DNA from: Chitinophagaceae bacterium
GTDB taxonomy: Bacteria > Bacteroidota > Bacteroidia > Chitinophagales > Chitinophagaceae
NCBI GenBank assembly: GCA_022841365.1
Contig: JALHRP010000017.1
Location: forward strand, 1-60,856
DNA length: 60,856 nt
Direction of reading: 5' to 3'
Position numbers and translations under genes: made by a program. Below the pieces are notes generated by a model, which saw only the letters and a list, made by a program, of their open reading frames with translations, made no database searches and was not told where the DNA came from. Positions 1-60,856 of the stretch are shown piece after piece; the stretch's first letter is position 1; the number at the start of each line of letters is the position of its first letter.

Positions 1-1397
1 TATCACTAAAAATATATGCAGCCATGCCGTTTACATCGGGCACATCTTTGTACTCACCTTTATTAAATGCTTCGCCTGAAAGAATGTTGATGAACGTATT
101 AAACCCTTCATCCATCCATGCATATTTGCGTTCATTGTTACCAACAATCATAGGAAACCATGTATGCCCGAACTCATGATCAGTAACGCCCCATAACCCT
201 GCTTCTGTTGCACCTGCACCACAAAACACAATACCGGGATACTCCATTCCACCAACAATACCTGCTACATTCGTTGCTACCGGATAAGGATACTCGAACA
301 GATAGTTGCTGTAAAATTCAATACTTGCTTTTGTATATTCTGTTGATCTGCGCCAATCGTTCCCATCTTTTTTTGATGCACTTTCTTTAGTATACACACT
401 TACAGCCATGGATTTTTTTCCACTTGGTAAATTAATTCGTGCTGCATCCATAATGAAAGCAGTGCTTGCAGCCCACGCCACATCTCTGGTGTTTTCGCAT
501 TTGAATTTCCATGTAGTAAACGGATTACCCGGACGTGAAGTTGCTTTGTTTACTTCATCAGCTGATCTGATTACAACTGTTTTATCGCTGCCCATTGCCT
601 GACCCCAGCGTGTAATTTGTTCTGCAGTAAAACATTCCTGTGCATTGGTTAATGCGCCACTGCCCACCACAATCATGTTTGATGGTGCAGTAATAGAAAA
701 ATCAATATCACCATACTCTAAATAAAACTCACCTGCACCTATGTAGGGATTGGTGTTCCATCCAACCAGATCATCATACACACATACACGTGGAAACCAC
801 TGTGCCACTTCATACACCCATCCGTCTTTTTGTTTTAAACGGCCCATCCTGTCTGTACCATACTCTGGAATCGTAAATTGATATTCGATGATGACCACTG
901 CTTCTGCGCCTTTACTTTTTAATGGCTTGGGCAACCAGATCTGCATACGTGTATCAGTAACCGAAAAGGTGGGCTCTATCATTTTTCCATCTACTTCCAG
1001 TTTCACCGCTTTAATTACACTGCCATCTGTAAACTGTCCGTTAGCCCAGCGGCCACCTTGTGTTGTTGTAGTAGCAGAACCACGGGAATCTGCTTTATAA
1101 ATATTTTGATCTAACTGCAGCCAGATAAAACGCAGTTCATCGGGACTGTTATTGATGTAACTGATCGCTGCTGTTCCTTTCACACTGTGATCATCGGGAT
1201 TGATCGCTGCCTGTATAGAATAGTTGGCTTTGTTTTGCCAATAACCCGGGCCCGGTTCACCACTTGCACTCCTTACAGCGTTACCGGGGTAAGGATAAAA
1301 GAACGGATGAAATGCTTCACGATGATCGTACTTGCTCTGCGCAAAGATGGATGTACTGATACAAATACTGAGAATGACAAAAAGAATTTTTTTCATA
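1..1397 (-). CDS. M1 family metallopeptidase, 3' end outside window, start frameshifted
   Basis: Probable secreted zinc peptidase of the M1 (gluzincin) family; its C-terminal part lies beyond the window. In the frame whose codons begin at 1393, HEFGH is followed after 18 residues by the Glu of WMDEGF (about residues 407-430), matching HExxH-x18-E, and GGMEYP upstream resembles the family's GxMEN substrate loop. A signal peptide ([14 protein letters not shown]) precedes the mature part. The nearest ATG (1395-1397) is out of this frame: seven A's follow it, and the peptidase frame meets TGA at 1394-1396. Six A's would join ATG directly to the signal peptide. No alternative ATG, GTG or TTG precedes the signal peptide in the correct frame. 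An indel, an assembly error or slippage could each explain this. The racemase gene lies 109 nt upstream on the same strand. Confidence 0.85.
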
Positions 1398-1506
1398 TAG
1401 ATTGTTATAGAGGAATTAAAGAAACGAAGGTTTGCGGAAACCCCCTCTCTTTTTTTGAAAAAGATGCGTTAATAATTCGATGAATGGTGCTGCTGATGGA
1501 TAATGT

Positions 1507-2199
1507 TTAATTGTTCAGTGCAAAATTGACTGCAGCCGTTGCATGAATAGCTGTTGTGTCAAATACGGGAATGGGGCTGTCTTCCTGTTTAATAAGGATG
1601 GGAATTTCTGTACAACCAAGTATCACTCCTTCTGCTCCGGCTGCTTTCAGCTGATGAATGATTTGAATAAACCCTGCTTTACGCTCAGGCAGAAAAATGC
1701 CTTTGCCCATTTCATTATAAATAGCGCTGTTGATGTATTCCATATCCGTTTCATTGGGGATGAAGGTTTCAATTCCCTGTTCTGCTAATTTATTTTTATA
1801 AAACGGAAGCTGCATCGTGTACTTGGTTCCCAGCAGTGCTACTTTCTTGAGGTTGAGTTTTACAATTTGTTTTCCTGTTTCTACAGCTACATGAATTAAC
1901 GGGATGTTGATGGAAGCCTGCACTTGATCTGCAATATGATGCATGGTATTAGCACCCATTAAAATGCACCCGGCACCTGCAGCCTCCAATTTTTTTGCTT
2001 CGCTGCTCATGATATTTGCCAATGCATCCCAATCATTGGTAATAGTTAATGCTTTTATTTCTTCAAAGTTTAACGAACTGATGAGCAGCTTTGCTGAAGC
2101 AACTCCATCCAACTGCTCATTTACTTTTTGATTAAGTAAACGATAATAATCCATGGTAGAAAGCCAGGTGATACCACCGATGAGACCGATTGTTTTCAT
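1507..2199 (-). CDS. aspartate/glutamate racemase family protein (YgeA-like)
   Basis: Cytosolic 230-aa protein of the Asp/Glu racemase superfamily, full length. It opens with KTIGLIGGITW, the usual N-terminal glycine motif. The second catalytic cysteine is in GCTEIP (C196). The first catalytic position, Cys in classical aspartate racemases and Thr83 in E. coli YgeA as I recall it, is Ala83 here (MGANTMH). This may mean one-base catalysis, altered substrate use or another reaction. It follows rtcB on the minus strand, separated by a strong terminator, so it probably has its own promoter. Family membership is secure; substrate and stereochemistry are not. Confidence 0.85.
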   Translation of the reverse strand: MKTIGLIGGITWLSTMDYYRLLNQKVNEQLDGVASAKLLISSLNFEEIKALTITNDWDALANIMSSEAKKLEAAGAGCILMGANTMHHIADQVQASINIPLIHVAVETGKQIVKLNLKKVALLGTKYTMQLPFYKNKLAEQGIETFIPNETDMEYINSAIYNEMGKGIFLPERKAGFIQIIHQLKAAGAEGVILGCTEIPILIKQEDSPIPVFDTTAIHATAAVNFALNN

Positions 2200-2290
2200 G
2201 AGTTAAAATTAAAGGAAAGAGTGCAGCTGCAAAGTGGAAATACATTCTGTCGTTTATGCTATAGAAAGTTTATCTCTCAGGGCTTTCAAA

Positions 2291-2326
2291 AGAAACTCCT
2301 GTCGCATTTCTGCAACAGGAGTTTCT
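2291..2326 (-). terminator. strong hairpin terminator downstream of rtcB
   Basis: A 16-bp stem (12 bp, one U-G wobble, then 3 bp) closes on a GAAA tetraloop when read on the minus strand, and is followed by TTTT. It lies 48 nt after the rtcB stop codon and separates rtcB from the racemase gene. The plus-strand reading has a weaker tail. Confidence 0.8.
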
Positions 2327-2373
2327 TGTCTTTTGCCTTTTGCCTATTACCAATTATCTATTGCACATTGGTT

Positions 2374-3867
2374 TCACTCTCCTTCCAATTCTCTTGTTTT
2401 CTGCCAGGGCTTACTACCCGGCCCATCCATCTTCACGATCTTCGGTGTAAATTTTCCAACAACATCAACCAACGATTGCTGACTCTGCATCACCAGTTCA
2501 ATATCCTTGTAAGCAAACGGTGCTTCATCTAATCCGCCGCCCATTAACTTCACGCCATGCTTTTTCAATTCATCTTTCAATGCATTATGCGTAATACTTT
2601 GCATAGCTCTTGAACGACTCATTAAACGTCCGGCTCCATGTGAAGCAGAGTTTACAGATGCAGATTCACCTTTACCTTTTACAATAAAGCCAGCGGCTGT
2701 CATACTTCCCGGAATAATACCCAGCACATTTTCGCCTGCAGGTGTTGCACCTTTCCGGTGAACGATCACATTTTTTCCTTCCCACTTCTCCTTCCATGCA
2801 AAGTTGTGATGATTCTCCACCATCTTCATGGGTCTCCGTCCAAGTTGTTTAGCAATTTTTTGATGAATGATATGATGACAGGCACTTGCATAGTCACCTG
2901 CCAAATTCATTGCTAACCAATATTCCATTCCTTCTTCTTCATCAAGGTTTAACCACGCAAGGTTCTTCGCATCCTGAGGCAAACGTCGTTTGCTGATAGC
3001 GATCTTGGTATAATGGTTGGCAATATTTGCACCCAATGCTCTTGAACCGGAGTGACTCAACAGTCCGACATACTTACCTGCTTCCACACCCAGCACTTCA
3101 TCTTTCTCTGCAATTTCAACTACACCAAATTCAACAAAGTGATTACCGCTTCCGCTGCTGCCTAATTGTTTCCATGCACGACCGTGCAGATTTTTAAGCA
3201 ACGGTAATTGAAAAAACAATTCGTTATCCATCACTTCATGATCTTCGCTTTGTTTGAATTGTGCTCCGCTGCCAAACAAGGTAGCTTCGTTGATTTCTCT
3301 TGCAAAGAATGCTTCACGTTGTACCAACTCTTTCGGATCAATATCGAAAATGCTCAAACACATTCTGCAACCAATGTCCACACCAACGCCGTAAGGGATC
3401 ACTGCATTCTCAGTTGCCAACACGCCGCCGATGGGTAAACCATATCCGTAATGTGCATCGGGCATTAATGCACCCGCCACTGCCACCGGTAACTTTGCTG
3501 CAGTGTACATCTGGTGCATGGCGCTTTTTTCAATATGCTCACTTCCGAAAACATTGAATTGAATTCCGTTTTGATTCAATGAGACCTCCCCAGAACTTCG
3601 TTCGTAACCTTCGCCATGCTCGGTTACCTCCGAAGGAGGGGCTTCAAACTCCGAATTTTTCATTAGTTTTTTTGCTATTAAAGCTAATACTGCGTCGTCT
3701 CTATATTCAATTGGTGCACTTAACACTTTTTTTAATAGTTCCATTACTTCTTCCTTTGTGTGATGCTTGTAATTTTTTTGCATCACATTCATGGCGACGC
3801 TGATCACCGGTCCTTCCGGGTAGCCAATCGCTCTTAATTCTTTTCCTGCTATTTTTAACTTGCTCAT
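2374..3867 (-). CDS. rtcB: RtcB family RNA-splicing ligase
   Basis: RtcB joins RNA 2',3'-cyclic phosphate (or 3'-phosphate) ends to 5'-OH ends using GTP and Mn2+, in tRNA splicing or RNA repair. The 497-aa protein carries the family motifs in order: GVDIGCRMCLS (metal Cys), GSGNHFVEF, SHSGSRALG, HHNFAWKE, VHRKGATPA, GSMTAAGFIVKGKG and SASHGAGRLMSRSRAM with the guanylation-region His. An N-terminal segment of about 100 residues precedes the conserved core, making it longer than E. coli RtcB (about 408 aa). No archease or rtcA gene is adjacent. It is the last gene of a minus-strand group that includes a 146-aa unknown and small ORFs. Confidence 0.95.
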   Translation of the reverse strand: MSKLKIAGKELRAIGYPEGPVISVAMNVMQKNYKHHTKEEVMELLKKVLSAPIEYRDDAVLALIAKKLMKNSEFEAPPSEVTEHGEGYERSSGEVSLNQNGIQFNVFGSEHIEKSAMHQMYTAAKLPVAVAGALMPDAHYGYGLPIGGVLATENAVIPYGVGVDIGCRMCLSIFDIDPKELVQREAFFAREINEATLFGSGAQFKQSEDHEVMDNELFFQLPLLKNLHGRAWKQLGSSGSGNHFVEFGVVEIAEKDEVLGVEAGKYVGLLSHSGSRALGANIANHYTKIAISKRRLPQDAKNLAWLNLDEEEGMEYWLAMNLAGDYASACHHIIHQKIAKQLGRRPMKMVENHHNFAWKEKWEGKNVIVHRKGATPAGENVLGIIPGSMTAAGFIVKGKGESASVNSASHGAGRLMSRSRAMQSITHNALKDELKKHGVKLMGGGLDEAPFAYKDIELVMQSQQSLVDVVGKFTPKIVKMDGPGSKPWQKTRELEGE

Positions 3868-3872
3868 TGTTC

Positions 3873-3968
3873 TTACTTTAAGTTACTGCTTTTTGGAAAA
3901 GCACCCCTGCTGCATCGCATACCGCTTGCATCGGTAAACAGAGGTTGCTTATTTCCTCCTCTGCACAT
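3873..3968 (-). CDS. possible 31-aa ORF just upstream of rtcB
   Basis: An ATG-to-TAA reading of 31 codons ends 5 nt before the rtcB start codon, in the 115-nt gap between the 146-aa gene and rtcB. The peptide is basic with two Cys (CRGG near the start, RCSRG in the middle). The AGAGGAGG run lies inside the ORF. It may be only spacer or leader sequence; I do not recognise it. Confidence 0.2.
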   Translation of the reverse strand: MCRGGNKQPLFTDASGMRCSRGAFPKSSNLK

Positions 3969-3982
3969 AATCTGTTTATTGT

Positions 3983-4423
3983 TTAATTCAATGTTTCCTG
4001 TCTTGCGAAACCGATTACAGTTCTTGTTTGTTCCGCAACAACCGGCTCCGGTTCTGCCCGAAACATTTTCAATGCTTCCAGCAATCCGTTTGCCCAGTTG
4101 TACTGCCGGTCGGTATGCAATACCTGTGCATAGTTTCCGGCCAGTTCAATCATCCTGTTATCGGTTAATACAAATACAGTGTTGTTGAAAAACATTTTCT
4201 GTTCTGTATGATCAAAATATGAATGTTGATAGACATTCATGATCTCACTTCTGTACTGCTCGTTCACATATGCAAATGTTTTGGTTGTATCCACTTCGCC
4301 GATAAAGCTTACACAAGGCATCCGGTCGAAGCGTGTTACATAAAACACTTTCACGTCCATGTAATGCCCGTTAAACAAAGCACCTGCATCATTCATCTGT
4401 CTTGTAAATAATCTCCATAACAT
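3983..4423 (-). CDS. hypothetical protein, 146 aa
   Basis: I do not recognise a family. The product is a soluble-looking 146-aa protein with aromatic-rich segments (DVKVFYVTRFDR, YQHSYFDH, KMFFNNTVFVLTDNR) and no signal peptide or membrane segment. The start is supported by an unusually good Shine-Dalgarno run (AAGGAGGAG on the minus strand, 4426-4434), rare among genes here. The small membrane ORF ends 9 nt upstream and rtcB follows about 115 nt downstream, so they may be co-transcribed. A link to RNA repair is only positional inference. Confidence 0.6.
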   Translation of the reverse strand: MLWRLFTRQMNDAGALFNGHYMDVKVFYVTRFDRMPCVSFIGEVDTTKTFAYVNEQYRSEIMNVYQHSYFDHTEQKMFFNNTVFVLTDNRMIELAGNYAQVLHTDRQYNWANGLLEALKMFRAEPEPVVAEQTRTVIGFARQETLN

Positions 4424-4432
4424 AACTCCTCC

Positions 4433-4612
4433 TTAGTTTTTTGCAACAGCGTTTGTTACAGCGTTGCGGTTTTGGTTAATGTGTTCTCTTCGTTTTTCAA
4501 TCAGCGATTGGATGATGTACGCAACAATCCAGATAGCTGCTCTGATCAATACCTGGTTCATAGCATGCTGTTTGAACATAAAAAAGCCCGGTCGTTCATT
4601 CACTCCGGGCAT
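4433..4612 (-). CDS. possible small membrane protein, 48-59 aa
   Basis: Short ORF directly upstream of the 146-aa gene; its TAA overlaps that gene's Shine-Dalgarno region. From ATG 4579 it is 48 aa, from ATG 4612 it is 59 aa. A single hydrophobic stretch (VLIRAAIWIVAYIIQSLI) followed by a basic-polar tail (EKRREHINQNRN) looks like a one-pass membrane peptide. Codons 2-11 of the longer form are the terminator-like hairpin at 4580-4610, so the shorter start may be used on transcripts that read through it. No family recognised. Confidence 0.4.
   Translation of the reverse strand: MPGVNERPGFFMFKQHAMNQVLIRAAIWIVAYIIQSLIEKRREHINQNRNAVTNAVAKN
4580..4610 (-). terminator. terminator-like hairpin at the start of the small ORF
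   Basis: On the minus strand GCCCGG and CCGGGC form a 6-bp GC-only stem around a 13-nt loop, followed at once by six T's and then the ATG at 4579. It looks like an intrinsic terminator or attenuator preceding the 48-aa/146-aa/rtcB group. Confidence 0.5.
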
Positions 4613-4845
4613 GTTCTTCTGTACAGCGCTGCTATAGAGAATTACAATCCTGCCGGAGATGAAGGATAAATATTTGTTCGTTTTCAGACATACGATTCCT
4701 GTTACTGCTTTTACACGAAGCTGTTACTGACTGCTTCGAAAACAGCTGACTGAATCTTAAATGTTGTACTTGCGGTTTAATCATTCGCTTTGTTTAAAGT
4801 GTTATCAGTTTAGCAACGGCCTGTATTCATAAAAAATAGTGAACA

Positions 4846-4873
4846 AACAAAAACCCCGACAATACTGTCGGGG
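4846..4873 (-). terminator. intrinsic terminator of the 30-aa ORF
   Basis: CCCCGACA and TGTCGGGG form a perfect 8-bp stem with a 4-nt loop, followed on the minus strand by TTTTTGTTTG. It lies 32 nt after the stop codon of the 30-aa ORF. Confidence 0.8.
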
Positions 4874-4905
4874 CCTGTGTTATATCGAATTTCGTTTCTT
4901 CAACT

Positions 4906-4998
4906 TTATTCAACAGCAGCAAATGCCCCGCAAACAGTATAGTCTCCTTTAGGACTAAACCAATTCGCTGTTTTAATTTGTACTTGTGTGCGTAGCAT
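4906..4998 (-). CDS. possible 30-aa peptide gene with its own promoter and terminator
   Basis: ATG (4996-4998) to TAA (4906-4908) encodes a 30-residue peptide with a basic/amide N-terminal half (MLRTQVQIKTANWF) and a small-residue C-terminal half with one Cys (TVCGAFAAVE). Unlike random short ORFs it is framed by a promoter-like TTG-N21-CATCTTTG about 25 nt upstream and a strong terminator downstream, so a roughly 150-nt monocistronic transcript is plausible. It follows the VIT/TonB-plug gene. I recognise no family; the transcript might instead be a non-coding RNA. Confidence 0.4.
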   Translation of the reverse strand: MLRTQVQIKTANWFSPKGDYTVCGAFAAVE

Positions 4999-5023
4999 TT
5001 TGTTGTTTTTAATTTTGTGAGTG

Positions 5024-5055
5024 CAAAGATGGATTTATTTTTTTGATGTTGCCAA
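5024..5055 (-). promoter_or_regulatory. Bacteroidetes-type promoter for the 30-aa ORF
   Basis: Read on the minus strand, TTG (5053-5055) is followed after 21 nt by CATCTTTG (5024-5031), one mismatch from the TAnnTTTG -7 consensus. The start codon is about 25 nt downstream. Confidence 0.45.
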
Positions 5056-5095
5056 CTTTTTGAAAAGAAATTTTAAAAATAATTTTTAATGACTC

Positions 5096-8000
5096 CTACC
5101 AACTCACTTCATCAATCTCTATTTCTCCATTTTGATTATCCATCATTATATTTTTTATTTCTATTGTTTGATTTGGTTTGCCAAAGTTTTTATATACAGT
5201 TACCCTGATGACGGAAGGCACTTTGCCCTTGTATTGATAACCGCTGTAAAAATGAACCCACAACTTATATTTACCCTCAGCAGCTTTTTTAATCTGATAC
5301 TCCGCCATACTGTTCTGATAATAATAACCGGAACTGTACCCGGTCATAAACCCTCCGTGTCTGGATTTTGAATTATTTATTCTGGCTGTACTCAAACCCG
5401 GCTCTTCTACACTTAAATTAAGACTGCTTTGTTCATGATTACTCTCAACAACAATCCGCAGATCACAAGGAAGAGGTTTTATTAGTGATGGATTTATACG
5501 TTGCAGGTTAAGCTGCCCTTTATGTATTTGTATGATGGCGTTCATTTCATTGAGCATAATAGATTTGATGATTTCTAAATCGGACTGATAGTAATTAGTA
5601 TGCGCTTTTGTAATTTCATCATACAATAGATCAACAGCTATTTGATACTTACCACTCTGGTAGTAAGCCCATGCAAGATCTCTGGAGTAAGATATTTCAT
5701 CGGGATGGTCTTTTACCAACTCCTGAAAAACTTCAATGGCCAGTGCAAATTCCTTCCAGCTTTCAAGAAAAAAACCAATCGTACGCAAAATTGTTGCATG
5801 GTTGCTGTACTGTTCAGCTGTATTCATTAAAACAGAAACAGCCTTTTGCTTAAACCCATGCTCATAGAGATGCTCTGCCATATCAAAATAAAATCCTGCA
5901 TCATCTTTATACTGCAGCCTTAATTCTTCATACTTACTTAACTTAAGTTCTTTCGCAGTTAGTTTTATTTCTGCCAGATAATCAACATCGGGCATATGCT
6001 TTAATTTATATCTGCGATAATAACTCCCCGAACCTGTATAACCTCCTTTTTTAGATGTAATAATGATTACGCCATTAGCCCCCGCTGAACCAAAGATTGC
6101 AGTAGCCGATGCATCTTTAAGCACCGTGATGTTATCTATGTCAGCAACATTCACCACATCATCAATCCTTCCGCTTAGAGGAACTCCATCCAAAACAAAT
6201 AATGGTTGTCCACTAGATGAGAGTGATGATACGCCTCTTATTCTGATATTGGGAGAAGAGCCGGGCTCACCTGTATTTCCCGAAATATTCAGTCCGGGCA
6301 CTCTTCCATTTAATACATCTGCAACAGTTCTGTAAACAGGAGAGATTTGATTTTTGCTGATCGTGCTGACGGCGTAACCCAGATTTCGTTTAGCACTTAC
6401 TCCATAACCAACTACCACTACTTCCTGCAAATGTTTAGTTCCCGAAATTGTGATACCAGGCGCCCTGCCTTGTAACTCATTCCCAACAGAACTGTTTTCA
6501 ACCGTTTCTTCCTGTTGTTTTGCTACTGCAGTGCTTTCAGCTATTTTATTTGCAGAGATATATTGTATCAATGGCTCTTCTTTTCCCCAGTATTGAATAC
6601 GCTTGTTATAATTTTTTATTACCGGAGATAAAATTGAATCAATTGAAGGTTTCCCTAAAGAATTGCGTATTACTCTTGTATCTAATTTTACAAAACCTCT
6701 TTGCCGGCATTCTTCCTCCAGTTCTTTAGGTGGAGAAATATTATAGTTGATATAATCTTCGATACGTTCCAGTACGATATAGGCCGTGTGTTTTGTAACA
6801 ACTTTTTCCTTCAATCCAAATTCAAGTATATCATTCCAGGAAAAAACTGTATGAAGAGATTCATAATTCACAAGCATTGGAACACGGTCAACAGCAGAAT
6901 AAGAGGGTGTATGATTATATTTTAAAACAATTGTTTCTTTTGCATAAATCCGGCTATCATTTCCATAAACAAGTGTAATGGTATCAGCTTCAGATGTTGT
7001 TGTGCCATGTATAAATAAAGGTTTGTTGAGTTTTTCCTGAAGGCTGTTTTCAAATATGCTCTTACCTGATGACTCCATATCTACCAGATAGTTTTCTGCC
7101 GCAGAAGCTGTTGTAATTGCTTTTGCAACAGTCCATCTGTGCAAAGGAATATAGGCTCCTCCGCTCATTTCGGCCATTCGATTTAAACGTACACTGTCTG
7201 CTGATGAAAGCGCACATACTGTAAATATTGGTTTTTTTGCTGCTGAAGGTAAGGACGAACCTACTGTGCTTTTACCATCAGAGAAAACCATGATAACATC
7301 CTGTACTGCAGATGAAAATAAAAGATTGGAAAGCTTTGTGCCACCATCGTATTGCAACCCATTGATATAATCAACTAACTCAAACCAGGAATTATTTCGG
7401 TAACGGAATAGAACTGTATCGGTAATTGTATGATTAAATGTAACAAACGTTACCTCCTCAACTTTATGATAGCTGAGATACTGCTTTAGAAAAGAAGCTT
7501 CTTTTTTGGTATCTCTTCTTTTGCCTGACGATGATACATCCCAAAACACCAGTATTTTTTTGGGCTGAAGTTTATAAACACTGTCAACATCGGTTTTGTA
7601 TCTGATGGCGAAATATGTAAGATCATTTTCTTTTTTACTATAGTGTAACAGTGACTGTTTAACGGGCAGTTCGAATCTGATTGGACGGTCAGGGACATAT
7701 TTGCTTACTCGTTTAGAGCAGTTGTAACTGTCATCGTTTTTTGAAAATCTTTCACCATAAAGCAGTCCATAGTTAATAGCAGGCACTGACTTTTGGCCAT
7801 AAACATTCACCTGTACAGAAAAGCTGCTGACTGTATCTTTGATTTGCAGCGGTAGATGATATTGTAACTCACCGCCTTTTTGTTTCAACAGCTGGAGTAT
7901 TGTAATAGTCACCTTTCGTGATTTTTTTGCCGGCACAGGATAGATACGAAGGCTATATGAATGATCATACTCTTTTAACAGCAAAGCAGGATCAATTCGT

Positions 8001-8326
8001 TTTCCCACAATCCGGTTATACGCATTGGTTGCTTTCCATTTTTCTTCAATGGATCCATCTCTGTACTTACCATTGAGATCGAGCTGAAATGCAGTTATTA
8101 CCTGCTCAGGCTGCAACTGAAATCTAAAAAGCCCTTCAATCTCAGTAATATGATCATTGTAAAATTCGAGCTCGATAAATGTTGTCGCCGTAAGACCATC
8201 AGCAGTTATATTGATTGAAGCGTTTTTCAATTTCATATGACTGTCAAACAATCTCGGCGAAACCGTTCTCTGAGCTGACAGATGTATAGATACTACACTA
8301 AATAGTACAAACAGATTGATTCGCAT
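5096..8326 (-). CDS. VIT-vWA-TonB plug-TPR-DUF2135 fusion protein
   Basis: Exported 1076-aa multidomain protein. Residues 1-19 form a signal peptide ending LSAQ. About 20-200 resembles a VIT domain. About 257-420 is vWA-like with a DVSSS metal site (D263, S265, S267) and VFSDG at 347-351. About 632-762 is a TonB-receptor plug of the SusC type, with a TonB-dependent-receptor signature (LKDASATAIFGSAGANGV, 736-753), but no beta-barrel follows. Residues 810-910 are TPR-like and 953-1076 match the YfaP/DUF2135 type. GRAPGITISG (620-629) and GRVPGLNISG (674-683) show a partial duplication of the plug segment. It could be a periplasmic or surface scaffold that engages SusC partners or TonB. Domain calls come from motifs; function is unknown. 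Confidence 0.85.
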   Translation of the reverse strand: MRINLFVLFSVVSIHLSAQRTVSPRLFDSHMKLKNASINITADGLTATTFIELEFYNDHITEIEGLFRFQLQPEQVITAFQLDLNGKYRDGSIEEKWKATNAYNRIVGKRIDPALLLKEYDHSYSLRIYPVPAKKSRKVTITILQLLKQKGGELQYHLPLQIKDTVSSFSVQVNVYGQKSVPAINYGLLYGERFSKNDDSYNCSKRVSKYVPDRPIRFELPVKQSLLHYSKKENDLTYFAIRYKTDVDSVYKLQPKKILVFWDVSSSGKRRDTKKEASFLKQYLSYHKVEEVTFVTFNHTITDTVLFRYRNNSWFELVDYINGLQYDGGTKLSNLLFSSAVQDVIMVFSDGKSTVGSSLPSAAKKPIFTVCALSSADSVRLNRMAEMSGGAYIPLHRWTVAKAITTASAAENYLVDMESSGKSIFENSLQEKLNKPLFIHGTTTSEADTITLVYGNDSRIYAKETIVLKYNHTPSYSAVDRVPMLVNYESLHTVFSWNDILEFGLKEKVVTKHTAYIVLERIEDYINYNISPPKELEEECRQRGFVKLDTRVIRNSLGKPSIDSILSPVIKNYNKRIQYWGKEEPLIQYISANKIAESTAVAKQQEETVENSSVGNELQGRAPGITISGTKHLQEVVVVGYGVSAKRNLGYAVSTISKNQISPVYRTVADVLNGRVPGLNISGNTGEPGSSPNIRIRGVSSLSSSGQPLFVLDGVPLSGRIDDVVNVADIDNITVLKDASATAIFGSAGANGVIIITSKKGGYTGSGSYYRRYKLKHMPDVDYLAEIKLTAKELKLSKYEELRLQYKDDAGFYFDMAEHLYEHGFKQKAVSVLMNTAEQYSNHATILRTIGFFLESWKEFALAIEVFQELVKDHPDEISYSRDLAWAYYQSGKYQIAVDLLYDEITKAHTNYYQSDLEIIKSIMLNEMNAIIQIHKGQLNLQRINPSLIKPLPCDLRIVVESNHEQSSLNLSVEEPGLSTARINNSKSRHGGFMTGYSSGYYYQNSMAEYQIKKAAEGKYKLWVHFYSGYQYKGKVPSVIRVTVYKNFGKPNQTIEIKNIMMDNQNGEIEIDEVSW

Positions 8327-8345
8327 AAGACAGAGTTTGTCTTAT
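8325..8345. promoter_or_regulatory. inverted repeat at the start codon of the VIT/plug gene
   Basis: ATAAGACA and TGTCTTAT (8-bp arms, 5-nt spacer) overlap the minus-strand start codon (8324-8326). It could be an operator or an RNA hairpin masking translation initiation. No regulator can be named. Confidence 0.35.
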
Positions 8346-8396
8346 GATGTGTACATGTTTGATATTACATAACGCAATGAAAAAAAACTTACTCAA

Positions 8397-9533
8397 CTAA
8401 AACAAACTCCCTTGCATCCCCGGCCTCCGAAACTTTGTTCTGTCCAAACTCCACTCTTCTGCATTCATACCATAGAGCTTGCCATACTTTTTATACTGCT
8501 GTGCCACAATTTGTGCAATGGGTCCTTCACCACGCATTCGTACACCAAAACGGGTGTCGTTCACTTTTCCGTCATGACTGTGTTCAATATGATGCCACAC
8601 TTTATCTGCACGGTCGGGAAAATTTTTATACAGCCAGTCGTGAAATAAAAATTTGATAGCACCATTCAAACGAATAAATGTGTAAGCAGTAAAAGTAGCA
8701 CCGTTATCTTTTGCTGCTTTCATGATGCGTTGCATTTCGTGTTCGTTCAGTCCGGGAATCATGGGCCCCATCATAATGCCCATGCGTACACCTGCACTGC
8801 TCAGTTCGCTAATCACTCTCAGTTTTGCTTTTGCAGTTACGGTACGTGGTTCCATTACTCTTCTTAAATCTTCGTTGAAAGAGGTGATGGACACCATTGC
8901 CGATACAATATTTTTCTTCCCCATTTCCTGCAACACATCTTTGTCTTTTAGTATCCACGCATTTTTTGTGAGGATACCTACGGGTTGATTAAACTCGTTG
9001 CATACTTCCAACAATCCACGTGTTAAACGGTATTTCTGTTCGGCCGGTTGATAGCAATCGGTATTACCACTGAGCATGATGGGTGTGGCATCCCATTTGG
9101 GATGCATTAAAAATTTTCGCAGCAGTTGCGGCGCATTTTTTTTGATGAGGATCTTTTGTTCAAAATCCATTCCTGCACTGTAGCCCCAGTACTCATGCAC
9201 ATTGCGTGCATAGCAGTAAATGCAGCCATGTTCACAACCGGCATAGGGATTCATACTGTAGCTCATGCCCACATCGGGACTTTCCACTTTGTTGACAATG
9301 GTTTTACTTTCCTGTTCAATGTATTGGGTGGGTAAATTGGTTTCCTGCCAATCGTCAATTCCTTCAATGTGTTCTTTTGTTTTTTCATTTTTGAGAAAGC
9401 GGTTTTTGGTGTTGAACTGTGCACCACGTCCGGCAATATAGCCCCCTCCGTCTCCCCCTTCTGGGGAGGGATTAGAAACATCCTGCTTCTTTGGTGTTAC
9501 TTTAAAATGATCCTGTTGTAATTTTTCTGACAT
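8397..9533 (-). CDS. PA0069/Rv2578c-type radical SAM protein
   Basis: 378-aa radical SAM enzyme, probably cytosolic, of the family related to spore photoproduct lyase. CEHGCIYCYA gives a CxxxCxxC cluster motif (C100, C104, C107) in the setting NPYAGCEHGCIYC typical of this group; SGNTDCYQPAEQ and GIMMGPMIPGLN follow as barrel motifs. Substrate unknown. About residues 21-31 (NPSPEGGDGGG) are encoded by a REP-like GC element lying in frame, so the N-terminus before GAQFNTKNRF is probably not part of the conserved fold. The gene ends 70 nt before the VIT/plug gene on the same strand. Confidence 0.9.
   Translation of the reverse strand: MSEKLQQDHFKVTPKKQDVSNPSPEGGDGGGYIAGRGAQFNTKNRFLKNEKTKEHIEGIDDWQETNLPTQYIEQESKTIVNKVESPDVGMSYSMNPYAGCEHGCIYCYARNVHEYWGYSAGMDFEQKILIKKNAPQLLRKFLMHPKWDATPIMLSGNTDCYQPAEQKYRLTRGLLEVCNEFNQPVGILTKNAWILKDKDVLQEMGKKNIVSAMVSITSFNEDLRRVMEPRTVTAKAKLRVISELSSAGVRMGIMMGPMIPGLNEHEMQRIMKAAKDNGATFTAYTFIRLNGAIKFLFHDWLYKNFPDRADKVWHHIEHSHDGKVNDTRFGVRMRGEGPIAQIVAQQYKKYGKLYGMNAEEWSLDRTKFRRPGMQGSLF
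9441..9474 (-). repeat. REP-like GC element, copy A (inside the radical SAM gene)
   Basis: Read on the minus strand: a C-rich run, AGAA, a G-rich run, then GGAGGGGGCTA. It is read through in frame near the N-terminus of the radical SAM gene. The same layout recurs at 9779, 10437, 11145, 11597 and 18110. Confidence 0.65.
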
Positions 9534-9548
9534 AATGTTTTTGTTTTA

Positions 9549-9622
9549 AACCACAGAGACACGAAGACACAGAGTTGCTTCAGGTAACAGTTCTTCTCAG
9601 TGCACACTGTGTCTCTGTGGTT
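9549..9622. repeat. inverted repeat in the radical SAM upstream region
   Basis: AACCACAGAGACAC (9549-9562) and its complement (9609-9622) flank a 46-nt centre that begins GAAGACACAGAG. The 264-nt gap 9534-9797 holds this element and an otherwise featureless AT-rich stretch. The CCACAGAGACACAGAG type is, from general experience, a common intergenic repeat in environmental bacteria. Confidence 0.6.
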
Positions 9623-9778
9623 AATAAAAGTTGAATAGAATTGCTAAATGAGGCAGTGTGCGACGCAACGAAACTTTAATAGTAGTTCTCAACTCTGTTC
9701 CATAAAATTTAATTTATAATTTTTCTTAAGTTGGTATTTGTAAGTATAGGTATCTAAGCGAGGGCTGTGTCTTGCTGT

Positions 9779-9812
9779 CCTCCCCCTTCTGGGGGAGCTA
9801 GAGGGGGCTAAA
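9779..9812 (+). repeat. REP-like GC element, copy B (supplies the 2H gene stop)
   Basis: CCCCCTTCTGGGGG hairpin followed by GAGGGGGCTAAA. The TAG stop of the minus-strand 2H phosphoesterase gene (9798-9800) lies inside it, so the gene's last residues (SPL) are element-derived. Confidence 0.65.
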
Positions 9813-10427
9813 CAACTCCCCTTGCTTTGTTGTAACAGCAAGGTTTTGAAAAGCCAGTCGCTGTACAATTTGATATTTAGTATCCTGCAGCGGTCGTTTT
9901 AATAACAACATCCCATCGGCAATAAAACGCCCGGTGAAATGTTTGTGCGAAAATTCCAGCCAGCCTTTTTCATATTGCCAAGGTTCTAATTTTCGTGCAA
10001 TCGTTATAACCGGTTCAAGCATAAAATGCGGCTTGTTGTCCTTATTCAGTTTCATTAAACGCTGCGCATCGGTGCGGATGGTTTTTACCAATGATTGGAT
10101 GGGCAGCTTACTTACTACATTGATATAAATGGTATGGCTGGGGAAACTTCCGTAATCACGCAGTTCTACTTTTATAGGATGAAACCCCATCGCAATCATC
10201 TGCAACCTGTTCAGCAAACGTTCTTCCATCATTTCATACTGGAGAAAATTCGCCAGCGTAATGTGTGGCTTTCCCCACTTGGCCTGCTCACAGCGGTAAT
10301 CGGTTGAAAACTGTTCTTTTACTTTTACAATACGGTTCCATAATTCTTCATGCGGACTTAATACCAGCAAATACTCATAAATACGGTAACCGGGAATAGT
10401 TGTGGTTGTAATTGATTGTAATTGCAT
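9798..10427 (-). CDS. 2'-5' RNA ligase superfamily (2H phosphoesterase) protein
   Basis: 209-aa cytosolic protein of the 2H family, whose members use two HxT motifs on cyclic-phosphate or 2'-5' RNA bonds. The first is present (KPHITLANF, H55/T57). At the second, PHITIAR is expected but PVITIARKL is seen, so Val140 replaces the catalytic His. I chose ATG 10427 (MQLQSITTTT); the 35-codon in-frame extension to 10532 only translates a REP-like element and spacer. A His in KPHFML (H134) could not simply replace the missing one. Activity may be lost or changed to binding. Confidence 0.8.
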   Translation of the reverse strand: MQLQSITTTTIPGYRIYEYLLVLSPHEELWNRIVKVKEQFSTDYRCEQAKWGKPHITLANFLQYEMMEERLLNRLQMIAMGFHPIKVELRDYGSFPSHTIYINVVSKLPIQSLVKTIRTDAQRLMKLNKDNKPHFMLEPVITIARKLEPWQYEKGWLEFSHKHFTGRFIADGMLLLKRPLQDTKYQIVQRLAFQNLAVTTKQGELFSPL

Positions 10428-10436
10428 AACCCATCG

Positions 10437-10475
10437 TTTAAGCCTCACCCTCGTTCCCTCTCCAGTAGAGAGGTA
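10437..10475 (-). repeat. REP-like GC element, copy C (5' of the 2H gene)
   Basis: Minus-strand reading: CCTCTCTACTGGAGAGG hairpin, then GAGGGTGAGGCTTAAA, ending 10 nt before the chosen ATG. More diverged than the other copies. Confidence 0.5.
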
Positions 10476-10615
10476 GGCCGGGCAAGTAGTTACTAATTTA
10501 AATACTGATGTACACTTCTGCTGTTTACACAATCATCTTTTTGTTGAGAGATCATTAACAGCAGGATGGGTTTGCCGAAGTAACTGTTTCAAAAAAAATA
10601 TTTGCTGAAACCGTG

Positions 10616-10644
10616 TTGCTAAATTACTAAAAGTTTTAGCTTTA
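10616..10644 (+). promoter_or_regulatory. promoter with overlapping palindrome for the umuD-like operon
   Basis: TTG (10616-10618), 18 nt, then TAGCTTTA (10637-10644) fits the Bacteroidetes promoter with one mismatch. A perfect palindrome CTAAAAGTTTTAG (10627-10639) spans the spacer and the first bases of the -7 element, the right place for a repressor operator such as a LexA-like site. The start codon is about 75 nt downstream. The identity of the regulator is inference. Confidence 0.5.
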
Positions 10645-10718
10645 CCAAACTTTCTTACAAACCCAGACATGTTTTTTTATCACCACTTCTTGCAAGAGCA
10701 GGAGTTAAATTATTTTTT

Positions 10719-11156
10719 ATGGATGGGGAAGATTTTTTTGGTGCCGCTTACAAAGGCAGCAAACAGTTTACACAACAGCAGGTGAAAACAGCGAACGCAA
10801 CAGGCTTTGGTGCAGCTGCCGATGATTATGCTGAGCGTGGTATTGATTTAAATGAACAGCTCATTAAAAACAAACCGGCGACGTTCTTTTTTAAAATGAA
10901 AGGCGATGCCATGCAACAGGTGGGCATTTTTGATGGCGATATTTTAATTGTAGACCGCTCGTTGCAATTAGTGAATGGAAAAATTATTGTAGCGGTACTC
11001 AACGGTGAGTTACTTGTGCGGCGATTTCATAAAAATTTTTCATCGGCATTTTTAATTCCGGAAAATCCGAGATACAAACCGGTGAACCTTGCAGAGTTCA
11101 GTGATTTTAAAGTGTGGGGAGTAGTGGTGCATTCCATTCATTCGTTTACCCCCTAA
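10719..11156 (+). CDS. UmuD-like S24 protein lacking catalytic Ser and Lys
   Basis: 145-aa homologue of UmuD, the Pol V subunit that normally cuts itself during the SOS response. Alignment by eye is clear over GFGAAADDYAERGIDLN, GIFDGDILIVDRS and VWGVVVHS. With an offset of four, E. coli S60 corresponds to Ala64 (KGDAMQQ instead of GDSM), K97 to Arg101 (LLVRRF) and the C24-G25 cleavage site to T28-G29. The protein therefore should not self-cleave. The fold motifs are intact and the gene leads an operon with umuC, so a non-cleaved accessory subunit is more likely than decay. The TAA stop lies within a REP-like element. Confidence 0.88.
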   Translation: MDGEDFFGAAYKGSKQFTQQQVKTANATGFGAAADDYAERGIDLNEQLIKNKPATFFFKMKGDAMQQVGIFDGDILIVDRSLQLVNGKIIVAVLNGELLVRRFHKNFSSAFLIPENPRYKPVNLAEFSDFKVWGVVVHSIHSFTP

Positions 11157-11172
11157 CCCCCTGCAGGGGAAC
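11145..11172 (-). repeat. REP-like GC element, copy D (umuD stop / DUF559 upstream)
   Basis: CCCCCTGCAGGGG with a preceding ACCCCCTAA; the minus-strand reading matches the family layout. It supplies the TAA stop of the UmuD-like gene. Confidence 0.55.
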
Positions 11173-11203
11173 TATACGCAACAACCAGATAAAATACTAC
11201 AGT

Positions 11204-11569
11204 ATGGAAAAGAAAATGTTTTACAGGGCTTCACCACTTTTATTCGGACTGGCAAAAGAGTTACGTAATCATGTAACAAATGCGGAAATGGTACTATGGA
11301 GTTATTTACGAACAAAACCTGATGGTTTCAAATTCAGAAGACAACAACCATTAGGAATTTTTATTGCAGACTTTTATTGTCATCGCCTGAAATTGGTAAT
11401 TGAGATTGACGGATCAATTCACAAGAAAAAAGAAGTAGCAGAACACGATCGATATAGACAACGTCTAATTGAAGAAGACGGAATAAATGTAGTGCGTTTT
11501 ACTAATGAACAAATAGAAACCGATCTTGATCATGTAATTAGTACAATACAAGAACTGTTACATGTTTAA
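11204..11569 (+). CDS. DUF559 domain protein (Vsr-like endonuclease fold)
   Basis: 121-aa small protein with the DUF559 core related to very-short-patch-repair endonucleases (PD-(D/E)xK fold): FIADFYC (D56), VIEIDGSIH (E67, D69) and a C-terminal INVVRFTNEQI strand-helix. I start at MEKKMFYRAS (ATG 11204); an in-frame ATG at 11114 would overlap the UmuD-like gene. It lies between the UmuD-like and UmuC genes on the same strand, suggesting a role in DNA damage tolerance or nicking, but DUF559 genes also occur as scattered solitary genes. DNA substrate unknown. Confidence 0.85.
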   Translation: MEKKMFYRASPLLFGLAKELRNHVTNAEMVLWSYLRTKPDGFKFRRQQPLGIFIADFYCHRLKLVIEIDGSIHKKKEVAEHDRYRQRLIEEDGINVVRFTNEQIETDLDHVISTIQELLHV

Positions 11570-11596
11570 AACAGAAACAAAAACAGCGGAGTGTTT

Positions 11597-11627
11597 GAGC
11601 TCTCCCTTTAGGGAGCGGGGAGGGTCT
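11597..11627 (+). repeat. REP-like GC element, copy E (at the umuC start)
   Basis: CTCCCTTTAGGGAG hairpin followed by CGGGGAGGGTCT, ending at the umuC ATG. Its GGGGAGGG lies at ribosome-binding distance from that ATG. Confidence 0.65.
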
Positions 11628-12911
11628 ATGTATGCCATTGTTGATTGTAATAATTTCTATTGTTCCTGCGAACGATTATTTAAACCGCATTTGGATAATA
11701 AACCGGTTGTGGTACTCAGTAACAACGATGGCTGTATTATCAGCCGCAGCGATGAAGCGAAGTTGTTGGGTGTGGATATGGCAGGGCCGTACTTTATGGC
11801 GAAGCCGTTGATTAAAAAACATGATGTTTCAGTATTCAGCAGCAACTACAACCTCTATGGCGATTTGAGCATGCGGGTGATGGATACACTGCGTGCTGTT
11901 ATTGGCAAGCAACAGGTAGAAGTGTATTCGGTTGATGAAGCATTTGTTGACCTGAGCATGTTCGCCACAGAAGAGCTGGATGATATTGCACGTAAGATGA
12001 AAGCAACGGTTGAACAATGGACGGGTATTAAGGTGTCAATTGGTGTAGCGCCAACAAAAGTTTTATCCAAGCTGGCGAATCGCTTATCGAAAAAAAACAA
12101 AGTAAAATCAGGCGGAGTGATTGTGCTGGATACGATGGAGAAAATAAAACAGGCTTTAGCCATTACACCTGTTGGTGACATCTGGGGAGTAGGTGGTCAG
12201 TATGCAAAGAAACTAAAAGAACAATGGTTTATTGATGATGCATTGCAGCTGAGTAAAATGAGTGAAGAGTTTGGTCGCCTGCATTTAGGTGGTGTGGTAG
12301 GTGTCCGTTTGATCCGGGAACTCAACGGTATTGCATCAAAAGAAATGCAGGACGAACTGGTAAATAAAAAAATGATCGCTACCACACGCATGTTCGGCAG
12401 CCCGGTTGGCGACATCAATGATATTAAAGAGGCCGTTGCTACCTATACATCAAGGGCTGCCGAAAAATTAAGACGGCAGCAGAGTGCTGCCAACATCATC
12501 AGTGTATTTGTGGTATCAAAAGAAGAAAATCACAACGCCACGTTTAACCGTGGTATTACGCACAGCAAGTACAGCATCTTACCAACTGCCACTTCTTTCA
12601 CGAATGAATTAATTAAACCGGCAGTAGCAATGGTTGATCATCTATTCAAAAAAGGAACATTGTATAAAAAAGCAGGGGTGATGTTGAGCGGACTTGTTCC
12701 AGATGCTTCTATTCAGGGAAATTTATTTTTGCCCCAAACAAAAAACAACAGCCGCCTGCTGATGGATATGATTGATAACATCAACTTCAGTCAGCGGAAT
12801 GATGTGTTGAAGTTTGCAGCCAGCGGCACCACCCGGGATTGGAAGATGCGGCAGGAATTACGCAGTCCACGTTATACCACACGTTGGGAAGAGTTGTACG
12901 AAGTAAAGTAA
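11628..12911 (+). CDS. umuC: Y-family DNA polymerase, UmuC (Pol V catalytic subunit)
   Basis: 427-aa translesion polymerase, close to E. coli UmuC length. MYAIVDCNNFYCSCE holds the first metal Asp (D6); SVDEAFVDLS gives D103/E104. SIGVAPTKVLSKLANRL and the HhH region near VGDIWGVGGQYAKKL follow. The C-terminus (RDWKMRQELRSPRYTT) is the DUF4113 tail of UmuC proteins. I use ATG 11628; the 22-codon extension to 11562 reads through a REP-like element. The operon with the UmuD-like protein implies Pol V-type mutagenic bypass, regulated by the palindromic promoter at 10616. Confidence 0.95.
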   Translation: MYAIVDCNNFYCSCERLFKPHLDNKPVVVLSNNDGCIISRSDEAKLLGVDMAGPYFMAKPLIKKHDVSVFSSNYNLYGDLSMRVMDTLRAVIGKQQVEVYSVDEAFVDLSMFATEELDDIARKMKATVEQWTGIKVSIGVAPTKVLSKLANRLSKKNKVKSGGVIVLDTMEKIKQALAITPVGDIWGVGGQYAKKLKEQWFIDDALQLSKMSEEFGRLHLGGVVGVRLIRELNGIASKEMQDELVNKKMIATTRMFGSPVGDINDIKEAVATYTSRAAEKLRRQQSAANIISVFVVSKEENHNATFNRGITHSKYSILPTATSFTNELIKPAVAMVDHLFKKGTLYKKAGVMLSGLVPDASIQGNLFLPQTKNNSRLLMDMIDNINFSQRNDVLKFAASGTTRDWKMRQELRSPRYTTRWEELYEVK

Positions 12912-12982
12912 ACAAGCCGCTGATACTTTTTCCGGTGAAAGAAACAGGTAATTCGGTACATTCATTTTCCTAAACCAAACAC

Positions 12983-14275
12983 ATGAGAAAGATTATTTCC
13001 CTGCTGCTGTTACAAGCTGTTGTTTTCTTTTCATTCGCACAGCAAAAGACGATTGCAATACAATGTGGTAAAATACTGGATGTACGCAGCGGTAAAATTT
13101 TAGTGAACCAGGTGATTCTTGTAAAAGGAAACAAGATTGAATCAATTACCGATGCTGCCAACTTCAAACAAAAAACAGATTCAGTGATTGATCTGAAAGA
13201 CTATTTTATTTTGCCGGGATTGATCGACTGTCACACACATGTACTGCTGCAGGGAGATATTACCACTGAAGATTATGATGTACAGATATTGAAAGAATCC
13301 ATTCCTTACCGCACACTGCGTGCATCGAAAAGTGCACATCAATCGCTGCTCAACGGTTTTACAACCATCCGTGATTTGGGAACGGAAGGCGCAGGCTATG
13401 CCGATGTGGATATTAAGAAAGCCATCAACAAAAATATTATTCCCGGTCCGAGAATGTTTGTATCAACGCTGGCCATTAACACAACGGGGCATTATTTAAT
13501 TGCAGAGAAAGAATATGCATGGGAATTAAAATTACCCAAGGGGCTGCAGGAAATTACCGGTGCCGATGAGGGACGCAAAGCAGTGCGTACACAAATTGCT
13601 TATGGTGCAGACTGGATAAAAATTTATGCCGATCGTGGTTATGTGCGTTTACCCAACGGGGGTTATAAAAGCATTCCCAATTTTACCAAAGAAGAAATTG
13701 AAGCTATTGCCGATGAAACGCTTAAAAGCAGAAAAAAATTAGCAGCACATGCTGTTACACCCGATGGGATTATTTATTCCATCAACGCAGGCGCAAGTAG
13801 TATTGAACATGGCTTTGGCATGAACGAAGAATGCATGCAATTGATGGCAAAGAAAAATGTGTTCTGGTGCCCAACCATTTATGTGAACGATTTTGTTGCA
13901 GAAGGAAGAGCCAAAGCAGGAAGCCCGATTAATAAATACTTTACACAATCAGAGCCGGATGTATTTAAAAAAGCAATGAGCTTTGGTGTAAAGATTGCTT
14001 ACGGTACAGATATTGGCGGTTACGACTGGAACGAACCGCAAACAAAAGATTTTGAATATTTTATTCAATACGGGATGCAGCCGCTGCAGGCCATCCAAAC
14101 AGCAACCATCAATGGAGCAGAGTTACTGGAACAAACAGGATTGATTGGCGAAATAATTCCCGGTGCCTATGCCGATATCATTGCAGTAAAAGAAAATCCA
14201 CTCAATAACATTAAAGTATTGGGCGATGTAAAGTTTGTAATGAAAGACGGAAAAGTATATAAGCAGAGTAAATAA
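12983..14275 (+). CDS. secreted amidohydrolase (imidazolonepropionase-like)
   Basis: 430-aa metal-dependent hydrolase of the amidohydrolase superfamily with a signal peptide (MRKIISLLLLQAVVFFSFAQ), so periplasmic or exported. LPGLIDCHTHV supplies the HxH metal ligands, KKLAAHAVTPDG and ASSIEHGFG further His ligands, and IAYGTDIGG the catalytic Asp. The C-terminal GAYADIIAVKENPL strand is typical of the small beta domain. Close family members act on dipeptides or cyclic amides; substrate not deducible. It starts 71 nt after umuC with no recognised promoter; a terminator follows. Confidence 0.88.
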   Translation: MRKIISLLLLQAVVFFSFAQQKTIAIQCGKILDVRSGKILVNQVILVKGNKIESITDAANFKQKTDSVIDLKDYFILPGLIDCHTHVLLQGDITTEDYDVQILKESIPYRTLRASKSAHQSLLNGFTTIRDLGTEGAGYADVDIKKAINKNIIPGPRMFVSTLAINTTGHYLIAEKEYAWELKLPKGLQEITGADEGRKAVRTQIAYGADWIKIYADRGYVRLPNGGYKSIPNFTKEEIEAIADETLKSRKKLAAHAVTPDGIIYSINAGASSIEHGFGMNEECMQLMAKKNVFWCPTIYVNDFVAEGRAKAGSPINKYFTQSEPDVFKKAMSFGVKIAYGTDIGGYDWNEPQTKDFEYFIQYGMQPLQAIQTATINGAELLEQTGLIGEIIPGAYADIIAVKENPLNNIKVLGDVKFVMKDGKVYKQSK

Positions 14276-14299
14276 AAATTATTCTATGTAAAAAGAAAA

Positions 14300-14320
14300 G
14301 GGGCTTCTAAAGCCCCTTTA
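14300..14320 (+). terminator. intrinsic terminator after the amidohydrolase gene
   Basis: GGGGCTT/AAGCCCC stem of 7 bp with a CTA loop followed by TTTATT, 24 nt past the stop codon. The minus-strand reading also ends in CCCCTTTTCTTTT, so it may work in both directions. Confidence 0.75.
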
Positions 14321-14484
14321 TTAGTAGATGTTTGAAAAATGTATTGTTGAAAATAGTTGTTAAAACTTCCACCAAGATTTGGCAGAGGGCTCAGGTTTCT
14401 TAATTGCAGAATTGAAGTGTTTGTTTACATTGGTTTATTTTAACTATTCAACATTATTAGTTTATAATTTCATCTCTTTCATTC

Positions 14485-14511
14485 GATCAGACCACTAGGC
14501 GTGGTCCGATC
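14485..14511. repeat. inverted repeat 3' of the DUF2490 gene
   Basis: GATC-A-GACCAC and GTGGTC-C-GATC face each other around TAGGC (one mismatch), just past the DUF2490 stop. No T-run follows on either strand. The arms recall the GGTC...GACC element at 28440. The rest of 14321-14484 shows nothing I can interpret. Confidence 0.45.
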
Positions 14512-14517
14512 TTATAC

Positions 14518-15291
14518 TTACTTGAACTGATTTACATTGATGATACCCGAAAGTATCAATCCGTTGTTACGTTGAAAAACATTTCTGCCGTTTACTTCTC
14601 TTCCCAGTTGTAAAATCTGGTTGATAAAACCTCCTTCTAATCGAAACGACGAACTGAAACGATAACCGAGCAACAAACCAATCCTGTTCTGATCAAAAAT
14701 ATTTTCATTCACATTTTTCCCAAAGCCAATAAAAATTTCATCATAAGCAGCAATGTATGGTTCTTTGTCTTCGAGGGTTTTACCTTTTAATGCATGTTGC
14801 AAACGAAGCATATACCTTGCACGGTTTAAGTATAACCATTCTTCCGGTTTCACAGATGCAGCAGTTGCATAACGGGGCAGCCATCGTTGTTCCAGTAAAA
14901 AGCGATGTGTAAGATCAACGCTTCCGTTGCGTTGTGTTAGTGTAGCAGCCTGGTACAAACGGTGTTCAGTAAATGTTTTTCCAAACGCATTGAGCGGATA
15001 ATCTCCATAGTTATAGGTCTCTGCCCATGCATAACCGGCACGTACAGTAAGGTTGCTGTTTACATGATAGTTGATGCCGGTGCGGAGTAAACTCTGTTGC
15101 CACTTGCTTAAAAAATCTTCCCTGCGCCATTGATACTCCAGATGAGCACTCCATTTTTTTTGAATGAAAAAAGTGCCTGTAGCAGCATACCAGCCAATAC
15201 TGTTATAATCGTTGATTCTCGTGTTTTGTGCAGTGCTGTAAAAGTTACAGATGCACAATACAGTTATGAGCAAAAGTGAAATTCGTTTCAT
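14518..15291 (-). CDS. DUF2490 family outer-membrane-type protein
   Basis: 257-aa exported protein from ATG 15291 (MKRISLLLITVLCICNFYSTAQ signal peptide; the upstream ATG at 15312 would bury it). The mature part is strand-rich with alternating aromatics (WSAHLEYQWRRED, LTVRAGYAWAETYNYG, IGLLLGYRFSSSFRLEGGFINQI), like a beta-barrel and like DUF2490 proteins of Bacteroidota. Function unknown. It is a single gene between an IR element and the metallophosphoesterase gene, both on the minus strand. Confidence 0.8.
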   Translation of the reverse strand: MKRISLLLITVLCICNFYSTAQNTRINDYNSIGWYAATGTFFIQKKWSAHLEYQWRREDFLSKWQQSLLRTGINYHVNSNLTVRAGYAWAETYNYGDYPLNAFGKTFTEHRLYQAATLTQRNGSVDLTHRFLLEQRWLPRYATAASVKPEEWLYLNRARYMLRLQHALKGKTLEDKEPYIAAYDEIFIGFGKNVNENIFDQNRIGLLLGYRFSSSFRLEGGFINQILQLGREVNGRNVFQRNNGLILSGIINVNQFK

Positions 15292-15429
15292 GGTCTGCAA
15301 AAATAATGGCATCCGGATGAATTACAGAAGGATAAAAATGTTGGCAAACACTAGATTGATCTGATCAGTAAAATTTTAAGCAATGCTGATGTTGAATGCA
15401 AAGTTGATTCATGTGCAGCAATAGTGTTC

Positions 15430-16518
15430 TTATGCAGTCAGCAGTTTTTTCAACGGCATCTCTTCCAGAATCATTCGTTCTGATGAAGCTCCGCTCTTTT
15501 TCCATTTAATTAAGCGAATCATACCATCGGCAATTTCAATACCGGTAATGTCGCCATCACTGTAACAGCAACATCCGCTGTTAAAATAATACGGCTTCAT
15601 ATTTACATAGTTCCCGCTTACATAATCATATTCCTGTTGTCTGAAATGGATGGCAGCATTGAGCGATGCAATCAGTGCTTCATCTTTACGTTCTCTTGCA
15701 TCCATCAGTTGTTTATATAAATGCTCCAGATGTGTGAGCGATGCAAACACCGGCTGATGAGTATGACCTGTAATGAGCACCGGATTTTTTTCCAGCTTGC
15801 TCCACTCATACATAAACAGGTTGTGTTTGGTTTTTAATTCTTTGCTGGCGGCGGGTGTGTTGGGATTTAAGTTGAGATAACTTTGCAGCGGTGCCCATAT
15901 ACGGCCAACAAACCATGCACTCAAAGGATTGGTATCACTTTGCCCATCGCCCTGATGGCCATGTGTTAAAAAAACCGGCAGCATTTTTTCTTCTATGGCA
16001 ATCTGCAATACAACGGCTTCATACACTTTTACAGGTTCGCCATACATACTCATCAGTTGCAAGCCTGCAAACGGATCGTTGTTCCAGAAAATATCATGAT
16101 TGCCGAACACTTTGGTAAAGCGTTTTGCCTGCAGGAATTTTTTCTCGGCTTCTGTTGTTATTTTATTATTTGCTTTTACAGGCCACATGGTGTTTTCCCA
16201 CAACTCTTCACTGTCACCCAGCGAAATAAAATGAAATTGCTGCTCATTATAATACGAGAGTGCAGCGAGGTAGTTCGGTTCTGCCTTTATAAAATCATCA
16301 CTTCCATTCTTAGCTCCTTTATGCTGATCGCTGAAGATGATAAACCTGTCTGCTTCAACAGCGTTCAGCAGCAATCCTTTTTTGCCGGGATTTGTAAGAC
16401 TGTGTTCATACAATTTGGTTAAAGCAGTATGCACCCGTTGCAAATCGGGTTTGCTCGAAAATTTATTGGCCAGTCTTGTAACCGGTTTGGTTAATATTTT
16501 TTGGAGGAATCGGCGCAT
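15430..16518 (-). CDS. metallophosphoesterase (calcineurin-like)
   Basis: 362-aa phosphoesterase from ATG 16518 (MRRFLQKILTKPV); the longer frame to 16617 would overlap the divergent gene. The metal-site motifs appear in order: FSDQHKG (D, H), LGDSEELWEN (GDxxE), FGNHDIFW (GNHD), LTHGHQGD and TGHTHQPVF (GHTH). It has no signal peptide. The extended insert between GHTH and the C-terminus (FNSGCCCYSDGDITGIEI) has a Cys triplet. Substrate unknown. Divergent from the kinase-RapZ gene across a 48-nt gap. Confidence 0.87.
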   Translation of the reverse strand: MRRFLQKILTKPVTRLANKFSSKPDLQRVHTALTKLYEHSLTNPGKKGLLLNAVEADRFIIFSDQHKGAKNGSDDFIKAEPNYLAALSYYNEQQFHFISLGDSEELWENTMWPVKANNKITTEAEKKFLQAKRFTKVFGNHDIFWNNDPFAGLQLMSMYGEPVKVYEAVVLQIAIEEKMLPVFLTHGHQGDGQSDTNPLSAWFVGRIWAPLQSYLNLNPNTPAASKELKTKHNLFMYEWSKLEKNPVLITGHTHQPVFASLTHLEHLYKQLMDARERKDEALIASLNAAIHFRQQEYDYVSGNYVNMKPYYFNSGCCCYSDGDITGIEIADGMIRLIKWKKSGASSERMILEEMPLKKLLTA

Positions 16519-16531
16519 ATAGTTTAAGATC

Positions 16532-16561
16532 TTGCTAAAATAACTATTTTTCGTTCCTTTG
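16532..16561 (+). promoter_or_regulatory. promoter of the kinase-RapZ gene
   Basis: TTG (16532-16534), 19 nt, then TTCCTTTG (16554-16561), one mismatch from TAnnTTTG. Only 5 nt separate it from the ATG at 16567, so the mRNA could be leaderless or nearly so. Confidence 0.5.
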
Positions 16562-16566
16562 AACTT

Positions 16567-18030
16567 ATGCAACAGATCATTGAAGAGATCAGTACACTGT
16601 ATCAACAGCAGTTTCATATTTCACCTCAAAGCATTGAAAAAATTCCGCAAAGCGGAAGCGACCGTGTGTACTACCGTGTTTCAGGCGCAACTACCTGCAT
16701 TGCTACTGTAAGCAGTAACATCAGAGAGAATCAAACGTTTTTGCAATTCAGCCGTCATTTTAAAGAGCGCAACTGTCCGGTACCTGCCATCATTTGTGTA
16801 AGCAAAGATGAACAGGTTTATCTGCAGGAAGATTTTGGTGATATCTCTTTACTTAATGAACTGGAACAGCATGGCTATACAGAGCATGTGTATGGATTGT
16901 TTCAGCAAAGCCTGCAGCAACTGGCACATATGCAAATCAACGGGCATCATCAGCTCAATTACGATTGGTGCATTACTTCAAAGGAATTTGGCAAGCAGGC
17001 CATTCTTTCAGATTTACTCTATTGCAAATATTATTTCATTGATGCATTAAAAATTCCGTACGATAAAGAAAAATTGATTGATGATTTTGAAGCACTGAGT
17101 ACCTACCTCACACATGTAGATCATAAGTATTTTATGTTTCGTGATTTTCAGAGCCGCAATGTTATGGTTACAGATGGCTTGGTTAAGTTTATAGATTACC
17201 AGGGCGGCATGCGTGGAGCCTTGCAATACGATGTGGCTTCTTTACTGTGGCAGGCGAAGGCAGACTTGCCGGATGAATGGAAGAATAATCTACTTGAATA
17301 TTATATGGATTGTGTGGATGAAGTGTTGCATACAAAAATTGACCGCACCAGATTTGTGAGTCAGTACAACGGCTATGTACTCATTCGTTTGTTACAGGTG
17401 TTGGGTGCTTATGGCTTTAGGGGTTTGTTTGAGCGGAAGGCTCATTTTTTAACCAGCATTCCGCTGGCATTAAAAAATCTGCGTTGGTTTTTAAGCAATA
17501 AAAAAGCGGGGATTGTATTGCCCGAGTTTGAACGTATGCTGGGATTGATGGTGGAGGATGAAGTGATTCAACGCTTTGAACCCATCAGGGCAACAGACGA
17601 TACAAAGCTGCTGGTACGCATCAACAGCTTCTCTTATAAAACAACTGGTATACCTAAAGATGAAACAGATAATGGTGGCGGGTTTGTGTTTGATTGCAGA
17701 AGTATTTTTAACCCCGGAAGATTTGCTGAGTACAAAACACAAACGGGCAGAGATAAACCCGTGAAAGATTTTCTGGAGCAGCAGACAAAAATGCTGCAGT
17801 TTTTAAACAGTGTATATAACATTGCAGATATTGCTGTTGAAGATTATATGCAGAGAGGATTTGAAAACCTGCAGATCAGTTTTGGCTGCACGGGCGGTCA
17901 GCACAGAAGTGTTTATGCAGCAGATGCATTAACGAGACATTTGAAAAATAAGTATGGAGTAAAGATCGAGTTACAACATCTGGTGCAGGATGCAAAGAAC
18001 TGGGTGAATAAAGCCCCTGGCTCAGAGTAA
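16567..18030 (+). CDS. AmgK-like sugar kinase fused to RapZ C-terminal domain
   Basis: 487-aa two-domain protein. Residues 1-340 are an aminoglycoside-phosphotransferase-type kinase: FRDFQSRNVM gives catalytic D193 and N198, FIDYQGG the metal D210. Residues 346-480 match the C-terminal domain of RapZ, including GCTGGQHRSVY (441-450), the conserved loop of that domain; the RapZ N-terminal ATPase is absent. The next gene encodes a MurU-type nucleotidyltransferase. In Pseudomonas, AmgK phosphorylates N-acetylmuramic acid and MurU makes UDP-MurNAc, so a cell-wall recycling pair is likely here. RapZ in E. coli senses glucosamine-6-phosphate and guides sRNA decay; the fused domain might sense an amino-sugar phosphate (inference). 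Confidence 0.87.
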   Translation: MQQIIEEISTLYQQQFHISPQSIEKIPQSGSDRVYYRVSGATTCIATVSSNIRENQTFLQFSRHFKERNCPVPAIICVSKDEQVYLQEDFGDISLLNELEQHGYTEHVYGLFQQSLQQLAHMQINGHHQLNYDWCITSKEFGKQAILSDLLYCKYYFIDALKIPYDKEKLIDDFEALSTYLTHVDHKYFMFRDFQSRNVMVTDGLVKFIDYQGGMRGALQYDVASLLWQAKADLPDEWKNNLLEYYMDCVDEVLHTKIDRTRFVSQYNGYVLIRLLQVLGAYGFRGLFERKAHFLTSIPLALKNLRWFLSNKKAGIVLPEFERMLGLMVEDEVIQRFEPIRATDDTKLLVRINSFSYKTTGIPKDETDNGGGFVFDCRSIFNPGRFAEYKTQTGRDKPVKDFLEQQTKMLQFLNSVYNIADIAVEDYMQRGFENLQISFGCTGGQHRSVYAADALTRHLKNKYGVKIELQHLVQDAKNWVNKAPGSE

Positions 18031-18076
18031 TAATAAATTGTGCCTGATTAATCTCTCGTAATAATTTAAAAAGAAC

Positions 18077-18868
18077 ATGATGATTGAGAACAATGAAGCT
18101 GCTGCGAGTACCCCCTTCAGGGGGCGGAGGGGGCTTAAAGCCATGATTTTTGCAGCAGGATTAGGTACAAGGTTTAAACCATGGACGGATCATCATCCCA
18201 AAGCATTAGCCATTGTAAACGGTAAAACTTTATTGCAACGAAATATTGAATACCTGCAGCAATATGGTATTACAGATGTAGTGGTAAATGTTCATCACTT
18301 TGCTGATCAGATTATGGATGCTGTAAAAACAAATAATGGATGGGGAAGTAATGTAGTTATCAGTGATGAGCGAAATGAAGTATTGGAAACCGGCGGCGGT
18401 TTATTGAATGCAAGAACATTGCTCGATGGCACTGAGCCTTTTGTAACCATTAATGTTGACATACTCACCAATCTCAATTTGCACAGGCTGCTGGAGTTTC
18501 ATCAGCAACATCGGCCACTCATTTCTTTTGCAGTGAGTAACCGCAAAACTGCACGTAATTTTTTGTTTGATGAGGATAACAGATTGTGTGGCTGGAGAAA
18601 CAATATGACCGGTGAAGAAAAAGGTCCGCATCTTTTATTTGATGAAACAAAAGCAAAACAGCTGATTGAAAAAGCATACAGCTGTGTGGTGGTGTTTGAG
18701 CCAAGGGTTTTTTCACTCATCAGACAAACAGGAAAATTTTCTTTAACAGAAACCTATTTAGATCTTGCTGCAAATCATACTATTCTTGGGTATGATCATA
18801 GTGGTGATGTGTTGGTTGATGTGGGTAAAACTGAAAGCATTGCAGTTGCAGAAGCGAAGTTTCAATAA
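18077..18868 (+). CDS. MurU-like sugar-phosphate nucleotidyltransferase
   Basis: 263-aa nucleotidyltransferase with the signature FAAGLGTRFKPWTDHHPKAL, a TINVDIL catalytic Asp region and ETGGGLLNA. Next to the AmgK-like kinase it is most likely UTP:MurNAc-1-phosphate uridylyltransferase (inference from pairing). The first 22 residues include STPFRGRRGL, encoded by a REP-like element; the conserved fold begins at MIFAAG, so ATG 18143 may be the ancestral start. It begins 46 nt after the kinase gene, probably the same transcript. Confidence 0.85.
   Translation: MMIENNEAAASTPFRGRRGLKAMIFAAGLGTRFKPWTDHHPKALAIVNGKTLLQRNIEYLQQYGITDVVVNVHHFADQIMDAVKTNNGWGSNVVISDERNEVLETGGGLLNARTLLDGTEPFVTINVDILTNLNLHRLLEFHQQHRPLISFAVSNRKTARNFLFDEDNRLCGWRNNMTGEEKGPHLLFDETKAKQLIEKAYSCVVVFEPRVFSLIRQTGKFSLTETYLDLAANHTILGYDHSGDVLVDVGKTESIAVAEAKFQ
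18110..18140 (+). repeat. REP-like GC element, copy F (at the nucleotidyltransferase start)
   Basis: CCCCCTTCAGGGGG hairpin followed by CGGAGGGGGCTTAAAG, read in frame within the N-terminal codons and ending 2 nt before ATG 18143. Confidence 0.65.
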
Positions 18869-18900
18869 AACAGAGAGCTGAGATGCAGTTCAAGGAAGGT

Positions 18901-19030
18901 TTGCCACAGATAACACAGATTCACACAGATGAAAATTAAGTATCAGTTGCCACAGATAACACTGATTCACACAGATAAAAATTAAGTATCAGTTGCCACA
19001 GATAACACTGATTCGCATAGATGAAGAAAC
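18901..19030 (+). repeat. 46-bp direct tandem repeat, nearly three copies
   Basis: Units start at 18901, 18947 and 18993 with TTGCCACAGATAACAC; the first two are nearly identical, the third loses its last bases. No spacers differ between units, so this is not CRISPR. It fills most of the 216-nt gap between convergent genes. Confidence 0.85.
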
Positions 19031-19084
19031 GTGCCAATCATTTTTCACTTTTACTTTGAATGATGTTTTCTTTTCAATGACTGT

Positions 19085-20290
19085 TTACACCTTAATATAA
19101 ATTTTCTTTTTATCCAGCCAGTAACAAATGGCCCAATAAAAAACAATCATGCAAACAGCATAAAACAACGATCCGTTTTCAGGAATGCCGGGAATCAGTT
19201 TGCAGATTTTTTCATAGAACCATCCAAACGGGCTCAGGTATTTAGGAAGTCCATCTGCAGTTACACCGTTTGGAATGCGGATCAATCCCAACAGCCGGGG
19301 CAACAATCCGCTCAATACAAAAATGAACAACGGATTTTTACCAAATACATCGAAGAACTTAGCCAGCCAGCCTTGGGCCTCTTTTAACTCAATAAAATAA
19401 ATAAGTGTGGCAATGGTATAAATGGCCAGTCCGGTTGTGTAAACTGTGTAAGAGCTGGTCCATATTTTTTTGTTGATGGGGAAAACCATATCCCATATAA
19501 AACCGGTAACAGTAAATAACGTAGCCGTTACAAACAGCGAAGCAATCAATTCAAAACGTTTATTTTTCAGCACTTCTTTTCCATCAGGCCCTTTCAATAC
19601 ATCGGGTGATATACGGGTCTTTTGCTGAATAAAATCTCCAATTAAATAACCAAAGATCACCTGTACAATGGCGGCCATGGAACTCATGATTCCTTCGGGA
19701 TCAAAAACAGTACCTTCTCCTTTATATAGATGGCCGTCACCAAGAATAGCGATATCAATGGATGATCCAAACCAGCCTTTCAAACTAAATGGATCGCCGG
19801 GAGTTCCTAAAACAAGACAAAGCACCCAGTATAATAACAGAATTACAACGCCCAATACAAATGCACCACGTTGTTTTAAATAAAACACAATCACAGATGC
19901 AAAGAAATAACAGAGCGCTATCCGCTGCAGCACACCAAAAAGGCGCAATGAGTCGAATGGCTTCCATACCAGATCTGCACCGCTCCATTTTACAAATGGA
20001 CTCCAGTTGAGGAAAAGACCAATCAGAAAAATCAACACTGTTCTTTTTACCACTTTTTTCCAAAACGAAGCTGCACCGGCCTGCTGCAGACGGGGCATCA
20101 CAAATGCCATGGCATTACCTACAGCAAACAAAAAGAATGGAAATACAAGATCGGTTGGGGTGCAGCCATGCCAGGGGGCGTGTTTCAGGGGCGCATACAT
20201 ATAACTCCATGATCCCGGATTGTTCACAAGAATCATTAAAGCAACTGTTGCTCCACGAAATATATCCAGCGAGTAAAAACGTTGATTCAA
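19085..20290 (-). CDS. heparan-alpha-glucosaminide N-acetyltransferase-like membrane protein (DUF5009)
   Basis: 401-aa polytopic membrane protein, about ten hydrophobic segments. The N-terminal RFYSLDIFRGATVALMILVNN and the first-loop HAPWHGCTPTDLVFPFFLF with its conserved His and Asp match the HGSNAT/NagX family, which acetylates glucosamine on cell-wall or glycan fragments. The C-terminus ends KKKIY. It stands alone on the minus strand, divergent from the polysaccharide locus; a role in recycling amino sugars would fit the nearby kinase and nucleotidyltransferase. Substrate not proven by sequence. Confidence 0.85.
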   Translation of the reverse strand: MNQRFYSLDIFRGATVALMILVNNPGSWSYMYAPLKHAPWHGCTPTDLVFPFFLFAVGNAMAFVMPRLQQAGAASFWKKVVKRTVLIFLIGLFLNWSPFVKWSGADLVWKPFDSLRLFGVLQRIALCYFFASVIVFYLKQRGAFVLGVVILLLYWVLCLVLGTPGDPFSLKGWFGSSIDIAILGDGHLYKGEGTVFDPEGIMSSMAAIVQVIFGYLIGDFIQQKTRISPDVLKGPDGKEVLKNKRFELIASLFVTATLFTVTGFIWDMVFPINKKIWTSSYTVYTTGLAIYTIATLIYFIELKEAQGWLAKFFDVFGKNPLFIFVLSGLLPRLLGLIRIPNGVTADGLPKYLSPFGWFYEKICKLIPGIPENGSLFYAVCMIVFYWAICYWLDKKKIYIKV

Positions 20291-20452
20291 TTGATGATTT
20301 TATTAAAAATAGGAAAATGCTGCGATCCATCCGGTTGTTTATAAAGTACTCCATTGGGATTATTTTTTTTAAGATTGGGGGGCAACCTTTAAATTGCAGC
20401 CTTATTAAGTGAAGGAGAGTGAAATCAACCCCTCTCAGAAAGGAAAAGCGGG

Positions 20453-20480
20453 CTGTAAGGACTTAAAATTCATATATTTG
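20453..20480 (+). promoter_or_regulatory. promoter of the polysaccharide locus
   Basis: TATATTTG (20473-20480) matches the Bacteroidetes -7 element exactly; CTG at 20453 with 17-nt spacing is a weak -33. It lies in the 414-nt gap 20291-20704, whose upstream part shows no other feature. Confidence 0.5.
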
Positions 20481-20507
20481 CAACTGTTATTGGGGGCAAA
20501 TGCATTT

Positions 20508-20585
20508 ATGAAATGTAATAGTGAAATTGGAGCAACCACAAACAGTACTGTCAATGACAGTTTTAATAAGATGATGGAAGGGTAA
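20508..20585 (+). CDS. leader peptide ORF, 25 codons
   Basis: ATG to TAA encodes a 25-residue polar, Asn/Ser/Thr-rich peptide (MKCNSEIGATTNS...KMMEG). Its stop codon lies inside the ascending arm of the terminator at 20580. A ribosome reaching the stop would hide that arm, so translation could affect termination. There is no compositional hint of amino-acid-specific attenuation. It may be a fortuitous ORF. Confidence 0.35.
   Translation: MKCNSEIGATTNSTVNDSFNKMMEG
20547..20561 (+). promoter_or_regulatory. small hairpin in the leader RNA
   Basis: ACTGTC-AAT-GACAGT, a perfect 6-bp stem with a 3-nt loop, 18 nt before the terminator. It is a candidate recognition hairpin for the UpxY-like protein encoded downstream (inference). 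Confidence 0.35.
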
Positions 20586-20616
20586 ATGAGCCTTACAGGC
20601 TTGTTTGCCCTTTTTT
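20580..20616 (+). terminator. leader terminator / antitermination target
   Basis: GGGTAAATGAGCC pairs with GGCTTGTTTGCCC across a TTACA loop: 13 continuous pairs including three G-U, followed by TTTTTT. It sits about 90 nt upstream of the upxY-like gene and should stop most transcripts unless antiterminated. Confidence 0.85.
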
Positions 20617-20704
20617 ATTATTTATTCAGCTTAATCGCATCTCTGCTTAGTCTTTTTTTATTGAAATGTGACTGAGGTGGCGAAGCTTTGCAGTAAACTT
20701 TCTA

Positions 20705-21211
20705 ATGAATCCCGTTAAAACCTGGTACGCTGTTTATACAAAGCCCCGTTGGGAAAAAAAAGTCAGTCTCCAGTTAGATAAAAAAGGGTTGGACTATTAT
20801 TGCCCGTTAAATAAAGTACGCCGTAAATGGAGCGACCGTTATAAAGTAATTGAAGAGCCGTTGTTTACCTCCTATGTATTTGTTCATATTACCGAAGAAG
20901 AAAAAGCAAGAGTGCGGCTTACCGATGGGGTGGTTAACTTTGTTTACTGGAACGGAAAGCCCGGAGTAATTCCGGCAGCAGAGATTGAAATCATTCGTAA
21001 ATTTCTGAAAGAGTACGAAGATGTTCAGGCAGAAAAAGTGGATGTATTGGCCGGTCAAAAAGTACGTATCAAAACAGGGCTCATGATGGATACGGAAGGG
21101 CTTGTAATTAAAGTACTCAATAACCGGGCATATGTATTGCTCGAAAGCCTCGGCTATCAGTTAACTGCTCAATTTGAAAAAAATAATCTTGAACCGATTA
21201 AACAACCTTAA
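20705..21211 (+). CDS. UpxY-like NusG-family transcription antiterminator
   Basis: 168-aa NusG paralogue. KTWYAVYTKPRWEKKV is the typical NGN opening; LFTSYVFVHI and VVNFVYWNGKP match specialised NusG proteins of polysaccharide loci. The KOW domain covers about 115-165 (VLAGQKVRIKTGLMMDTEGLVI). In Bacteroides, UpxY proteins head capsule operons and prevent premature termination in their untranslated leaders. Here the gene directly follows a strong leader terminator, so it probably controls the whole downstream locus in cis. Start ATG 20705; next gene about 50 nt downstream. Confidence 0.93.
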   Translation: MNPVKTWYAVYTKPRWEKKVSLQLDKKGLDYYCPLNKVRRKWSDRYKVIEEPLFTSYVFVHITEEEKARVRLTDGVVNFVYWNGKPGVIPAAEIEIIRKFLKEYEDVQAEKVDVLAGQKVRIKTGLMMDTEGLVIKVLNNRAYVLLESLGYQLTAQFEKNNLEPIKQP

Positions 21212-21262
21212 AACGAAACAACATTCATGTTCAACAATATCATTTCAGATCAAATTAAACCG

Positions 21263-22078
21263 ATGAAGCAAAACCTCTGCCTTCTGGCTGTGTGTGCCAT
21301 TGCTTTTTTAGCATCCTGTGTTTCGCCTGAGAAGCTCAGGAAAGAAAACGTTTATTTTAATGAAGGATTAGACAGTACTAAGTTGAGCCAGTATCAACTG
21401 ATTGAACCTGTCATTCAAAAAGGAGATCTGTTACAAATTACTATTTCTTCCAGAAGCTCATCTTCAAATCAATTATTCAGTCAAAATTATTCAGCAGGTT
21501 CGGGCACAACATCCGGGGGTGCTACTGGTGCGGGTACTTCAGCATCGGGTGCCGGAGGGTACTTGGTAGATATTGTTACCGGTGAAATTAAATTACCACT
21601 GCTGGGGGTTATTACAGCAGATGGTATGACCAAGCTGCAACTGGAAAAAGAAATCATCAAACGCTCAATGGATTATCTGAAAGAAGATCCCATTGTAAAT
21701 ATCCGGTACCTCAATTTCAGAGTAACGTTTTTGGGAAGTGTGGGTGCACCGGGTTCTAAAATTTTTGAATCAGAAAGAGTTTCTTTTTTACAGGCACTGG
21801 GTGATGTAGGTGGTATTGCACCCGGAGGTGATCTCAAAAATATTCTTCTGTTTCGTGAACAAAACGGAACACGAACCATGCATACCATTGATTTAACCAA
21901 TGGCAACTTTTTAAATTCGCCCAATTATTATCTTAAGCAAAACGATGTGGTGTATGTAAGTCCTTCTAAAAGACAACTTGTTGCCATGGATCAAACATCA
22001 GCAAAAACCTTTCAGTACGTCAACTTTGGTTTCTTTGCTGTGAATTTCATCGTTACACTAATCTCACTCATTAAATAA
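21263..22078 (+). CDS. Wza-like polysaccharide export lipoprotein
   Basis: 271-aa outer-membrane export protein from ATG 21263; this start gives a lipoprotein signal with lipobox FLASC (an in-frame ATG at 21227 would put 12 residues in front). The Poly_export domain starts near YQLIEPVIQKGDLLQI, is interrupted by a Gly/Ser/Thr-rich loop, and is followed by an SLBB-type segment (RVTFLGSVGAPGSKIFE) and a C-terminal hydrophobic segment (NFGFFAVNFIVTLISLI). Expected to form the outer channel with the Wzc-like protein. Its TAA overlaps the next ATG by 1 nt. Confidence 0.93.
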   Translation: MKQNLCLLAVCAIAFLASCVSPEKLRKENVYFNEGLDSTKLSQYQLIEPVIQKGDLLQITISSRSSSSNQLFSQNYSAGSGTTSGGATGAGTSASGAGGYLVDIVTGEIKLPLLGVITADGMTKLQLEKEIIKRSMDYLKEDPIVNIRYLNFRVTFLGSVGAPGSKIFESERVSFLQALGDVGGIAPGGDLKNILLFREQNGTRTMHTIDLTNGNFLNSPNYYLKQNDVVYVSPSKRQLVAMDQTSAKTFQYVNFGFFAVNFIVTLISLIK

Positions 22079-24474
22079 TGAATAACAACGGAATTGATCA
22101 GCTCCAGACAAACGAACCGGAAGGGAAACTGCTGACGTTTAAAGAAATTCTCTTTAAATATATTTCTAACCTGCCGCTCTTTTTCTTTTCGCTTGGTATT
22201 GCACTCATTGTATCGTGGGCTTATCTGCGTTGGGCCACACCGGTTTACAGCGTCTACAGCAGTATGATTGTAAAAATGGAAAATGCAGCAAATATTAAAG
22301 GGAATGATAAGTTCAGCAGTATGTTCAATCCGGTAGATAAGATCAATATGGAAGATGAAATTGATCTCATGCGGTCGAAAGAATTTTTACGCCGTGTAGT
22401 CGACAGTCTGCAGCTCAACTCCACCTATATTGAACACGGAAAAGTAAGAAGCAGTGAAGTTTACAAACTGGCACCTTTTATTGTTGAAGCAGTAATGATT
22501 GCTGACAGTAACAGCGGGTATGGGTTTAATATTCAGATATTAAATCAAAACACATTTCTGCTGAATAAAGAAACCAAGCCCCGAAGTTTTTACAGTAATG
22601 TAGAAACGGGTAATTCAATCTTTAGAATAGTGCCCAATACAAATTTAATTGCGGATGCTGCCGGCAGAAAATTTACCTACTCCTGGCAACCATCAATAGC
22701 GGTGGCTGGTGGAATTACCGGCTGGTTAAGTATTGCTCAGAAGAGCCGCACCTCGAGTGTATTAAACCTGAGTTTGAATACGTATAACCCCGAAAAGGGG
22801 ATTGATATTTTAAACCAGATCATGAAAGAGTATGGCCGTTACAATGTGCAGGACAAAAGCCGTATTTCAGAAAATTCGTTCAAGTTTATCAATGACCGTC
22901 TTACTAATTTAGAGAATGACCTGGGAATTGTAGAAGGGAACTTGCAGAGTTTTAAAAAGAAAAATCAGTTTCTTGATCTCGAAGATCAGTCAAAAATGTA
23001 TCTGGAAAATATTACCAGTACAGAAGCCGATTTAAGAAAGCAGGAAGTACAGATTAAAGTACTGGATCTGCTAGATGAATATGTTAATGACAAACAGAAT
23101 CGTTTTAATCTTACACCCACTATCCTTAGTATTGAAGATCCTACACTAACCTACTTGGTATCAGAATACAACCGCCTGATCATTAAACGGGATATCGAAT
23201 TACAAACCACAACCGAAAACAATCCGGTTATTCGTGATATTGAATTTAGTATTGAGAAAACCAGATTGGCCATGATTGAAAACCTGAAGAATATCAGGGA
23301 ATCATACATGCTGGCAAAAAATGAATTGGAAAAACGGAATGCAGTGGTGCGAAACGAAATGTTTGCGTTGCCCGAAAAAGAAAGTCAAATCAGGGAAATC
23401 AAACGTCAGCAGCTTATCAAAAATGAACTGTATACATTCCTCTTACAAAAACGGGAAGAAACAGGTATTCAACTGGCATCAACCGTATCTAACTCAAAAG
23501 TATTTGCTGAAGCAGAAGGGGGTGGTGCTCCAATACTACCAAAACGCCGCAATGCTTACATGCTGGCTATTTTCTTTGGTATTTTAATTCCGGTGATCAT
23601 CATTCTCATACGGGATCTGATGAACGATCGTGTAACAACGAAAGCCGATATCACCAAGAATACAAAAATACCGGTGATTGGTGAGCTGGGCCATAATGAT
23701 AAAATGGAAACACTGGTTGTAGTTAAAAACAGCCGCAGTATACTGGCCGAACAGTTCCGCATCATCCGCTCAAACCTGCAAGGCCTGCTAAAGCGTGAAC
23801 GTACACCGGTGATTTTGGTTACATCTTCGTTTAGTGGAGAAGGTAAATCCTTTGCTGCAACTAATCTGGCAGCATCTATTGCATTAACAGGTAAACGTAC
23901 AGTTGTTCTTGAGTTCGATTTACGTAAACCAAAAATCATCAGCGGTCTTGGTCTGCAACGCACATTCGGTATTACCCATTTTGTAATTGGCAAAGTAAGT
24001 CTGGAAGAAATGCCCGTGAAAGTACCTGATACAGATAACTTATATGTGATTGCCTGCGGACCAACGCCACCCAACCCATCAGAATTATTACTCGATCCAA
24101 AAATTAAAGAACTGTTTGAATTTTGCCGGGATAATTTTGATGCTGTCATTATTGATACGGCACCAATTGGTCTTGTAAGTGATGCAATGACGCTGGCTTC
24201 TTTTGCAGATGCAACTTTGTTTGTGGTACGCCAGCGGTACACATATAAAAAACAATTGCAGATGCTCGAAGATCTGTATCAGCAACAAAAGTTTCCAAGT
24301 GTATCCATACTTGTAAATGATATCAGGGTAGAAGGATATAACAGCTACTACGGTTATGGCGGTTATGGTTATGGCTATGGCTATGGTTATGGCTATGGTT
24401 ATGGTTATTACGATACCGATCCTTCTAAAAACAAATGGTACAATAAAGTTCTTCAGTTCATCGGAATAAAATAA
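22078..24474 (+). CDS. Wzc-like polysaccharide co-polymerase and BY-type tyrosine kinase
   Basis: 798-aa inner-membrane protein controlling polymer length and export. TM1 is about 30-53 within the Wzz domain, coiled-coil about 265-330 and 370-430, TM2 about 493-512. The kinase domain has Walker A SFSGEGKS (584-591), Walker A' VVLEFDLRKPK (609-619) and Walker B VIIDTAP (690-696). The C-terminus (753-778) is an extreme tyrosine cluster: eight consecutive Gly-Tyr dipeptides and 13 Tyr in 26 residues, the expected autophosphorylation site. The CpsB-like phosphatase at 58400 is the probable opposing enzyme. Overlaps the Wza gene by 1 nt. Confidence 0.95.
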   Translation: MNNNGIDQLQTNEPEGKLLTFKEILFKYISNLPLFFFSLGIALIVSWAYLRWATPVYSVYSSMIVKMENAANIKGNDKFSSMFNPVDKINMEDEIDLMRSKEFLRRVVDSLQLNSTYIEHGKVRSSEVYKLAPFIVEAVMIADSNSGYGFNIQILNQNTFLLNKETKPRSFYSNVETGNSIFRIVPNTNLIADAAGRKFTYSWQPSIAVAGGITGWLSIAQKSRTSSVLNLSLNTYNPEKGIDILNQIMKEYGRYNVQDKSRISENSFKFINDRLTNLENDLGIVEGNLQSFKKKNQFLDLEDQSKMYLENITSTEADLRKQEVQIKVLDLLDEYVNDKQNRFNLTPTILSIEDPTLTYLVSEYNRLIIKRDIELQTTTENNPVIRDIEFSIEKTRLAMIENLKNIRESYMLAKNELEKRNAVVRNEMFALPEKESQIREIKRQQLIKNELYTFLLQKREETGIQLASTVSNSKVFAEAEGGGAPILPKRRNAYMLAIFFGILIPVIIILIRDLMNDRVTTKADITKNTKIPVIGELGHNDKMETLVVVKNSRSILAEQFRIIRSNLQGLLKRERTPVILVTSSFSGEGKSFAATNLAASIALTGKRTVVLEFDLRKPKIISGLGLQRTFGITHFVIGKVSLEEMPVKVPDTDNLYVIACGPTPPNPSELLLDPKIKELFEFCRDNFDAVIIDTAPIGLVSDAMTLASFADATLFVVRQRYTYKKQLQMLEDLYQQQKFPSVSILVNDIRVEGYNSYYGYGGYGYGYGYGYGYGYGYYDTDPSKNKWYNKVLQFIGIK
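24361..24408 (+). repeat. hexanucleotide repeat encoding the Gly-Tyr tail
   Basis: Eight GGY-TAT units in a row. Gain or loss of 6-nt units would change the tyrosine count without breaking the frame. Confidence 0.8.
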
Positions 24475-24484
24475 TGCATTCTCA

Positions 24485-26269
24485 ATGTGCCGCATAGCCG
24501 GTATTTTCGATCCTTCCGTTAAAAATTTGCAGCAGCAGATTGTTCACATGCGTGATGCCATGAAACGTGGCGGTCCCGATGATGAAGGTGTATTTGTGCA
24601 CCAGACTTTTCCGCTTGCATTTGGTCACCGCCGACTGTCGCTCATTGATCTCAGTGCTGCAGGTCATCAGCCCATGATTGATGATACCTTAACCATTGTA
24701 TTTAACGGAGAGATTTATAATTACAAAGAAATCCGCAACACATTAAAACATTACGGTCATCAGTTTAAAACGGAAAGTGATACAGAAGTTATCTTAAAAG
24801 CATACAGGCAATGGGGAACTGATGCGTTTGAATATTTCAACGGTATGTTTGCTCTGGCCATCTTGGATGAACAACAGCAGCAACTGATACTTGCAAGAGA
24901 TCATGCAGGCATTAAGCCCTTGTATTATTACATGGATCAGTCCTGTCTTTATTTTGCATCAGAGATCCGGGCTTTTTATCAAACAGAAAAGAAATTTGAA
25001 GAAAACGAAAACTGGCAAACAGCTTTCTTAACCTTTGGACATTTACCCGAACCCATCACCACATTAAAAGCTGTAACACCTTTACCAAAAGGAACAGTGA
25101 TGCTGATTGATTTACCTTCGCTCAAATCGAAACAGCATACATTCTTCAACTGGAAGTTTACAGGCAAACTGAAAAACGAAGAAGAGGCATTGCAGTTGAT
25201 GCGTGAAACCATGGAGCAGGCCGTTGACCGTCATTTGGTTTCGGATGCGCCCATTGGTTTGTTTTTAAGCGGCGGTATTGATTCAAGTTTGTTAACCTTA
25301 ATTGCCAGTCATACACAGAAAGAAAACCTGCATACCTTATCTATTGTATTTAACGAAAAAGCATTTTCTGAAGACTATTATCAGAAACTCATCATTGATC
25401 AAACGCAGGCAAAACACCAGTCGTTCCTGGTAACAAAAAATATTTTCAATGAAAAGCTGAGCGATGCCATGGAAGCCATGGATCAACCAACACTGGATGG
25501 CATCAACACCTATTTTATTTCCATGTACGCCAAAGAATATGGTTTAAAAGCAGTGTTATCGGGTTTGGGCGCCGATGAATTATTTGGCGGCTACCCTTCG
25601 TTTCAACAACAGAAACGGATGGACCTTGTAAAAAAAGTACCCGACAGTTTTTTAAAAGGACTTCAACATTTTCCTGATCACCGCATCCGCAAACTCAGTT
25701 ATGCAGGTATGCAAAACACCGCATCAGAATACCTGAGTTACCGGGGAATTTTTACACCGGTGTCTGTTGCTGCTTTATTAGGCGCAACACAAAAACAGGT
25801 GGAGCAGGAACTGGAACATATCAGCAGCTATTATCCTATGAACGGATTAACCAACGGCAACAGAGTAAGCTGGCTCGAAACAAATTTTTACATGCAGAAT
25901 CAGTTACTCAAAGATTCTGATTTTATGAGTATGTGGCACGGCATTGAAATACGGGTTCCGTTTTTAGATAAAGAAGTGATGTTAATGGCCGGCGCCATTG
26001 ATGCAGCTATCAAGTTTAAAAAAGTGCCACCCAAATATTTACTGGTAAAAGCATTTGAAAAAGAGTTACCCGTTGAAATATGGAAACGAAAAAAACAGGG
26101 CTTCACGTTTCCGTTTGAAGGATGGCTGAAAGAAAATGAATTTATTAAACCTTCATCAGAAGAAGAACTGAAATTATACAAAGCATTTCAAAATAAACGT
26201 CTTTCCTGGGGCCGCTACTGGTGTGCATTATTAATGAAGCGGTTCACTCAACAAAAAACGCATGCCTGA
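24485..26269 (+). CDS. asparagine-synthase-like glutamine amidotransferase
   Basis: 594-aa AsnB-type enzyme. Cys2 after Met (MCRIAGIF) is the class II glutaminase nucleophile; RGGPDDEG and NGEIYNYKE follow. The synthetase half has the PP-loop GLFLSGGIDSSLL and GLGADELFGGYPSF. Inside a polysaccharide locus such proteins probably amidate a sugar carboxylate (for example a uronic acid) rather than make free asparagine, consistent with the WlbA-like gene nearby; this is inference. It starts 10 nt after the Wzc-like gene and overlaps the next by 8 nt. Confidence 0.9.
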   Translation: MCRIAGIFDPSVKNLQQQIVHMRDAMKRGGPDDEGVFVHQTFPLAFGHRRLSLIDLSAAGHQPMIDDTLTIVFNGEIYNYKEIRNTLKHYGHQFKTESDTEVILKAYRQWGTDAFEYFNGMFALAILDEQQQQLILARDHAGIKPLYYYMDQSCLYFASEIRAFYQTEKKFEENENWQTAFLTFGHLPEPITTLKAVTPLPKGTVMLIDLPSLKSKQHTFFNWKFTGKLKNEEEALQLMRETMEQAVDRHLVSDAPIGLFLSGGIDSSLLTLIASHTQKENLHTLSIVFNEKAFSEDYYQKLIIDQTQAKHQSFLVTKNIFNEKLSDAMEAMDQPTLDGINTYFISMYAKEYGLKAVLSGLGADELFGGYPSFQQQKRMDLVKKVPDSFLKGLQHFPDHRIRKLSYAGMQNTASEYLSYRGIFTPVSVAALLGATQKQVEQELEHISSYYPMNGLTNGNRVSWLETNFYMQNQLLKDSDFMSMWHGIEIRVPFLDKEVMLMAGAIDAAIKFKKVPPKYLLVKAFEKELPVEIWKRKKQGFTFPFEGWLKENEFIKPSSEEELKLYKAFQNKRLSWGRYWCALLMKRFTQQKTHA

Positions 26270-27359
26270 ACGTAAGATCCTGTTTCTTGTACTTACGGCT
26301 TTTTCGAGTATGGGTGGTATTGAAAAATTTAACCGGGCTTTTATCAAGGCCTTGTTGAAATTTCCATTGATCAAACCAACCTTTGCCGGAATGTATGATC
26401 ATACATCCGATGAACGGTATGTACCCAACAACTTATTTCAATCCTATCAGGGAAAGCAAATACGGTTTGTTCTAAGGAATATCATAAGTTCCTTACAACA
26501 GGATGAGTTGATACTGGGCCATATCAACCTCGCTATGATTGGTGTTGTATTTAAGTTGTTTCGACCTTCAAAAAAATTAACCGTTATCTGTCATGGTATT
26601 GAAGTGTTTGAACCTGTAACAGGATTGAAAAAAAAACTTCTGCAGCAGGCAGACACAATACTTGCAGTGAGCAACTTTACCAAAGATCAGCTCGTCAACA
26701 TTCAGCATATCAATAAAGAAAAAATTTCTGTTTTTCCCAATACATTGGATCCTTTTTTTGAACTGCCTCAGCGTTTTTCAAAACCGGACTATTTAAAACA
26801 GCGTTATCAATTAAAGGAAGATGAACAAATTCTTTTTACACTTACACGGCTCAACAGCAACGAAGGCTATAAAGGATACGATAAAGTGATTCGTGTATTG
26901 CCTCAGTTACTGCAACAGGGGTTGCAGATAAAATATATTCTTGCCGGCAAAGCCGATGCAGCAGAAACGCAACGGATGAATGCATTGATCAGTGAACTGA
27001 AACTGGAACAGCAAGTGATCATGCCCGGCTTTATTGCCGATGAAGAAGTAACCGATCATTATGTGCTGAGCGATGTATTTGTAATGCCCAGCAAAGGCGA
27101 AGGATTTGGAATTGTGTATGTAGAAGCCATGGCCTGCGGACTGCCGGTTATTGCAGGTAACAAAGATGGCAGCACCGAAGCCTTGCAGTTTGGTGAGTTA
27201 GGTAACTTGATTGATCCGGATAATTCAAATGAATTGTATACAGCCATTCAAACAGTATTGAAACAACCAAACGATCCGCAGCAGCTGCAGCAAAAAATGC
27301 TCAGCTTTTTTTCGTTTGAAAAATATACAGAACGTTTGCAACAACATGTACGTGCATAA
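26262..27359 (+). CDS. glycosyltransferase, GT4 family
   Basis: 365-aa GT-B enzyme. The C-terminal nucleotide-sugar site is clear: FTLTRLNSNEGYKGYDKVI, then GEGFGIVYVEAMACGLPVI with the E-x7-E motif near 278-295. MGGIEKFNRAF near the N-terminus is the usual acceptor-side glycine motif. It adds one sugar of the repeat unit, probably a retaining transfer from a nucleotide sugar; donor not deducible. Overlaps asnB-like upstream by 8 nt and abuts the oxidoreductase downstream. Confidence 0.9.
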   Translation: MPERKILFLVLTAFSSMGGIEKFNRAFIKALLKFPLIKPTFAGMYDHTSDERYVPNNLFQSYQGKQIRFVLRNIISSLQQDELILGHINLAMIGVVFKLFRPSKKLTVICHGIEVFEPVTGLKKKLLQQADTILAVSNFTKDQLVNIQHINKEKISVFPNTLDPFFELPQRFSKPDYLKQRYQLKEDEQILFTLTRLNSNEGYKGYDKVIRVLPQLLQQGLQIKYILAGKADAAETQRMNALISELKLEQQVIMPGFIADEEVTDHYVLSDVFVMPSKGEGFGIVYVEAMACGLPVIAGNKDGSTEALQFGELGNLIDPDNSNELYTAIQTVLKQPNDPQQLQQKMLSFFSFEKYTERLQQHVRA

Positions 27360-28379
27360 ATGAAACCACTCAACTTTATATTGGTGGGTTGCGGAACAAT
27401 TGGGGAGCGGCATGCATTGCTGGCAAACCAAAAAGGAATATTGATGGCTGTTTGTGATATTGATGAGCAAAAAGTAAAACGGTTTTCGAAGCAGTACAGT
27501 TGTTACGGATATACCAGCCTCGATGAGATGCTGCAATCAGAAACAGATGCAGATGCATTGCTTGTTTGTACACCCAATGGATTACATGCAGCACACAGCA
27601 TCAGCGGATTAAAGGCAGCAAAACATGTGTTGTGCGAAAAACCCATGGCTCTTTCAACAGCCGATTGTAAAAAAATGATTGCTGCTGCAACAAAAGCAAA
27701 AAAGCATTTACTCATTGTAAAACAGAATCGGTTAAATCCACCTGTTGCAGCAGTAAAACAACTACTCGACAAAAAAAAGCTGGGTACTATTTACAGTGTG
27801 CAGATCAACTGCTGCTGGAACCGTGCTGCACGTTATTATCAACAATCGGATTGGCGTGGTACAAAGGCATTGGATGGCGGTGTGCTGTTTACACAGTTCA
27901 GTCATTTTATGGATCTGTTGTATTGGTTTTTTGGCGATGTAAAAAAAGTAAAGGGATTCACGGCCAATCTTGCACACAAAAAAATCATTGAAGTAGAAGA
28001 CACAGGGGTGTTTTCATTTGTAACAGAAGCAGGCGTGCCGGGTACTTTGCATTACAGCACCAATGCAGCGAATAAAAATTTCGAAGGTTCCGTAACGATC
28101 CTTGCAGAGAAAGCAACTATTAAAATTGGCGGACCATATTTAAATAAGATCGAGTACCAGGAACCTGTGTTAATTGATACAGCTAAACTGATGGAAAGTA
28201 ACAGCGCCAACAAATACAAAGGTTACCAGGGTTCTATGAACAATCATGCAAGCGTGTATGATGAGTTTATAAAGGTGATTGCAGGTAAGCAGAAAAACTA
28301 TGTGTCGGGCGAAGAGGGGATTCATAGTGTGAAAATGATTGAACAGTTTTATAAAGCAGCGGCGAGTGAGAGAATTTAA
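27360..28379 (+). CDS. Gfo/Idh/MocA oxidoreductase, WlbA/WbpB-like
   Basis: 339-aa NAD-dependent dehydrogenase. Rossmann motif GCGTIGERHA, catalytic-region CEKPMAL, and the stretch NRAARYYQQSDWRGTKALDGG followed by FTQFSHFMDLLYWFFGDV resemble WlbA/WbpB, which oxidise UDP-GlcNAc-uronate at C3 in the ManNAc3NAcA pathway. A hexapeptide acetyltransferase (WlbB/WbpD-like) follows after a repeat element. The aminotransferase at 32156 could serve this pathway or the FdtA branch. Substrate is inference. Confidence 0.85.
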   Translation: MKPLNFILVGCGTIGERHALLANQKGILMAVCDIDEQKVKRFSKQYSCYGYTSLDEMLQSETDADALLVCTPNGLHAAHSISGLKAAKHVLCEKPMALSTADCKKMIAAATKAKKHLLIVKQNRLNPPVAAVKQLLDKKKLGTIYSVQINCCWNRAARYYQQSDWRGTKALDGGVLFTQFSHFMDLLYWFFGDVKKVKGFTANLAHKKIIEVEDTGVFSFVTEAGVPGTLHYSTNAANKNFEGSVTILAEKATIKIGGPYLNKIEYQEPVLIDTAKLMESNSANKYKGYQGSMNNHASVYDEFIKVIAGKQKNYVSGEEGIHSVKMIEQFYKAAASERI

Positions 28380-28439
28380 CTTCGTTCAAATTGTATTGCG
28401 ACAAAGACAGAAAGCCAAGAAGGATATAAAGGTAAAGTT

Positions 28440-28522
28440 GGTCGGCACGGTCCTTAGACCGTCAGACCATTTCAAAATATCGTTTTACTTTTTAGGTCTG
28501 ATGGTTTGCAACCGTACCTACC
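28440..28522. repeat. 83-bp inverted repeat element before the acetyltransferase gene
   Basis: Imperfect arms of 28-29 bp (28440-28468 and 28495-28522) begin and end GGTCGG...CAGACC / GGTCTG...CCTACC. Each arm also contains its own small palindrome (CGGTC-CTTA-GACCG; GGTT-TGC-AACC). It ends 6 nt before ATG 28529. It looks like a MITE- or REP-type intergenic element; no coding capacity. Confidence 0.75.
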
Positions 28523-28528
28523 AAACGT

Positions 28529-28996
28529 ATGCCAGCTTATAAATTAAAAAAAATCAGTCTCCGTAAAGTAAAAACGGGTAAGAACGTGGTTATTGTGCAG
28601 CCATCCAATCTGTACGAATGTACCTTAGGCAGTGATTGTTTTGTAGGTCCGTTTACAGAGATACAAAAAGGAGTCGTGATTGGAAACAATTGCCGCATAC
28701 AAAGTCACTCCTTTATCTGTGAACTCGTAACCATTGGCAACAATTGTTTTATTGGTCATGGCGTGATGTTCATCAACGATACCTTCAGCAATGGAAAACC
28801 AGCAGCAGGTGATCAAAGCAAATGGAAAAAAACGAATATCGGCAACAATGTATCCATTGGCAGCAATGCAACTATTCTTCCGGTAAGCATTTGCGATGAA
28901 GTTGTGATTGGTGCAGGTGCAGTGGTAACAAAAGATATCAAGAAGAAAGGAACCTATGTGGGTAGTCCGGCGAAGCGATTAAAAAATAAACAATGA
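28529..28996 (+). CDS. hexapeptide-repeat N-acetyltransferase, WlbB/WbpD-like
   Basis: 155-aa left-handed beta-helix acyltransferase. Repeated [ILV]-G-x4 units run through the protein (VIGNNCRIQSHSFI, TIGNNCFIGHGVMF, NIGNNVSIGSNATILP, VIGAGAVVTKDI). GHGVMFINDTFSN holds the likely catalytic His and acceptor loop. Size and order fit acetyl-CoA-dependent N-acetylation of a UDP-amino-uronate after the WlbA-like step. Its stop overlaps the ABC permease start by 4 nt (ATGA). Confidence 0.85.
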   Translation: MPAYKLKKISLRKVKTGKNVVIVQPSNLYECTLGSDCFVGPFTEIQKGVVIGNNCRIQSHSFICELVTIGNNCFIGHGVMFINDTFSNGKPAAGDQSKWKKTNIGNNVSIGSNATILPVSICDEVVIGAGAVVTKDIKKKGTYVGSPAKRLKNKQ

Positions 28997-29859
28997 GTCA
29001 ACAAACCGATACAACAGAACACTGGGATCTTGAAATCAAACCACAGTCCTCTGTCTTTGATCTTAATCTCAAAGAAGTGTGGCGGTACAAAGATCTGATG
29101 CTGCTGTTTGTAAAACGGGATTTTACAGCACAGTTTAAACAAACCGTGTTAGGTCCGGTGTGGCACCTGGTGCAACCGGTATTAACCACCATCATGTTTT
29201 TATTTGTATTTCATACGGTTGCAGGTATTGATACAGATGAGATTGAGCCCATCCTTTTCTACATGAGCGGCATCACCATCTGGAATTATTTTGCAAGCTG
29301 CCTCACCAACACCTCCAACACCTTTGTGGCCAATGCATCCATCTTTGGCAAAGTATATTTTCCTCGTTTAATTCTTCCGTTATCGGTGGTACTGTCAAAC
29401 ATGGCAAGGTTGGGTATTCAGTTTTTGTTGTTGCTGGGTTGTATGGTTTTTTATGCACTGTTTAAAAACACACCCATGCATTTTGGCATGAGCTGGTTGT
29501 TGATTCCCGTGCTGGTGTTAATTATGGCAGGCATTGGTTTAGGTTTGGGCATCATCATTTCATCGCTCACCACCAAGTACAGAGATTTTACTGTGCTGGT
29601 AACTTTTGGTGTGCAGTTACTCATGTATGCCACACCTGTTGCCTATCCGCTTTCGTTTTTAAAGAGTAAAAGTTATGCGTCCTTTATTGAATGGAATCCG
29701 TTGAGTCCGTTGGTAGAAGGGTTTCGTTATGCATTGTTTCAAACAGGTAACTTCAATTTCAATACATTGATTTATAGTTTTGTTTTTATGCTCATCGTAT
29801 TGGTATTTGGCACCATGATCTTCAGTAAGGTGGAGAAAACATTTATGGATACGGTGTGA
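28993..29859 (+). CDS. wzm: ABC-2 type polysaccharide exporter permease (Wzm-like)
   Basis: 288-aa inner-membrane permease with about six hydrophobic segments and the typical N-terminal amphipathic part (VWRYKDLMLLFVKRDF, FKQTVLGPVWHLVQPVL). Pairs with the Wzt-like ATPase downstream to move lipid-linked glycan across the inner membrane. Presence together with Wza/Wzc- and Wzy-like proteins is unusual. Overlaps the upstream gene by 4 nt. Confidence 0.92.
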   Translation: MSQQTDTTEHWDLEIKPQSSVFDLNLKEVWRYKDLMLLFVKRDFTAQFKQTVLGPVWHLVQPVLTTIMFLFVFHTVAGIDTDEIEPILFYMSGITIWNYFASCLTNTSNTFVANASIFGKVYFPRLILPLSVVLSNMARLGIQFLLLLGCMVFYALFKNTPMHFGMSWLLIPVLVLIMAGIGLGLGIIISSLTTKYRDFTVLVTFGVQLLMYATPVAYPLSFLKSKSYASFIEWNPLSPLVEGFRYALFQTGNFNFNTLIYSFVFMLIVLVFGTMIFSKVEKTFMDTV

Positions 29860-29895
29860 TGATGAGTGATGAATAATGAGTGATGAAAAGAATAA
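29860..29895 (+). repeat. short degenerate direct repeat between wzm and wzt
   Basis: GAGTGATGAA motifs recur (TGATGAGTGATGAATAATG then AGTGATGAAAAG) in the 73-nt gap. No gene or clear hairpin. Confidence 0.5.
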
Positions 29896-29932
29896 CAGGA
29901 GAAGCCGTGATTAATACAAGAATAAAAGCAGC

Positions 29933-31210
29933 ATGAGTACCATTATAAAAGTAGAAGACATTTCCAAGCAATACCGTCTCGGTCAGGTAAGCACGGGTAC
30001 CATCAGTCATGATGTAAACCGTTGGTGGCACCGGGTGCGTGGCAAAGAAGATCCTTATTTAAAAATTGGCGAAACCAACGACCGTACTTCAACAGGCAAC
30101 AGCGATTATGTATGGGCACTCAAAGACATCAACTTTGAAGTAAAGCAGGGCGAAGTGCTGGGCATTATTGGCCGTAACGGAGCAGGCAAGAGTACCTTGC
30201 TTAAAATTTTAAGTCGCACTACGGCCCCCACCACCGGCAGTATTAAAATCAAAGGCCGGGTAGCCAGCCTGCTGGAAGTGGGTACCGGTTTCCATCCCGA
30301 ATTGAGCGGGCGAGAAAATGTTTTTTTAAACGGTGCAATTTTAGGTATGAGCAAACAGGAAATCAAGCGTAAGTTTGATGAGATCGTTTCGTTTGCCGGT
30401 GTGGAGCGTTACATTGATACACCGGTTAAACGTTACAGCAGCGGTATGTATGTACGACTGGCTTTTGGTGTAGCTGCACATCTTGAACCGGAAATTTTAA
30501 TTGTGGATGAGGTGCTGGCCGTAGGCGATGCAGAGTTTCAGAAAAAATGTTTGGGTAAAATGAAAGATGTGAGTGAGCGTGAGGGACGAACTGTTTTGTT
30601 TGTTAGTCATAATATGGCTGCAGTAAAGCAATTATGTACAAAAGGGCTTGTGATGCAGCATGGCATGAACCGTTTTTCAGGAACACAATATGAAGCGGTT
30701 AATTTTTACCAGAATGCACACCAGACCAACAGTTCGTTTTTGTATGAAGGGCATTTAACAGATGCTCCGGGCAATGAAAATATCCGGATCCTGCGTTTTG
30801 ATGTAAATCCGTTGAAGGGCGACTGTTTGTCGATTTCGTCAGGTGTGGCATTTGAACTTGAATTTTATAATCATAAAGGCGGTATTAACTTGGATGCAAC
30901 ATTCGAACTTAAGTCGTCTGATGAGATAGTGGTTTTTCATCACGGTGCTATTCTTTCGCAGCAGAACGATTCAAAAAGAGGTTTGTATAAAGTAAAAGGA
31001 ACGCTTCCTCCTCATTTTTTAAATGCAGGAATTTTTATTTTTAATTTAATCTTTGGCGAAAACCAACGGATTGCTCTGTTTGCCATCAACGATTTTATTC
31101 AATTTGAAGTAATGAATGAAACCATTGGTTCAAATGCCAATCAGTTACCGGGCGTTGTAAGGCCTGCTATTCAGTACACTGTTTCACACGCATCATATGA
31201 ACAACAATAA
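29933..31210 (+). CDS. wzt: ABC transporter ATPase with Wzt-type C-terminal domain
   Basis: 425-aa energy-coupling subunit for the Wzm-like permease. Walker A GRNGAGKSTLLK near 80-91, signature YSSGMYVRLAFG near 165, Walker B EILIVDEVLAVGD, then VLFVSHNMAAVKQL. After about residue 250 there is a second, strand-rich domain (from YEGHLTDAPGNENI to the end) like the glycan-binding C-terminal domain of Wzt, which reads modified polymer ends in some O-antigen systems. Overlaps the FdtA-like gene by 14 nt. Confidence 0.93.
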   Translation: MSTIIKVEDISKQYRLGQVSTGTISHDVNRWWHRVRGKEDPYLKIGETNDRTSTGNSDYVWALKDINFEVKQGEVLGIIGRNGAGKSTLLKILSRTTAPTTGSIKIKGRVASLLEVGTGFHPELSGRENVFLNGAILGMSKQEIKRKFDEIVSFAGVERYIDTPVKRYSSGMYVRLAFGVAAHLEPEILIVDEVLAVGDAEFQKKCLGKMKDVSEREGRTVLFVSHNMAAVKQLCTKGLVMQHGMNRFSGTQYEAVNFYQNAHQTNSSFLYEGHLTDAPGNENIRILRFDVNPLKGDCLSISSGVAFELEFYNHKGGINLDATFELKSSDEIVVFHHGAILSQQNDSKRGLYKVKGTLPPHFLNAGIFIFNLIFGENQRIALFAINDFIQFEVMNETIGSNANQLPGVVRPAIQYTVSHASYEQQ

Positions 31211-31604
31211 GCCTTATATCATTCAGTTCGATTCAATCGGTGATACAACACTTGGTTACATTTCGGTTGCCGAGCAAAACAAAAACATTCCCTTTGACAT
31301 AAAGCGTGCCTACTGGACCTATTATACACCGCAAAGTGTTAACCGGGGGGGGCATGCCAATATTGATAAAGAACTTGTACTCATTGCTGTGGCCGGCATC
31401 ATTAAAGTGGATATTGAGTTACAGAACGGATACACTGAACAGTTTGTATTAGACAGGCCGGATTGCGGGTTGTTTATGCCAAAGTTATGCTGGCATACCA
31501 TGAACTATTCGCATAATGCCGTACAACTGGTGTTAGCTTCCAATCATTATTCAGCCACCGACTACATCAGAGATTACAGTCAATTTCATTCTTATGGCCA
31601 ATAA
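31197..31604 (+). CDS. FdtA/QdtA-like dTDP-sugar 3,4-ketoisomerase (WxcM-type cupin)
   Basis: 135-aa cupin. Family enzymes convert dTDP-4-keto-6-deoxyglucose to the 3-keto sugar. [30 protein letters not shown] and [13 protein letters not shown] are typical. The catalytic RGxHAH motif reads RGGHAN (R50-N55), so the second His is Asn. A run of eight G's (31345-31352) encodes RGG here and is a slippage hotspot. The two following genes complete an FdtA-C-B-like set; RmlA/RmlB needed for the precursor are not in the window. Confidence 0.85.
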
Positions 31605-32151
31605 TATACATGCACTTGCAGATGTGCAAACGAAAACTATCGGTACAGACACGCTGGTTTGGCAGTTTGCCATTATCTTAAAAGGGGCTGTGGTGGGTAA
31701 CAACTGTAATATCAACTGCCATACGTTTATTGAAAACGATGTCGTAATCGGTAACCATGTAACCGTTAAAAGCGGTGTGTATTTGTGGGATGGTATTACC
31801 GTGGAAGATTTTGTTTTTATAGGACCAAACGTAACCTTTACCAATGATAAAGTGCCCCGTTCGAAGCAGTACCCCTCTTCATTCGACCGGACGGTATTAA
31901 GGCAAGGTGCTTCTATCGGAGCGGGTGCAACCATACTGGGCGGTGTAGAAATAGGGAGGTATGCATTGGTAGGAGCAGGGTCATTAGTTACCAGATCTGT
32001 TCCTGATTTTGCGCTCGTTTACGGTTCGCCTGCAACCATTCGTGGGTGGGTGGATGAAAAAGGAAATCGCCTTAAAGAGCATGGCAAATTTTTAACGGAC
32101 GGAAACGGACGTTTTTTTCAAGTAATCAATCAACAACTTATAGCGCAATAA
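31594..32151 (+). CDS. hexapeptide acetyltransferase, FdtC/WlbB-like
   Basis: 185-aa beta-helix acetyltransferase with repeated [42 protein letters not shown] and [24 protein letters not shown] units. [14 protein letters not shown] is the acceptor-loop segment also found in dTDP-amino-sugar N-acetyltransferases. Position between the ketoisomerase and aminotransferase genes supports N-acetylation of a dTDP-3-amino-3,6-dideoxyhexose (Fuc3N or Qui3N; cannot be distinguished here). Overlaps the FdtA-like gene by 11 nt. Confidence 0.86.
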
Positions 32152-32155
32152 GAAT

Positions 32156-33259
32156 ATGCAAATTCCTTTTCTTTCGTTTGAGTATATGAACCGGGAAATA
32201 AAACCCGAAATCATGACTGCTTTTGAACAGTTTTTCGATAAAAGCTGGTACATATTAGGTACGTCTGTGCAGGATTTCGAAGCAGCTTATGCGCATTTTA
32301 ATCAAACAAAGGCTGCTGTGGGTGTTAGCAACGGACTCGATGCGTTACATATTGCTCTGAAGTGTGCAGGCATAGGTGCAGGCGACGAAGTGCTGGTACC
32401 TTCCAATACCTATATTGCCACTTTTCTTGCTGTGTCTTATGTTGGTGCAACACCGGTTCCGGTGGAGCCCGATATACGTACCTATAACATCAACCCCGAT
32501 TTACTGGAAGCTGCAGTAACGCCTAAAACAAAAGCGATTATTCCCGTTCATTTATATGGGCAGGCCTGTAATATGGATGCGATTATGACCATCGCCGAAA
32601 AGCACGGATTAAAAGTGATTGAGGATAATGCGCAGGCACATGGTGCAACCTGGCAAAACAGGTTAACCGGTAGTTTTGGACATATCAATGCCACCAGTTT
32701 TTATCCCGGAAAAAATCTTGGAGCGTTTGGCGATGCCGGTGCTGTAACAACCGATGATGAGGTGTTGGCAGAAAAAGCTAAAGTGTTGCGCAACTATGGT
32801 TCGCAAAAAAAATATTACAACGAAGAGATTGGATTTAATATGCGGCTGGATGAATGCCAGGCTGCCTTTCTTTCTGTAAAACTAAAGCGATTAAAGGAAT
32901 GGACAGCGTTGCGCCGACAGGCTGCGGTGTGGTACAATGAATTCTTACAGGATTGTTCTTCAGTTATCACACCCTCTACAGAACAGGCCGCCACACATGT
33001 GTATCATTTGTATGTTATCAGAACAACGCAAAGAGATGCTTTGCAAAAGCATCTGGCAAATAACGGAATTGGTACATTAATTCATTATCCTGTACCACCC
33101 CATTTACAGGAAGCCTATAAAGGATTTGGTTTTACGGCCAGGCAATTTCCTGTTGCCGAGGATCTGGCACAAACCTGTTTAAGCCTGCCAATGTGGCCCG
33201 GTATAACGAAAGAGATGGTGTTTGAAGTAACAGGGCAAATCCATTCATTTTTTAGTTAA
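32156..33259 (+). CDS. DegT/DnrJ/EryC1 sugar aminotransferase, FdtB-like
   Basis: 367-aa PLP enzyme. [18 protein letters not shown] opens the cofactor fold, [10 protein letters not shown] holds the PLP-ring Asp, and [17 protein letters not shown] carries the Schiff-base Lys. The N-terminal [13 protein letters not shown] is typical of 3-keto-sugar aminotransferases (FdtB/QdtB). It would aminate the FdtA product at C3; a role with the WlbA-like dehydrogenase is a second possibility. It starts 4 nt after the acetyltransferase gene. Confidence 0.9.
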
Positions 33260-33361
33260 AGAGTGCATAAGCACATAGAATATATTCTTGCTGACAACAG
33301 TAGGTTTAGGGTAACGGAAAGTAATTGAATACTGGTTATAAATTTGATTTCCCAAGGCAAC

Positions 33362-34516
33362 ATGCGAGGTACTTTTATAAAAGAAAAAGACTATTCAACA
33401 GACTATTTCTTTCAGCTTGATTTTTTGCGTGCTATAGCGGTGCTGTTGGTCATTGTTTCTCATTGGTATTCGAAAGACTTTTTTTTAAACAGGTATACGG
33501 AAAACGACACACTCGGGGTTACTATGTTTTTTGTGCTTAGCGGATTCCTGATTACGGGTATTTTATTAAAGAGTAAAAATGCGTTGGGAAAAAGCCAGTC
33601 TTTGGGAGGTATTTTAAAAGTCTTTTATGTAAGGAGGGCGCTTCGTATATTCCCTGTTTACTATTTATTGCTTTTACTTCTTGTAACCTTAGGTATTGAT
33701 GAAACCAGAGATACATTTTGGTGGCATTTTTTTTACGGTTCAAATTTTTTATTCTGGATAAAAGGCCACTTTGTTGGTTTGCTTTCCCCTTTTTGGTCAT
33801 TATCTGTTGAAGAGCAGTTTTATCTGATATGGCCATTCGTGATATTGCTAGCAGGTCAAAAAAAGCTTCCTTATCTCTTTTGTTTAATTGCAGCTTCATC
33901 TGTTCTTTTCAGATTTTTTATAGCAACAGATGTTACACAAATTGGACGAATTCTGATGCCCGGTAGTCTTGATTCATTTTGCGTGGGTGGTTTAATTGCT
34001 TTTGGCAGATTATACCAACCTAAATGGTACGCTTGTATACAAAAAAACAAAGGGAGCTTATTATTTCTAGCAGTTATAATGCTGGTATTTGTAAATACCC
34101 ATTTTTTCAATAGCATTAGTATTAAATTTAGCGTTGCAATATATTATTTAATCCTGTCCATAGCATTTGCAATTTTGACGGATCGTTTAGCATCAGGTAT
34201 AAACAGCAAACCATTTGTATTGGTTTTAAATAATCCGGTATTTCTATTTTTAGGGAAGATCAGTTACGGGCTGTATTTGTTTCACAGCTTCATACCAAAA
34301 GTTTATGGGTTACCAATTCCGAAGTTTTTGACACCCTTCTCTTTTTATATTGCAGAAATAACGAGGTTCTCAATTCTTATTCTAATCGCCTCTATCAGCT
34401 GGTATTTTTTTGAAAAGCCTATACTGAAATTTAAAAAATATTTTTTTTATCAGGATAGTCAAATAATAAGTAGTCGTAAGGCTATTGATAAACTAAATAT
34501 GCCCAATACAATATGA
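33362..34516 (+). CDS. acyltransferase-3 family (OafA-like) O-acetyltransferase
   Basis: 384-aa polytopic membrane acyltransferase from ATG 33362 (a TTG at 33344 is possible). FQLDFLRAIAVLLVIVSHW at the N-terminus carries the family R and H; FFVLSGFLIT and WSLSVEEQFYLIWPF are further signatures. It would O-acylate a sugar of the glycan from the cytosolic side. The gene begins a stretch that looks more AT-rich than its upstream neighbours. Its end overlaps the fucosyltransferase start by 4 nt (ATGA). Confidence 0.9.
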   Translation: MRGTFIKEKDYSTDYFFQLDFLRAIAVLLVIVSHWYSKDFFLNRYTENDTLGVTMFFVLSGFLITGILLKSKNALGKSQSLGGILKVFYVRRALRIFPVYYLLLLLLVTLGIDETRDTFWWHFFYGSNFLFWIKGHFVGLLSPFWSLSVEEQFYLIWPFVILLAGQKKLPYLFCLIAASSVLFRFFIATDVTQIGRILMPGSLDSFCVGGLIAFGRLYQPKWYACIQKNKGSLLFLAVIMLVFVNTHFFNSISIKFSVAIYYLILSIAFAILTDRLASGINSKPFVLVLNNPVFLFLGKISYGLYLFHSFIPKVYGLPIPKFLTPFSFYIAEITRFSILILIASISWYFFEKPILKFKKYFFYQDSQIISSRKAIDKLNMPNTI

Positions 34517-35388
34517 TTATAACGGAATTAAGAGGAGGGCTGGGTAATCAAATGTTTCAATATGCGATCGGCAAAGCCTTAGCAGTAAAAAACAAGACAT
34601 TCCTTTATCTTGACAAACGACCTTTGTATGATATTGATGAGACTTTATTTGTAAAGAGACCATTTGAGCTGAATATTTTTAATATTGAGTTTAATGCTGC
34701 ATCAGACAGTCAATTAAGCATATTTTTTCCTGACGGGCATTTGGGGTGGAGGTTACTTAGGAAGCTTTTCAGAACCAAGGTGCAGAAAGAAAACGGGTTT
34801 AACTATGATGGCCAATCGATCCGCACTAACAGTAGACATATTTACCTGCAGGGTTATTGGCAAAGTGAGAAGTATTTTGAAAGTATTTCTGATGTTATCA
34901 GAAGGGATTTTACATTTATGGCGAAAGTTAATCCGGAGACAAAAAAAATTGCACAGGAAATATCGGAAGGTAATTCTGTAAGTATCCATGTAAGACGTGG
35001 AGATTATGTAACATCAGCCAGTGCCAATCATGGTTTTATAGGGCTAACCTATTATAAGGATGCGTTCAGGATAACTGCCGAAAGAGCTAAAGATGCTAAA
35101 TATTATATTTTTAGCGATGACAGTGCATGGGTTAAACAGCATTTGTTAGGTTATATCGATTCTGCAACAATGGTTGTGCACAATTCGGGGGAAGATAGCT
35201 GGCAGGATATGTATTTAATGAGTTTGTGCAAACATAATATTATTGCTAACAGCAGCTTTAGCTGGTGGGGGGCATGGTTAAATAAAAATGTAGACAAGCT
35301 TGTAATTGCGCCAAACAAGTGGTTTGCAAATGAAGAAATGAATTTGCAAACAGGTGATCTGATACCAAATAGTTGGATCAGGATTTAA
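34513..35388 (+). CDS. alpha-1,2-fucosyltransferase-like, GT11 family
   Basis: 291-aa inverting fucosyltransferase. ITELRGGLGNQMFQYAIGKA at the N-terminus and HVRRGDYV (159-166) are the GT11 motifs; SSFSWWGAWL near the C-terminus is also conserved. The donor GDP-L-fucose can be made by the gmd and fcl genes of the same locus. GT11 enzymes usually attach fucose alpha-1,2 to galactose, making an H-antigen-type disaccharide. The GT6 gene three positions downstream fits this pathway. Confidence 0.92.
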   Translation: MIITELRGGLGNQMFQYAIGKALAVKNKTFLYLDKRPLYDIDETLFVKRPFELNIFNIEFNAASDSQLSIFFPDGHLGWRLLRKLFRTKVQKENGFNYDGQSIRTNSRHIYLQGYWQSEKYFESISDVIRRDFTFMAKVNPETKKIAQEISEGNSVSIHVRRGDYVTSASANHGFIGLTYYKDAFRITAERAKDAKYYIFSDDSAWVKQHLLGYIDSATMVVHNSGEDSWQDMYLMSLCKHNIIANSSFSWWGAWLNKNVDKLVIAPNKWFANEEMNLQTGDLIPNSWIRI

Positions 35389-35475
35389 GATGCCAGAATC
35401 AGGAATTTTATTCAGGTAATCCCCAAGTCTCAGACTTTAATCACTGAGTTTAAACTGTGTAAAGTAATAAAAGTA

Positions 35476-36447
35476 ATGCCCAAAATAACGGTTATCAATC
35501 TTTGTTATAATAGTGGTAATAGGCTAATAAAAACCCTGCAATCATTCGCTAATCAAACATTCAAAGATTTTGAAGTAATAATTATAGATGATGCTTCCTC
35601 TGATAACTCGGTGAGTGTTCTTGAAGGTTGGATACAGTTAAACAAAATAACAAATGCCAGGCTTGTAAAGAATAAGGTTAATGTAGGAATACCTTCCGGA
35701 CTGAACCGGGCTCTGAAAGAAGCAACGGGTGATTACATTTCTGTAATTGGTGATGATCTGTGGGATGTTGATTTTTTAGAGCAGTTGTATATACGACTCA
35801 ATAACACGCCAGCAAATGTTGGAATGATTTATTGTAAAGCGAGGCGTTTTAATGAGGTTTCTCAAACCTTTGACAAAGAGCCAGAGCCACCTGTAGTAAT
35901 GCGGTCAAATGGTTGCCCCTTTGCGGAGGACTTATTTGAATCAAAAGGCAATAAATTGTATTTCATGAGATCAGATGTTGCATTTGAATGTCTTTTCTGG
36001 TCAAATTATATCGCTTCTTTTACATTTCTGGCTAAAAAAAGTGCTCTGATAGCTTCCGGCGGATATGATGAAACGTATTCAATTGAAGATTATCCTATGT
36101 GGTTTAGGATCACAAAAAAATATGATCTTCTGTTTCTTGATGAAGTACATGCGACGTATGTGAGACACGCTACGAATTTTTCTACAAATAACCGAGTGTC
36201 CTTGCAGTTTAGTGTAATTAAGCTAAAGATTGGGTTGATCAAAAAAATTAAAGATTCAAGAACACGGTCACATGTTTATTCAGAGGTCTTCGATTTATTG
36301 AGTGGACTTTTAACAAATTCCGAGCATTGTCAAAAATTACTAGTACTGTATTTAGTGAGTCAGACTTTATTTTTACCAGGGTTTAAATTTAAACGAAGCT
36401 TATTGCAAAAGATTCCATTATTCTTATTAAACAGCCCAAGAAAGTAA
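35476..36447 (+). CDS. glycosyltransferase, GT2 family
   Basis: 323-aa GT-A enzyme. ITVINLCYNSGNRLIKTLQS starts the nucleotide-binding fold, DDASSDNSV follows, and VIGDDLWDVDF supplies the DxD-like metal site; IEDYPMWFRI is the usual acceptor-loop ED pair. The C-terminal third is unlike common GT2s and ends in basic residues, perhaps membrane-associated. AT-rich relative to the flanks. Sugar specificity not deducible. Confidence 0.88.
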   Translation: MPKITVINLCYNSGNRLIKTLQSFANQTFKDFEVIIIDDASSDNSVSVLEGWIQLNKITNARLVKNKVNVGIPSGLNRALKEATGDYISVIGDDLWDVDFLEQLYIRLNNTPANVGMIYCKARRFNEVSQTFDKEPEPPVVMRSNGCPFAEDLFESKGNKLYFMRSDVAFECLFWSNYIASFTFLAKKSALIASGGYDETYSIEDYPMWFRITKKYDLLFLDEVHATYVRHATNFSTNNRVSLQFSVIKLKIGLIKKIKDSRTRSHVYSEVFDLLSGLLTNSEHCQKLLVLYLVSQTLFLPGFKFKRSLLQKIPLFLLNSPRK

Positions 36448-36463
36448 GTTAAAGTAAAATTCT

Positions 36464-37363
36464 ATGATTAATATTTATACAGTAAGCGATAAACGTCCAG
36501 ACTTTATTTCGCTACAATATAATGGATTTAAAAAATTCTTGAAAGACAAGGATTACAAGTTCATTGTTTGTAATAACGGTTCAACCTCGGAATTACGAAA
36601 TGAAATTGCGGATATCTGTAATAAGCTCGGACTTACAAGTGTTTATGTGGAAGGAAATTATGAAAATGGTGCGATTGCTACACAGGTGCCATTGATTTAT
36701 TGTTTAAAAAATTATATCCGACACGACCCGAAAGAAGATATGACGGTTATTATAGACTCTGATATCTTTCTATTTAACAATTTTAGTTTTACAGAATTAT
36801 TAGAAGGGGCAGACATTGCAGGTATTTATCAACAACGGGACCGACAGGCAAAGAAAATATTCTTGCGTAATCATTATTATTTGTGGAATGCATTTCTTGT
36901 TTTTAAGAATAGTTCGATCGATTTTGAAAAATTTGACATATCAATGATTCAAAATATAACAGATGTTGGGGGGAATCTTCATTATTATCTTGAAAGATTT
37001 AAACCTAAAGTAAAATGGGTTGTTCACACACCAGATATCGAAGACGAATCAGAAATATTCATCGATGGCTTAAGGGAAATATATCATCCTCAATTTGGCA
37101 TGCAGATAATTGCAAGCTCTTTTATTCACTACTACCGAGGGTCGAATTGGGATGCTTTGAATAACAATTATCACGAACTGAAAACAGGTTTTTTGGTGAA
37201 GTTCTTAGAAACTGCCAGAAAGCAATATCCTCTAACTCCGAAATTGCATAACTACCAAGATGATTGTGCGCATACCAAGAGGCATTATAATGGCACGAGA
37301 CACAATACTAAATCGAGATTCAGGATTTCAAATAAGCTTTACCGATTAAAATGGTTTGGATAA
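36464..37363 (+). CDS. putative GT-A type glycosyltransferase, unassigned family
   Basis: 299-aa protein. MINIYTVSDKRPDFISLQY at the start and TVIIDSDIFLF (a DSD motif with hydrophobic flanks) suggest a GT-A nucleotide-sugar site. I cannot assign a CAZy family. It lies in tight order with the GT2 gene before it and abuts the GT6 gene after it (36464-37363, then 37364), so a transferase role in the same repeat unit is likely. AT-rich, His/Tyr-rich C-terminus. Confidence 0.65.
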   Translation: MINIYTVSDKRPDFISLQYNGFKKFLKDKDYKFIVCNNGSTSELRNEIADICNKLGLTSVYVEGNYENGAIATQVPLIYCLKNYIRHDPKEDMTVIIDSDIFLFNNFSFTELLEGADIAGIYQQRDRQAKKIFLRNHYYLWNAFLVFKNSSIDFEKFDISMIQNITDVGGNLHYYLERFKPKVKWVVHTPDIEDESEIFIDGLREIYHPQFGMQIIASSFIHYYRGSNWDALNNNYHELKTGFLVKFLETARKQYPLTPKLHNYQDDCAHTKRHYNGTRHNTKSRFRISNKLYRLKWFG

Positions 37364-38143
37364 ATGAAAAACAAAGTTGCCATACTTTATATCTGCACAG
37401 GGAATTATGTTATCTTTTGGGAGAACTTTTACAAGAGTTTTTCCAGGCATTTCCTGCCAGGGTATCAAAAAAAATATTTTGTTTTTACAGAAAGCAACGA
37501 TGCTTCGTTACAGACAGCAAATGATGTTCGTGTGATTTACCAGAAAAAGCTTGGCTGGCCATATGATACGTTGTACAGATTCCGTATGTTTTACAGTATT
37601 GATGAGCAATTGAAAGATTTTGATTACATCTTCTTCTTTAACGCAAACATGATCTGTCTTCAAGATATTGATGACCGAATTTTACCAAATGAGCAGGAGC
37701 GGTTAGTAGTTGTAAAACATCCCGGATTTTTCGATAAGGATCGCAGTTTATTTACTTATGAAACAAATCCTCAATCATTGGCCTATATTCCGGATGACAA
37801 AGGGGAGTATTATTTTATGGGGGGATTTAACGGGGGGATTGGTAAGTATTACAGAGAATTAATCAAAACCCTGAAAGAAAATATTGATTATGATTTGCAA
37901 ACGAATAAACTAATTGCTATTTGGCATGATGAGTCGCATTTAAACAGGTATATGCTGGATAGATCTCCTAAAATCCTTTCGCCTGCGTATGGTTATCCCG
38001 AAGGAGTCGAACTGCCTTTCGAACAAAAAATTATTATTCTTGACAAGAATCGTTTTGGCGGTCATAACGCAATGCGTGGTATTGAAAAGAACCGACCGTT
38101 TATTGGAAAGATTAAAAAAATCCTACACTTTTTCAAAATTTGA
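37364..38143 (+). CDS. GT6 family glycosyltransferase (ABO-transferase homologue)
   Basis: 259-aa homologue of mammalian alpha-1,3-Gal/GalNAc transferases. Motifs: AILYICTGNY, WPYDTLYRFRMF, the metal-site position FFNANMIC (N93-A94-N95), VVKHPGFF, YYFMGGFNGG and WHDESHLNRYML. The NxN in place of DxD is the known signature of bacterial GT6 enzymes, which work without the divalent metal that the mammalian ones need. Known bacterial members act on Fuc-alpha-1,2-Gal acceptors. With GT11 and gmd/fcl in this locus, a blood-group A- or B-like structure is the natural prediction; which of Gal or GalNAc is not clear. Confidence 0.9.
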   Translation: MKNKVAILYICTGNYVIFWENFYKSFSRHFLPGYQKKYFVFTESNDASLQTANDVRVIYQKKLGWPYDTLYRFRMFYSIDEQLKDFDYIFFFNANMICLQDIDDRILPNEQERLVVVKHPGFFDKDRSLFTYETNPQSLAYIPDDKGEYYFMGGFNGGIGKYYRELIKTLKENIDYDLQTNKLIAIWHDESHLNRYMLDRSPKILSPAYGYPEGVELPFEQKIIILDKNRFGGHNAMRGIEKNRPFIGKIKKILHFFKI

Positions 38144-38148
38144 TAAAG

Positions 38149-39003
38149 ATGGTTAAAGTATCAGTTATTATTCCTTGTTATAATCATGGTCAATATTTGC
38201 ATCAGTGTCTTGATTCCGTAAAAAAGCAGACTTATTCTAATCTTGAAATAATCATTGTGAATGACGGCTCGACTGATCCCGAGACAAATCGAATTATCGG
38301 TGCGATTGATGAGACCGGTATTCAAGTAATTAATAAAAAAAATGAAGGACTTGCTGCAGCAAGAAATACAGGAATAGATGCTGCAACCGGTGAGATCATC
38401 CTTCCCATTGATTCGGATGATTATTTGGGTGATCAATATGTTGAAAAAGCGGTAAATCTTTTAACTAATGACAACGAAATAGGGCTTGTTTCCTGCCGTG
38501 GGAAGTATTTCGGCACGAGAGATAATGTGATTGAGAATGCGTATATATCGGCTCATTCGATGCTGCTGTATAATTCGCTTTTCCACTGTGCCATATTTCG
38601 TAAAAGCGATTTTCTGCATATCGGGAAATATAACGTTAATATGACGAAAGGCTACGAGGATTGGGAAATGTATATACGCATGATCAATTACAAAAAAAAG
38701 GTAGTTCAGTTGCCCGATATCTTTTTCTTTTACAGGCAAAGAAACGGATCAATGCTTGATGAGCTGGAAAAAAGTGAATCAGCCAGAATTGAGATGGAAA
38801 ACGTAATAGTAAAAAACAATATTGATATTTATATCAAGGAATGGGGGTCGATCATAAAAGTTCTGAGGGAGTATGAGTGGCTAAAAAAGCAAGAATCTTC
38901 TTTAGATGAAGCCAGGAAAGAAATTAAAAATACGATGTCGTACAGACTGGGGAGTTTCATTTTGTACCCGTTTAAAATGATTAAAGCTGTTATAAAAAAA
39001 TGA
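38149..39003 (+). CDS. glycosyltransferase, GT2 family
   Basis: 284-aa GT-A enzyme from ATG 38149 (MVKVSVIIPCYNHGQY); a TTG at 38140 overlapping the previous stop is an alternative. NDGSTDPETN and LPIDSDDYLG carry the donor-binding Asp and DxD motifs; KGYEDWEMYIRM is the acceptor loop. The C-terminal coiled segment (EARKEIKNTMSYRLG) resembles chain-end segments of rhamnan-type transferases. Ends in an ATGA overlap with the next gene. Confidence 0.9.
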   Translation: MVKVSVIIPCYNHGQYLHQCLDSVKKQTYSNLEIIIVNDGSTDPETNRIIGAIDETGIQVINKKNEGLAAARNTGIDAATGEIILPIDSDDYLGDQYVEKAVNLLTNDNEIGLVSCRGKYFGTRDNVIENAYISAHSMLLYNSLFHCAIFRKSDFLHIGKYNVNMTKGYEDWEMYIRMINYKKKVVQLPDIFFFYRQRNGSMLDELEKSESARIEMENVIVKNNIDIYIKEWGSIIKVLREYEWLKKQESSLDEARKEIKNTMSYRLGSFILYPFKMIKAVIKK

Positions 39004-40166
39004 AAGTCGCTTTTTTTTCAACTCTAACAAATACGTCATGGGGGGGGAGTGAGGTTTTGTGGTATAAAACGGCCTTGCATATGCAAAAGAACGGAGTAAG
39101 GGTTGCTGCATTCGTTAAAAAGTGGGAAACCGAAGCTTTGTCTATTAGAATATTAAGAGAGGCTGGGGTGGAAGTTTTTTTGTACAGTACCTGGAAAGAC
39201 ATAAATCTTTCACAAAGAATGATCAGAAAAGTAAAGCGCCACTTTTTTTTGGAAAAAAATATTCTGGATGATGTTTTTAAATGGGAACCAGATTTAGTTT
39301 TTTTCAGTCAGTCGCATAGTTATGATTTGGGATATTTTCCAGCGAAAGTAGTTTCAGATTTGTTAAGAACAAAAATACCTTATTGTATTATTTGCCAAAA
39401 CAACACCGATTATTCATTTGTGCCAGAAACAGAAGTGCGTTCGAAAATTAAACAAATTTACCGGAGAGCAGAGCATGTGTTTTTTGTATCAAAACGCAAC
39501 AGAAGGACGGCTGAGCATATTATTTGCGTTCCAGTTGAAAATTCCAGAATTCTCTCTAACAGTATTTCAATTTCTGCAAATGAGGTGGGTATTTTGCCTT
39601 ATCCTAACGACGAAGTGATACATTTTGCAAGTGTAGCCAGATTACGTTGTTCTCACAAAGGCCAGAATTTATTGTTGGATGTATTTTCGCAGCCTGTTTG
39701 GCGTCAGCGCAACTGGGTGCTTAATTTTTACGGAAGTGGTGAAGATGAAAGTTATCTTAAAGAATTAGTTAGCTATTTACGTTTAGAAGGTAAAGTAAAT
39801 TTTAACGGGCAGGTTTCTGATATAAGGTCTGTTTGGGAAAAAAACCATGTATTATTACTCGCTTCTTTTGGAGAAGGAATGCCATTAGCCCTTCAAGAGG
39901 CAATGCTTTGCGGAAGGCCCGGAGTGGTAACAGATGTTGGCGGTAATTCGGAGCTGATTGATGATAATGTGTGTGGCTGGATTGCCAAAGGAAATGCACT
40001 TGCTTCTTTTAGTGAGGCTTTAGAAAGAGCATGGGACAACAGGAAGGGATGGGCAAAAACGGGTGAGCTTGCCTTTAAAAAGGCTATAGCCAATATAGAC
40101 CTGTATCCACAGGAAACCTTGTTGAACTATGCTTTGGAGCAAACAGAAAGGAAAAGCAAGAATTGA
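39000..40166 (+). CDS. glycosyltransferase, GT4 family
   Basis: 388-aa GT-B enzyme. TNTSWGGSEVLWY is the acceptor-side glycine motif, VARLRCSHKGQNLLLDV the start of the donor domain, and GEGMPLALQEAMLCGRPGV the E-x7-E site near 290-308. A run of eight G's (39040-39047) encodes the WGG within codons 14-16, where a one-base slip would truncate the enzyme almost at its start. Overlaps the previous gene by 4 nt. Confidence 0.9.
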   Translation: MKVAFFSTLTNTSWGGSEVLWYKTALHMQKNGVRVAAFVKKWETEALSIRILREAGVEVFLYSTWKDINLSQRMIRKVKRHFFLEKNILDDVFKWEPDLVFFSQSHSYDLGYFPAKVVSDLLRTKIPYCIICQNNTDYSFVPETEVRSKIKQIYRRAEHVFFVSKRNRRTAEHIICVPVENSRILSNSISISANEVGILPYPNDEVIHFASVARLRCSHKGQNLLLDVFSQPVWRQRNWVLNFYGSGEDESYLKELVSYLRLEGKVNFNGQVSDIRSVWEKNHVLLLASFGEGMPLALQEAMLCGRPGVVTDVGGNSELIDDNVCGWIAKGNALASFSEALERAWDNRKGWAKTGELAFKKAIANIDLYPQETLLNYALEQTERKSKN

Positions 40167-40203
40167 ACCCTATAATATCTGATAAGTAAAACCTGATAAT
40201 GTT

Positions 40204-41409
40204 TTGAGAATTGCTTTTTTTACCTATGAATACCCTCCTGATATTGCACAAGGAGGTATTGCAACTTATGTAAAGCAGGTTGCCAGGCTACTCGCTGAAC
40301 GAGAACATGATGTAGAGGTTTTTTGTGCGAGTCCGTACAGAACTGTTTCAATAAGAGAGGATAATGTCCTTGTTCATCGCTTGCAAAGTGATGGCCCGGC
40401 GACCTTTAACCGGATACTGCCGGATTTCTTTGCTGGCATCCACAGCCAGAAGGCTTTTGATATCATTGAAAGTCCTGAAATACATGGGCACGCTTATCTT
40501 ATTAAACAGCAATTTCCGTCTCTGCCTTTGGTTGTAAAATTTCATATGCCGGTATTTATTCAGATGCGGCTAATTAATTTTTACACATCACGAATAGTAA
40601 AGCTTCGTTATTTCCTGGGTGCATTGCGGAGAGGGCGAATTCGTTTTTATGGATATAATGATCATAACAATGATATTGACTATAAGGTTACATCGGTAGC
40701 GGATGCTTATGTTTCTCCTTCCCGATCTTTAGGGGCAATTTTGCAAAAAGAGTGGAAACTGAAACCTGAAAAGTTAACAGTGTTACCTTACCCATTTATA
40801 CCTCCCCGTCCATTGCTGGATATACCTATTACAGAAAGGAAAACGAAGGTTGTAAGTTTTGTTGGCAAATTAAATGTACACAAAGGAATTGTTGCCTTGG
40901 TGGAAATGATCCGAAAAGTTGTTCCAGAACATCCGGATGTACAATTTCGTCTGATTGGTGCTGATAGTTTTTTTCCAGCCCGCAACATGTCTATGAAGGA
41001 TTATATTTCTTCTCAGCTGCAAGGTCTGGAAGCTAACTACGTAATTAAAGGAGGACTTGATTACGAGGCGGTTTTACAGGAATTAGCAGAAACAGATATT
41101 TGTATTTTTCCAAGTATATGGGAGAATTTCCCTAATGTATGCCTTGAGGCCATGAGTGCAGGGCGAGCGGTGATTGGCAGTAAAAATGGCGGGATGAGTG
41201 AGATGCTGGAAGATGGAGCCGGAGTGATTATTGATCCTTTGCAAGTTCATGCAGGTGCAAAGGCTATCTCTGTTCTTTTGGATAATCCTGCAAGGCGGGT
41301 TGCGTTGGGGATTAAAGCAAGGTTGGTCGTTTTAGAACGGTACAATGCTGACCGTATTGGTTTGTTGCTTGAAAAACATTTTTCAAACGTAATTACAGAT
41401 GTCTGTTAA
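40204..41409 (+). CDS. glycosyltransferase, GT4 family (TTG start)
   Basis: 401-aa GT-B enzyme starting at TTG 40204; the conserved opening RIAFFTYEYPPDIAQGGIATY follows directly and no in-frame ATG precedes it. Donor-domain motifs VVSFVGKLNVHKGI and SIWENFPNVCLEAMSAGRAVIG (near 303). It overlaps the next gene by 11 nt. Donor and acceptor unknown. Confidence 0.88.
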   Translation: MRIAFFTYEYPPDIAQGGIATYVKQVARLLAEREHDVEVFCASPYRTVSIREDNVLVHRLQSDGPATFNRILPDFFAGIHSQKAFDIIESPEIHGHAYLIKQQFPSLPLVVKFHMPVFIQMRLINFYTSRIVKLRYFLGALRRGRIRFYGYNDHNNDIDYKVTSVADAYVSPSRSLGAILQKEWKLKPEKLTVLPYPFIPPRPLLDIPITERKTKVVSFVGKLNVHKGIVALVEMIRKVVPEHPDVQFRLIGADSFFPARNMSMKDYISSQLQGLEANYVIKGGLDYEAVLQELAETDICIFPSIWENFPNVCLEAMSAGRAVIGSKNGGMSEMLEDGAGVIIDPLQVHAGAKAISVLLDNPARRVALGIKARLVVLERYNADRIGLLLEKHFSNVITDVC

Positions 41410-42562
41410 GGTTTTTCATTTTCATAATGGTAGTGGAGGAGGCGTGCTTTCTGTTATCCGCAACTTATTACTCTACCGCCAACATGAAATTGAAAATCAT
41501 GTTATTTATACTATCAACAAAGATGTTCATCCTGTTTTTCAAGTGTCTAATTTAAAGGGTGCCAAAAGTGAAACAGTTTTTTATTATTCTTCCAAATGGA
41601 ACTTCTATCATACTGTAAAACAACTTGCCAAGTTGCTGCCTGATGAAAAGGCAATTATTGTTGCGCATGACTGGCTGGAGTTAGGGATGGTGAGTCAACT
41701 TGGTTTGCAAAATCCGGTTGTTTTTTTTGTGCACGGGGATTATGAGTATTATTATCAGCTGGCTGTAAAACACTTTCGTTCCATTGATGTGTTTATATGT
41801 GTATCTGCATCCATTACAAACAGACTAAAGGAGATGCTTCCTGCGGAAGCAGCGAATATTCAAAATGCCCGTTTTCCTGTGCCTTATGCCTTTAAAAGTG
41901 CTCAACGTTCAAATGTTATTTTGCAGCTAATTTTTGTTGGCAGATGCGAAGAGGCAAAAGGGTATTACCTGCTGACGGAAATAGAACGGAAGCTTGAAGA
42001 TTTGGGAGTAAAAGTTGCATGGCATATAGCCGGTGAAGGCTCTGATCAGCCTCATAATCAGGTTTGCTGGCCAGCTGATTCAGATGTTTATTTTTATGGT
42101 AAAGTATCGCAAAGTGAACTGTCTCAACTTCTTCTTAAAGTGGATCTGCTTGTGTTGCCATCCCTTGCAGAGGGGATGCCTGTTTCTATTGTTGAAGCAA
42201 TGAAGGCAGAGGTTGTACCTATTGTAAATAATCTACCCGGAGGGATACAAGAGATTGTTATTAATGGAACAACGGGGTATAAAATCGATCAGAACTTACC
42301 TGCTGAATTTGCAATTATTATTAAACAATTAAATGAAGATCAAGACTTGCTGCATACGTTGCGAAAAGAAGCGGCGTCGGTTGCCAATCGTTTATTTGAT
42401 CCTTTGCTTAATACAAATTCGATAGAGGCAATTTTATTACAATCTCTCCTTCAAAATAAGTCTAAAAGCTCATTTAAAACATATGGAAGCCGGTTAGATC
42501 AAAGATGGATTCCTAATGTTTTTGTAAACTGGGTGCGGATTGTTTTTCGTTCCTTTAAATGA
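41399..42562 (+). CDS. glycosyltransferase, GT4 family
   Basis: 387-aa GT-B enzyme. HFHNGSGGGVLSVIRN near the N-terminus, LIFVGRCEEAKGYYLL at the start of the donor domain and LAEGMPVSIVEAMKAEVVPIV near 257, in which Ala-Glu replaces the usual Cys-Gly. It overlaps the previous gene by 11 nt. AT-rich by eye, like its neighbours. Confidence 0.87.
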   Translation: MSVKVFHFHNGSGGGVLSVIRNLLLYRQHEIENHVIYTINKDVHPVFQVSNLKGAKSETVFYYSSKWNFYHTVKQLAKLLPDEKAIIVAHDWLELGMVSQLGLQNPVVFFVHGDYEYYYQLAVKHFRSIDVFICVSASITNRLKEMLPAEAANIQNARFPVPYAFKSAQRSNVILQLIFVGRCEEAKGYYLLTEIERKLEDLGVKVAWHIAGEGSDQPHNQVCWPADSDVYFYGKVSQSELSQLLLKVDLLVLPSLAEGMPVSIVEAMKAEVVPIVNNLPGGIQEIVINGTTGYKIDQNLPAEFAIIIKQLNEDQDLLHTLRKEAASVANRLFDPLLNTNSIEAILLQSLLQNKSKSSFKTYGSRLDQRWIPNVFVNWVRIVFRSFK

Positions 42563-42606
42563 GATAATTGGTTTTTTGATAGAATTACTAAAGAACTAAA
42601 CAGATA

Positions 42607-43464
42607 ATGGAAACTCCTTTTTTTTCTGTTTTAATGACGGCCTTTAACCGAGAGCAATATATTGCTGAGGCGATTGAAAGTGTTCTGGTGCAGAACTATA
42701 CCAGTTTTGAGTTGATTATTTGTGATGATTGTTCAACTGATAACAGCTTTTCTATTATCCAATCTTATGCAGAAAAGGATGAACGTATTAAAGTTCACCG
42801 AGGGGAAAAAAATATCGGTCAGTTTCCAAACAGGAATAAAGCCGCTTCTCTGGCAATAGGGCATTTGCTTGTATTTGCCGATTCTGATGACAGCTTGAAG
42901 CCTGATGCACTGCATTATCTTTCAAAAGTCTACAGCGAGCATCCTAATGCTGATTTTTGGCTGGTTTATTATGGTAAAGCAGAACGCCCTTTATTCTTGG
43001 AGTCGAAGGCTGCAATTGATAAGCATTTTTTTGAACAGGGCTTTCTTCATATCGGGCCTGGAGGTACTGTTATTACAAAGAAGCTATTTGATGAAATTGG
43101 AGGCTTCCCCACTAAGTATGGGCCGGCAGGTGATATGTTTTATAATGTTAAAGCTGCAAGTAATGGTAGCGTATTGTTACTACCATATATTTATTCCAAT
43201 TACAGAAGACATGAAGGGCAAGAATTGAATAATCCGTTTTCTTATTTGTATAATACCTATAACTATTATAATGATTTATTGAGACTACCTGAGATCCCAT
43301 TAAGTTTCGAGGAGCGAGAATTTTTATCATTGAAGAGCAAACGACGTTTTGTAGTAAATACTTTCATGTATTTTGTTAAAACTGGAAATCTTTACCAAAC
43401 ATTAAAAGCTTTTTATTTGGCCCGCTTCGGGTTTAAAGATTTTATTAAAGGAATTATTCATTAA
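42607..43464 (+). CDS. glycosyltransferase, GT2 family
   Basis: 285-aa GT-A enzyme. FSVLMTAFNREQYIAEAIES opens the fold, DDCSTDNSF and VFADSDDSLK (DxD-type) bind the nucleotide sugar, and PAGDMFYNVKA is an atypical acceptor loop lacking the usual ED. The stop codon shares one base with the next ATG. Specificity unknown. Confidence 0.88.
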   Translation: METPFFSVLMTAFNREQYIAEAIESVLVQNYTSFELIICDDCSTDNSFSIIQSYAEKDERIKVHRGEKNIGQFPNRNKAASLAIGHLLVFADSDDSLKPDALHYLSKVYSEHPNADFWLVYYGKAERPLFLESKAAIDKHFFEQGFLHIGPGGTVITKKLFDEIGGFPTKYGPAGDMFYNVKAASNGSVLLLPYIYSNYRRHEGQELNNPFSYLYNTYNYYNDLLRLPEIPLSFEEREFLSLKSKRRFVVNTFMYFVKTGNLYQTLKAFYLARFGFKDFIKGIIH

Positions 43465-44813
43465 TGAAAGTTATACATGTTCTTACTCATTTTATGCCAG
43501 ATCAGGTAGCTGGAACAGAGATGTATGTATACGCATTGCAGTCGTATTTGCAGAAAATTGGATTTACAGGAGCTGTTTTAATACCTGATTATAAATTGAA
43601 TCAAACTTCAGAATATTTTTATCGTGATATAAGAGTTATTCAATATCCCGAAAATGACAAACCAGGTCCGTTAATAATAAAAGGACTTGATTCGCCTGAA
43701 GGATTAAGTTTATTTAAGAAACTATTAGAATATGAAAGACCTGATATTGTTCATTTTCATGAAATATCTGGAAGTAACGGGATAACAATGAATCATATTG
43801 AAGCGGCAAATGAGTTAAACATACCGGTTTTTTTAACGATGCACCTGGTAGGTTATATATGTAATACGGGAACTCTATTAAAAAACGGAGTAAAAAAGTG
43901 CAATGGGTCAATAGCTTCATCAACCTGCACTTCATGTTCTTTAGTTGCAAAAGGATTACCGGTTCCTGCAGCAAATATTATCGCAAGTTTATCAAGAATC
44001 ATAAATGCAACAGGTTTTAAAACATATAAGATAAATCATAAGGTTATGACTGCATTGTCTTTTGCTGAAGTTATAAGCCGACAGAAGGAACGTTTACAAA
44101 AGTTAAATATACTATGTGATAAAATAATTGTATTGAATAGCTGGTTTAATAAAATGTTATACACTAACGGAATTGCACAAAAAAAGCTAGTAATAATATC
44201 TCAGGCTCTACCTTTTGAATACGAAAATATTAAACCCAGTTCACCTGCCTTGCTCTATAAAGGCAAGCTAAAAATTATATTTGTTGGTCGTGTATACAAA
44301 GCCAAAGGCTTACACCTTCTTCTTAGTGCGTTAGCTAATATTGATCCTAATTTTTATGTTCTTGATATCTATGGTCCTTCAAATGATATTGAATACCAAA
44401 ATGAGTGTGTAAAAATAATTGGAAGTAATACTTCAATACAATGGAATGGAATTATTCCTCCAGGCGAAACAGTTGGTGTAATTAAAAAGTACGATTTAAT
44501 GTGTTTGCCATCTACGGTTACTGAAATGAGCCCTTTAGTAATACAGGAGGCATTTGCAGCAGGTGTACCTGTTCTTGCTAGCGATGTATACGGTAATGCC
44601 GAACCTATAAAACACAATGTAAACGGTTTGTTGTTTCGCTTTAAAGATATTTCTTCACTAAAAGAACAACTATTGCGATGCATTAATGAACCGGCACTTT
44701 TGCAGGAATTAAAAATGAATATAATGCCGCCACGGAGTTTTAGAGAAGTGGGAGATGCGTATGCCGACTTATATAACGAAGTGCTTTTTAAAAAAGAGAA
44801 AGATCATCACTAA
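43464..44813 (+). CDS. glycosyltransferase, GT4 family, with cysteine cluster
   Basis: 449-aa GT-B enzyme, the longest of the GT4 group here. MPDQVAGTEMYVYALQSYL at the N-terminus and KIIFVGRVYKAKGLHLLLSA plus TEMSPLVIQEAFAAGVPVL (near 351) in the donor domain. Between residues 130 and 160 lie four Cys (VGYICNTGTL, VKKCNGS, STCTSCSL), a pattern seen in a subgroup of GT4s and suggestive of a metal site. It is strongly AT-rich and is followed by a repeat element. Confidence 0.88.
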   Translation: MKVIHVLTHFMPDQVAGTEMYVYALQSYLQKIGFTGAVLIPDYKLNQTSEYFYRDIRVIQYPENDKPGPLIIKGLDSPEGLSLFKKLLEYERPDIVHFHEISGSNGITMNHIEAANELNIPVFLTMHLVGYICNTGTLLKNGVKKCNGSIASSTCTSCSLVAKGLPVPAANIIASLSRIINATGFKTYKINHKVMTALSFAEVISRQKERLQKLNILCDKIIVLNSWFNKMLYTNGIAQKKLVIISQALPFEYENIKPSSPALLYKGKLKIIFVGRVYKAKGLHLLLSALANIDPNFYVLDIYGPSNDIEYQNECVKIIGSNTSIQWNGIIPPGETVGVIKKYDLMCLPSTVTEMSPLVIQEAFAAGVPVLASDVYGNAEPIKHNVNGLLFRFKDISSLKEQLLRCINEPALLQELKMNIMPPRSFREVGDAYADLYNEVLFKKEKDHH

Positions 44814-44814
44814 C

Positions 44815-44997
44815 GTCATTTCGAATGCAGCCTGAGAAATTTTACATATTACACGCTTTTTATGGCGGAATGAGAAATCTTAACGTTTCGGAGCAGGTAG
44901 TAAGAATAAGATTTCTGAGTCGTGGATCTGTCACGCTTATTGCATGACCCCACTCCTTCCCCGCCTGAACGGACAGGCAGGGAAATGACGGCCATCA
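44815..44997. repeat. composite intergenic repeat element
   Basis: Starts GTCATTTCGAATGCAG and contains the inverted pair AGAAATCTTA (44873-44882) / TAAGATTTCT (44907-44916) and, near 44958-44985, a hairpin-forming CCGCCTGAACGGACAGGCAGG. This GTCATTTCGA...GAGAAATCT type is, from general experience, a common interspersed repeat of Bacteroidota. It occupies the whole 208-nt gap between two GT4 genes; no coding capacity. Confidence 0.7.
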
Positions 44998-45021
44998 TTC
45001 AACATTCAGTTTATAAAATTT

Positions 45022-46044
45022 ATGCGGATATTAATAGTCATGGATCCCGGTATTCTTGTTCCGCCAAAAGGTTACGGCGGGCATGAGCGTTTAGTATACA
45101 TGTTTGCAAAAGAATATGCAAGACTGGGGCACGAAGTACATTTGCTTGTAACAGCAGGTTCAGTTGTAGAAGGCTGTACTGTGCATCCGTTTGGGAAAGA
45201 AGGGTTCCCGCCAAAAAAATGGGATGCCCGTATAGCTATCCCCACTGCATGGAAATTTTTATGGAAACACCGGAATCAGTTTGATTTGATTCACAACTTT
45301 GGGCGATTGGCCTATTTACTTCCTATTCTCAATCATCCCATCAAAAAGATCATGAGTTACGGAAGAACCATTGATGGGAGAAATATTAAGACGATTAATC
45401 AGTTGCCCAACAAAAACATTGTATTCACTGCCCCAAGTGATTGGTGTGTAAATACGGGTAATACGGCCGGGCGCTGGGTAACCGTTTACAATGCCATTGA
45501 CTTTAGCAGCTACACTCCCCGCACAGAAGTGCCGGCTGATGCGCCACTTATTTTTTTAAGCAGGCTCGAAAAACTCAAAGGTGCACACGAAGCCATTCAG
45601 ATTGCTTTGCAAACCAATGAAAAATTAATTCTGGCAGGAAATATTTCACCTTTAAAAGAAGAGCAGGAATATTATAAAAATGAAATTGAACCGTTCATCG
45701 ACGGAAAACAGATTGTTTATGTAGGAACATTGGATGATGAAGGAAAGAATAAATATCTGGGCCAGGCAAAAGCAATGTTGTTTCCTGCAAGAACCGGTGA
45801 AGCATTCGGAATGGTAATGGCAGAAGCAATGGCTTGCGGAACTCCTGTACTTGCTTATAATCATGCAGCCATGCCGGAGGTAGTTACAGATGCTGTTACA
45901 GGATTTATTATAGAAAATGCTGAAGAAATGAAGCTGGCACTTAAAAAAATCAGCACGTTAAACAGAAATACAGTTCGTAAAGTAGCCGAAGCATCTTTTG
46001 ATGTGAAAGTGTTAGCCGCAAAATATTTAAATCTATTTCAATGA
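45022..46044 (+). CDS. glycosyltransferase, GT4 family
   Basis: 340-aa GT-B enzyme. VPPKGYGGHERLVYMFA is the N-terminal glycine motif, LIFLSRLEKLKGAHEAI starts the donor domain, and GEAFGMVMAEAMACGTPVL (near 259) gives E-x7-E. By eye its composition is closer to the left flank of the locus than to the preceding AT-rich genes. Overlaps the GT25 gene by 4 nt. Confidence 0.9.
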   Translation: MRILIVMDPGILVPPKGYGGHERLVYMFAKEYARLGHEVHLLVTAGSVVEGCTVHPFGKEGFPPKKWDARIAIPTAWKFLWKHRNQFDLIHNFGRLAYLLPILNHPIKKIMSYGRTIDGRNIKTINQLPNKNIVFTAPSDWCVNTGNTAGRWVTVYNAIDFSSYTPRTEVPADAPLIFLSRLEKLKGAHEAIQIALQTNEKLILAGNISPLKEEQEYYKNEIEPFIDGKQIVYVGTLDDEGKNKYLGQAKAMLFPARTGEAFGMVMAEAMACGTPVLAYNHAAMPEVVTDAVTGFIIENAEEMKLALKKISTLNRNTVRKVAEASFDVKVLAAKYLNLFQ

Positions 46045-46799
46045 CGCATCCGTTAAATACATTTTTTGATAAAGTATTTATTATTTCTATCAAGCGAAAT
46101 GAACAACGATTACAATCTTTTTTGCAACAGAACCCCGATTTAAAAGTAGAAATATTTGATGGGGTTGATGGCAGGATGCTTTTCCCTGAAATTGATCAGG
46201 TATTCAAATTTCCATTATATTTTTTTGAACAAAATAAGTTGTCATATGAAAGGTGTAAACGATGGAATAAAGGACAGTTAGGTTGTGCAATGAGTAATCT
46301 TTTTTTGCAGAAAAAAATAGTAAGTGAACAGATAGGCAAAGCATTAATAATGGAAGATGATGCATTTATTAAAACTGAATCGCTACTTTTTTTTCAAAAA
46401 GCGTTGCTTGAACTGCCTAAAGATTGGGATCTGTTTTATATGGGTTATAATCCTCCTTCCCGTTGGTCGGAAAACCTATTTACCCGCCAGCTTTTAAGAA
46501 TAAAACATTTCATCAAGCCAGCTTTTTCTGAAGGGTTGTCTTCGGGTGCTTTAGGGAAACGTTACTTTTCGGAGTCATTTTCTTCACATTTAAACAAGCC
46601 CGGAATTTATGGAGGTACACATGGTTATGCATTAAGTTATGAGGGAGCAAAAAAAATTCTTACAATTGATACTCCATTACAGTTTGGTTTTGATACTACA
46701 TTAATGTACGCAAATTATCATAAGCTGTTAAATAGTTATTCGCTTAAAAAGCCACTCATTATTCCCAATTCTGATTTTGTAACTAGTTTAATTAATTAA
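46041..46799 (+). CDS. GT25 family glycosyltransferase (LPS-type)
   Basis: 252-aa enzyme of the LgtB/LpsA-type family. KVFIISIKRNEQRLQSFL, VEIFDGVDGRML and LGCAMSNLFLQKKIV are typical, and ALIMEDDAFI contains the catalytic EDD. GGTHGYALSYEGAKKIL near the C-terminus is conserved. GT25 enzymes commonly add galactose to surface glycans. Overlaps the preceding gene by 4 nt and ends 6 nt before the methyltransferase gene. Confidence 0.88.
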   Translation: MTHPLNTFFDKVFIISIKRNEQRLQSFLQQNPDLKVEIFDGVDGRMLFPEIDQVFKFPLYFFEQNKLSYERCKRWNKGQLGCAMSNLFLQKKIVSEQIGKALIMEDDAFIKTESLLFFQKALLELPKDWDLFYMGYNPPSRWSENLFTRQLLRIKHFIKPAFSEGLSSGALGKRYFSESFSSHLNKPGIYGGTHGYALSYEGAKKILTIDTPLQFGFDTTLMYANYHKLLNSYSLKKPLIIPNSDFVTSLIN

Positions 46800-46805
46800 T
46801 CATTT

Positions 46806-47537
46806 ATGAAAACCCAAATCATTCTTCTCTTCAAATACATGCACCGGTTTGGAGTTGTAAAAGGCTTCCTCCTATTTATACAGTTAAGATATATAAACAA
46901 AGAAGAAATCTATCTGAGTGAATTTGGAAAAGTTCATTTACGAAGAAACACAAGTGATTTTGATGTGTTTAATCAAGTGATGGTTTCGAAAGAATACGAC
47001 CTGGCTTTGCCGGATAATCCTGCCTTTATAATCGACGGAGGGGCTAATATCGGGCTTACATCAATGTATCTCTCACATAAATACCCACATGCTACAATTG
47101 TTTCAATAGAACCGGACGAAAAAAATTTTTTACAGCTAAAGAAAAATACTGCAGGCTATTTAAATATTCAGCCGCTTAAAAAAGCGCTTTGGGGTAAAGA
47201 AGAAAATGTATATATATCAAACAGCAATTCAGCCGATTCGCACACAGTTAACAATAACGACAAAGGAGTAGTAACTGAAACAGTTACTGTTTCATCTTTA
47301 TTAAATGAATACAAATACGGTATTGTTGACCTTCTCAAAATGGATGTTGAAGGCGCCGAAAAAGAAATCTTTGAAACTCTTCCATTAGATTGGCTGTCTA
47401 AAGTTAAGGTGCTGGCAATTGAAGTGCACGATCGGTTTAAGCTGGGTTGTGCAATGAGTGTATTTAAAGCGTTAACTGATTACAAATACACGCTTGCAAT
47501 AAAAGGAGAGCTTTTAATCATTCATTTTTTACATTAA
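46806..47537 (+). CDS. FkbM family methyltransferase
   Basis: 243-aa SAM-dependent methyltransferase. IIDGGANIGLTSMYLS is the SAM-binding glycine loop, VSIEPDEKNFLQL the acidic-loop strand, and DLLKMDVEGAEKEIFETL the FkbM signature. Likely O-methylates a sugar hydroxyl of the glycan. No signal peptide. Downstream lies a 132-nt gap with an acyltransferase gene fragment. Confidence 0.9.
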   Translation: MKTQIILLFKYMHRFGVVKGFLLFIQLRYINKEEIYLSEFGKVHLRRNTSDFDVFNQVMVSKEYDLALPDNPAFIIDGGANIGLTSMYLSHKYPHATIVSIEPDEKNFLQLKKNTAGYLNIQPLKKALWGKEENVYISNSNSADSHTVNNNDKGVVTETVTVSSLLNEYKYGIVDLLKMDVEGAEKEIFETLPLDWLSKVKVLAIEVHDRFKLGCAMSVFKALTDYKYTLAIKGELLIIHFLH

Positions 47538-47548
47538 ATCACTGCTGT

Positions 47549-47626
47549 TTGAAGGACCAACTGTTTTTTGACCGACTGGATGTTTATCGTTTTGTTGCAG
47601 TAGCATTTGTATTGATTTCACATTGA
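47549..47626 (+). pseudogene. N-terminal remnant of an acyltransferase-3 gene
   Basis: An open stretch of 25 codons starting at TTG reads LKDQLFFDRLDVYRFVAVAF and VLISH then stop. This matches the first helix of acyltransferase-3 proteins (compare FQLDFLRAIAVLLVIVSHW at 33404). The Trp expected after SH is replaced by TGA and nothing homologous follows, so it is a decayed start of a former OafA-like gene. It lies in the gap after the FkbM gene. Confidence 0.6.
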
Positions 47627-47669
47627 TTCAAGTTTATAATAAGGAATGTCATTATTGGCGAATTAGAGA

Positions 47670-48908
47670 ATGCATTCAAGAAAAATAGTTTTAATTTCTT
47701 CCGGTCAGCCTTCTGCTAATCCCCGGCTAGTGAAAGAAGCTGTATCATTATTCAACAACGGTTATCATGTAAAAGTGATTTACTGTTCTTTATCTCCTTG
47801 GGCTGATATATTTGATAAAGAACTTTTTCAGAGATATGCTCAAATTGAATGGATCAAAGCGGGCTCACATCCTGTAAACCAAAAAGAGGCCTATCTTTTT
47901 GCCAGGTTACGAATGAAATATTTTGATGTGGTCTTTCGTTTGCTTGGTCATAGGTTTGATGCAGCCATCAAATCAATGGTGTTATACAGTCAGGAGCTGC
48001 TGCAAACTGCAATAAAACAGAAAGCAGATATTTACATTGGTCATAACCTGGGAGCCTTGCCTGCTGTTGTTAAAGCGGCCCGATTTCATGGAGCAAAAGC
48101 AGGGTTTGATTTTGAAGACTTTCACAGAGGTGAAGCCGAAGAAGGATCACCTGAAATGATGAAAACAAGGATGATTGAAGAAAAGTATGTGGCAATGCTT
48201 GATTATTTTTCTGCAGCCAGTCCGCTGATTGAGAAAGCATACAATCAGCTCTTCCCAGCCATTCCTTCGTTAACCATTAATAACTGTTTTCCTTCAGCCT
48301 ATGCTGTGTCTGAAATAAAGGAGCCGGATAGCCGGGTATTAAAACTTTTTTGGTTTTCGCAAACCATTGGTAAAAAACGTGGTCTTGAAATTGTGTTACA
48401 AGCTATGAGTTTGTTAGAGAAAAATATTGTTACCCTTACACTTCTTGGAAATTGCACAGTCGAAATGAAAATGTATTTTACAGCACTTACACAACAGTTG
48501 AACTTAGCGCCTGAACAATTAATTTTTGTTTCGCCTGTAAAAGAGGGAGAACTTGTCGAGATTGCGGCTGCACATCATATTGGTATTGCAACTGAGTTGC
48601 CGCATATCGCAAACAGAGAGCTTTGTCTTACAAACAAACTATTTATTTATTTGCTTGCAGGAAATGCAATTTTGTTTTCAAATACAAAAGCACAAGAACA
48701 TTTTTTTAATAACTACCCTACTGTGGGATCTTTATTTGATGCAGAAAATGTACAGGCATTAAAAAAGGTATTGGAGAATTATATACTAAATCCTCACTTA
48801 CTGCATGCTCAAAGAAAGCAGGCATTAAAATTGGGAAAGGAAAAAATGAACTGGGATGAAGAACAACTTGTGTTTTTAAACAACATCGAAAAACTATTAC
48901 AGCATTAA
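47670..48908 (+). CDS. glycosyltransferase, GT4-like (GT-B)
   Basis: 412-aa protein. VLISSGQPSANPRLVKEA at the N-terminus, VLKLFWFSQTIGKKRGLEIVL at the start of the donor domain and HIANRELCLTNKLFIYLLAG in place of the classical E-x7-E motif. This matches a GT4-like subgroup with a NKLxxYLxAG signature. Cytosolic or membrane-peripheral. Donor unknown. Confidence 0.82.
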   Translation: MHSRKIVLISSGQPSANPRLVKEAVSLFNNGYHVKVIYCSLSPWADIFDKELFQRYAQIEWIKAGSHPVNQKEAYLFARLRMKYFDVVFRLLGHRFDAAIKSMVLYSQELLQTAIKQKADIYIGHNLGALPAVVKAARFHGAKAGFDFEDFHRGEAEEGSPEMMKTRMIEEKYVAMLDYFSAASPLIEKAYNQLFPAIPSLTINNCFPSAYAVSEIKEPDSRVLKLFWFSQTIGKKRGLEIVLQAMSLLEKNIVTLTLLGNCTVEMKMYFTALTQQLNLAPEQLIFVSPVKEGELVEIAAAHHIGIATELPHIANRELCLTNKLFIYLLAGNAILFSNTKAQEHFFNNYPTVGSLFDAENVQALKKVLENYILNPHLLHAQRKQALKLGKEKMNWDEEQLVFLNNIEKLLQH

Positions 48909-48937
48909 ATAGTTATTTGTAAGAAAAAATCAATCGG

Positions 48938-50206
48938 TTGAAACGTATCCTCATCATCACCCCGCATTATCCGCCTTCCAATTTAGCAGCGGTGCACCGC
49001 AGCCGTTTGTTTGCACAGCACCTACCTGCATTTGGATGGCAACCGGTTATATTAACTGTGCATGAAAATTATTACGAAGAGGCGTTGGACTGGAACCTGC
49101 ATCAACTGCTACCCGACGGTCAACGGATTGAAAAAGTAAATGCATTTACTGTAACTAAACCCAGGTTGATTGGTGATATTGGTCTGCGTGCTTTTTTTCA
49201 GCTGCGAAAAAAAGCGCTGGAGCTGGTGCAGAAAGAACAGATTGATTTTGTGTATATCCCCATTCCATCTTTTTATATTTCATTAATTGGTCCGTACCTG
49301 CACCGCAAAACAGGCGTAAAGTATGGCATTGATTATATTGATCCATGGGTGCATCAGTTTCCGGGATCGGATAAAACATTTTCCCGTCATTGGTGGAGTA
49401 CGAAGCTTGCAAAATGGCTGGAGCCTAAAGCAGTGAAACATGCTGCATTGATTACAGGGGTAGCTGAAGGTTATTATACAGCCGTGCTGGAACGCAATCC
49501 TCATTTAAAACAGAAATGTGTTACAGGCGCTATGCCTTATGGAGGTGAAGCAGCAGATCATGAAGGGTTAAAAGCATTGACGTTAAAACCATATCTGTTT
49601 CAGCAAAATAAAAAACTGCAATTCGTTTATGCAGGTGCCATGTTGCCCAAGGCTTATGCACCACTTGAAGCCATCTTTCAATCCATTGCTGCAAACAGAG
49701 AGCAGTTTCATGAAGTTGAATTTCATTTCATCGGCACAGGGAAAACGACGCATGATGATCATGGGTATAACATCAAACCACTGGCGGAAAAATATGGTTT
49801 GTGGCAATCAGTTGTGTTTGAATATCCCAAACGTATTCCTTACCTCGATGTATTGATTCATCTCGACGCAGCAAATGCTGTATTTATATTAGGAAGTACA
49901 GAGCCACATTACACACCATCCAAAACATACCAGGGTGTGTTGAGTAAAAAGCCGATACTGGCCGTATTGCATACACAAAGCACAGCAGTAGAAATTGTAC
50001 GTTCAACCAAAGCTGGAAAAGTATTGGCGTTTAATGGTGAAGCAGGTGTAGAGGATGTAAAACAGGAGTTCAGTCAGTTGTTTAAAGAATTTGTCGCATT
50101 CAGTAACAGCTATCAACCAGAACAGGTAGATACTACCCTCTTCAATCAATACTCCGCAAAAGAAGTTACACGAAAACTTGCAACATTGCTATCCTCAATG
50201 CAGTGA
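48938..50206 (+). CDS. glycosyltransferase, GT4-like (TTG start)
   Basis: 422-aa GT-B-type protein starting at TTG 48938, directly before KRILIITPHYPPSN; no ATG is available. AAVHRSRLFAQHLPAFGWQPV and KTGVKYGIDYIDPW are typical of a subgroup of sugar transferases in Bacteroidota. The donor-site region reads STEPHYTPSKTYQGVLSKKPILA instead of a canonical E-x7-E motif. It overlaps the next gene by 4 nt. Confidence 0.82.
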   Translation: MKRILIITPHYPPSNLAAVHRSRLFAQHLPAFGWQPVILTVHENYYEEALDWNLHQLLPDGQRIEKVNAFTVTKPRLIGDIGLRAFFQLRKKALELVQKEQIDFVYIPIPSFYISLIGPYLHRKTGVKYGIDYIDPWVHQFPGSDKTFSRHWWSTKLAKWLEPKAVKHAALITGVAEGYYTAVLERNPHLKQKCVTGAMPYGGEAADHEGLKALTLKPYLFQQNKKLQFVYAGAMLPKAYAPLEAIFQSIAANREQFHEVEFHFIGTGKTTHDDHGYNIKPLAEKYGLWQSVVFEYPKRIPYLDVLIHLDAANAVFILGSTEPHYTPSKTYQGVLSKKPILAVLHTQSTAVEIVRSTKAGKVLAFNGEAGVEDVKQEFSQLFKEFVAFSNSYQPEQVDTTLFNQYSAKEVTRKLATLLSSMQ

Positions 50207-51354
50207 AGAAATTAGCCATCATTACAACTCATCCTATTCAGTACAATGCTCCTTTGTTTCGTTTATTAAATGAAAGGAACAGGATTGCAGTGAAAGTATT
50301 TTATACATGGAGCCAGTCAGAAAAAGAAGTGTATGATGCTAAGTTTGGTTTGCAACGCAGCTGGGATATTCCATTACTCGAAGGATACGATTATGCGTTT
50401 GTAAACAATACATCAAAACATCCTGACTCCAACCGTTTTTTTGGAATACAGAACCCCGGCTTTCTGCAACAACTGAAAAAAGAACAGTTTGATGCAGTGT
50501 TGGTTTACCGTTGGAGTGTATTCAGTCATTTAAATATCATGCAACGCTTAGGTGGCCGGACAAAATTATTTTTCAGAGGTGATTCACATGTGCAGAATGA
50601 TACTGGCGGCATCCGTTCAATCATAAAAAAAGCAGTACTTAAATGGGTGTACAGGAATGTGGATATTGCATTTTATGTGGGCAGATATAATAAAACGTAT
50701 TTGCAGAAGTACGGATTGAAAGAACAGCAGCTGATAGCAGCGCCACATGCAATAGATAACAATCGCTTTACAACAAATGATCAGGAGTTGGAACTACGGG
50801 CTGCAACTGAACGGGAACAACTAAACATTCCTGCAGATGCTGTTGTGTTTTTATATGCCGGCAAATTTTATGCACTCAAGCAATTGGATTTGCTCATTCA
50901 TGCATTTAAACAATTATCAGGAGAACAATACAGGCTATTGTTATATGGCAATGGTGAACAGGAAGAACAATTAAAAGAAATGGCCAAAGCAGATCATCGG
51001 ATTCTTTTTCAACCTTTCCGGAATCAATCGGATATGCCATGGGTCTATCGTGTGGGTGATGTATTTGTATTGCCCAGTAAAAGTGAAACATGGGGATTGG
51101 GGGTAAACGAAGCAATGGCCTGCAGCCGGACTGCATTAGTAAGTGATCAATGCGGTTGTGCGCCTGATCTCATTGTTCAACAGCAAACAGGATTTGTATT
51201 TCAACATAAAAGCGAAGCAGATCTGTTGAAACGTATGCAGCAATTTTCTAGTAAAAAAACAGCAAAGCAAATGGGTCAACAGGCTTTTACACATATCAGT
51301 CAGTATTCATTACAACAGGTTGCTGAAGCCATTGAAGCGGAGGTGTTGCGTTGA
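50203..51354 (+). CDS. glycosyltransferase, GT4 family (GTG start), paralogue 1
   Basis: 383-aa GT-B enzyme starting at GTG 50203, overlapping the previous TGA. KLAIITTHPIQYNAPLFRLL, LFFRGDSHV and SETWGLGVNEAMACSRTALV (E-x7-E) are key motifs. It is a clear paralogue of the next gene, sharing the opening segment, the DIPLL-GYD element and the LKWVYR-DIA element. Probably transfers a similar sugar or acts on sequential positions. Confidence 0.88.
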   Translation: MKKLAIITTHPIQYNAPLFRLLNERNRIAVKVFYTWSQSEKEVYDAKFGLQRSWDIPLLEGYDYAFVNNTSKHPDSNRFFGIQNPGFLQQLKKEQFDAVLVYRWSVFSHLNIMQRLGGRTKLFFRGDSHVQNDTGGIRSIIKKAVLKWVYRNVDIAFYVGRYNKTYLQKYGLKEQQLIAAPHAIDNNRFTTNDQELELRAATEREQLNIPADAVVFLYAGKFYALKQLDLLIHAFKQLSGEQYRLLLYGNGEQEEQLKEMAKADHRILFQPFRNQSDMPWVYRVGDVFVLPSKSETWGLGVNEAMACSRTALVSDQCGCAPDLIVQQQTGFVFQHKSEADLLKRMQQFSSKKTAKQMGQQAFTHISQYSLQQVAEAIEAEVLR

Positions 51355-52508
51355 AGAAGCTGGCCATTATTACTTCACACCCTATTCAGTACAATGCGCC
51401 CTTGTTTCGTTTATTAACGGAACGGAACAACATCCACCTGAAAGTTTTTTATACCTGGGGTCAAACAAAAGACGGACTGGTATATGATCCCGATTTTAAA
51501 CAAACATTCAAGTGGGATATTCCTTTGCTGGATGGTTACGATCAGGAGTTTGTAGAAAATATTTCAGCAAATCCCGGTGCCGGTCATTTTAAAGGGATCA
51601 TCAATAAAGATTTGATAGAAGGGATTGACCGGTACAACCCGGATGCTTTATTGGTTTATGGCTGGGGTTTTAAAAGTCATCTGCAGGTATTAAGACATTA
51701 CAAAGGAAAAAAACAGATCCTCTTTCGGGGCGATTCTACACTCTTAGATGAACCTCCCGGTTTTTCATTTAAAAAAACAGCGAGGAGAATTTTTTTAAAG
51801 TGGGTATATCGCCATATTGATATTGCACTTTATACCGGCGAAGCCAACCGGCAGTATTATTTAAAGCATGGCATGAAGCCGCAACAGTTACAGTACGCAC
51901 CACATGCCATCGAGATTGAACGTTTTTTTGATGCAGATCATCAACATGAACAAAAAGCAAAACAATGGCGAAGGGATTTGGATATTGCGGAAGAGGCCCT
52001 TGTTTTTTTGTTTGCAGGGAAGCTGGAACCAAAAAAAGATCCGCAGTTATTGATTGATAGTTTCAAAACATTGGAAGGGAAAAATCTGCGTTTGATTATT
52101 GCAGGGAACGGTGTGCTTGAGCAGGAAGCGAAACAACATGCAACAGACGATGATCGGATATTGTTTCTTGATTTTCAGAATCAACAACAGATGCCGGCAG
52201 TTTATCGTTTGGGTGATGTGTTTGTGTTGCCATCCAAAGGCCCGGGTGAAACATGGGGTTTAAGTGTAAATGAAGCGATGGCTTGCGGAAAACCGGTGAT
52301 CGTCAGTAACCGTTGTGGTTCTGCAATGGATCTGGTAAAAGAAAACGGGTTTATTTTTACAGCGGGAAATAAAAACGAACTTACAAGTGCAATGCAGCAG
52401 TTGATAGGAAATAATACATTAAGGACAGCAATGGGCGAAAAAAGTGCTCATCACATTAAACAGTTCTCTTTTCTTAAAATAGCAGAGCAAATAGAATCGG
52501 TTATATGA
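51351..52508 (+). CDS. glycosyltransferase, GT4 family (TTG start), paralogue 2
   Basis: 385-aa GT-B enzyme starting at TTG 51351, overlapping the previous TGA by 4 nt. KLAIITSHPIQYNAPLFRLL, ILFRGDSTL and GETWGLSVNEAMACGKPVIV. It arose with the upstream gene by tandem duplication and has diverged in the acceptor-side half (residues about 50-130). Overlaps the polymerase gene by 4 nt. Confidence 0.88.
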   Translation: MKKLAIITSHPIQYNAPLFRLLTERNNIHLKVFYTWGQTKDGLVYDPDFKQTFKWDIPLLDGYDQEFVENISANPGAGHFKGIINKDLIEGIDRYNPDALLVYGWGFKSHLQVLRHYKGKKQILFRGDSTLLDEPPGFSFKKTARRIFLKWVYRHIDIALYTGEANRQYYLKHGMKPQQLQYAPHAIEIERFFDADHQHEQKAKQWRRDLDIAEEALVFLFAGKLEPKKDPQLLIDSFKTLEGKNLRLIIAGNGVLEQEAKQHATDDDRILFLDFQNQQQMPAVYRLGDVFVLPSKGPGETWGLSVNEAMACGKPVIVSNRCGSAMDLVKENGFIFTAGNKNELTSAMQQLIGNNTLRTAMGEKSAHHIKQFSFLKIAEQIESVI

Positions 52509-53881
52509 ATCTCTCAAAGATTATTTATACGATCATAGCAGTTTTGAGCGGAGTGTTTTTTACACTCAATGAAAAATTCATGATTGAGGAAATTGTTGCA
52601 ATAGGATTATTTGTTTTTTTTCTGCTGAATTTTATTGACTCCATCGGTAAGTCGTATAACCCCCTGGATATTCCTATTTTACTCGCTTTGTTTCAATGTA
52701 TGCTGATGCCCTCCATTGTATTTCATGTGTACAATGAAGATGCATTGGTAGTGGCTTTAAAATATGATATGGGTGTAACAGCCGAAACCTACTTTAGTTA
52801 TATGTTTCCCGCCATCCTGGCAATGATTGCAGGAATTAAATTACCCGAACTCCTGCAATCATCGTACAAAACAAAATTTTCAGTTGCGGTTCAGGCATCA
52901 AGAAAGTACCTGGTGGGCAAGGGAAATATTGGTGTATTACTTATCATTATTGGAGTGGTAACGGGTTTTATGCAGATTTTTATTCCCGGTGAGTTGAGGT
53001 ATATCGCATACTTATTTGGGAAGCTTTTGTATGTGGGTGTTTTATACACGTTTTTCTCTGATTCAAAAAGCAGGTCTTTGTATCTGATGATTGGTGTTGT
53101 TTCTATTCTTGCACAAGCCATTGCAGGGGCCATGTTTGGCGAACTGGTGTACACCCTTGCATTGGGTGTTATTTTGCTTTTACTTGGGAAAAAAATCAGT
53201 AATTCGTTCAAGTTCAGTATAGCAACGGTCGGGTTTATTTTTGTTTTGCTCATCCAGAGTATTAAAAGTGATTACCGTGCTATTGCATGGCAGGGTGGAA
53301 GCGAGCAGTCGGATAATACACAGGCATTCTTCACTTTGTTGGCAGATCGTATAGCAAGTCCCGGTCGTTTCTTTGACTGGACGCTCATGTTTCCTACTGT
53401 TACACGTTTTAACCAAGGAATGATTGTGGGAAAAGTGATGGTGCATGTGCCAAGTCAGGAGCCTTTTGCTGAAGGCGAAACGATTTTTACAACTTTGGCG
53501 GCTTCTTTTGTGCCTCGGTTGTTCTGGCCCGATAAACCGATGGCAGGCGGTCATGAAAACATGTTGCGCTTTACAGGTTATAAAATTGAAGGGTATAGTA
53601 TGAACATCAGCCCCATGGGGGAGGCCTATGCTAATTTTGGTGTGGGGGGTGGTGTTTTCTTTATGTTTTTTTATGGCCTTTTTTTCTCGCTGGTAATTTT
53701 ATTCTTATTGCAGAAGATTAAAACAAGGCCCACCATTATTTTATGGTTTCCCGTTATCTTTCTAAACTCCATTCAAATTGAAACGGATATATTAATGTGT
53801 GTGAATTCACTCATTAAGAACCTCATCTTTCTTTGGTTCTGTTATTGGGCCGCCGACCGTTTCCTGAAAATAAAATTATAG
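52505..53881 (+). CDS. Wzy-like polysaccharide polymerase
   Basis: 458-aa polytopic membrane protein, about ten or more hydrophobic segments, with a large loop around residues 255-350 (from IKSDYRAIAWQGG to NISPMGEAYANFG). FVPRLFWPDKP and the SPMGEAYANFGVGGG stretch before the last helices recur in O-antigen/EPS polymerase-like proteins. Wzy proteins have little sequence identity, so this rests on topology, loop motifs and locus context. It would join repeat units at the periplasmic face. Confidence 0.75.
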   Translation: MNLSKIIYTIIAVLSGVFFTLNEKFMIEEIVAIGLFVFFLLNFIDSIGKSYNPLDIPILLALFQCMLMPSIVFHVYNEDALVVALKYDMGVTAETYFSYMFPAILAMIAGIKLPELLQSSYKTKFSVAVQASRKYLVGKGNIGVLLIIIGVVTGFMQIFIPGELRYIAYLFGKLLYVGVLYTFFSDSKSRSLYLMIGVVSILAQAIAGAMFGELVYTLALGVILLLLGKKISNSFKFSIATVGFIFVLLIQSIKSDYRAIAWQGGSEQSDNTQAFFTLLADRIASPGRFFDWTLMFPTVTRFNQGMIVGKVMVHVPSQEPFAEGETIFTTLAASFVPRLFWPDKPMAGGHENMLRFTGYKIEGYSMNISPMGEAYANFGVGGGVFFMFFYGLFFSLVILFLLQKIKTRPTIILWFPVIFLNSIQIETDILMCVNSLIKNLIFLWFCYWAADRFLKIKL

Positions 53882-55039
53882 TTGTTGAAAAAAAGGCTGC
53901 TTCTGTTTTATGATCATTTTTATCCTTCTTTTAAAGCAGGTGGTCCTACTCAATCGTTGGTCAACCTCGTTCGGGAACTGCACGAAGATTATGAAATTTC
54001 AGTTGTATGCAAGCATCATGAAATGGGCGAAATCCAACCCATGAAAGGAATTGAAGTGAATACATGGATCAATTGGGAATCGAAAGCAAAGGTTTATTAC
54101 TGGAAGTATGGATGGAATGAGAAAGATCAATTAAAAACAATTTTCTCAACGGTTGACCCTGATGTGGTGTTTATCAACGGTATTTACTCTTTGTATTTTA
54201 ATCTGCTGCCACTTTGGTACGCAGTTGGGTATAAAAAAATAAAACCAACTCTGTCTGTCATTCTTTCTGCAAGAGGAATGTTACATGCAGGCGCTTTATC
54301 ACAAAAATCATTCAAGAAAAAAATATACCTGCATTTATTTCGTCTCTTGGGTTTACACAAAGCAGTTACATGGCATGCAACGGATGCGAATGAAGCAGCC
54401 TACATTCGTGCAACAATGGGAGCAAGTGTTCTTGTAAAAGAAGCTGCAAATTTTCCCAACCTCTTGCCTGTTGTTCAAGGCCCTGAAAAAAAAACAGGTG
54501 AGCTTTTTTTGGGAACAATTGCCTTGATCAGCCCCATGAAAAATCATCTGGAAGTATTGAAAGCCTTGGCTGTCTGTAACAACCCGGTTACATGGCATAT
54601 CTTTGGACCGGTAAAAGACGAGGGTTACTGGAAGCTTTGTAAAGAACAGATTAGTCAACTGCCTCAGCATATCAGTATCAATTATCACGGAGAGCTGACT
54701 CCGCATTTATTGAAACAGGCAATGCAACAGTTCCAGGTTTTTATCATGCCCAGTAAAAGTGAAAACTTTGGTCATGCTTTAGTAGAAGCCCTGAGTGCAG
54801 GTAAACCGGTCATCACCACCACCACAACTCCTTTTGCTGATCTGGAGCAGAATGGATGTGGAATGGCCATTGATCCGGCAGAGGTACAAAATGGATTAAT
54901 CAACAGCATCCGTTTTTTTGCAGAGATGAACAAAACAGATTTTGAAAAAAGCAGTGCTGCTGCTGTTACATATATTCATCAAAAAATGAATCCTGAACAG
55001 TTGAAAAAAACATACGATCAGATTTTTGCAGGTGCATGA
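53882..55039 (+). CDS. glycosyltransferase, GT4 family (TTG start)
   Basis: 385-aa GT-B enzyme beginning at TTG 53882 (or the next TTG, 53885), directly after the polymerase stop. FYPSFKAGGPTQSLVNLV is the N-terminal glycine motif, FLGTIALISPMKNHLEVLKA begins the donor domain and SENFGHALVEALSAGKPVI supplies E-x7-E. Similar to transferases adjacent to WcaF-like genes. Overlaps the next gene by 4 nt. Confidence 0.88.
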   Translation: MLKKRLLLFYDHFYPSFKAGGPTQSLVNLVRELHEDYEISVVCKHHEMGEIQPMKGIEVNTWINWESKAKVYYWKYGWNEKDQLKTIFSTVDPDVVFINGIYSLYFNLLPLWYAVGYKKIKPTLSVILSARGMLHAGALSQKSFKKKIYLHLFRLLGLHKAVTWHATDANEAAYIRATMGASVLVKEAANFPNLLPVVQGPEKKTGELFLGTIALISPMKNHLEVLKALAVCNNPVTWHIFGPVKDEGYWKLCKEQISQLPQHISINYHGELTPHLLKQAMQQFQVFIMPSKSENFGHALVEALSAGKPVITTTTTPFADLEQNGCGMAIDPAEVQNGLINSIRFFAEMNKTDFEKSSAAAVTYIHQKMNPEQLKKTYDQIFAGA

Positions 55040-55590
55040 AAACAAACTTAGAATCATATAACAACAGCTGGTACTCAACAGGACGATCTGCTGTTGTAAG
55101 GGCGTTGTGGTTTCTTACAAGTGCTTTGTTTGTGCAATGTAACTGGAACCCGTCATCTGCTGTGCGTGTTTTTTTATTGCGTCTCTTTGGTGCAAAGATT
55201 GGCAAAGGAGTGGTGATAAAACCTGCTGTTGAAATTAAATATCCGTGGTTACTGATTGTTGGTGATTATGTGTGGATTGGCGAACAGGTGTGGATTGATA
55301 ACCTGGCGATGATTGAAATTGGAAGTCATGTTTGTATATCACAAGGCGCTTACCTGCTTACCGGAAATCATGACTACTCTAAACCAACGTTTGATTTAAT
55401 GGTAAAACCAATCCGGTTAGAAGAAGCTGTTTGGATTGGCGCAAGAGCAATTGTTTGCCCCGGAGTTATTTGCCAGTCGCATGCAGTATTAACAGCCGGA
55501 TCAGTAGCCAGGAAAAACCTAGATGCATATACAATATACAGCGGTAACCCTGCATTGCCGGTAAAACAACGGTTGATCAGCGAAGCATGA
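55036..55590 (+). CDS. WcaF-like colanic-acid-type acetyltransferase
   Basis: 184-aa hexapeptide-repeat acetyltransferase. The N-terminal SYNNSWYSTGRSAVVRALWF and RVFLLRLFGAKIGKG are signatures of WcaF, which acetylates fucose in colanic acid. ISQGAYLLTGNHDYSKP holds the likely catalytic His and acceptor loop, VWIGARAIVCPGV the acetyl-CoA end. Because the locus makes GDP-fucose, acetylation of a fucosyl residue is plausible. Overlaps both neighbours by 4 nt. Confidence 0.9.
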   Translation: MKTNLESYNNSWYSTGRSAVVRALWFLTSALFVQCNWNPSSAVRVFLLRLFGAKIGKGVVIKPAVEIKYPWLLIVGDYVWIGEQVWIDNLAMIEIGSHVCISQGAYLLTGNHDYSKPTFDLMVKPIRLEEAVWIGARAIVCPGVICQSHAVLTAGSVARKNLDAYTIYSGNPALPVKQRLISEA

Positions 55591-56351
55591 AGATTTCCAT
55601 TATTACAGTAGTTTATAACTGCGAAAAAACAATTGAACGTACCATTCGTTCCGTGTTAAGTCAATCGTATAAAAATATTGAATACCTGATTATTGACGGA
55701 GCATCAACCGATGCAACGATGCAGGTGGTGAACCGGTATAAAAATCAGATATCAGTCATTCTAACAGAAAAAGATAAGGGCATGTATGATGCATTGAATA
55801 AAGGCATCCGCTTGTGTACGGGAGATGTGGTGGGTATTTTACATGCAGATGATGAATTTGCATCAACACAAAGTATACAGCTCATTGCAGAGCGGTTACA
55901 AAGTAACCCGGTGATTGATGCTGTGTATGGCGATGTTGGTTTTGTAAAAGAAGAAGAGCCGGATAAAATTGTACGTTATTATTCATCGGCCATCTTTAAT
56001 ACCAATTTATTCAAGTGGGGATTTATGCCTGCACATCCTACCTTCTTCTGTTACAAAAAATATTTCGATTTGTATGGAGTATACCGCACAGATCTGGATA
56101 TTGCGGCCGATTTTGATTTACTGGCCCGTTTTCTGCGCAGGCATCAATTACTCACTTCTTATATTCCGGTGATGTTGGTGAAGATGAATCTTGGCGGCAA
56201 AAGTACAAGAGGCATCAGCAGTACCATTCAGATCAACAAAGAAATCAAACAGATCTTAACCGAACAGAAAATGCCATCGAGTTATCTGAGGCTGTATGCA
56301 CGCTATTTTGTTAAGGTGCAGGAATTCTGGAAAAAGAAAAAGCAAATATAA
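55587..56351 (+). CDS. glycosyltransferase, GT2 family (WcaE-like)
   Basis: 254-aa GT-A enzyme. [34 protein letters not shown] and [10 protein letters not shown] (DxD-type) are typical of WcaE/Amy-type short GT2s; [13 protein letters not shown] is the acceptor-loop segment. Lies between the WcaF-like gene and gmd/fcl, as GT2s do in colanic-acid-like clusters. May transfer fucose (inference). Confidence 0.9.
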
Positions 56352-56356
56352 ATTGT

Positions 56357-57469
56357 ATGAAGAAAGCATTGATTACCGGTGTTACCGGTCAGGATGGAGC
56401 TTATCTCTCCGACCTGTTATTAAAGAAAGGATATGAAGTACATGGTATTAAACGGAGAACATCTTTGTTTAACACCGATCGTATTGATCATTTGTATGAA
56501 GATCCGCATATCAACAACCGTCACTTTGTACTTCACTACGGCGATTTAACAGACAGCACCAATCTCATCCGCATCATCCAGGAAGTACAGCCCGATGAAA
56601 TTTATAACCTCGGTGCCATGAGTCATGTAAAAGTGAGTTTTGACACACCTGAGTATACAGCCAACACCGACGCTGTTGGTACACTTCGCATTCTGGAAGC
56701 TGTACGTTTACTGGGTTTAACCGATAAAACAAAAATTTATCAGGCATCTACTTCAGAGTTATATGGTTTGGTACAGGAAGTGCCGCAATCAGAAACCACA
56801 CCGTTTTATCCACGCTCACCATACGGTGTTGCAAAAATGTATGCTTACTGGATCACTGTAAACTATCGTGAAGCATACAACATGTTTGCATGCAATGGAA
56901 TTTTGTTTAATCATGAATCACCTTTACGTGGTGAAACTTTTGTGACCAGAAAAATTACCAGAGCGGTTGCAAAAATTGCCATGGGCATGCAGGATAAATT
57001 ATGGCTCGGTAACCTTAACTCAAAAAGAGACTGGGGGCATGCGAAAGATTATGTAGAAGCAATGTGGCTGATGTTGCAACAGGAGAAACCCGAAGATTTT
57101 GTAATTGCAACGGGTGTAACCACTGAGGTGAGAGAATTTGTTCGCATGGCGTTTGCACAGGTGGGAATTGAAATTGAATTTAAAGGAGCAGATGAAGAAG
57201 AAAAAGGATTTGTAAAATCTGCTTCGCATCCTGATTATCAGGTTGCAGTTGGAACAGAAGTAGTAGCGGTTGATCCAAGGTATTACCGCCCTACAGAAGT
57301 GGACTTGCTGATTGGTAATCCGGCAAAAGCCAATCAGAAATTAGGATGGAAACCAAAGTATGATTTGCAGGGCCTGGTAAAAGAAATGGTGGAGGCAGAT
57401 ATTGATGTCTTTAAGAAAGAAAAATTATTAATGGACAGCGGATTTAAAATAAAAAATCAATTTGAGTAA
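56357..57469 (+). CDS. gmd: GDP-mannose 4,6-dehydratase
   Basis: 370-aa short-chain dehydrogenase that converts GDP-D-mannose to GDP-4-keto-6-deoxymannose. [19 protein letters not shown] is the NADP-binding glycine motif, STSELYG and [10 protein letters not shown] supply the catalytic Ser/Thr-Glu and Tyr-Lys, and [18 protein letters not shown] is diagnostic of Gmd. It overlaps fcl by 1 nt, so the two are translationally coupled for GDP-L-fucose synthesis. Confidence 0.97.
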
Positions 57470-58398
57470 TGGAGAAGAATGCAAGGATATATGTAGCAGG
57501 TCATCGTGGAATGGTGGGCTCGGCCATTGTAAGAAAACTGCAGCAGGAAGGATATGAAAACCTGCTGCTGCGTACTTCAGCTGAATTGGATTTGCGCAAT
57601 CAGGAATCAACCGAACAGTTTTTTAAAGAACATAAACCTGATTACGTTTTTTTAGCTGCAGCAAAAGTGGGAGGTATTGTTGCCAACAATACTTACCGTG
57701 CAGATTTTTTATATGAAAATCTGATGATTCAAAACAATGTGATTCATGCTGCGTTCAAACACAGCGTTACAAAATTGTTGTTTCTCGGGTCATCCTGCAT
57801 CTATCCAAAATTTGCAGAGCAACCTATACAGGAAAGTGCATTGCTTACAGGTACGCTTGAACCAACCAATGAACCGTATGCTATTGCAAAAATTGCAGGA
57901 TTAAAATTGTGCGAAGCTTACAGAGATCAGTATGGCGCCAATTTTATTTCGGCCATGCCTACCAATCTGTATGGTCCAAACGATAATTACGATCTCAATA
58001 ACTCACATGTGCTTCCTGCATTGTTACGCAAAATGATTGTGGCAAAGCGTACCGGTCAACCTGTTGTTGAAATATGGGGTACGGGTACTCCCCGCCGTGA
58101 ATTTTTGCATGTAGATGATTTAGCTGATGCCTGTTATTTTTTAATGCATCAATACAATGGAAGAGAGTGGCTGAACATTGGTGTGGGTGAAGATATTTCC
58201 ATTAAAGAACTGGCCGAACTTATAAAGCACATTGTTGGCTATGAAGGAGAGTTACAGTTTAATACCACTAAACCCGATGGTACTCCACGCAAGCTGCTGG
58301 ATGTATCAAAACTGCAATCGCTTGGATGGAAAGCAGGCATTGGATTACAGGAAGGCATTGAAAAAGTATACCAGGAAATAAAATCGCTTCCTTTTTAA
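57469..58398 (+). CDS. fcl: GDP-L-fucose synthase
   Basis: 309-aa epimerase-reductase finishing GDP-L-fucose. [18 protein letters not shown] binds [20 protein letters not shown] and [17 protein letters not shown] carry the catalytic Ser, Tyr and Lys, and [10 protein letters not shown] and [13 protein letters not shown] are conserved. Provides the donor for the GT11 enzyme and any other fucosyltransferase in the locus. Confidence 0.97.
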
Positions 58399-58399
58399 G

Positions 58400-59149
58400 A
58401 TGTTTGGTTTATTTAAAAAAAAGTCTGCTGTATCTGTCGCTGCTGAAATTAATTACGGCGGTTTAAAAACAGATATGCATTCGCATCTTCTGCCGGGTAT
58501 TGATGATGGTTCTCCCGATGCAGCAACTTCTGTTGCGTATATAAAAGCAATGATGAAGCTTGGCTATGAGAAGTTTATTACAACACCACATATTTATCCT
58601 GATCTCTATCCAAATACAAGAGAAACTATTCTGGCAGCACATGGTGTTCTGAAACAAAAGCTGAAAGAAGAACAGGTAGATGTGGAAATTATTCCTGCTG
58701 CCGAATATTTTATTGATGATTTGTTTGCAGACCGTTTAAAGAACAAGGAGCCCTTACTCACTATTCATAAAAACTGGGTGCTGGTTGAAATTTCTTTTAT
58801 GACTCCACCACCCGATTTAAATAATATTCTGTTTGATTTGATTGTACATGGCTATCAACCCGTACTTGCTCATCCGGAGCGCTATAGTTTTTATCACAAT
58901 CAAAAAGAAATTTTTCACCGGTTTAAAGATCAGGGCTGTTTGCTGCAAATCAACCTGCTTTCATTAAGCGGATATTATGGCCGTGGTGCACAGGAAGCCG
59001 CACAATATATGCTGCAGGAAAAAATTGTTGATCTGATGGGCACTGATCTGCATCACCAGCGACACCTCGATGCAATGCATCATCCTGCTTTGTTTGCAGA
59101 TGTGCAAAAAGCGTTGCAAACAAATACGATTCTTAATTCTTCACTTTAA
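58400..59149 (+). CDS. CpsB/YwqE-type protein tyrosine phosphatase
   Basis: 249-aa PHP-domain phosphatase. DMHSHLLPGIDDGSPD, TTPHIYPDLYPNTRE, AAEYFID, LAHPERYSFY and MGTDLHHQRH supply the metal-binding His/Asp/Glu set in the order of CpsB/YwqE. These enzymes dephosphorylate the tyrosine tail of BY-kinases, so the Wzc-like protein at 22078 with its Gly-Tyr tail is the likely substrate. Here kinase and phosphatase stand at opposite ends of the locus. Confidence 0.93.
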   Translation: MFGLFKKKSAVSVAAEINYGGLKTDMHSHLLPGIDDGSPDAATSVAYIKAMMKLGYEKFITTPHIYPDLYPNTRETILAAHGVLKQKLKEEQVDVEIIPAAEYFIDDLFADRLKNKEPLLTIHKNWVLVEISFMTPPPDLNNILFDLIVHGYQPVLAHPERYSFYHNQKEIFHRFKDQGCLLQINLLSLSGYYGRGAQEAAQYMLQEKIVDLMGTDLHHQRHLDAMHHPALFADVQKALQTNTILNSSL

Positions 59150-59150
59150 G

Positions 59151-60380
59151 TTGCCGGTTCAAAAACCCCGTTTGCTGATTCTTTTAAACAGGCTTGCTGT
59201 TGGTGGTCCTGCTATTAACACATTATCTGTTGCAGCCATTCTGTGTAACAGGTTTGATATTTTACTTGTTGCCGGTGAACCGTTGGCAGACGAACAGCCT
59301 GCAGATTTTTTATTAGAACAATACAAAGGCTTTGAGGTGAAAAAAATTAAATCGCTTCAACGTTCTGTATTGCCGTTGAAGGATTTGCAGTCCTTTGTTC
59401 AGTTAAAGAAAATCATCAAAACTTTTCAGCCGCAGATAGTTCATACACATGGAGCTAAGCCGGGTGTACTGGGGCGTATAGCTGCATGGCAGTGCAATGT
59501 GCCTGTTGTTGTTCATACGTTTCACGGTCATGTATTTCATTCGTATTTCAGCCGGTTTTTTTCAAAACAAATTATCCGGATTGAACAACTGCTTGCACGT
59601 ATTTCCACAGCCATCATTGCTATCAATGAAAAGCTGCAGCATGAGTTGATGCATCAGTACAGAATTGCAGCAGCGGAAAAAGTGCAGCTGATAAGGCTTG
59701 GCATCAACACAGAACAGTTTGCAGATCCTGATCTTGAAAAAAGGAAACGGTTTAGAAATGAATTTTCAATTGCTGAAACTGATTTTGTAATTGGTATTGT
59801 GGGTAGACTGGTGCCTGTTAAGCAACATCGTCTCTTTATTGAAACTGCAGAATTATTGTTACAGAATAAGGGGATAACAAAAACTCTCCGTTTTTTTATT
59901 ATCGGAGACGGTGCAGAAAACGAAATGCTCATGAACACGCTGCAGAAAAAAAATATTTCTTATACACAAAGCGGGCATGTATTCAATACATCAGCATCAT
60001 TTGTGTTTACATCCTGGCGTAATGATATGGATGCTGTGTATGCAGGTTTAGATCTTGTGATGTTAACTTCACTTAACGAGGGAACACCCGTTTCTGTAAT
60101 GGAAGCAATGGCCGCAGGCAAAGCAGTTGTTTCAACCAATGCCGGCGGCATTGCAGAGATGATTGTGGAAGGGCAAACAGGTTCTATAGCGGAAGGTGCT
60201 GATGCATTGTCCCGGGCTGTATTGAAGCTGATAGAAAACAATGAACTCCGGAAAGAAATGGGACGGAATGCATCTGCTAATGCTGCACTTCATTTTTCAA
60301 AACAGGCTGAAACAGACCGTTTGTGCAGCTTGTACAACCAATTGTTACAGCAAAAAACAGCTTCTGAAACAGAATTTTAA
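59151..60380 (+). CDS. glycosyltransferase, GT4 family (TTG start)
   Basis: 409-aa GT-B enzyme. I start at TTG 59151, 1 nt after the phosphatase stop; the in-frame ATG at 59070 would overlap the phosphatase by 80 nt with a non-conserved extension. LLILLNRLAVGGPAINTL is the N-terminal motif, VHTHGAKPGVLGRIAAW is typical, and NEGTPVSVMEAMAAGKAVV gives E-x7-E. Last gene of the locus; no terminator seen downstream. Confidence 0.87.
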   Translation: MPVQKPRLLILLNRLAVGGPAINTLSVAAILCNRFDILLVAGEPLADEQPADFLLEQYKGFEVKKIKSLQRSVLPLKDLQSFVQLKKIIKTFQPQIVHTHGAKPGVLGRIAAWQCNVPVVVHTFHGHVFHSYFSRFFSKQIIRIEQLLARISTAIIAINEKLQHELMHQYRIAAAEKVQLIRLGINTEQFADPDLEKRKRFRNEFSIAETDFVIGIVGRLVPVKQHRLFIETAELLLQNKGITKTLRFFIIGDGAENEMLMNTLQKKNISYTQSGHVFNTSASFVFTSWRNDMDAVYAGLDLVMLTSLNEGTPVSVMEAMAAGKAVVSTNAGGIAEMIVEGQTGSIAEGADALSRAVLKLIENNELRKEMGRNASANAALHFSKQAETDRLCSLYNQLLQQKTASETEF

Positions 60381-60438
60381 CAATGAACCTGAACATTTTA
60401 ATGCGGGGATTGTAATTATCACAACATTAATCTGAGAG

Positions 60439-60856
60439 ATGAATAAGTTTACTATCAAAGATCTTGAAAATCTGAGCGGTATTAAGGCGCACACCATTCG
60501 TATCTGGGAGCAGCGTTATACCTTTCTGAAGCCACAACGTACGGCTACTAATATCCGTTACTACAGCAATCAGGAATTGAAAGTGTTGCTGAATATTTCA
60601 TTGCTCAATAAGTACGGGTTTAAAATTTCTCATATTAACCGTATGAGCAATGATGAACTGCGTGAAAAAACACTTACTCTCACCAACGGACAAGCACAGC
60701 AGGAGCGGATTGTAAACGAACTGATCCAGCATATGATTGATCTGGATATTGAAGCGTTTGAATATGTGTTAGATCAGTTTATTGCTTCCAGAGGAATTGA
60801 AAAAGCAATCACTTTTATCATATTCCCTTTCCTGGAGCGTATCGGCATACTGTGGC
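60439..60856 (+). CDS. MerR-type transcriptional regulator, 3' end outside window
   Basis: 139 codons from ATG 60439 to the window edge. FTIKDLENLSGIKAHTIRIWEQRY is the MerR winged-helix DNA-binding motif, IRYYSNQELKVLLNI the wing. The following helical segment (IVNELIQHMIDLDIEAFEYVLDQF) resembles the linker domain that precedes a cobalamin-binding domain in CarH/LitR-type light regulators; the B12 part would lie beyond the edge. Co-directional with the locus, 58 nt after it. Confidence 0.88.
   Translation, partial: MNKFTIKDLENLSGIKAHTIRIWEQRYTFLKPQRTATNIRYYSNQELKVLLNISLLNKYGFKISHINRMSNDELREKTLTLTNGQAQQERIVNELIQHMIDLDIEAFEYVLDQFIASRGIEKAITFIIFPFLERIGILW

Follow-up and report, generated by a model that had tools for sequence, protein, structure and literature searches.

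A linked GT11–GT6 gene pair with GDP-fucose genes in a Chitinophagaceae polysaccharide locus: a probable route to an A/B-like glycan unit

Gene Content of the Polysaccharide Locus

We analysed a stretch of 60,856 nucleotides from a Chitinophagaceae bacterium (assembly GCA_022841365.1, contig JALHRP010000017.1), hereafter the window. One polysaccharide locus in the window holds a GT11 gene, an NXN-type GT6 gene, gmd and fcl, together with the following features:

20705–24474, + strand: UpxY-type antiterminator, Wza-like gene (weak matches only) and Wzc-like gene, at the start of the locus (NF033644, 136.2 bits, cut-off 100; TIGR01007, 134.1 bits, cut-off 108)
28993–29859, + strand: Wzm-like ABC permease for polysaccharide export (PF01061, E 7.3e-17)
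29933–31210, + strand: Wzt-like ABC ATPase for polysaccharide export (PF00005, E 2.3e-22)
31197–33259, + strand: fdtA-like gene, hexapeptide acyltransferase and DegT aminotransferase (PF05523, 5.3e-37; PF00132, 1.1e-21; PF01041, 2.2e-118)
34513–35388, + strand: GT11, alpha-1,2-fucosyltransferase-family protein of 291 aa (PF01531, E 2.7e-29)
35476–36447, + strand: GT2-family glycosyltransferase directly 3' of GT11 (PF00535, E 2.8e-23)
36464–37363, + strand: family-less protein with an invariant DxD (no Pfam, NCBIfam or PHROG assignment)
37364–38143, + strand: GT6, NXN-type ABO-transferase homologue of 259 aa (PF03414, Gltr_6, 4ayj)
38140–39003, + strand: GT2-family glycosyltransferase directly 3' of GT6 (PF00535, E 6.1e-34)
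56357–57469, + strand: gmd, GDP-mannose 4,6-dehydratase (TIGR01472, 595 bits, cut-off 415)
57469–58398, + strand: fcl, GDP-L-fucose synthase (NF047922, 506.8 bits, cut-off 500)

Polysaccharide genes extend to either side of the GT11–GT6 stretch, and the genes at 31197–33259 presumably supply a dTDP-3-amino-3,6-dideoxyhexose donor. The only GT11, the only GT6 and the only above-cut-off gmd of the whole assembly all lie within this locus, and a galE above cut-off was found on contig C30. Both gmd and fcl exceeded their equivalog cut-offs, indicating that the window locus makes GDP-L-fucose. The original prediction, made from the sequence, had named a GT11-like gene, a bacterial ABO-transferase homologue of the NXN type and a GDP-fucose supply through gmd and fcl, and the profile scores and motifs agreed with each of these assignments. 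Its picture of close neighbours held for GT11 and GT6, but two genes (the GT2 and the family-less gene) intervene, and gmd and fcl lie outside the stretch it had marked, 18–20 kb downstream of GT6.

Sequence Features of GT11, GT6 and the Intervening Genes

The GT11 protein scored 102.8 bits against PF01531 (curated cut-off 23.9) and matched PHROG 2644, a glycosyltransferase group, at 6.6e-58. Apart from the clone L046, its best relatives in the fetched loci were 38–44% identical. The GT11 members FutC, WbwK, WbsJ and WbiQ are described as alpha-1,2-fucosyltransferases, and HhFT2 as an alpha-1,3-fucosyltransferase making Lewis x (PMC4202792); thus GT11 membership alone cannot set the linkage. 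For the GT2 at 35476–36447, no NCBIfam model scored above its own cut-off. A GT2 and a GT11 share a single reading frame in four of the best 80 named relatives, and this GT2 is a possible maker of the galactose linkage that serves as the GT11 acceptor. The protein encoded at 36464–37363 gave nothing above cut-off in Pfam and no match in NCBIfam or PHROG; 12 of the 80 viral GT6 loci held relatives at 24–29% identity, and the protein may be glycosyltransferase-like. GT11 and GT6 are directly adjacent in 36 of the 80 relatives, unlike in the window with its two intervening genes.

The GT6 protein matched PF03414 with an E-value of 1.5e-32 (113.1 bits, curated cut-off 25) and the NCBIfam model Gltr_6 with 308.7 bits (cut-off 250). 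The closest solved structure was BoGT6a of Bacteroides ovatus (PDB 4ayj; also 4cj8), with an E-value of 1.8e-63 and 48% identity over 234 positions. NXN replaces DXD at N93-A94-N95, and the WHDE motif with the catalytic Glu is kept (W187, H188, D189 and E190, corresponding to BoGT6a W189–E192). Among 16 residues named for BoGT6a in PMC3961637, 15 were identical in the window GT6, including N95, N97, W189, H190, D191, E192, K231 and R243; the exception was Asn69, replaced by Asp. By these motifs, the window GT6 is of the NXN type and would be metal-independent. It shares the C-terminal Lys and Arg with BoGT6a and differs from it further in having Met for Ala155. At the positions equivalent to human 235, 266 and 268 (human 176 was left out), it carries Gly, Met and Gly. 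According to the donor rule given in PMC4202792, Gly at 235 and 268 is A-like and Met at 266 is B-like; on sequence, the donor residues are therefore mixed, two A-like and one B-like.

GT11–GT6 Linkage in Chitinophagaceae

GT6 was present in 13 of 394 genomes of the family, and in 11 of these a GT11 lay within 2.5 kb, at a distance of 1985 bp at most. The two genomes without a GT11 neighbour were G028, whose GT6 is a fragment with an in-frame stop, and G166, whose GT6 is of the DXD type; every genome with an intact NXN-type copy (11/11) thus had a GT11 neighbour. Since G000 and G292 proved to be a single clone across 20.8 kb, the independent linkage count is 10 of 12. The tool counted stops inside two GT11 matches (G034 and G347) and in the first codon of one GT6 match (G356); the open frames for these matches were 278, 289 and 264 aa, respectively.

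Two control genes were compared, with distances computed on contigs that visual inspection of the lists had picked out as also bearing a GT11 match. A GT11 was found within 2.5, 5 and 10 kb of FdtA in 2, 6 and 10 of 103 genomes among the matches listed, and within the same distances of GT25 in 0, 1 and 2 of 94 genomes. The FdtA cases include the window and G292. These results indicated that the pairing of GT11 and GT6 in the family is beyond chance.

Linkage and Fusion in Wider Relatives

In the 80 genome loci, as well as in 80 viral loci, GT11 was called not by Pfam but by iterating a profile based on 27 GT11 proteins. Among the best 80 named relatives, 56 have a GT11 no more than 2.5 kb from GT6, the gap being 100 bp or less in 36, and 74 have one somewhere in the genome. 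The iterated profile search thus placed GT11 beyond 2.5 kb, or did not find it, in 24 of the 80; it found none anywhere in six genomes, three of them Paenibacillus, and likewise none in the genome of G166. In two of the 80, GT6 and GT11 are fused in one open frame, namely in a Planctomycetota MAG (L110, 544 aa) and in a Hoeflea MAG (L084). The GT6 part comes first, at the N-terminus, in both fusions, and each part scored above its Pfam cut-off. The two are neighbours in the GT6 tree, at an unstarred support of 84, which suggests that they perhaps arose in a single event.

The GT11 and GT6 distance matrices were correlated (r = 0.64 overall; none of 2000 permutations was as high), and the correlation fell to 0.14 where the GT6 distance exceeded 0.45. 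GT11 occurs upstream or downstream of GT6, in the same or the opposite orientation. Among named isolates, it lies 1.0 kb upstream in Paraflavisolibacter caeni LB-8 (L048), 126 bp downstream on the opposite strand in Olivibacter domesticus DSM 18733 (L052) and 1.7 kb downstream in Chitinophaga alhagiae T22 (L074). A single ancient GT11–GT6 cassette was considered and not adopted: distant pairs hardly agree, and side and orientation vary, so that repeated re-association is equally likely. Of 72,556 plasmid records, 2 matched, at 44.7 and 45.1% identity. Among the papers listed by our literature searches, none dealt with bacterial GT11–GT6 linkage or fusion, and we do not claim priority.

Habitat and Origin

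Judged by record titles rather than by metadata, 38 of the 80 relatives were host-linked and 42 had no visible animal tie. The family name in the title of the L046 record suggests an environmental label for the window bacterium. In a quickly made GT6 tree with 85 rows (L068 was dropped for its broken frame), the window sequence stood among environmental Bacteroidota; the nearest by tree path was Paraflavisolibacter caeni, followed by MAGs and one Mucilaginibacter. The placement carries no starred branch, so the donor lineage cannot be named. A host origin of the window GT6 was set aside in view of this grouping, which is subject to the same limit of branch support.

The G+C content was 0.350 at 33344–39003, compared with 0.413 upstream, and this stretch may have been acquired. 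Low G+C was not taken as the signature of one acquired block, as 42607–48900 is nearly as low (0.361).

Discussion

In our preferred reading, to which we give roughly three chances in four, the locus builds a surface polysaccharide that carries an A/B-like unit at the end of its repeat or of a side branch, made by GT11 and then GT6. Gmd and Fcl would provide GDP-L-fucose, and GT11 would put L-fucose alpha-1,2 onto a galactose set by a nearby enzyme, perhaps the GT2 encoded next to it. GT6 would then, with no need for a metal, extend the same galactose with an alpha-1,3-linked GalNAc or, somewhat less probably, Gal. For export, the glycan would take either the Wzm/Wzt-like transporter of the locus or its Wza/Wzc-like machinery. 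Here the acceptor, linkage, donor and glycan location are inferred from the genes. Linkage and fusion of GT11 and GT6 are what the order of the H and A/B steps would lead one to expect, and the fusions increased our confidence in the A/B-like reading. The GT11 linkage, the fusions in relatives and the nearness to BoGT6a together suggest a fucosylated acceptor.

Known systems offer partial parallels. BoGT6a is described as an A-antigen synthase that makes the A unit (PMC3961637); it comes from a gut Bacteroides, whereas the window belongs to Chitinophagaceae. In the window, GT11 stands in the same locus as GT6. In the O-antigen of one strain, E. coli O86, WbwK (a GT11-type H step) and then WbnI (the GT6 B step) make the B unit (PMC4202792). 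That likeness is by description, and the enterobacterial O-antigen differs from the window locus with its ABC exporter, Wzc-like gene, many GT4 genes and second deoxy sugar. Helicobacter mustelae BgtA, also likened by description, is an A-type GT6 acting on Fuc-alpha-1,2-Gal (PMC4202792), in an animal-associated species. Cyanophage P-SSM2 carries GT11 (PSSM2_265) and GT6 (PSSM2_268) 1.5 kb apart in one cluster; its pair is phage-borne, and its GT6 is 35.7% identical to that of the window.

The alpha-3GT, isogloboside 3 and Forssman synthases are not known to need fucose. All three belong to GT6 (PMC3961637), so the original statement that known GT6 enzymes act on Fuc-alpha-1,2-Gal, although right for BoGT6a and enzymes of the ABO type, is too broad for the family. 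The window GT6 might likewise use an unfucosylated beta-Gal or GalNAc, giving an alpha-Gal- or Forssman-like product with fucose elsewhere in the repeat, in line with the six relatives' genomes and the DXD-type G166 in which GT11 was not found. We consider this unlikely: the family genomes with an intact NXN-type GT6 invariably have a GT11 neighbour, fusions exist, and the window GT6 is closer to BoGT6a, a user of 2'-fucosyllactose, than to alpha-3GT (8.7e-18). That GT11 forms another linkage, such as alpha-1,3-fucose, or takes another donor, leaving a fucosylated glycan that is not ABO-like, appears quite improbable. HhFT2 and the genes for another deoxy-amino sugar in the locus speak for it, but the four alpha-1,2 members named above, the GDP-L-fucose production in the locus, and the linkage and fusion of GT11 to an ABO-type GT6 in the predicted step order argue against it.

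A degraded or unused remnant, or a metagenome binning artefact, is very unlikely. The assembly has 326 contigs and an estimated contamination of 4.09%, and the G+C content drops at the pair; however, low G+C also suits an acquired stretch, though it recurs within the window. The frames are open, the motifs are intact, the locus continues in both directions, and a separate assembly (L046, on the G292 contig) shares 20,777 bases with one mismatch.

The enzyme families themselves are known, and the window pair adds another member to them; of more interest is how widely GT11 and GT6 are linked, at times as fusions. Bacterial blood-group-like glycans are usually framed in terms of host mimicry or of the anti-A and anti-B antibodies that they trigger. 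The recurrence of the pair in cyanophages and in bacteria that have no evident animal host points to a different selective reason, which might be escape from phages or grazers. The idea of host-independent synthesis was right in direction, but it is neither new nor special to this bacterium, as GT6 is already described in marine metagenomes and from two cyanophages (PMC3961637) and about half of the relatives have no visible animal tie. Tentatively, and at somewhat less than even odds, the pair, sometimes fused, may be mainly a mobile module with which free-living bacteria and their phages diversify surface polysaccharides, and the gut and pathogen examples, from which the host-mimicry idea arose, may be a minority offshoot. 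Noroviruses reportedly attach to blood-group-like substances in environmental matrices (PMC6466409), which lends practical interest to the question of which free-living bacteria carry such substances. Cultured relatives carry the pair, making it experimentally accessible, and the set offers further candidate metal-independent A/B-type transferases, natural two-step fusion enzymes among them.

Organization of the polysaccharide locus

The assembly carrying the window comprises 4.56 Mb in 326 contigs, and the window is the entire contig C17. A polysaccharide locus starts about 20.7 kb into the window and encodes an antiterminator of the UpxY type, Wza-like and Wzc-like proteins and a Wzm/Wzt-like ABC exporter. 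It also contains fdtA-like, hexapeptide, DegT and acyltransferase genes, numerous genes of the GT2 and GT4-like types, the pair gmd and fcl, and a CpsB-like gene. The features of interest were as follows:

31197-33259: fdtA-like, hexapeptide and DegT genes
34513-35388: GT11, alpha-1,2-fucosyltransferase family (PF01531, 2.7e-29)
36464-37363: gene whose product matched no Pfam, NCBIfam or PHROG family
37364-38143: GT6, ABO-transferase family (PF03414, 1.5e-32; NCBIfam Gltr_6, 308.7 bits, cut-off 250)
56357-58398: gmd and fcl, GDP-L-fucose genes (both above equivalog cut-offs)

GT11, GT6 and gmd were each found once in the assembly above cut-off, and galE was found on contig C30. GT11 and GT6 are separated by a GT2 gene, directly after GT11, and by the family-less gene. 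The genes at 31197-33259 suggest that a second, amino-deoxy sugar, presumably Fuc3NAc-like, may enter the same polysaccharide as the GT11/GT6 unit.

The G+C content was 0.350 at 33344-39003, compared with 0.413 before and 0.392 just after this stretch, and it was also low (0.361) at 42607-48900. When a 12 kb test stretch was compared with 14 same-genus genomes, a full match was observed only in the window's genome and in G292, a second genome of the family. The other 12 matched chiefly in the ABC-exporter part, and one of them (G346) had an 82-base piece of GT11. The stretch looks like a variable, exchanged portion of the surface-polysaccharide locus.

GT6 type and proposed pathway

Among solved structures, the window GT6 matched BoGT6a, the Bacteroides ovatus A-antigen synthase (PDB 4ayj), most strongly (1.8e-63), followed by human ABO transferases (2.1e-30) and alpha-3-galactosyltransferase (8.7e-18), and was 48% identical to BoGT6a over 234 aligned positions. 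Passages of PMC3961637 name 16 BoGT6a residues that contact the substrate, act in catalysis or belong to the NXN motif; on comparison 15 were identical, the exception being Asn69, which is Asp in the window GT6. The enzyme carries N93-A94-N95 in place of the metal-binding DXD, and the NXN motif has been linked to metal independence in the same passages. Its donor-selecting positions in human numbering are Gly at 235, Met at 266 and Gly at 268, of which two are A-like and one is B-like by the A- versus B-type rule as excerpted from PMC4202792. BoGT6a, an A-type enzyme, likewise has Gly at 235 and 268. We lean weakly towards GalNAc rather than Gal as the donor sugar.

In the proposed pathway, GT11 would form Fuc-alpha-1,2-Gal, GT6 would add alpha-1,3-GalNAc or Gal to the fucosylated galactose, and the A/B-like unit would end on an exported polysaccharide. 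In the excerpts of PMC4202792 and PMC3961637, E. coli O86 (WbwK, WbnI) provides a known parallel to both steps and BoGT6a to the GT6 step.

Pairing of GT11 and GT6 within the family

Among 394 Chitinophagaceae genomes, GT6 was found in 13 and GT11 in 107; 11 had both, separated by at most 1985 bp in every case. Of the two GT6 genomes in which no GT11 was found, G028 has a fragmentary GT6 interrupted by an in-frame stop (C46:269363-269689, locus L015), apparently a decaying copy, and G166 has a 31% identical GT6 with the DXD-type motif DAD (L010:1351-2196), a type of which two bacterial examples were known by the 2014 account in PMC3961637, as excerpted. Because these two are a fragment and a DXD-type enzyme, all 11 intact NXN-type GT6 genes of the family have a GT11 neighbour. 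Over 20,777 bases the window's genome differs from G292 by one mismatch, so the two count as a single clone and the independent pairs number 10. Two control genes were examined across these 394 genomes: GT11 lay no more than 2.5 kb from fdtA, a polysaccharide gene, in 2/103 genomes and from GT25 in 0/94 (within 10 kb, 10/103 and 2/94). Fisher tests, all of which ignored relatedness, gave 7e-12 (fdtA) and 3e-13 (GT25) at 2.5 kb, and 2e-5 for mere co-presence of GT11 and GT6. Of 326 genomes sampled across the phylum, two carried GT6: that of the window and a second one from the same family. Two other readings, an unfucosylated GT6 acceptor or a different GT11 linkage, are unlikely, although the latter has a precedent in HhFT2, a GT11 that makes Lewis x according to passages of PMC4202792.

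Pairing and fusion in named relatives

The genome collection yielded 263 GT6 relatives. Among the best 80, GT11 lay within 2.5 kb of GT6 in 56 loci and no more than 100 bp away in 36; for loci with at least 5 kb of flank on both sides, the 2.5 kb count was 43/56. Another 17 loci lacked GT11 in the surveyed stretch. GT11 lay elsewhere in 11 of these genomes and was not found anywhere in six, namely three Paenibacillus, a deltaproteobacterial MAG, a Psychromonas MAG (GT6 frame broken) and a Helicobacter MAG. The GT6 genes of these Gram-positive Paenibacillus (L053, L056, L058) are of the NXN type, and L053 has an fcl relative near GT6. Of 47 pairs compared, GT11 was on the same strand downstream in 28 and upstream in 14, and on the other strand in 5. 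The GT11 and GT6 distance matrices correlated with r of 0.64 overall and 0.14 for distant pairs. Placement and matrices are as compatible with GT11 and GT6 having re-associated repeatedly as with a single old cassette.

Shared open reading frames were of two kinds, GT6 followed by GT11 (2/80 genome loci, 0/80 viral loci) and GT11 with GT2:

L110:9995-11626: Planctomycetota MAG KLAP7, 544 aa; GT6 at 9-213 (1.6e-35), GT11 at 244-529 (1e-40)
L084:9413-11587: Hoeflea sp. MAG M_23, 725-aa open frame; GT6 at 198-407 (4.5e-32), GT11 at 544-719 (1.3e-31)
L082:8169-9995, L094:8232-9992, L093:5595-7682, L124:9235-11112: GT11 and GT2 in one frame

The first two, both from MAGs, are possibly natural two-step A/B-antigen enzymes. 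The two sit next to each other on the GT6 tree (support 84, unstarred branch), so the fusions may reflect a single event. The GT11-GT2 frames in four GT6 loci hint that a GT2 makes the fucose acceptor.

Distribution across bacteria and phages

Judging from record titles, 42 of these 80 relatives had no visible host association, including Paraflavisolibacter, Mucilaginibacter, Olivibacter, Chitinophaga, Paenibacillus, Chlorobaculum, Nomurabacteria, Hoeflea, Pelagibacter, and sludge and lake MAGs. GT11 was within 2.5 kb in 34 of these 42 versus 22 of the 38 others. The host label changed at least 14 times on the GT6 tree, with only four changes forced by starred branches, and was more clustered than shuffled labels. 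Of the best 80 viral GT6 contigs of IMG/VR (L126-L205), 56 had GT11 no farther than 2.5 kb from GT6, including 44 with a distance of at most 100 bp. The phage collection held 71 records matching GT6, of which 64 were Synechococcus or Prochlorococcus phages by name; GT11 and GT6 lie 1.5 kb apart in P-SSM2 (L206), and GT11 directly precedes GT6 in B23 (L207). The family-less protein of the window, in which a DxD is invariant, had 24-29% identical relatives in 12/80 viral GT6 loci (E up to 1e-15); of the 80 named genome loci, the sole one with a relative was the clone locus L046 on a G292 contig.

The original prediction of host-independent A/B-like antigen synthesis from GT11, GT6 and gmd/fcl pointed the right way. 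The presence of GT6 in cyanophages and marine metagenomes had, however, already been noted in 2014 (PMC3961637, in excerpt), and the window pair is another case of a known enzyme kind in one genome of many. We found no published account of the wide GT11-GT6 linkage with fusions in a literature search that lacked many subscription papers. The main interest lies in this wide linkage outside animals and in phages, together with the fusion proteins.
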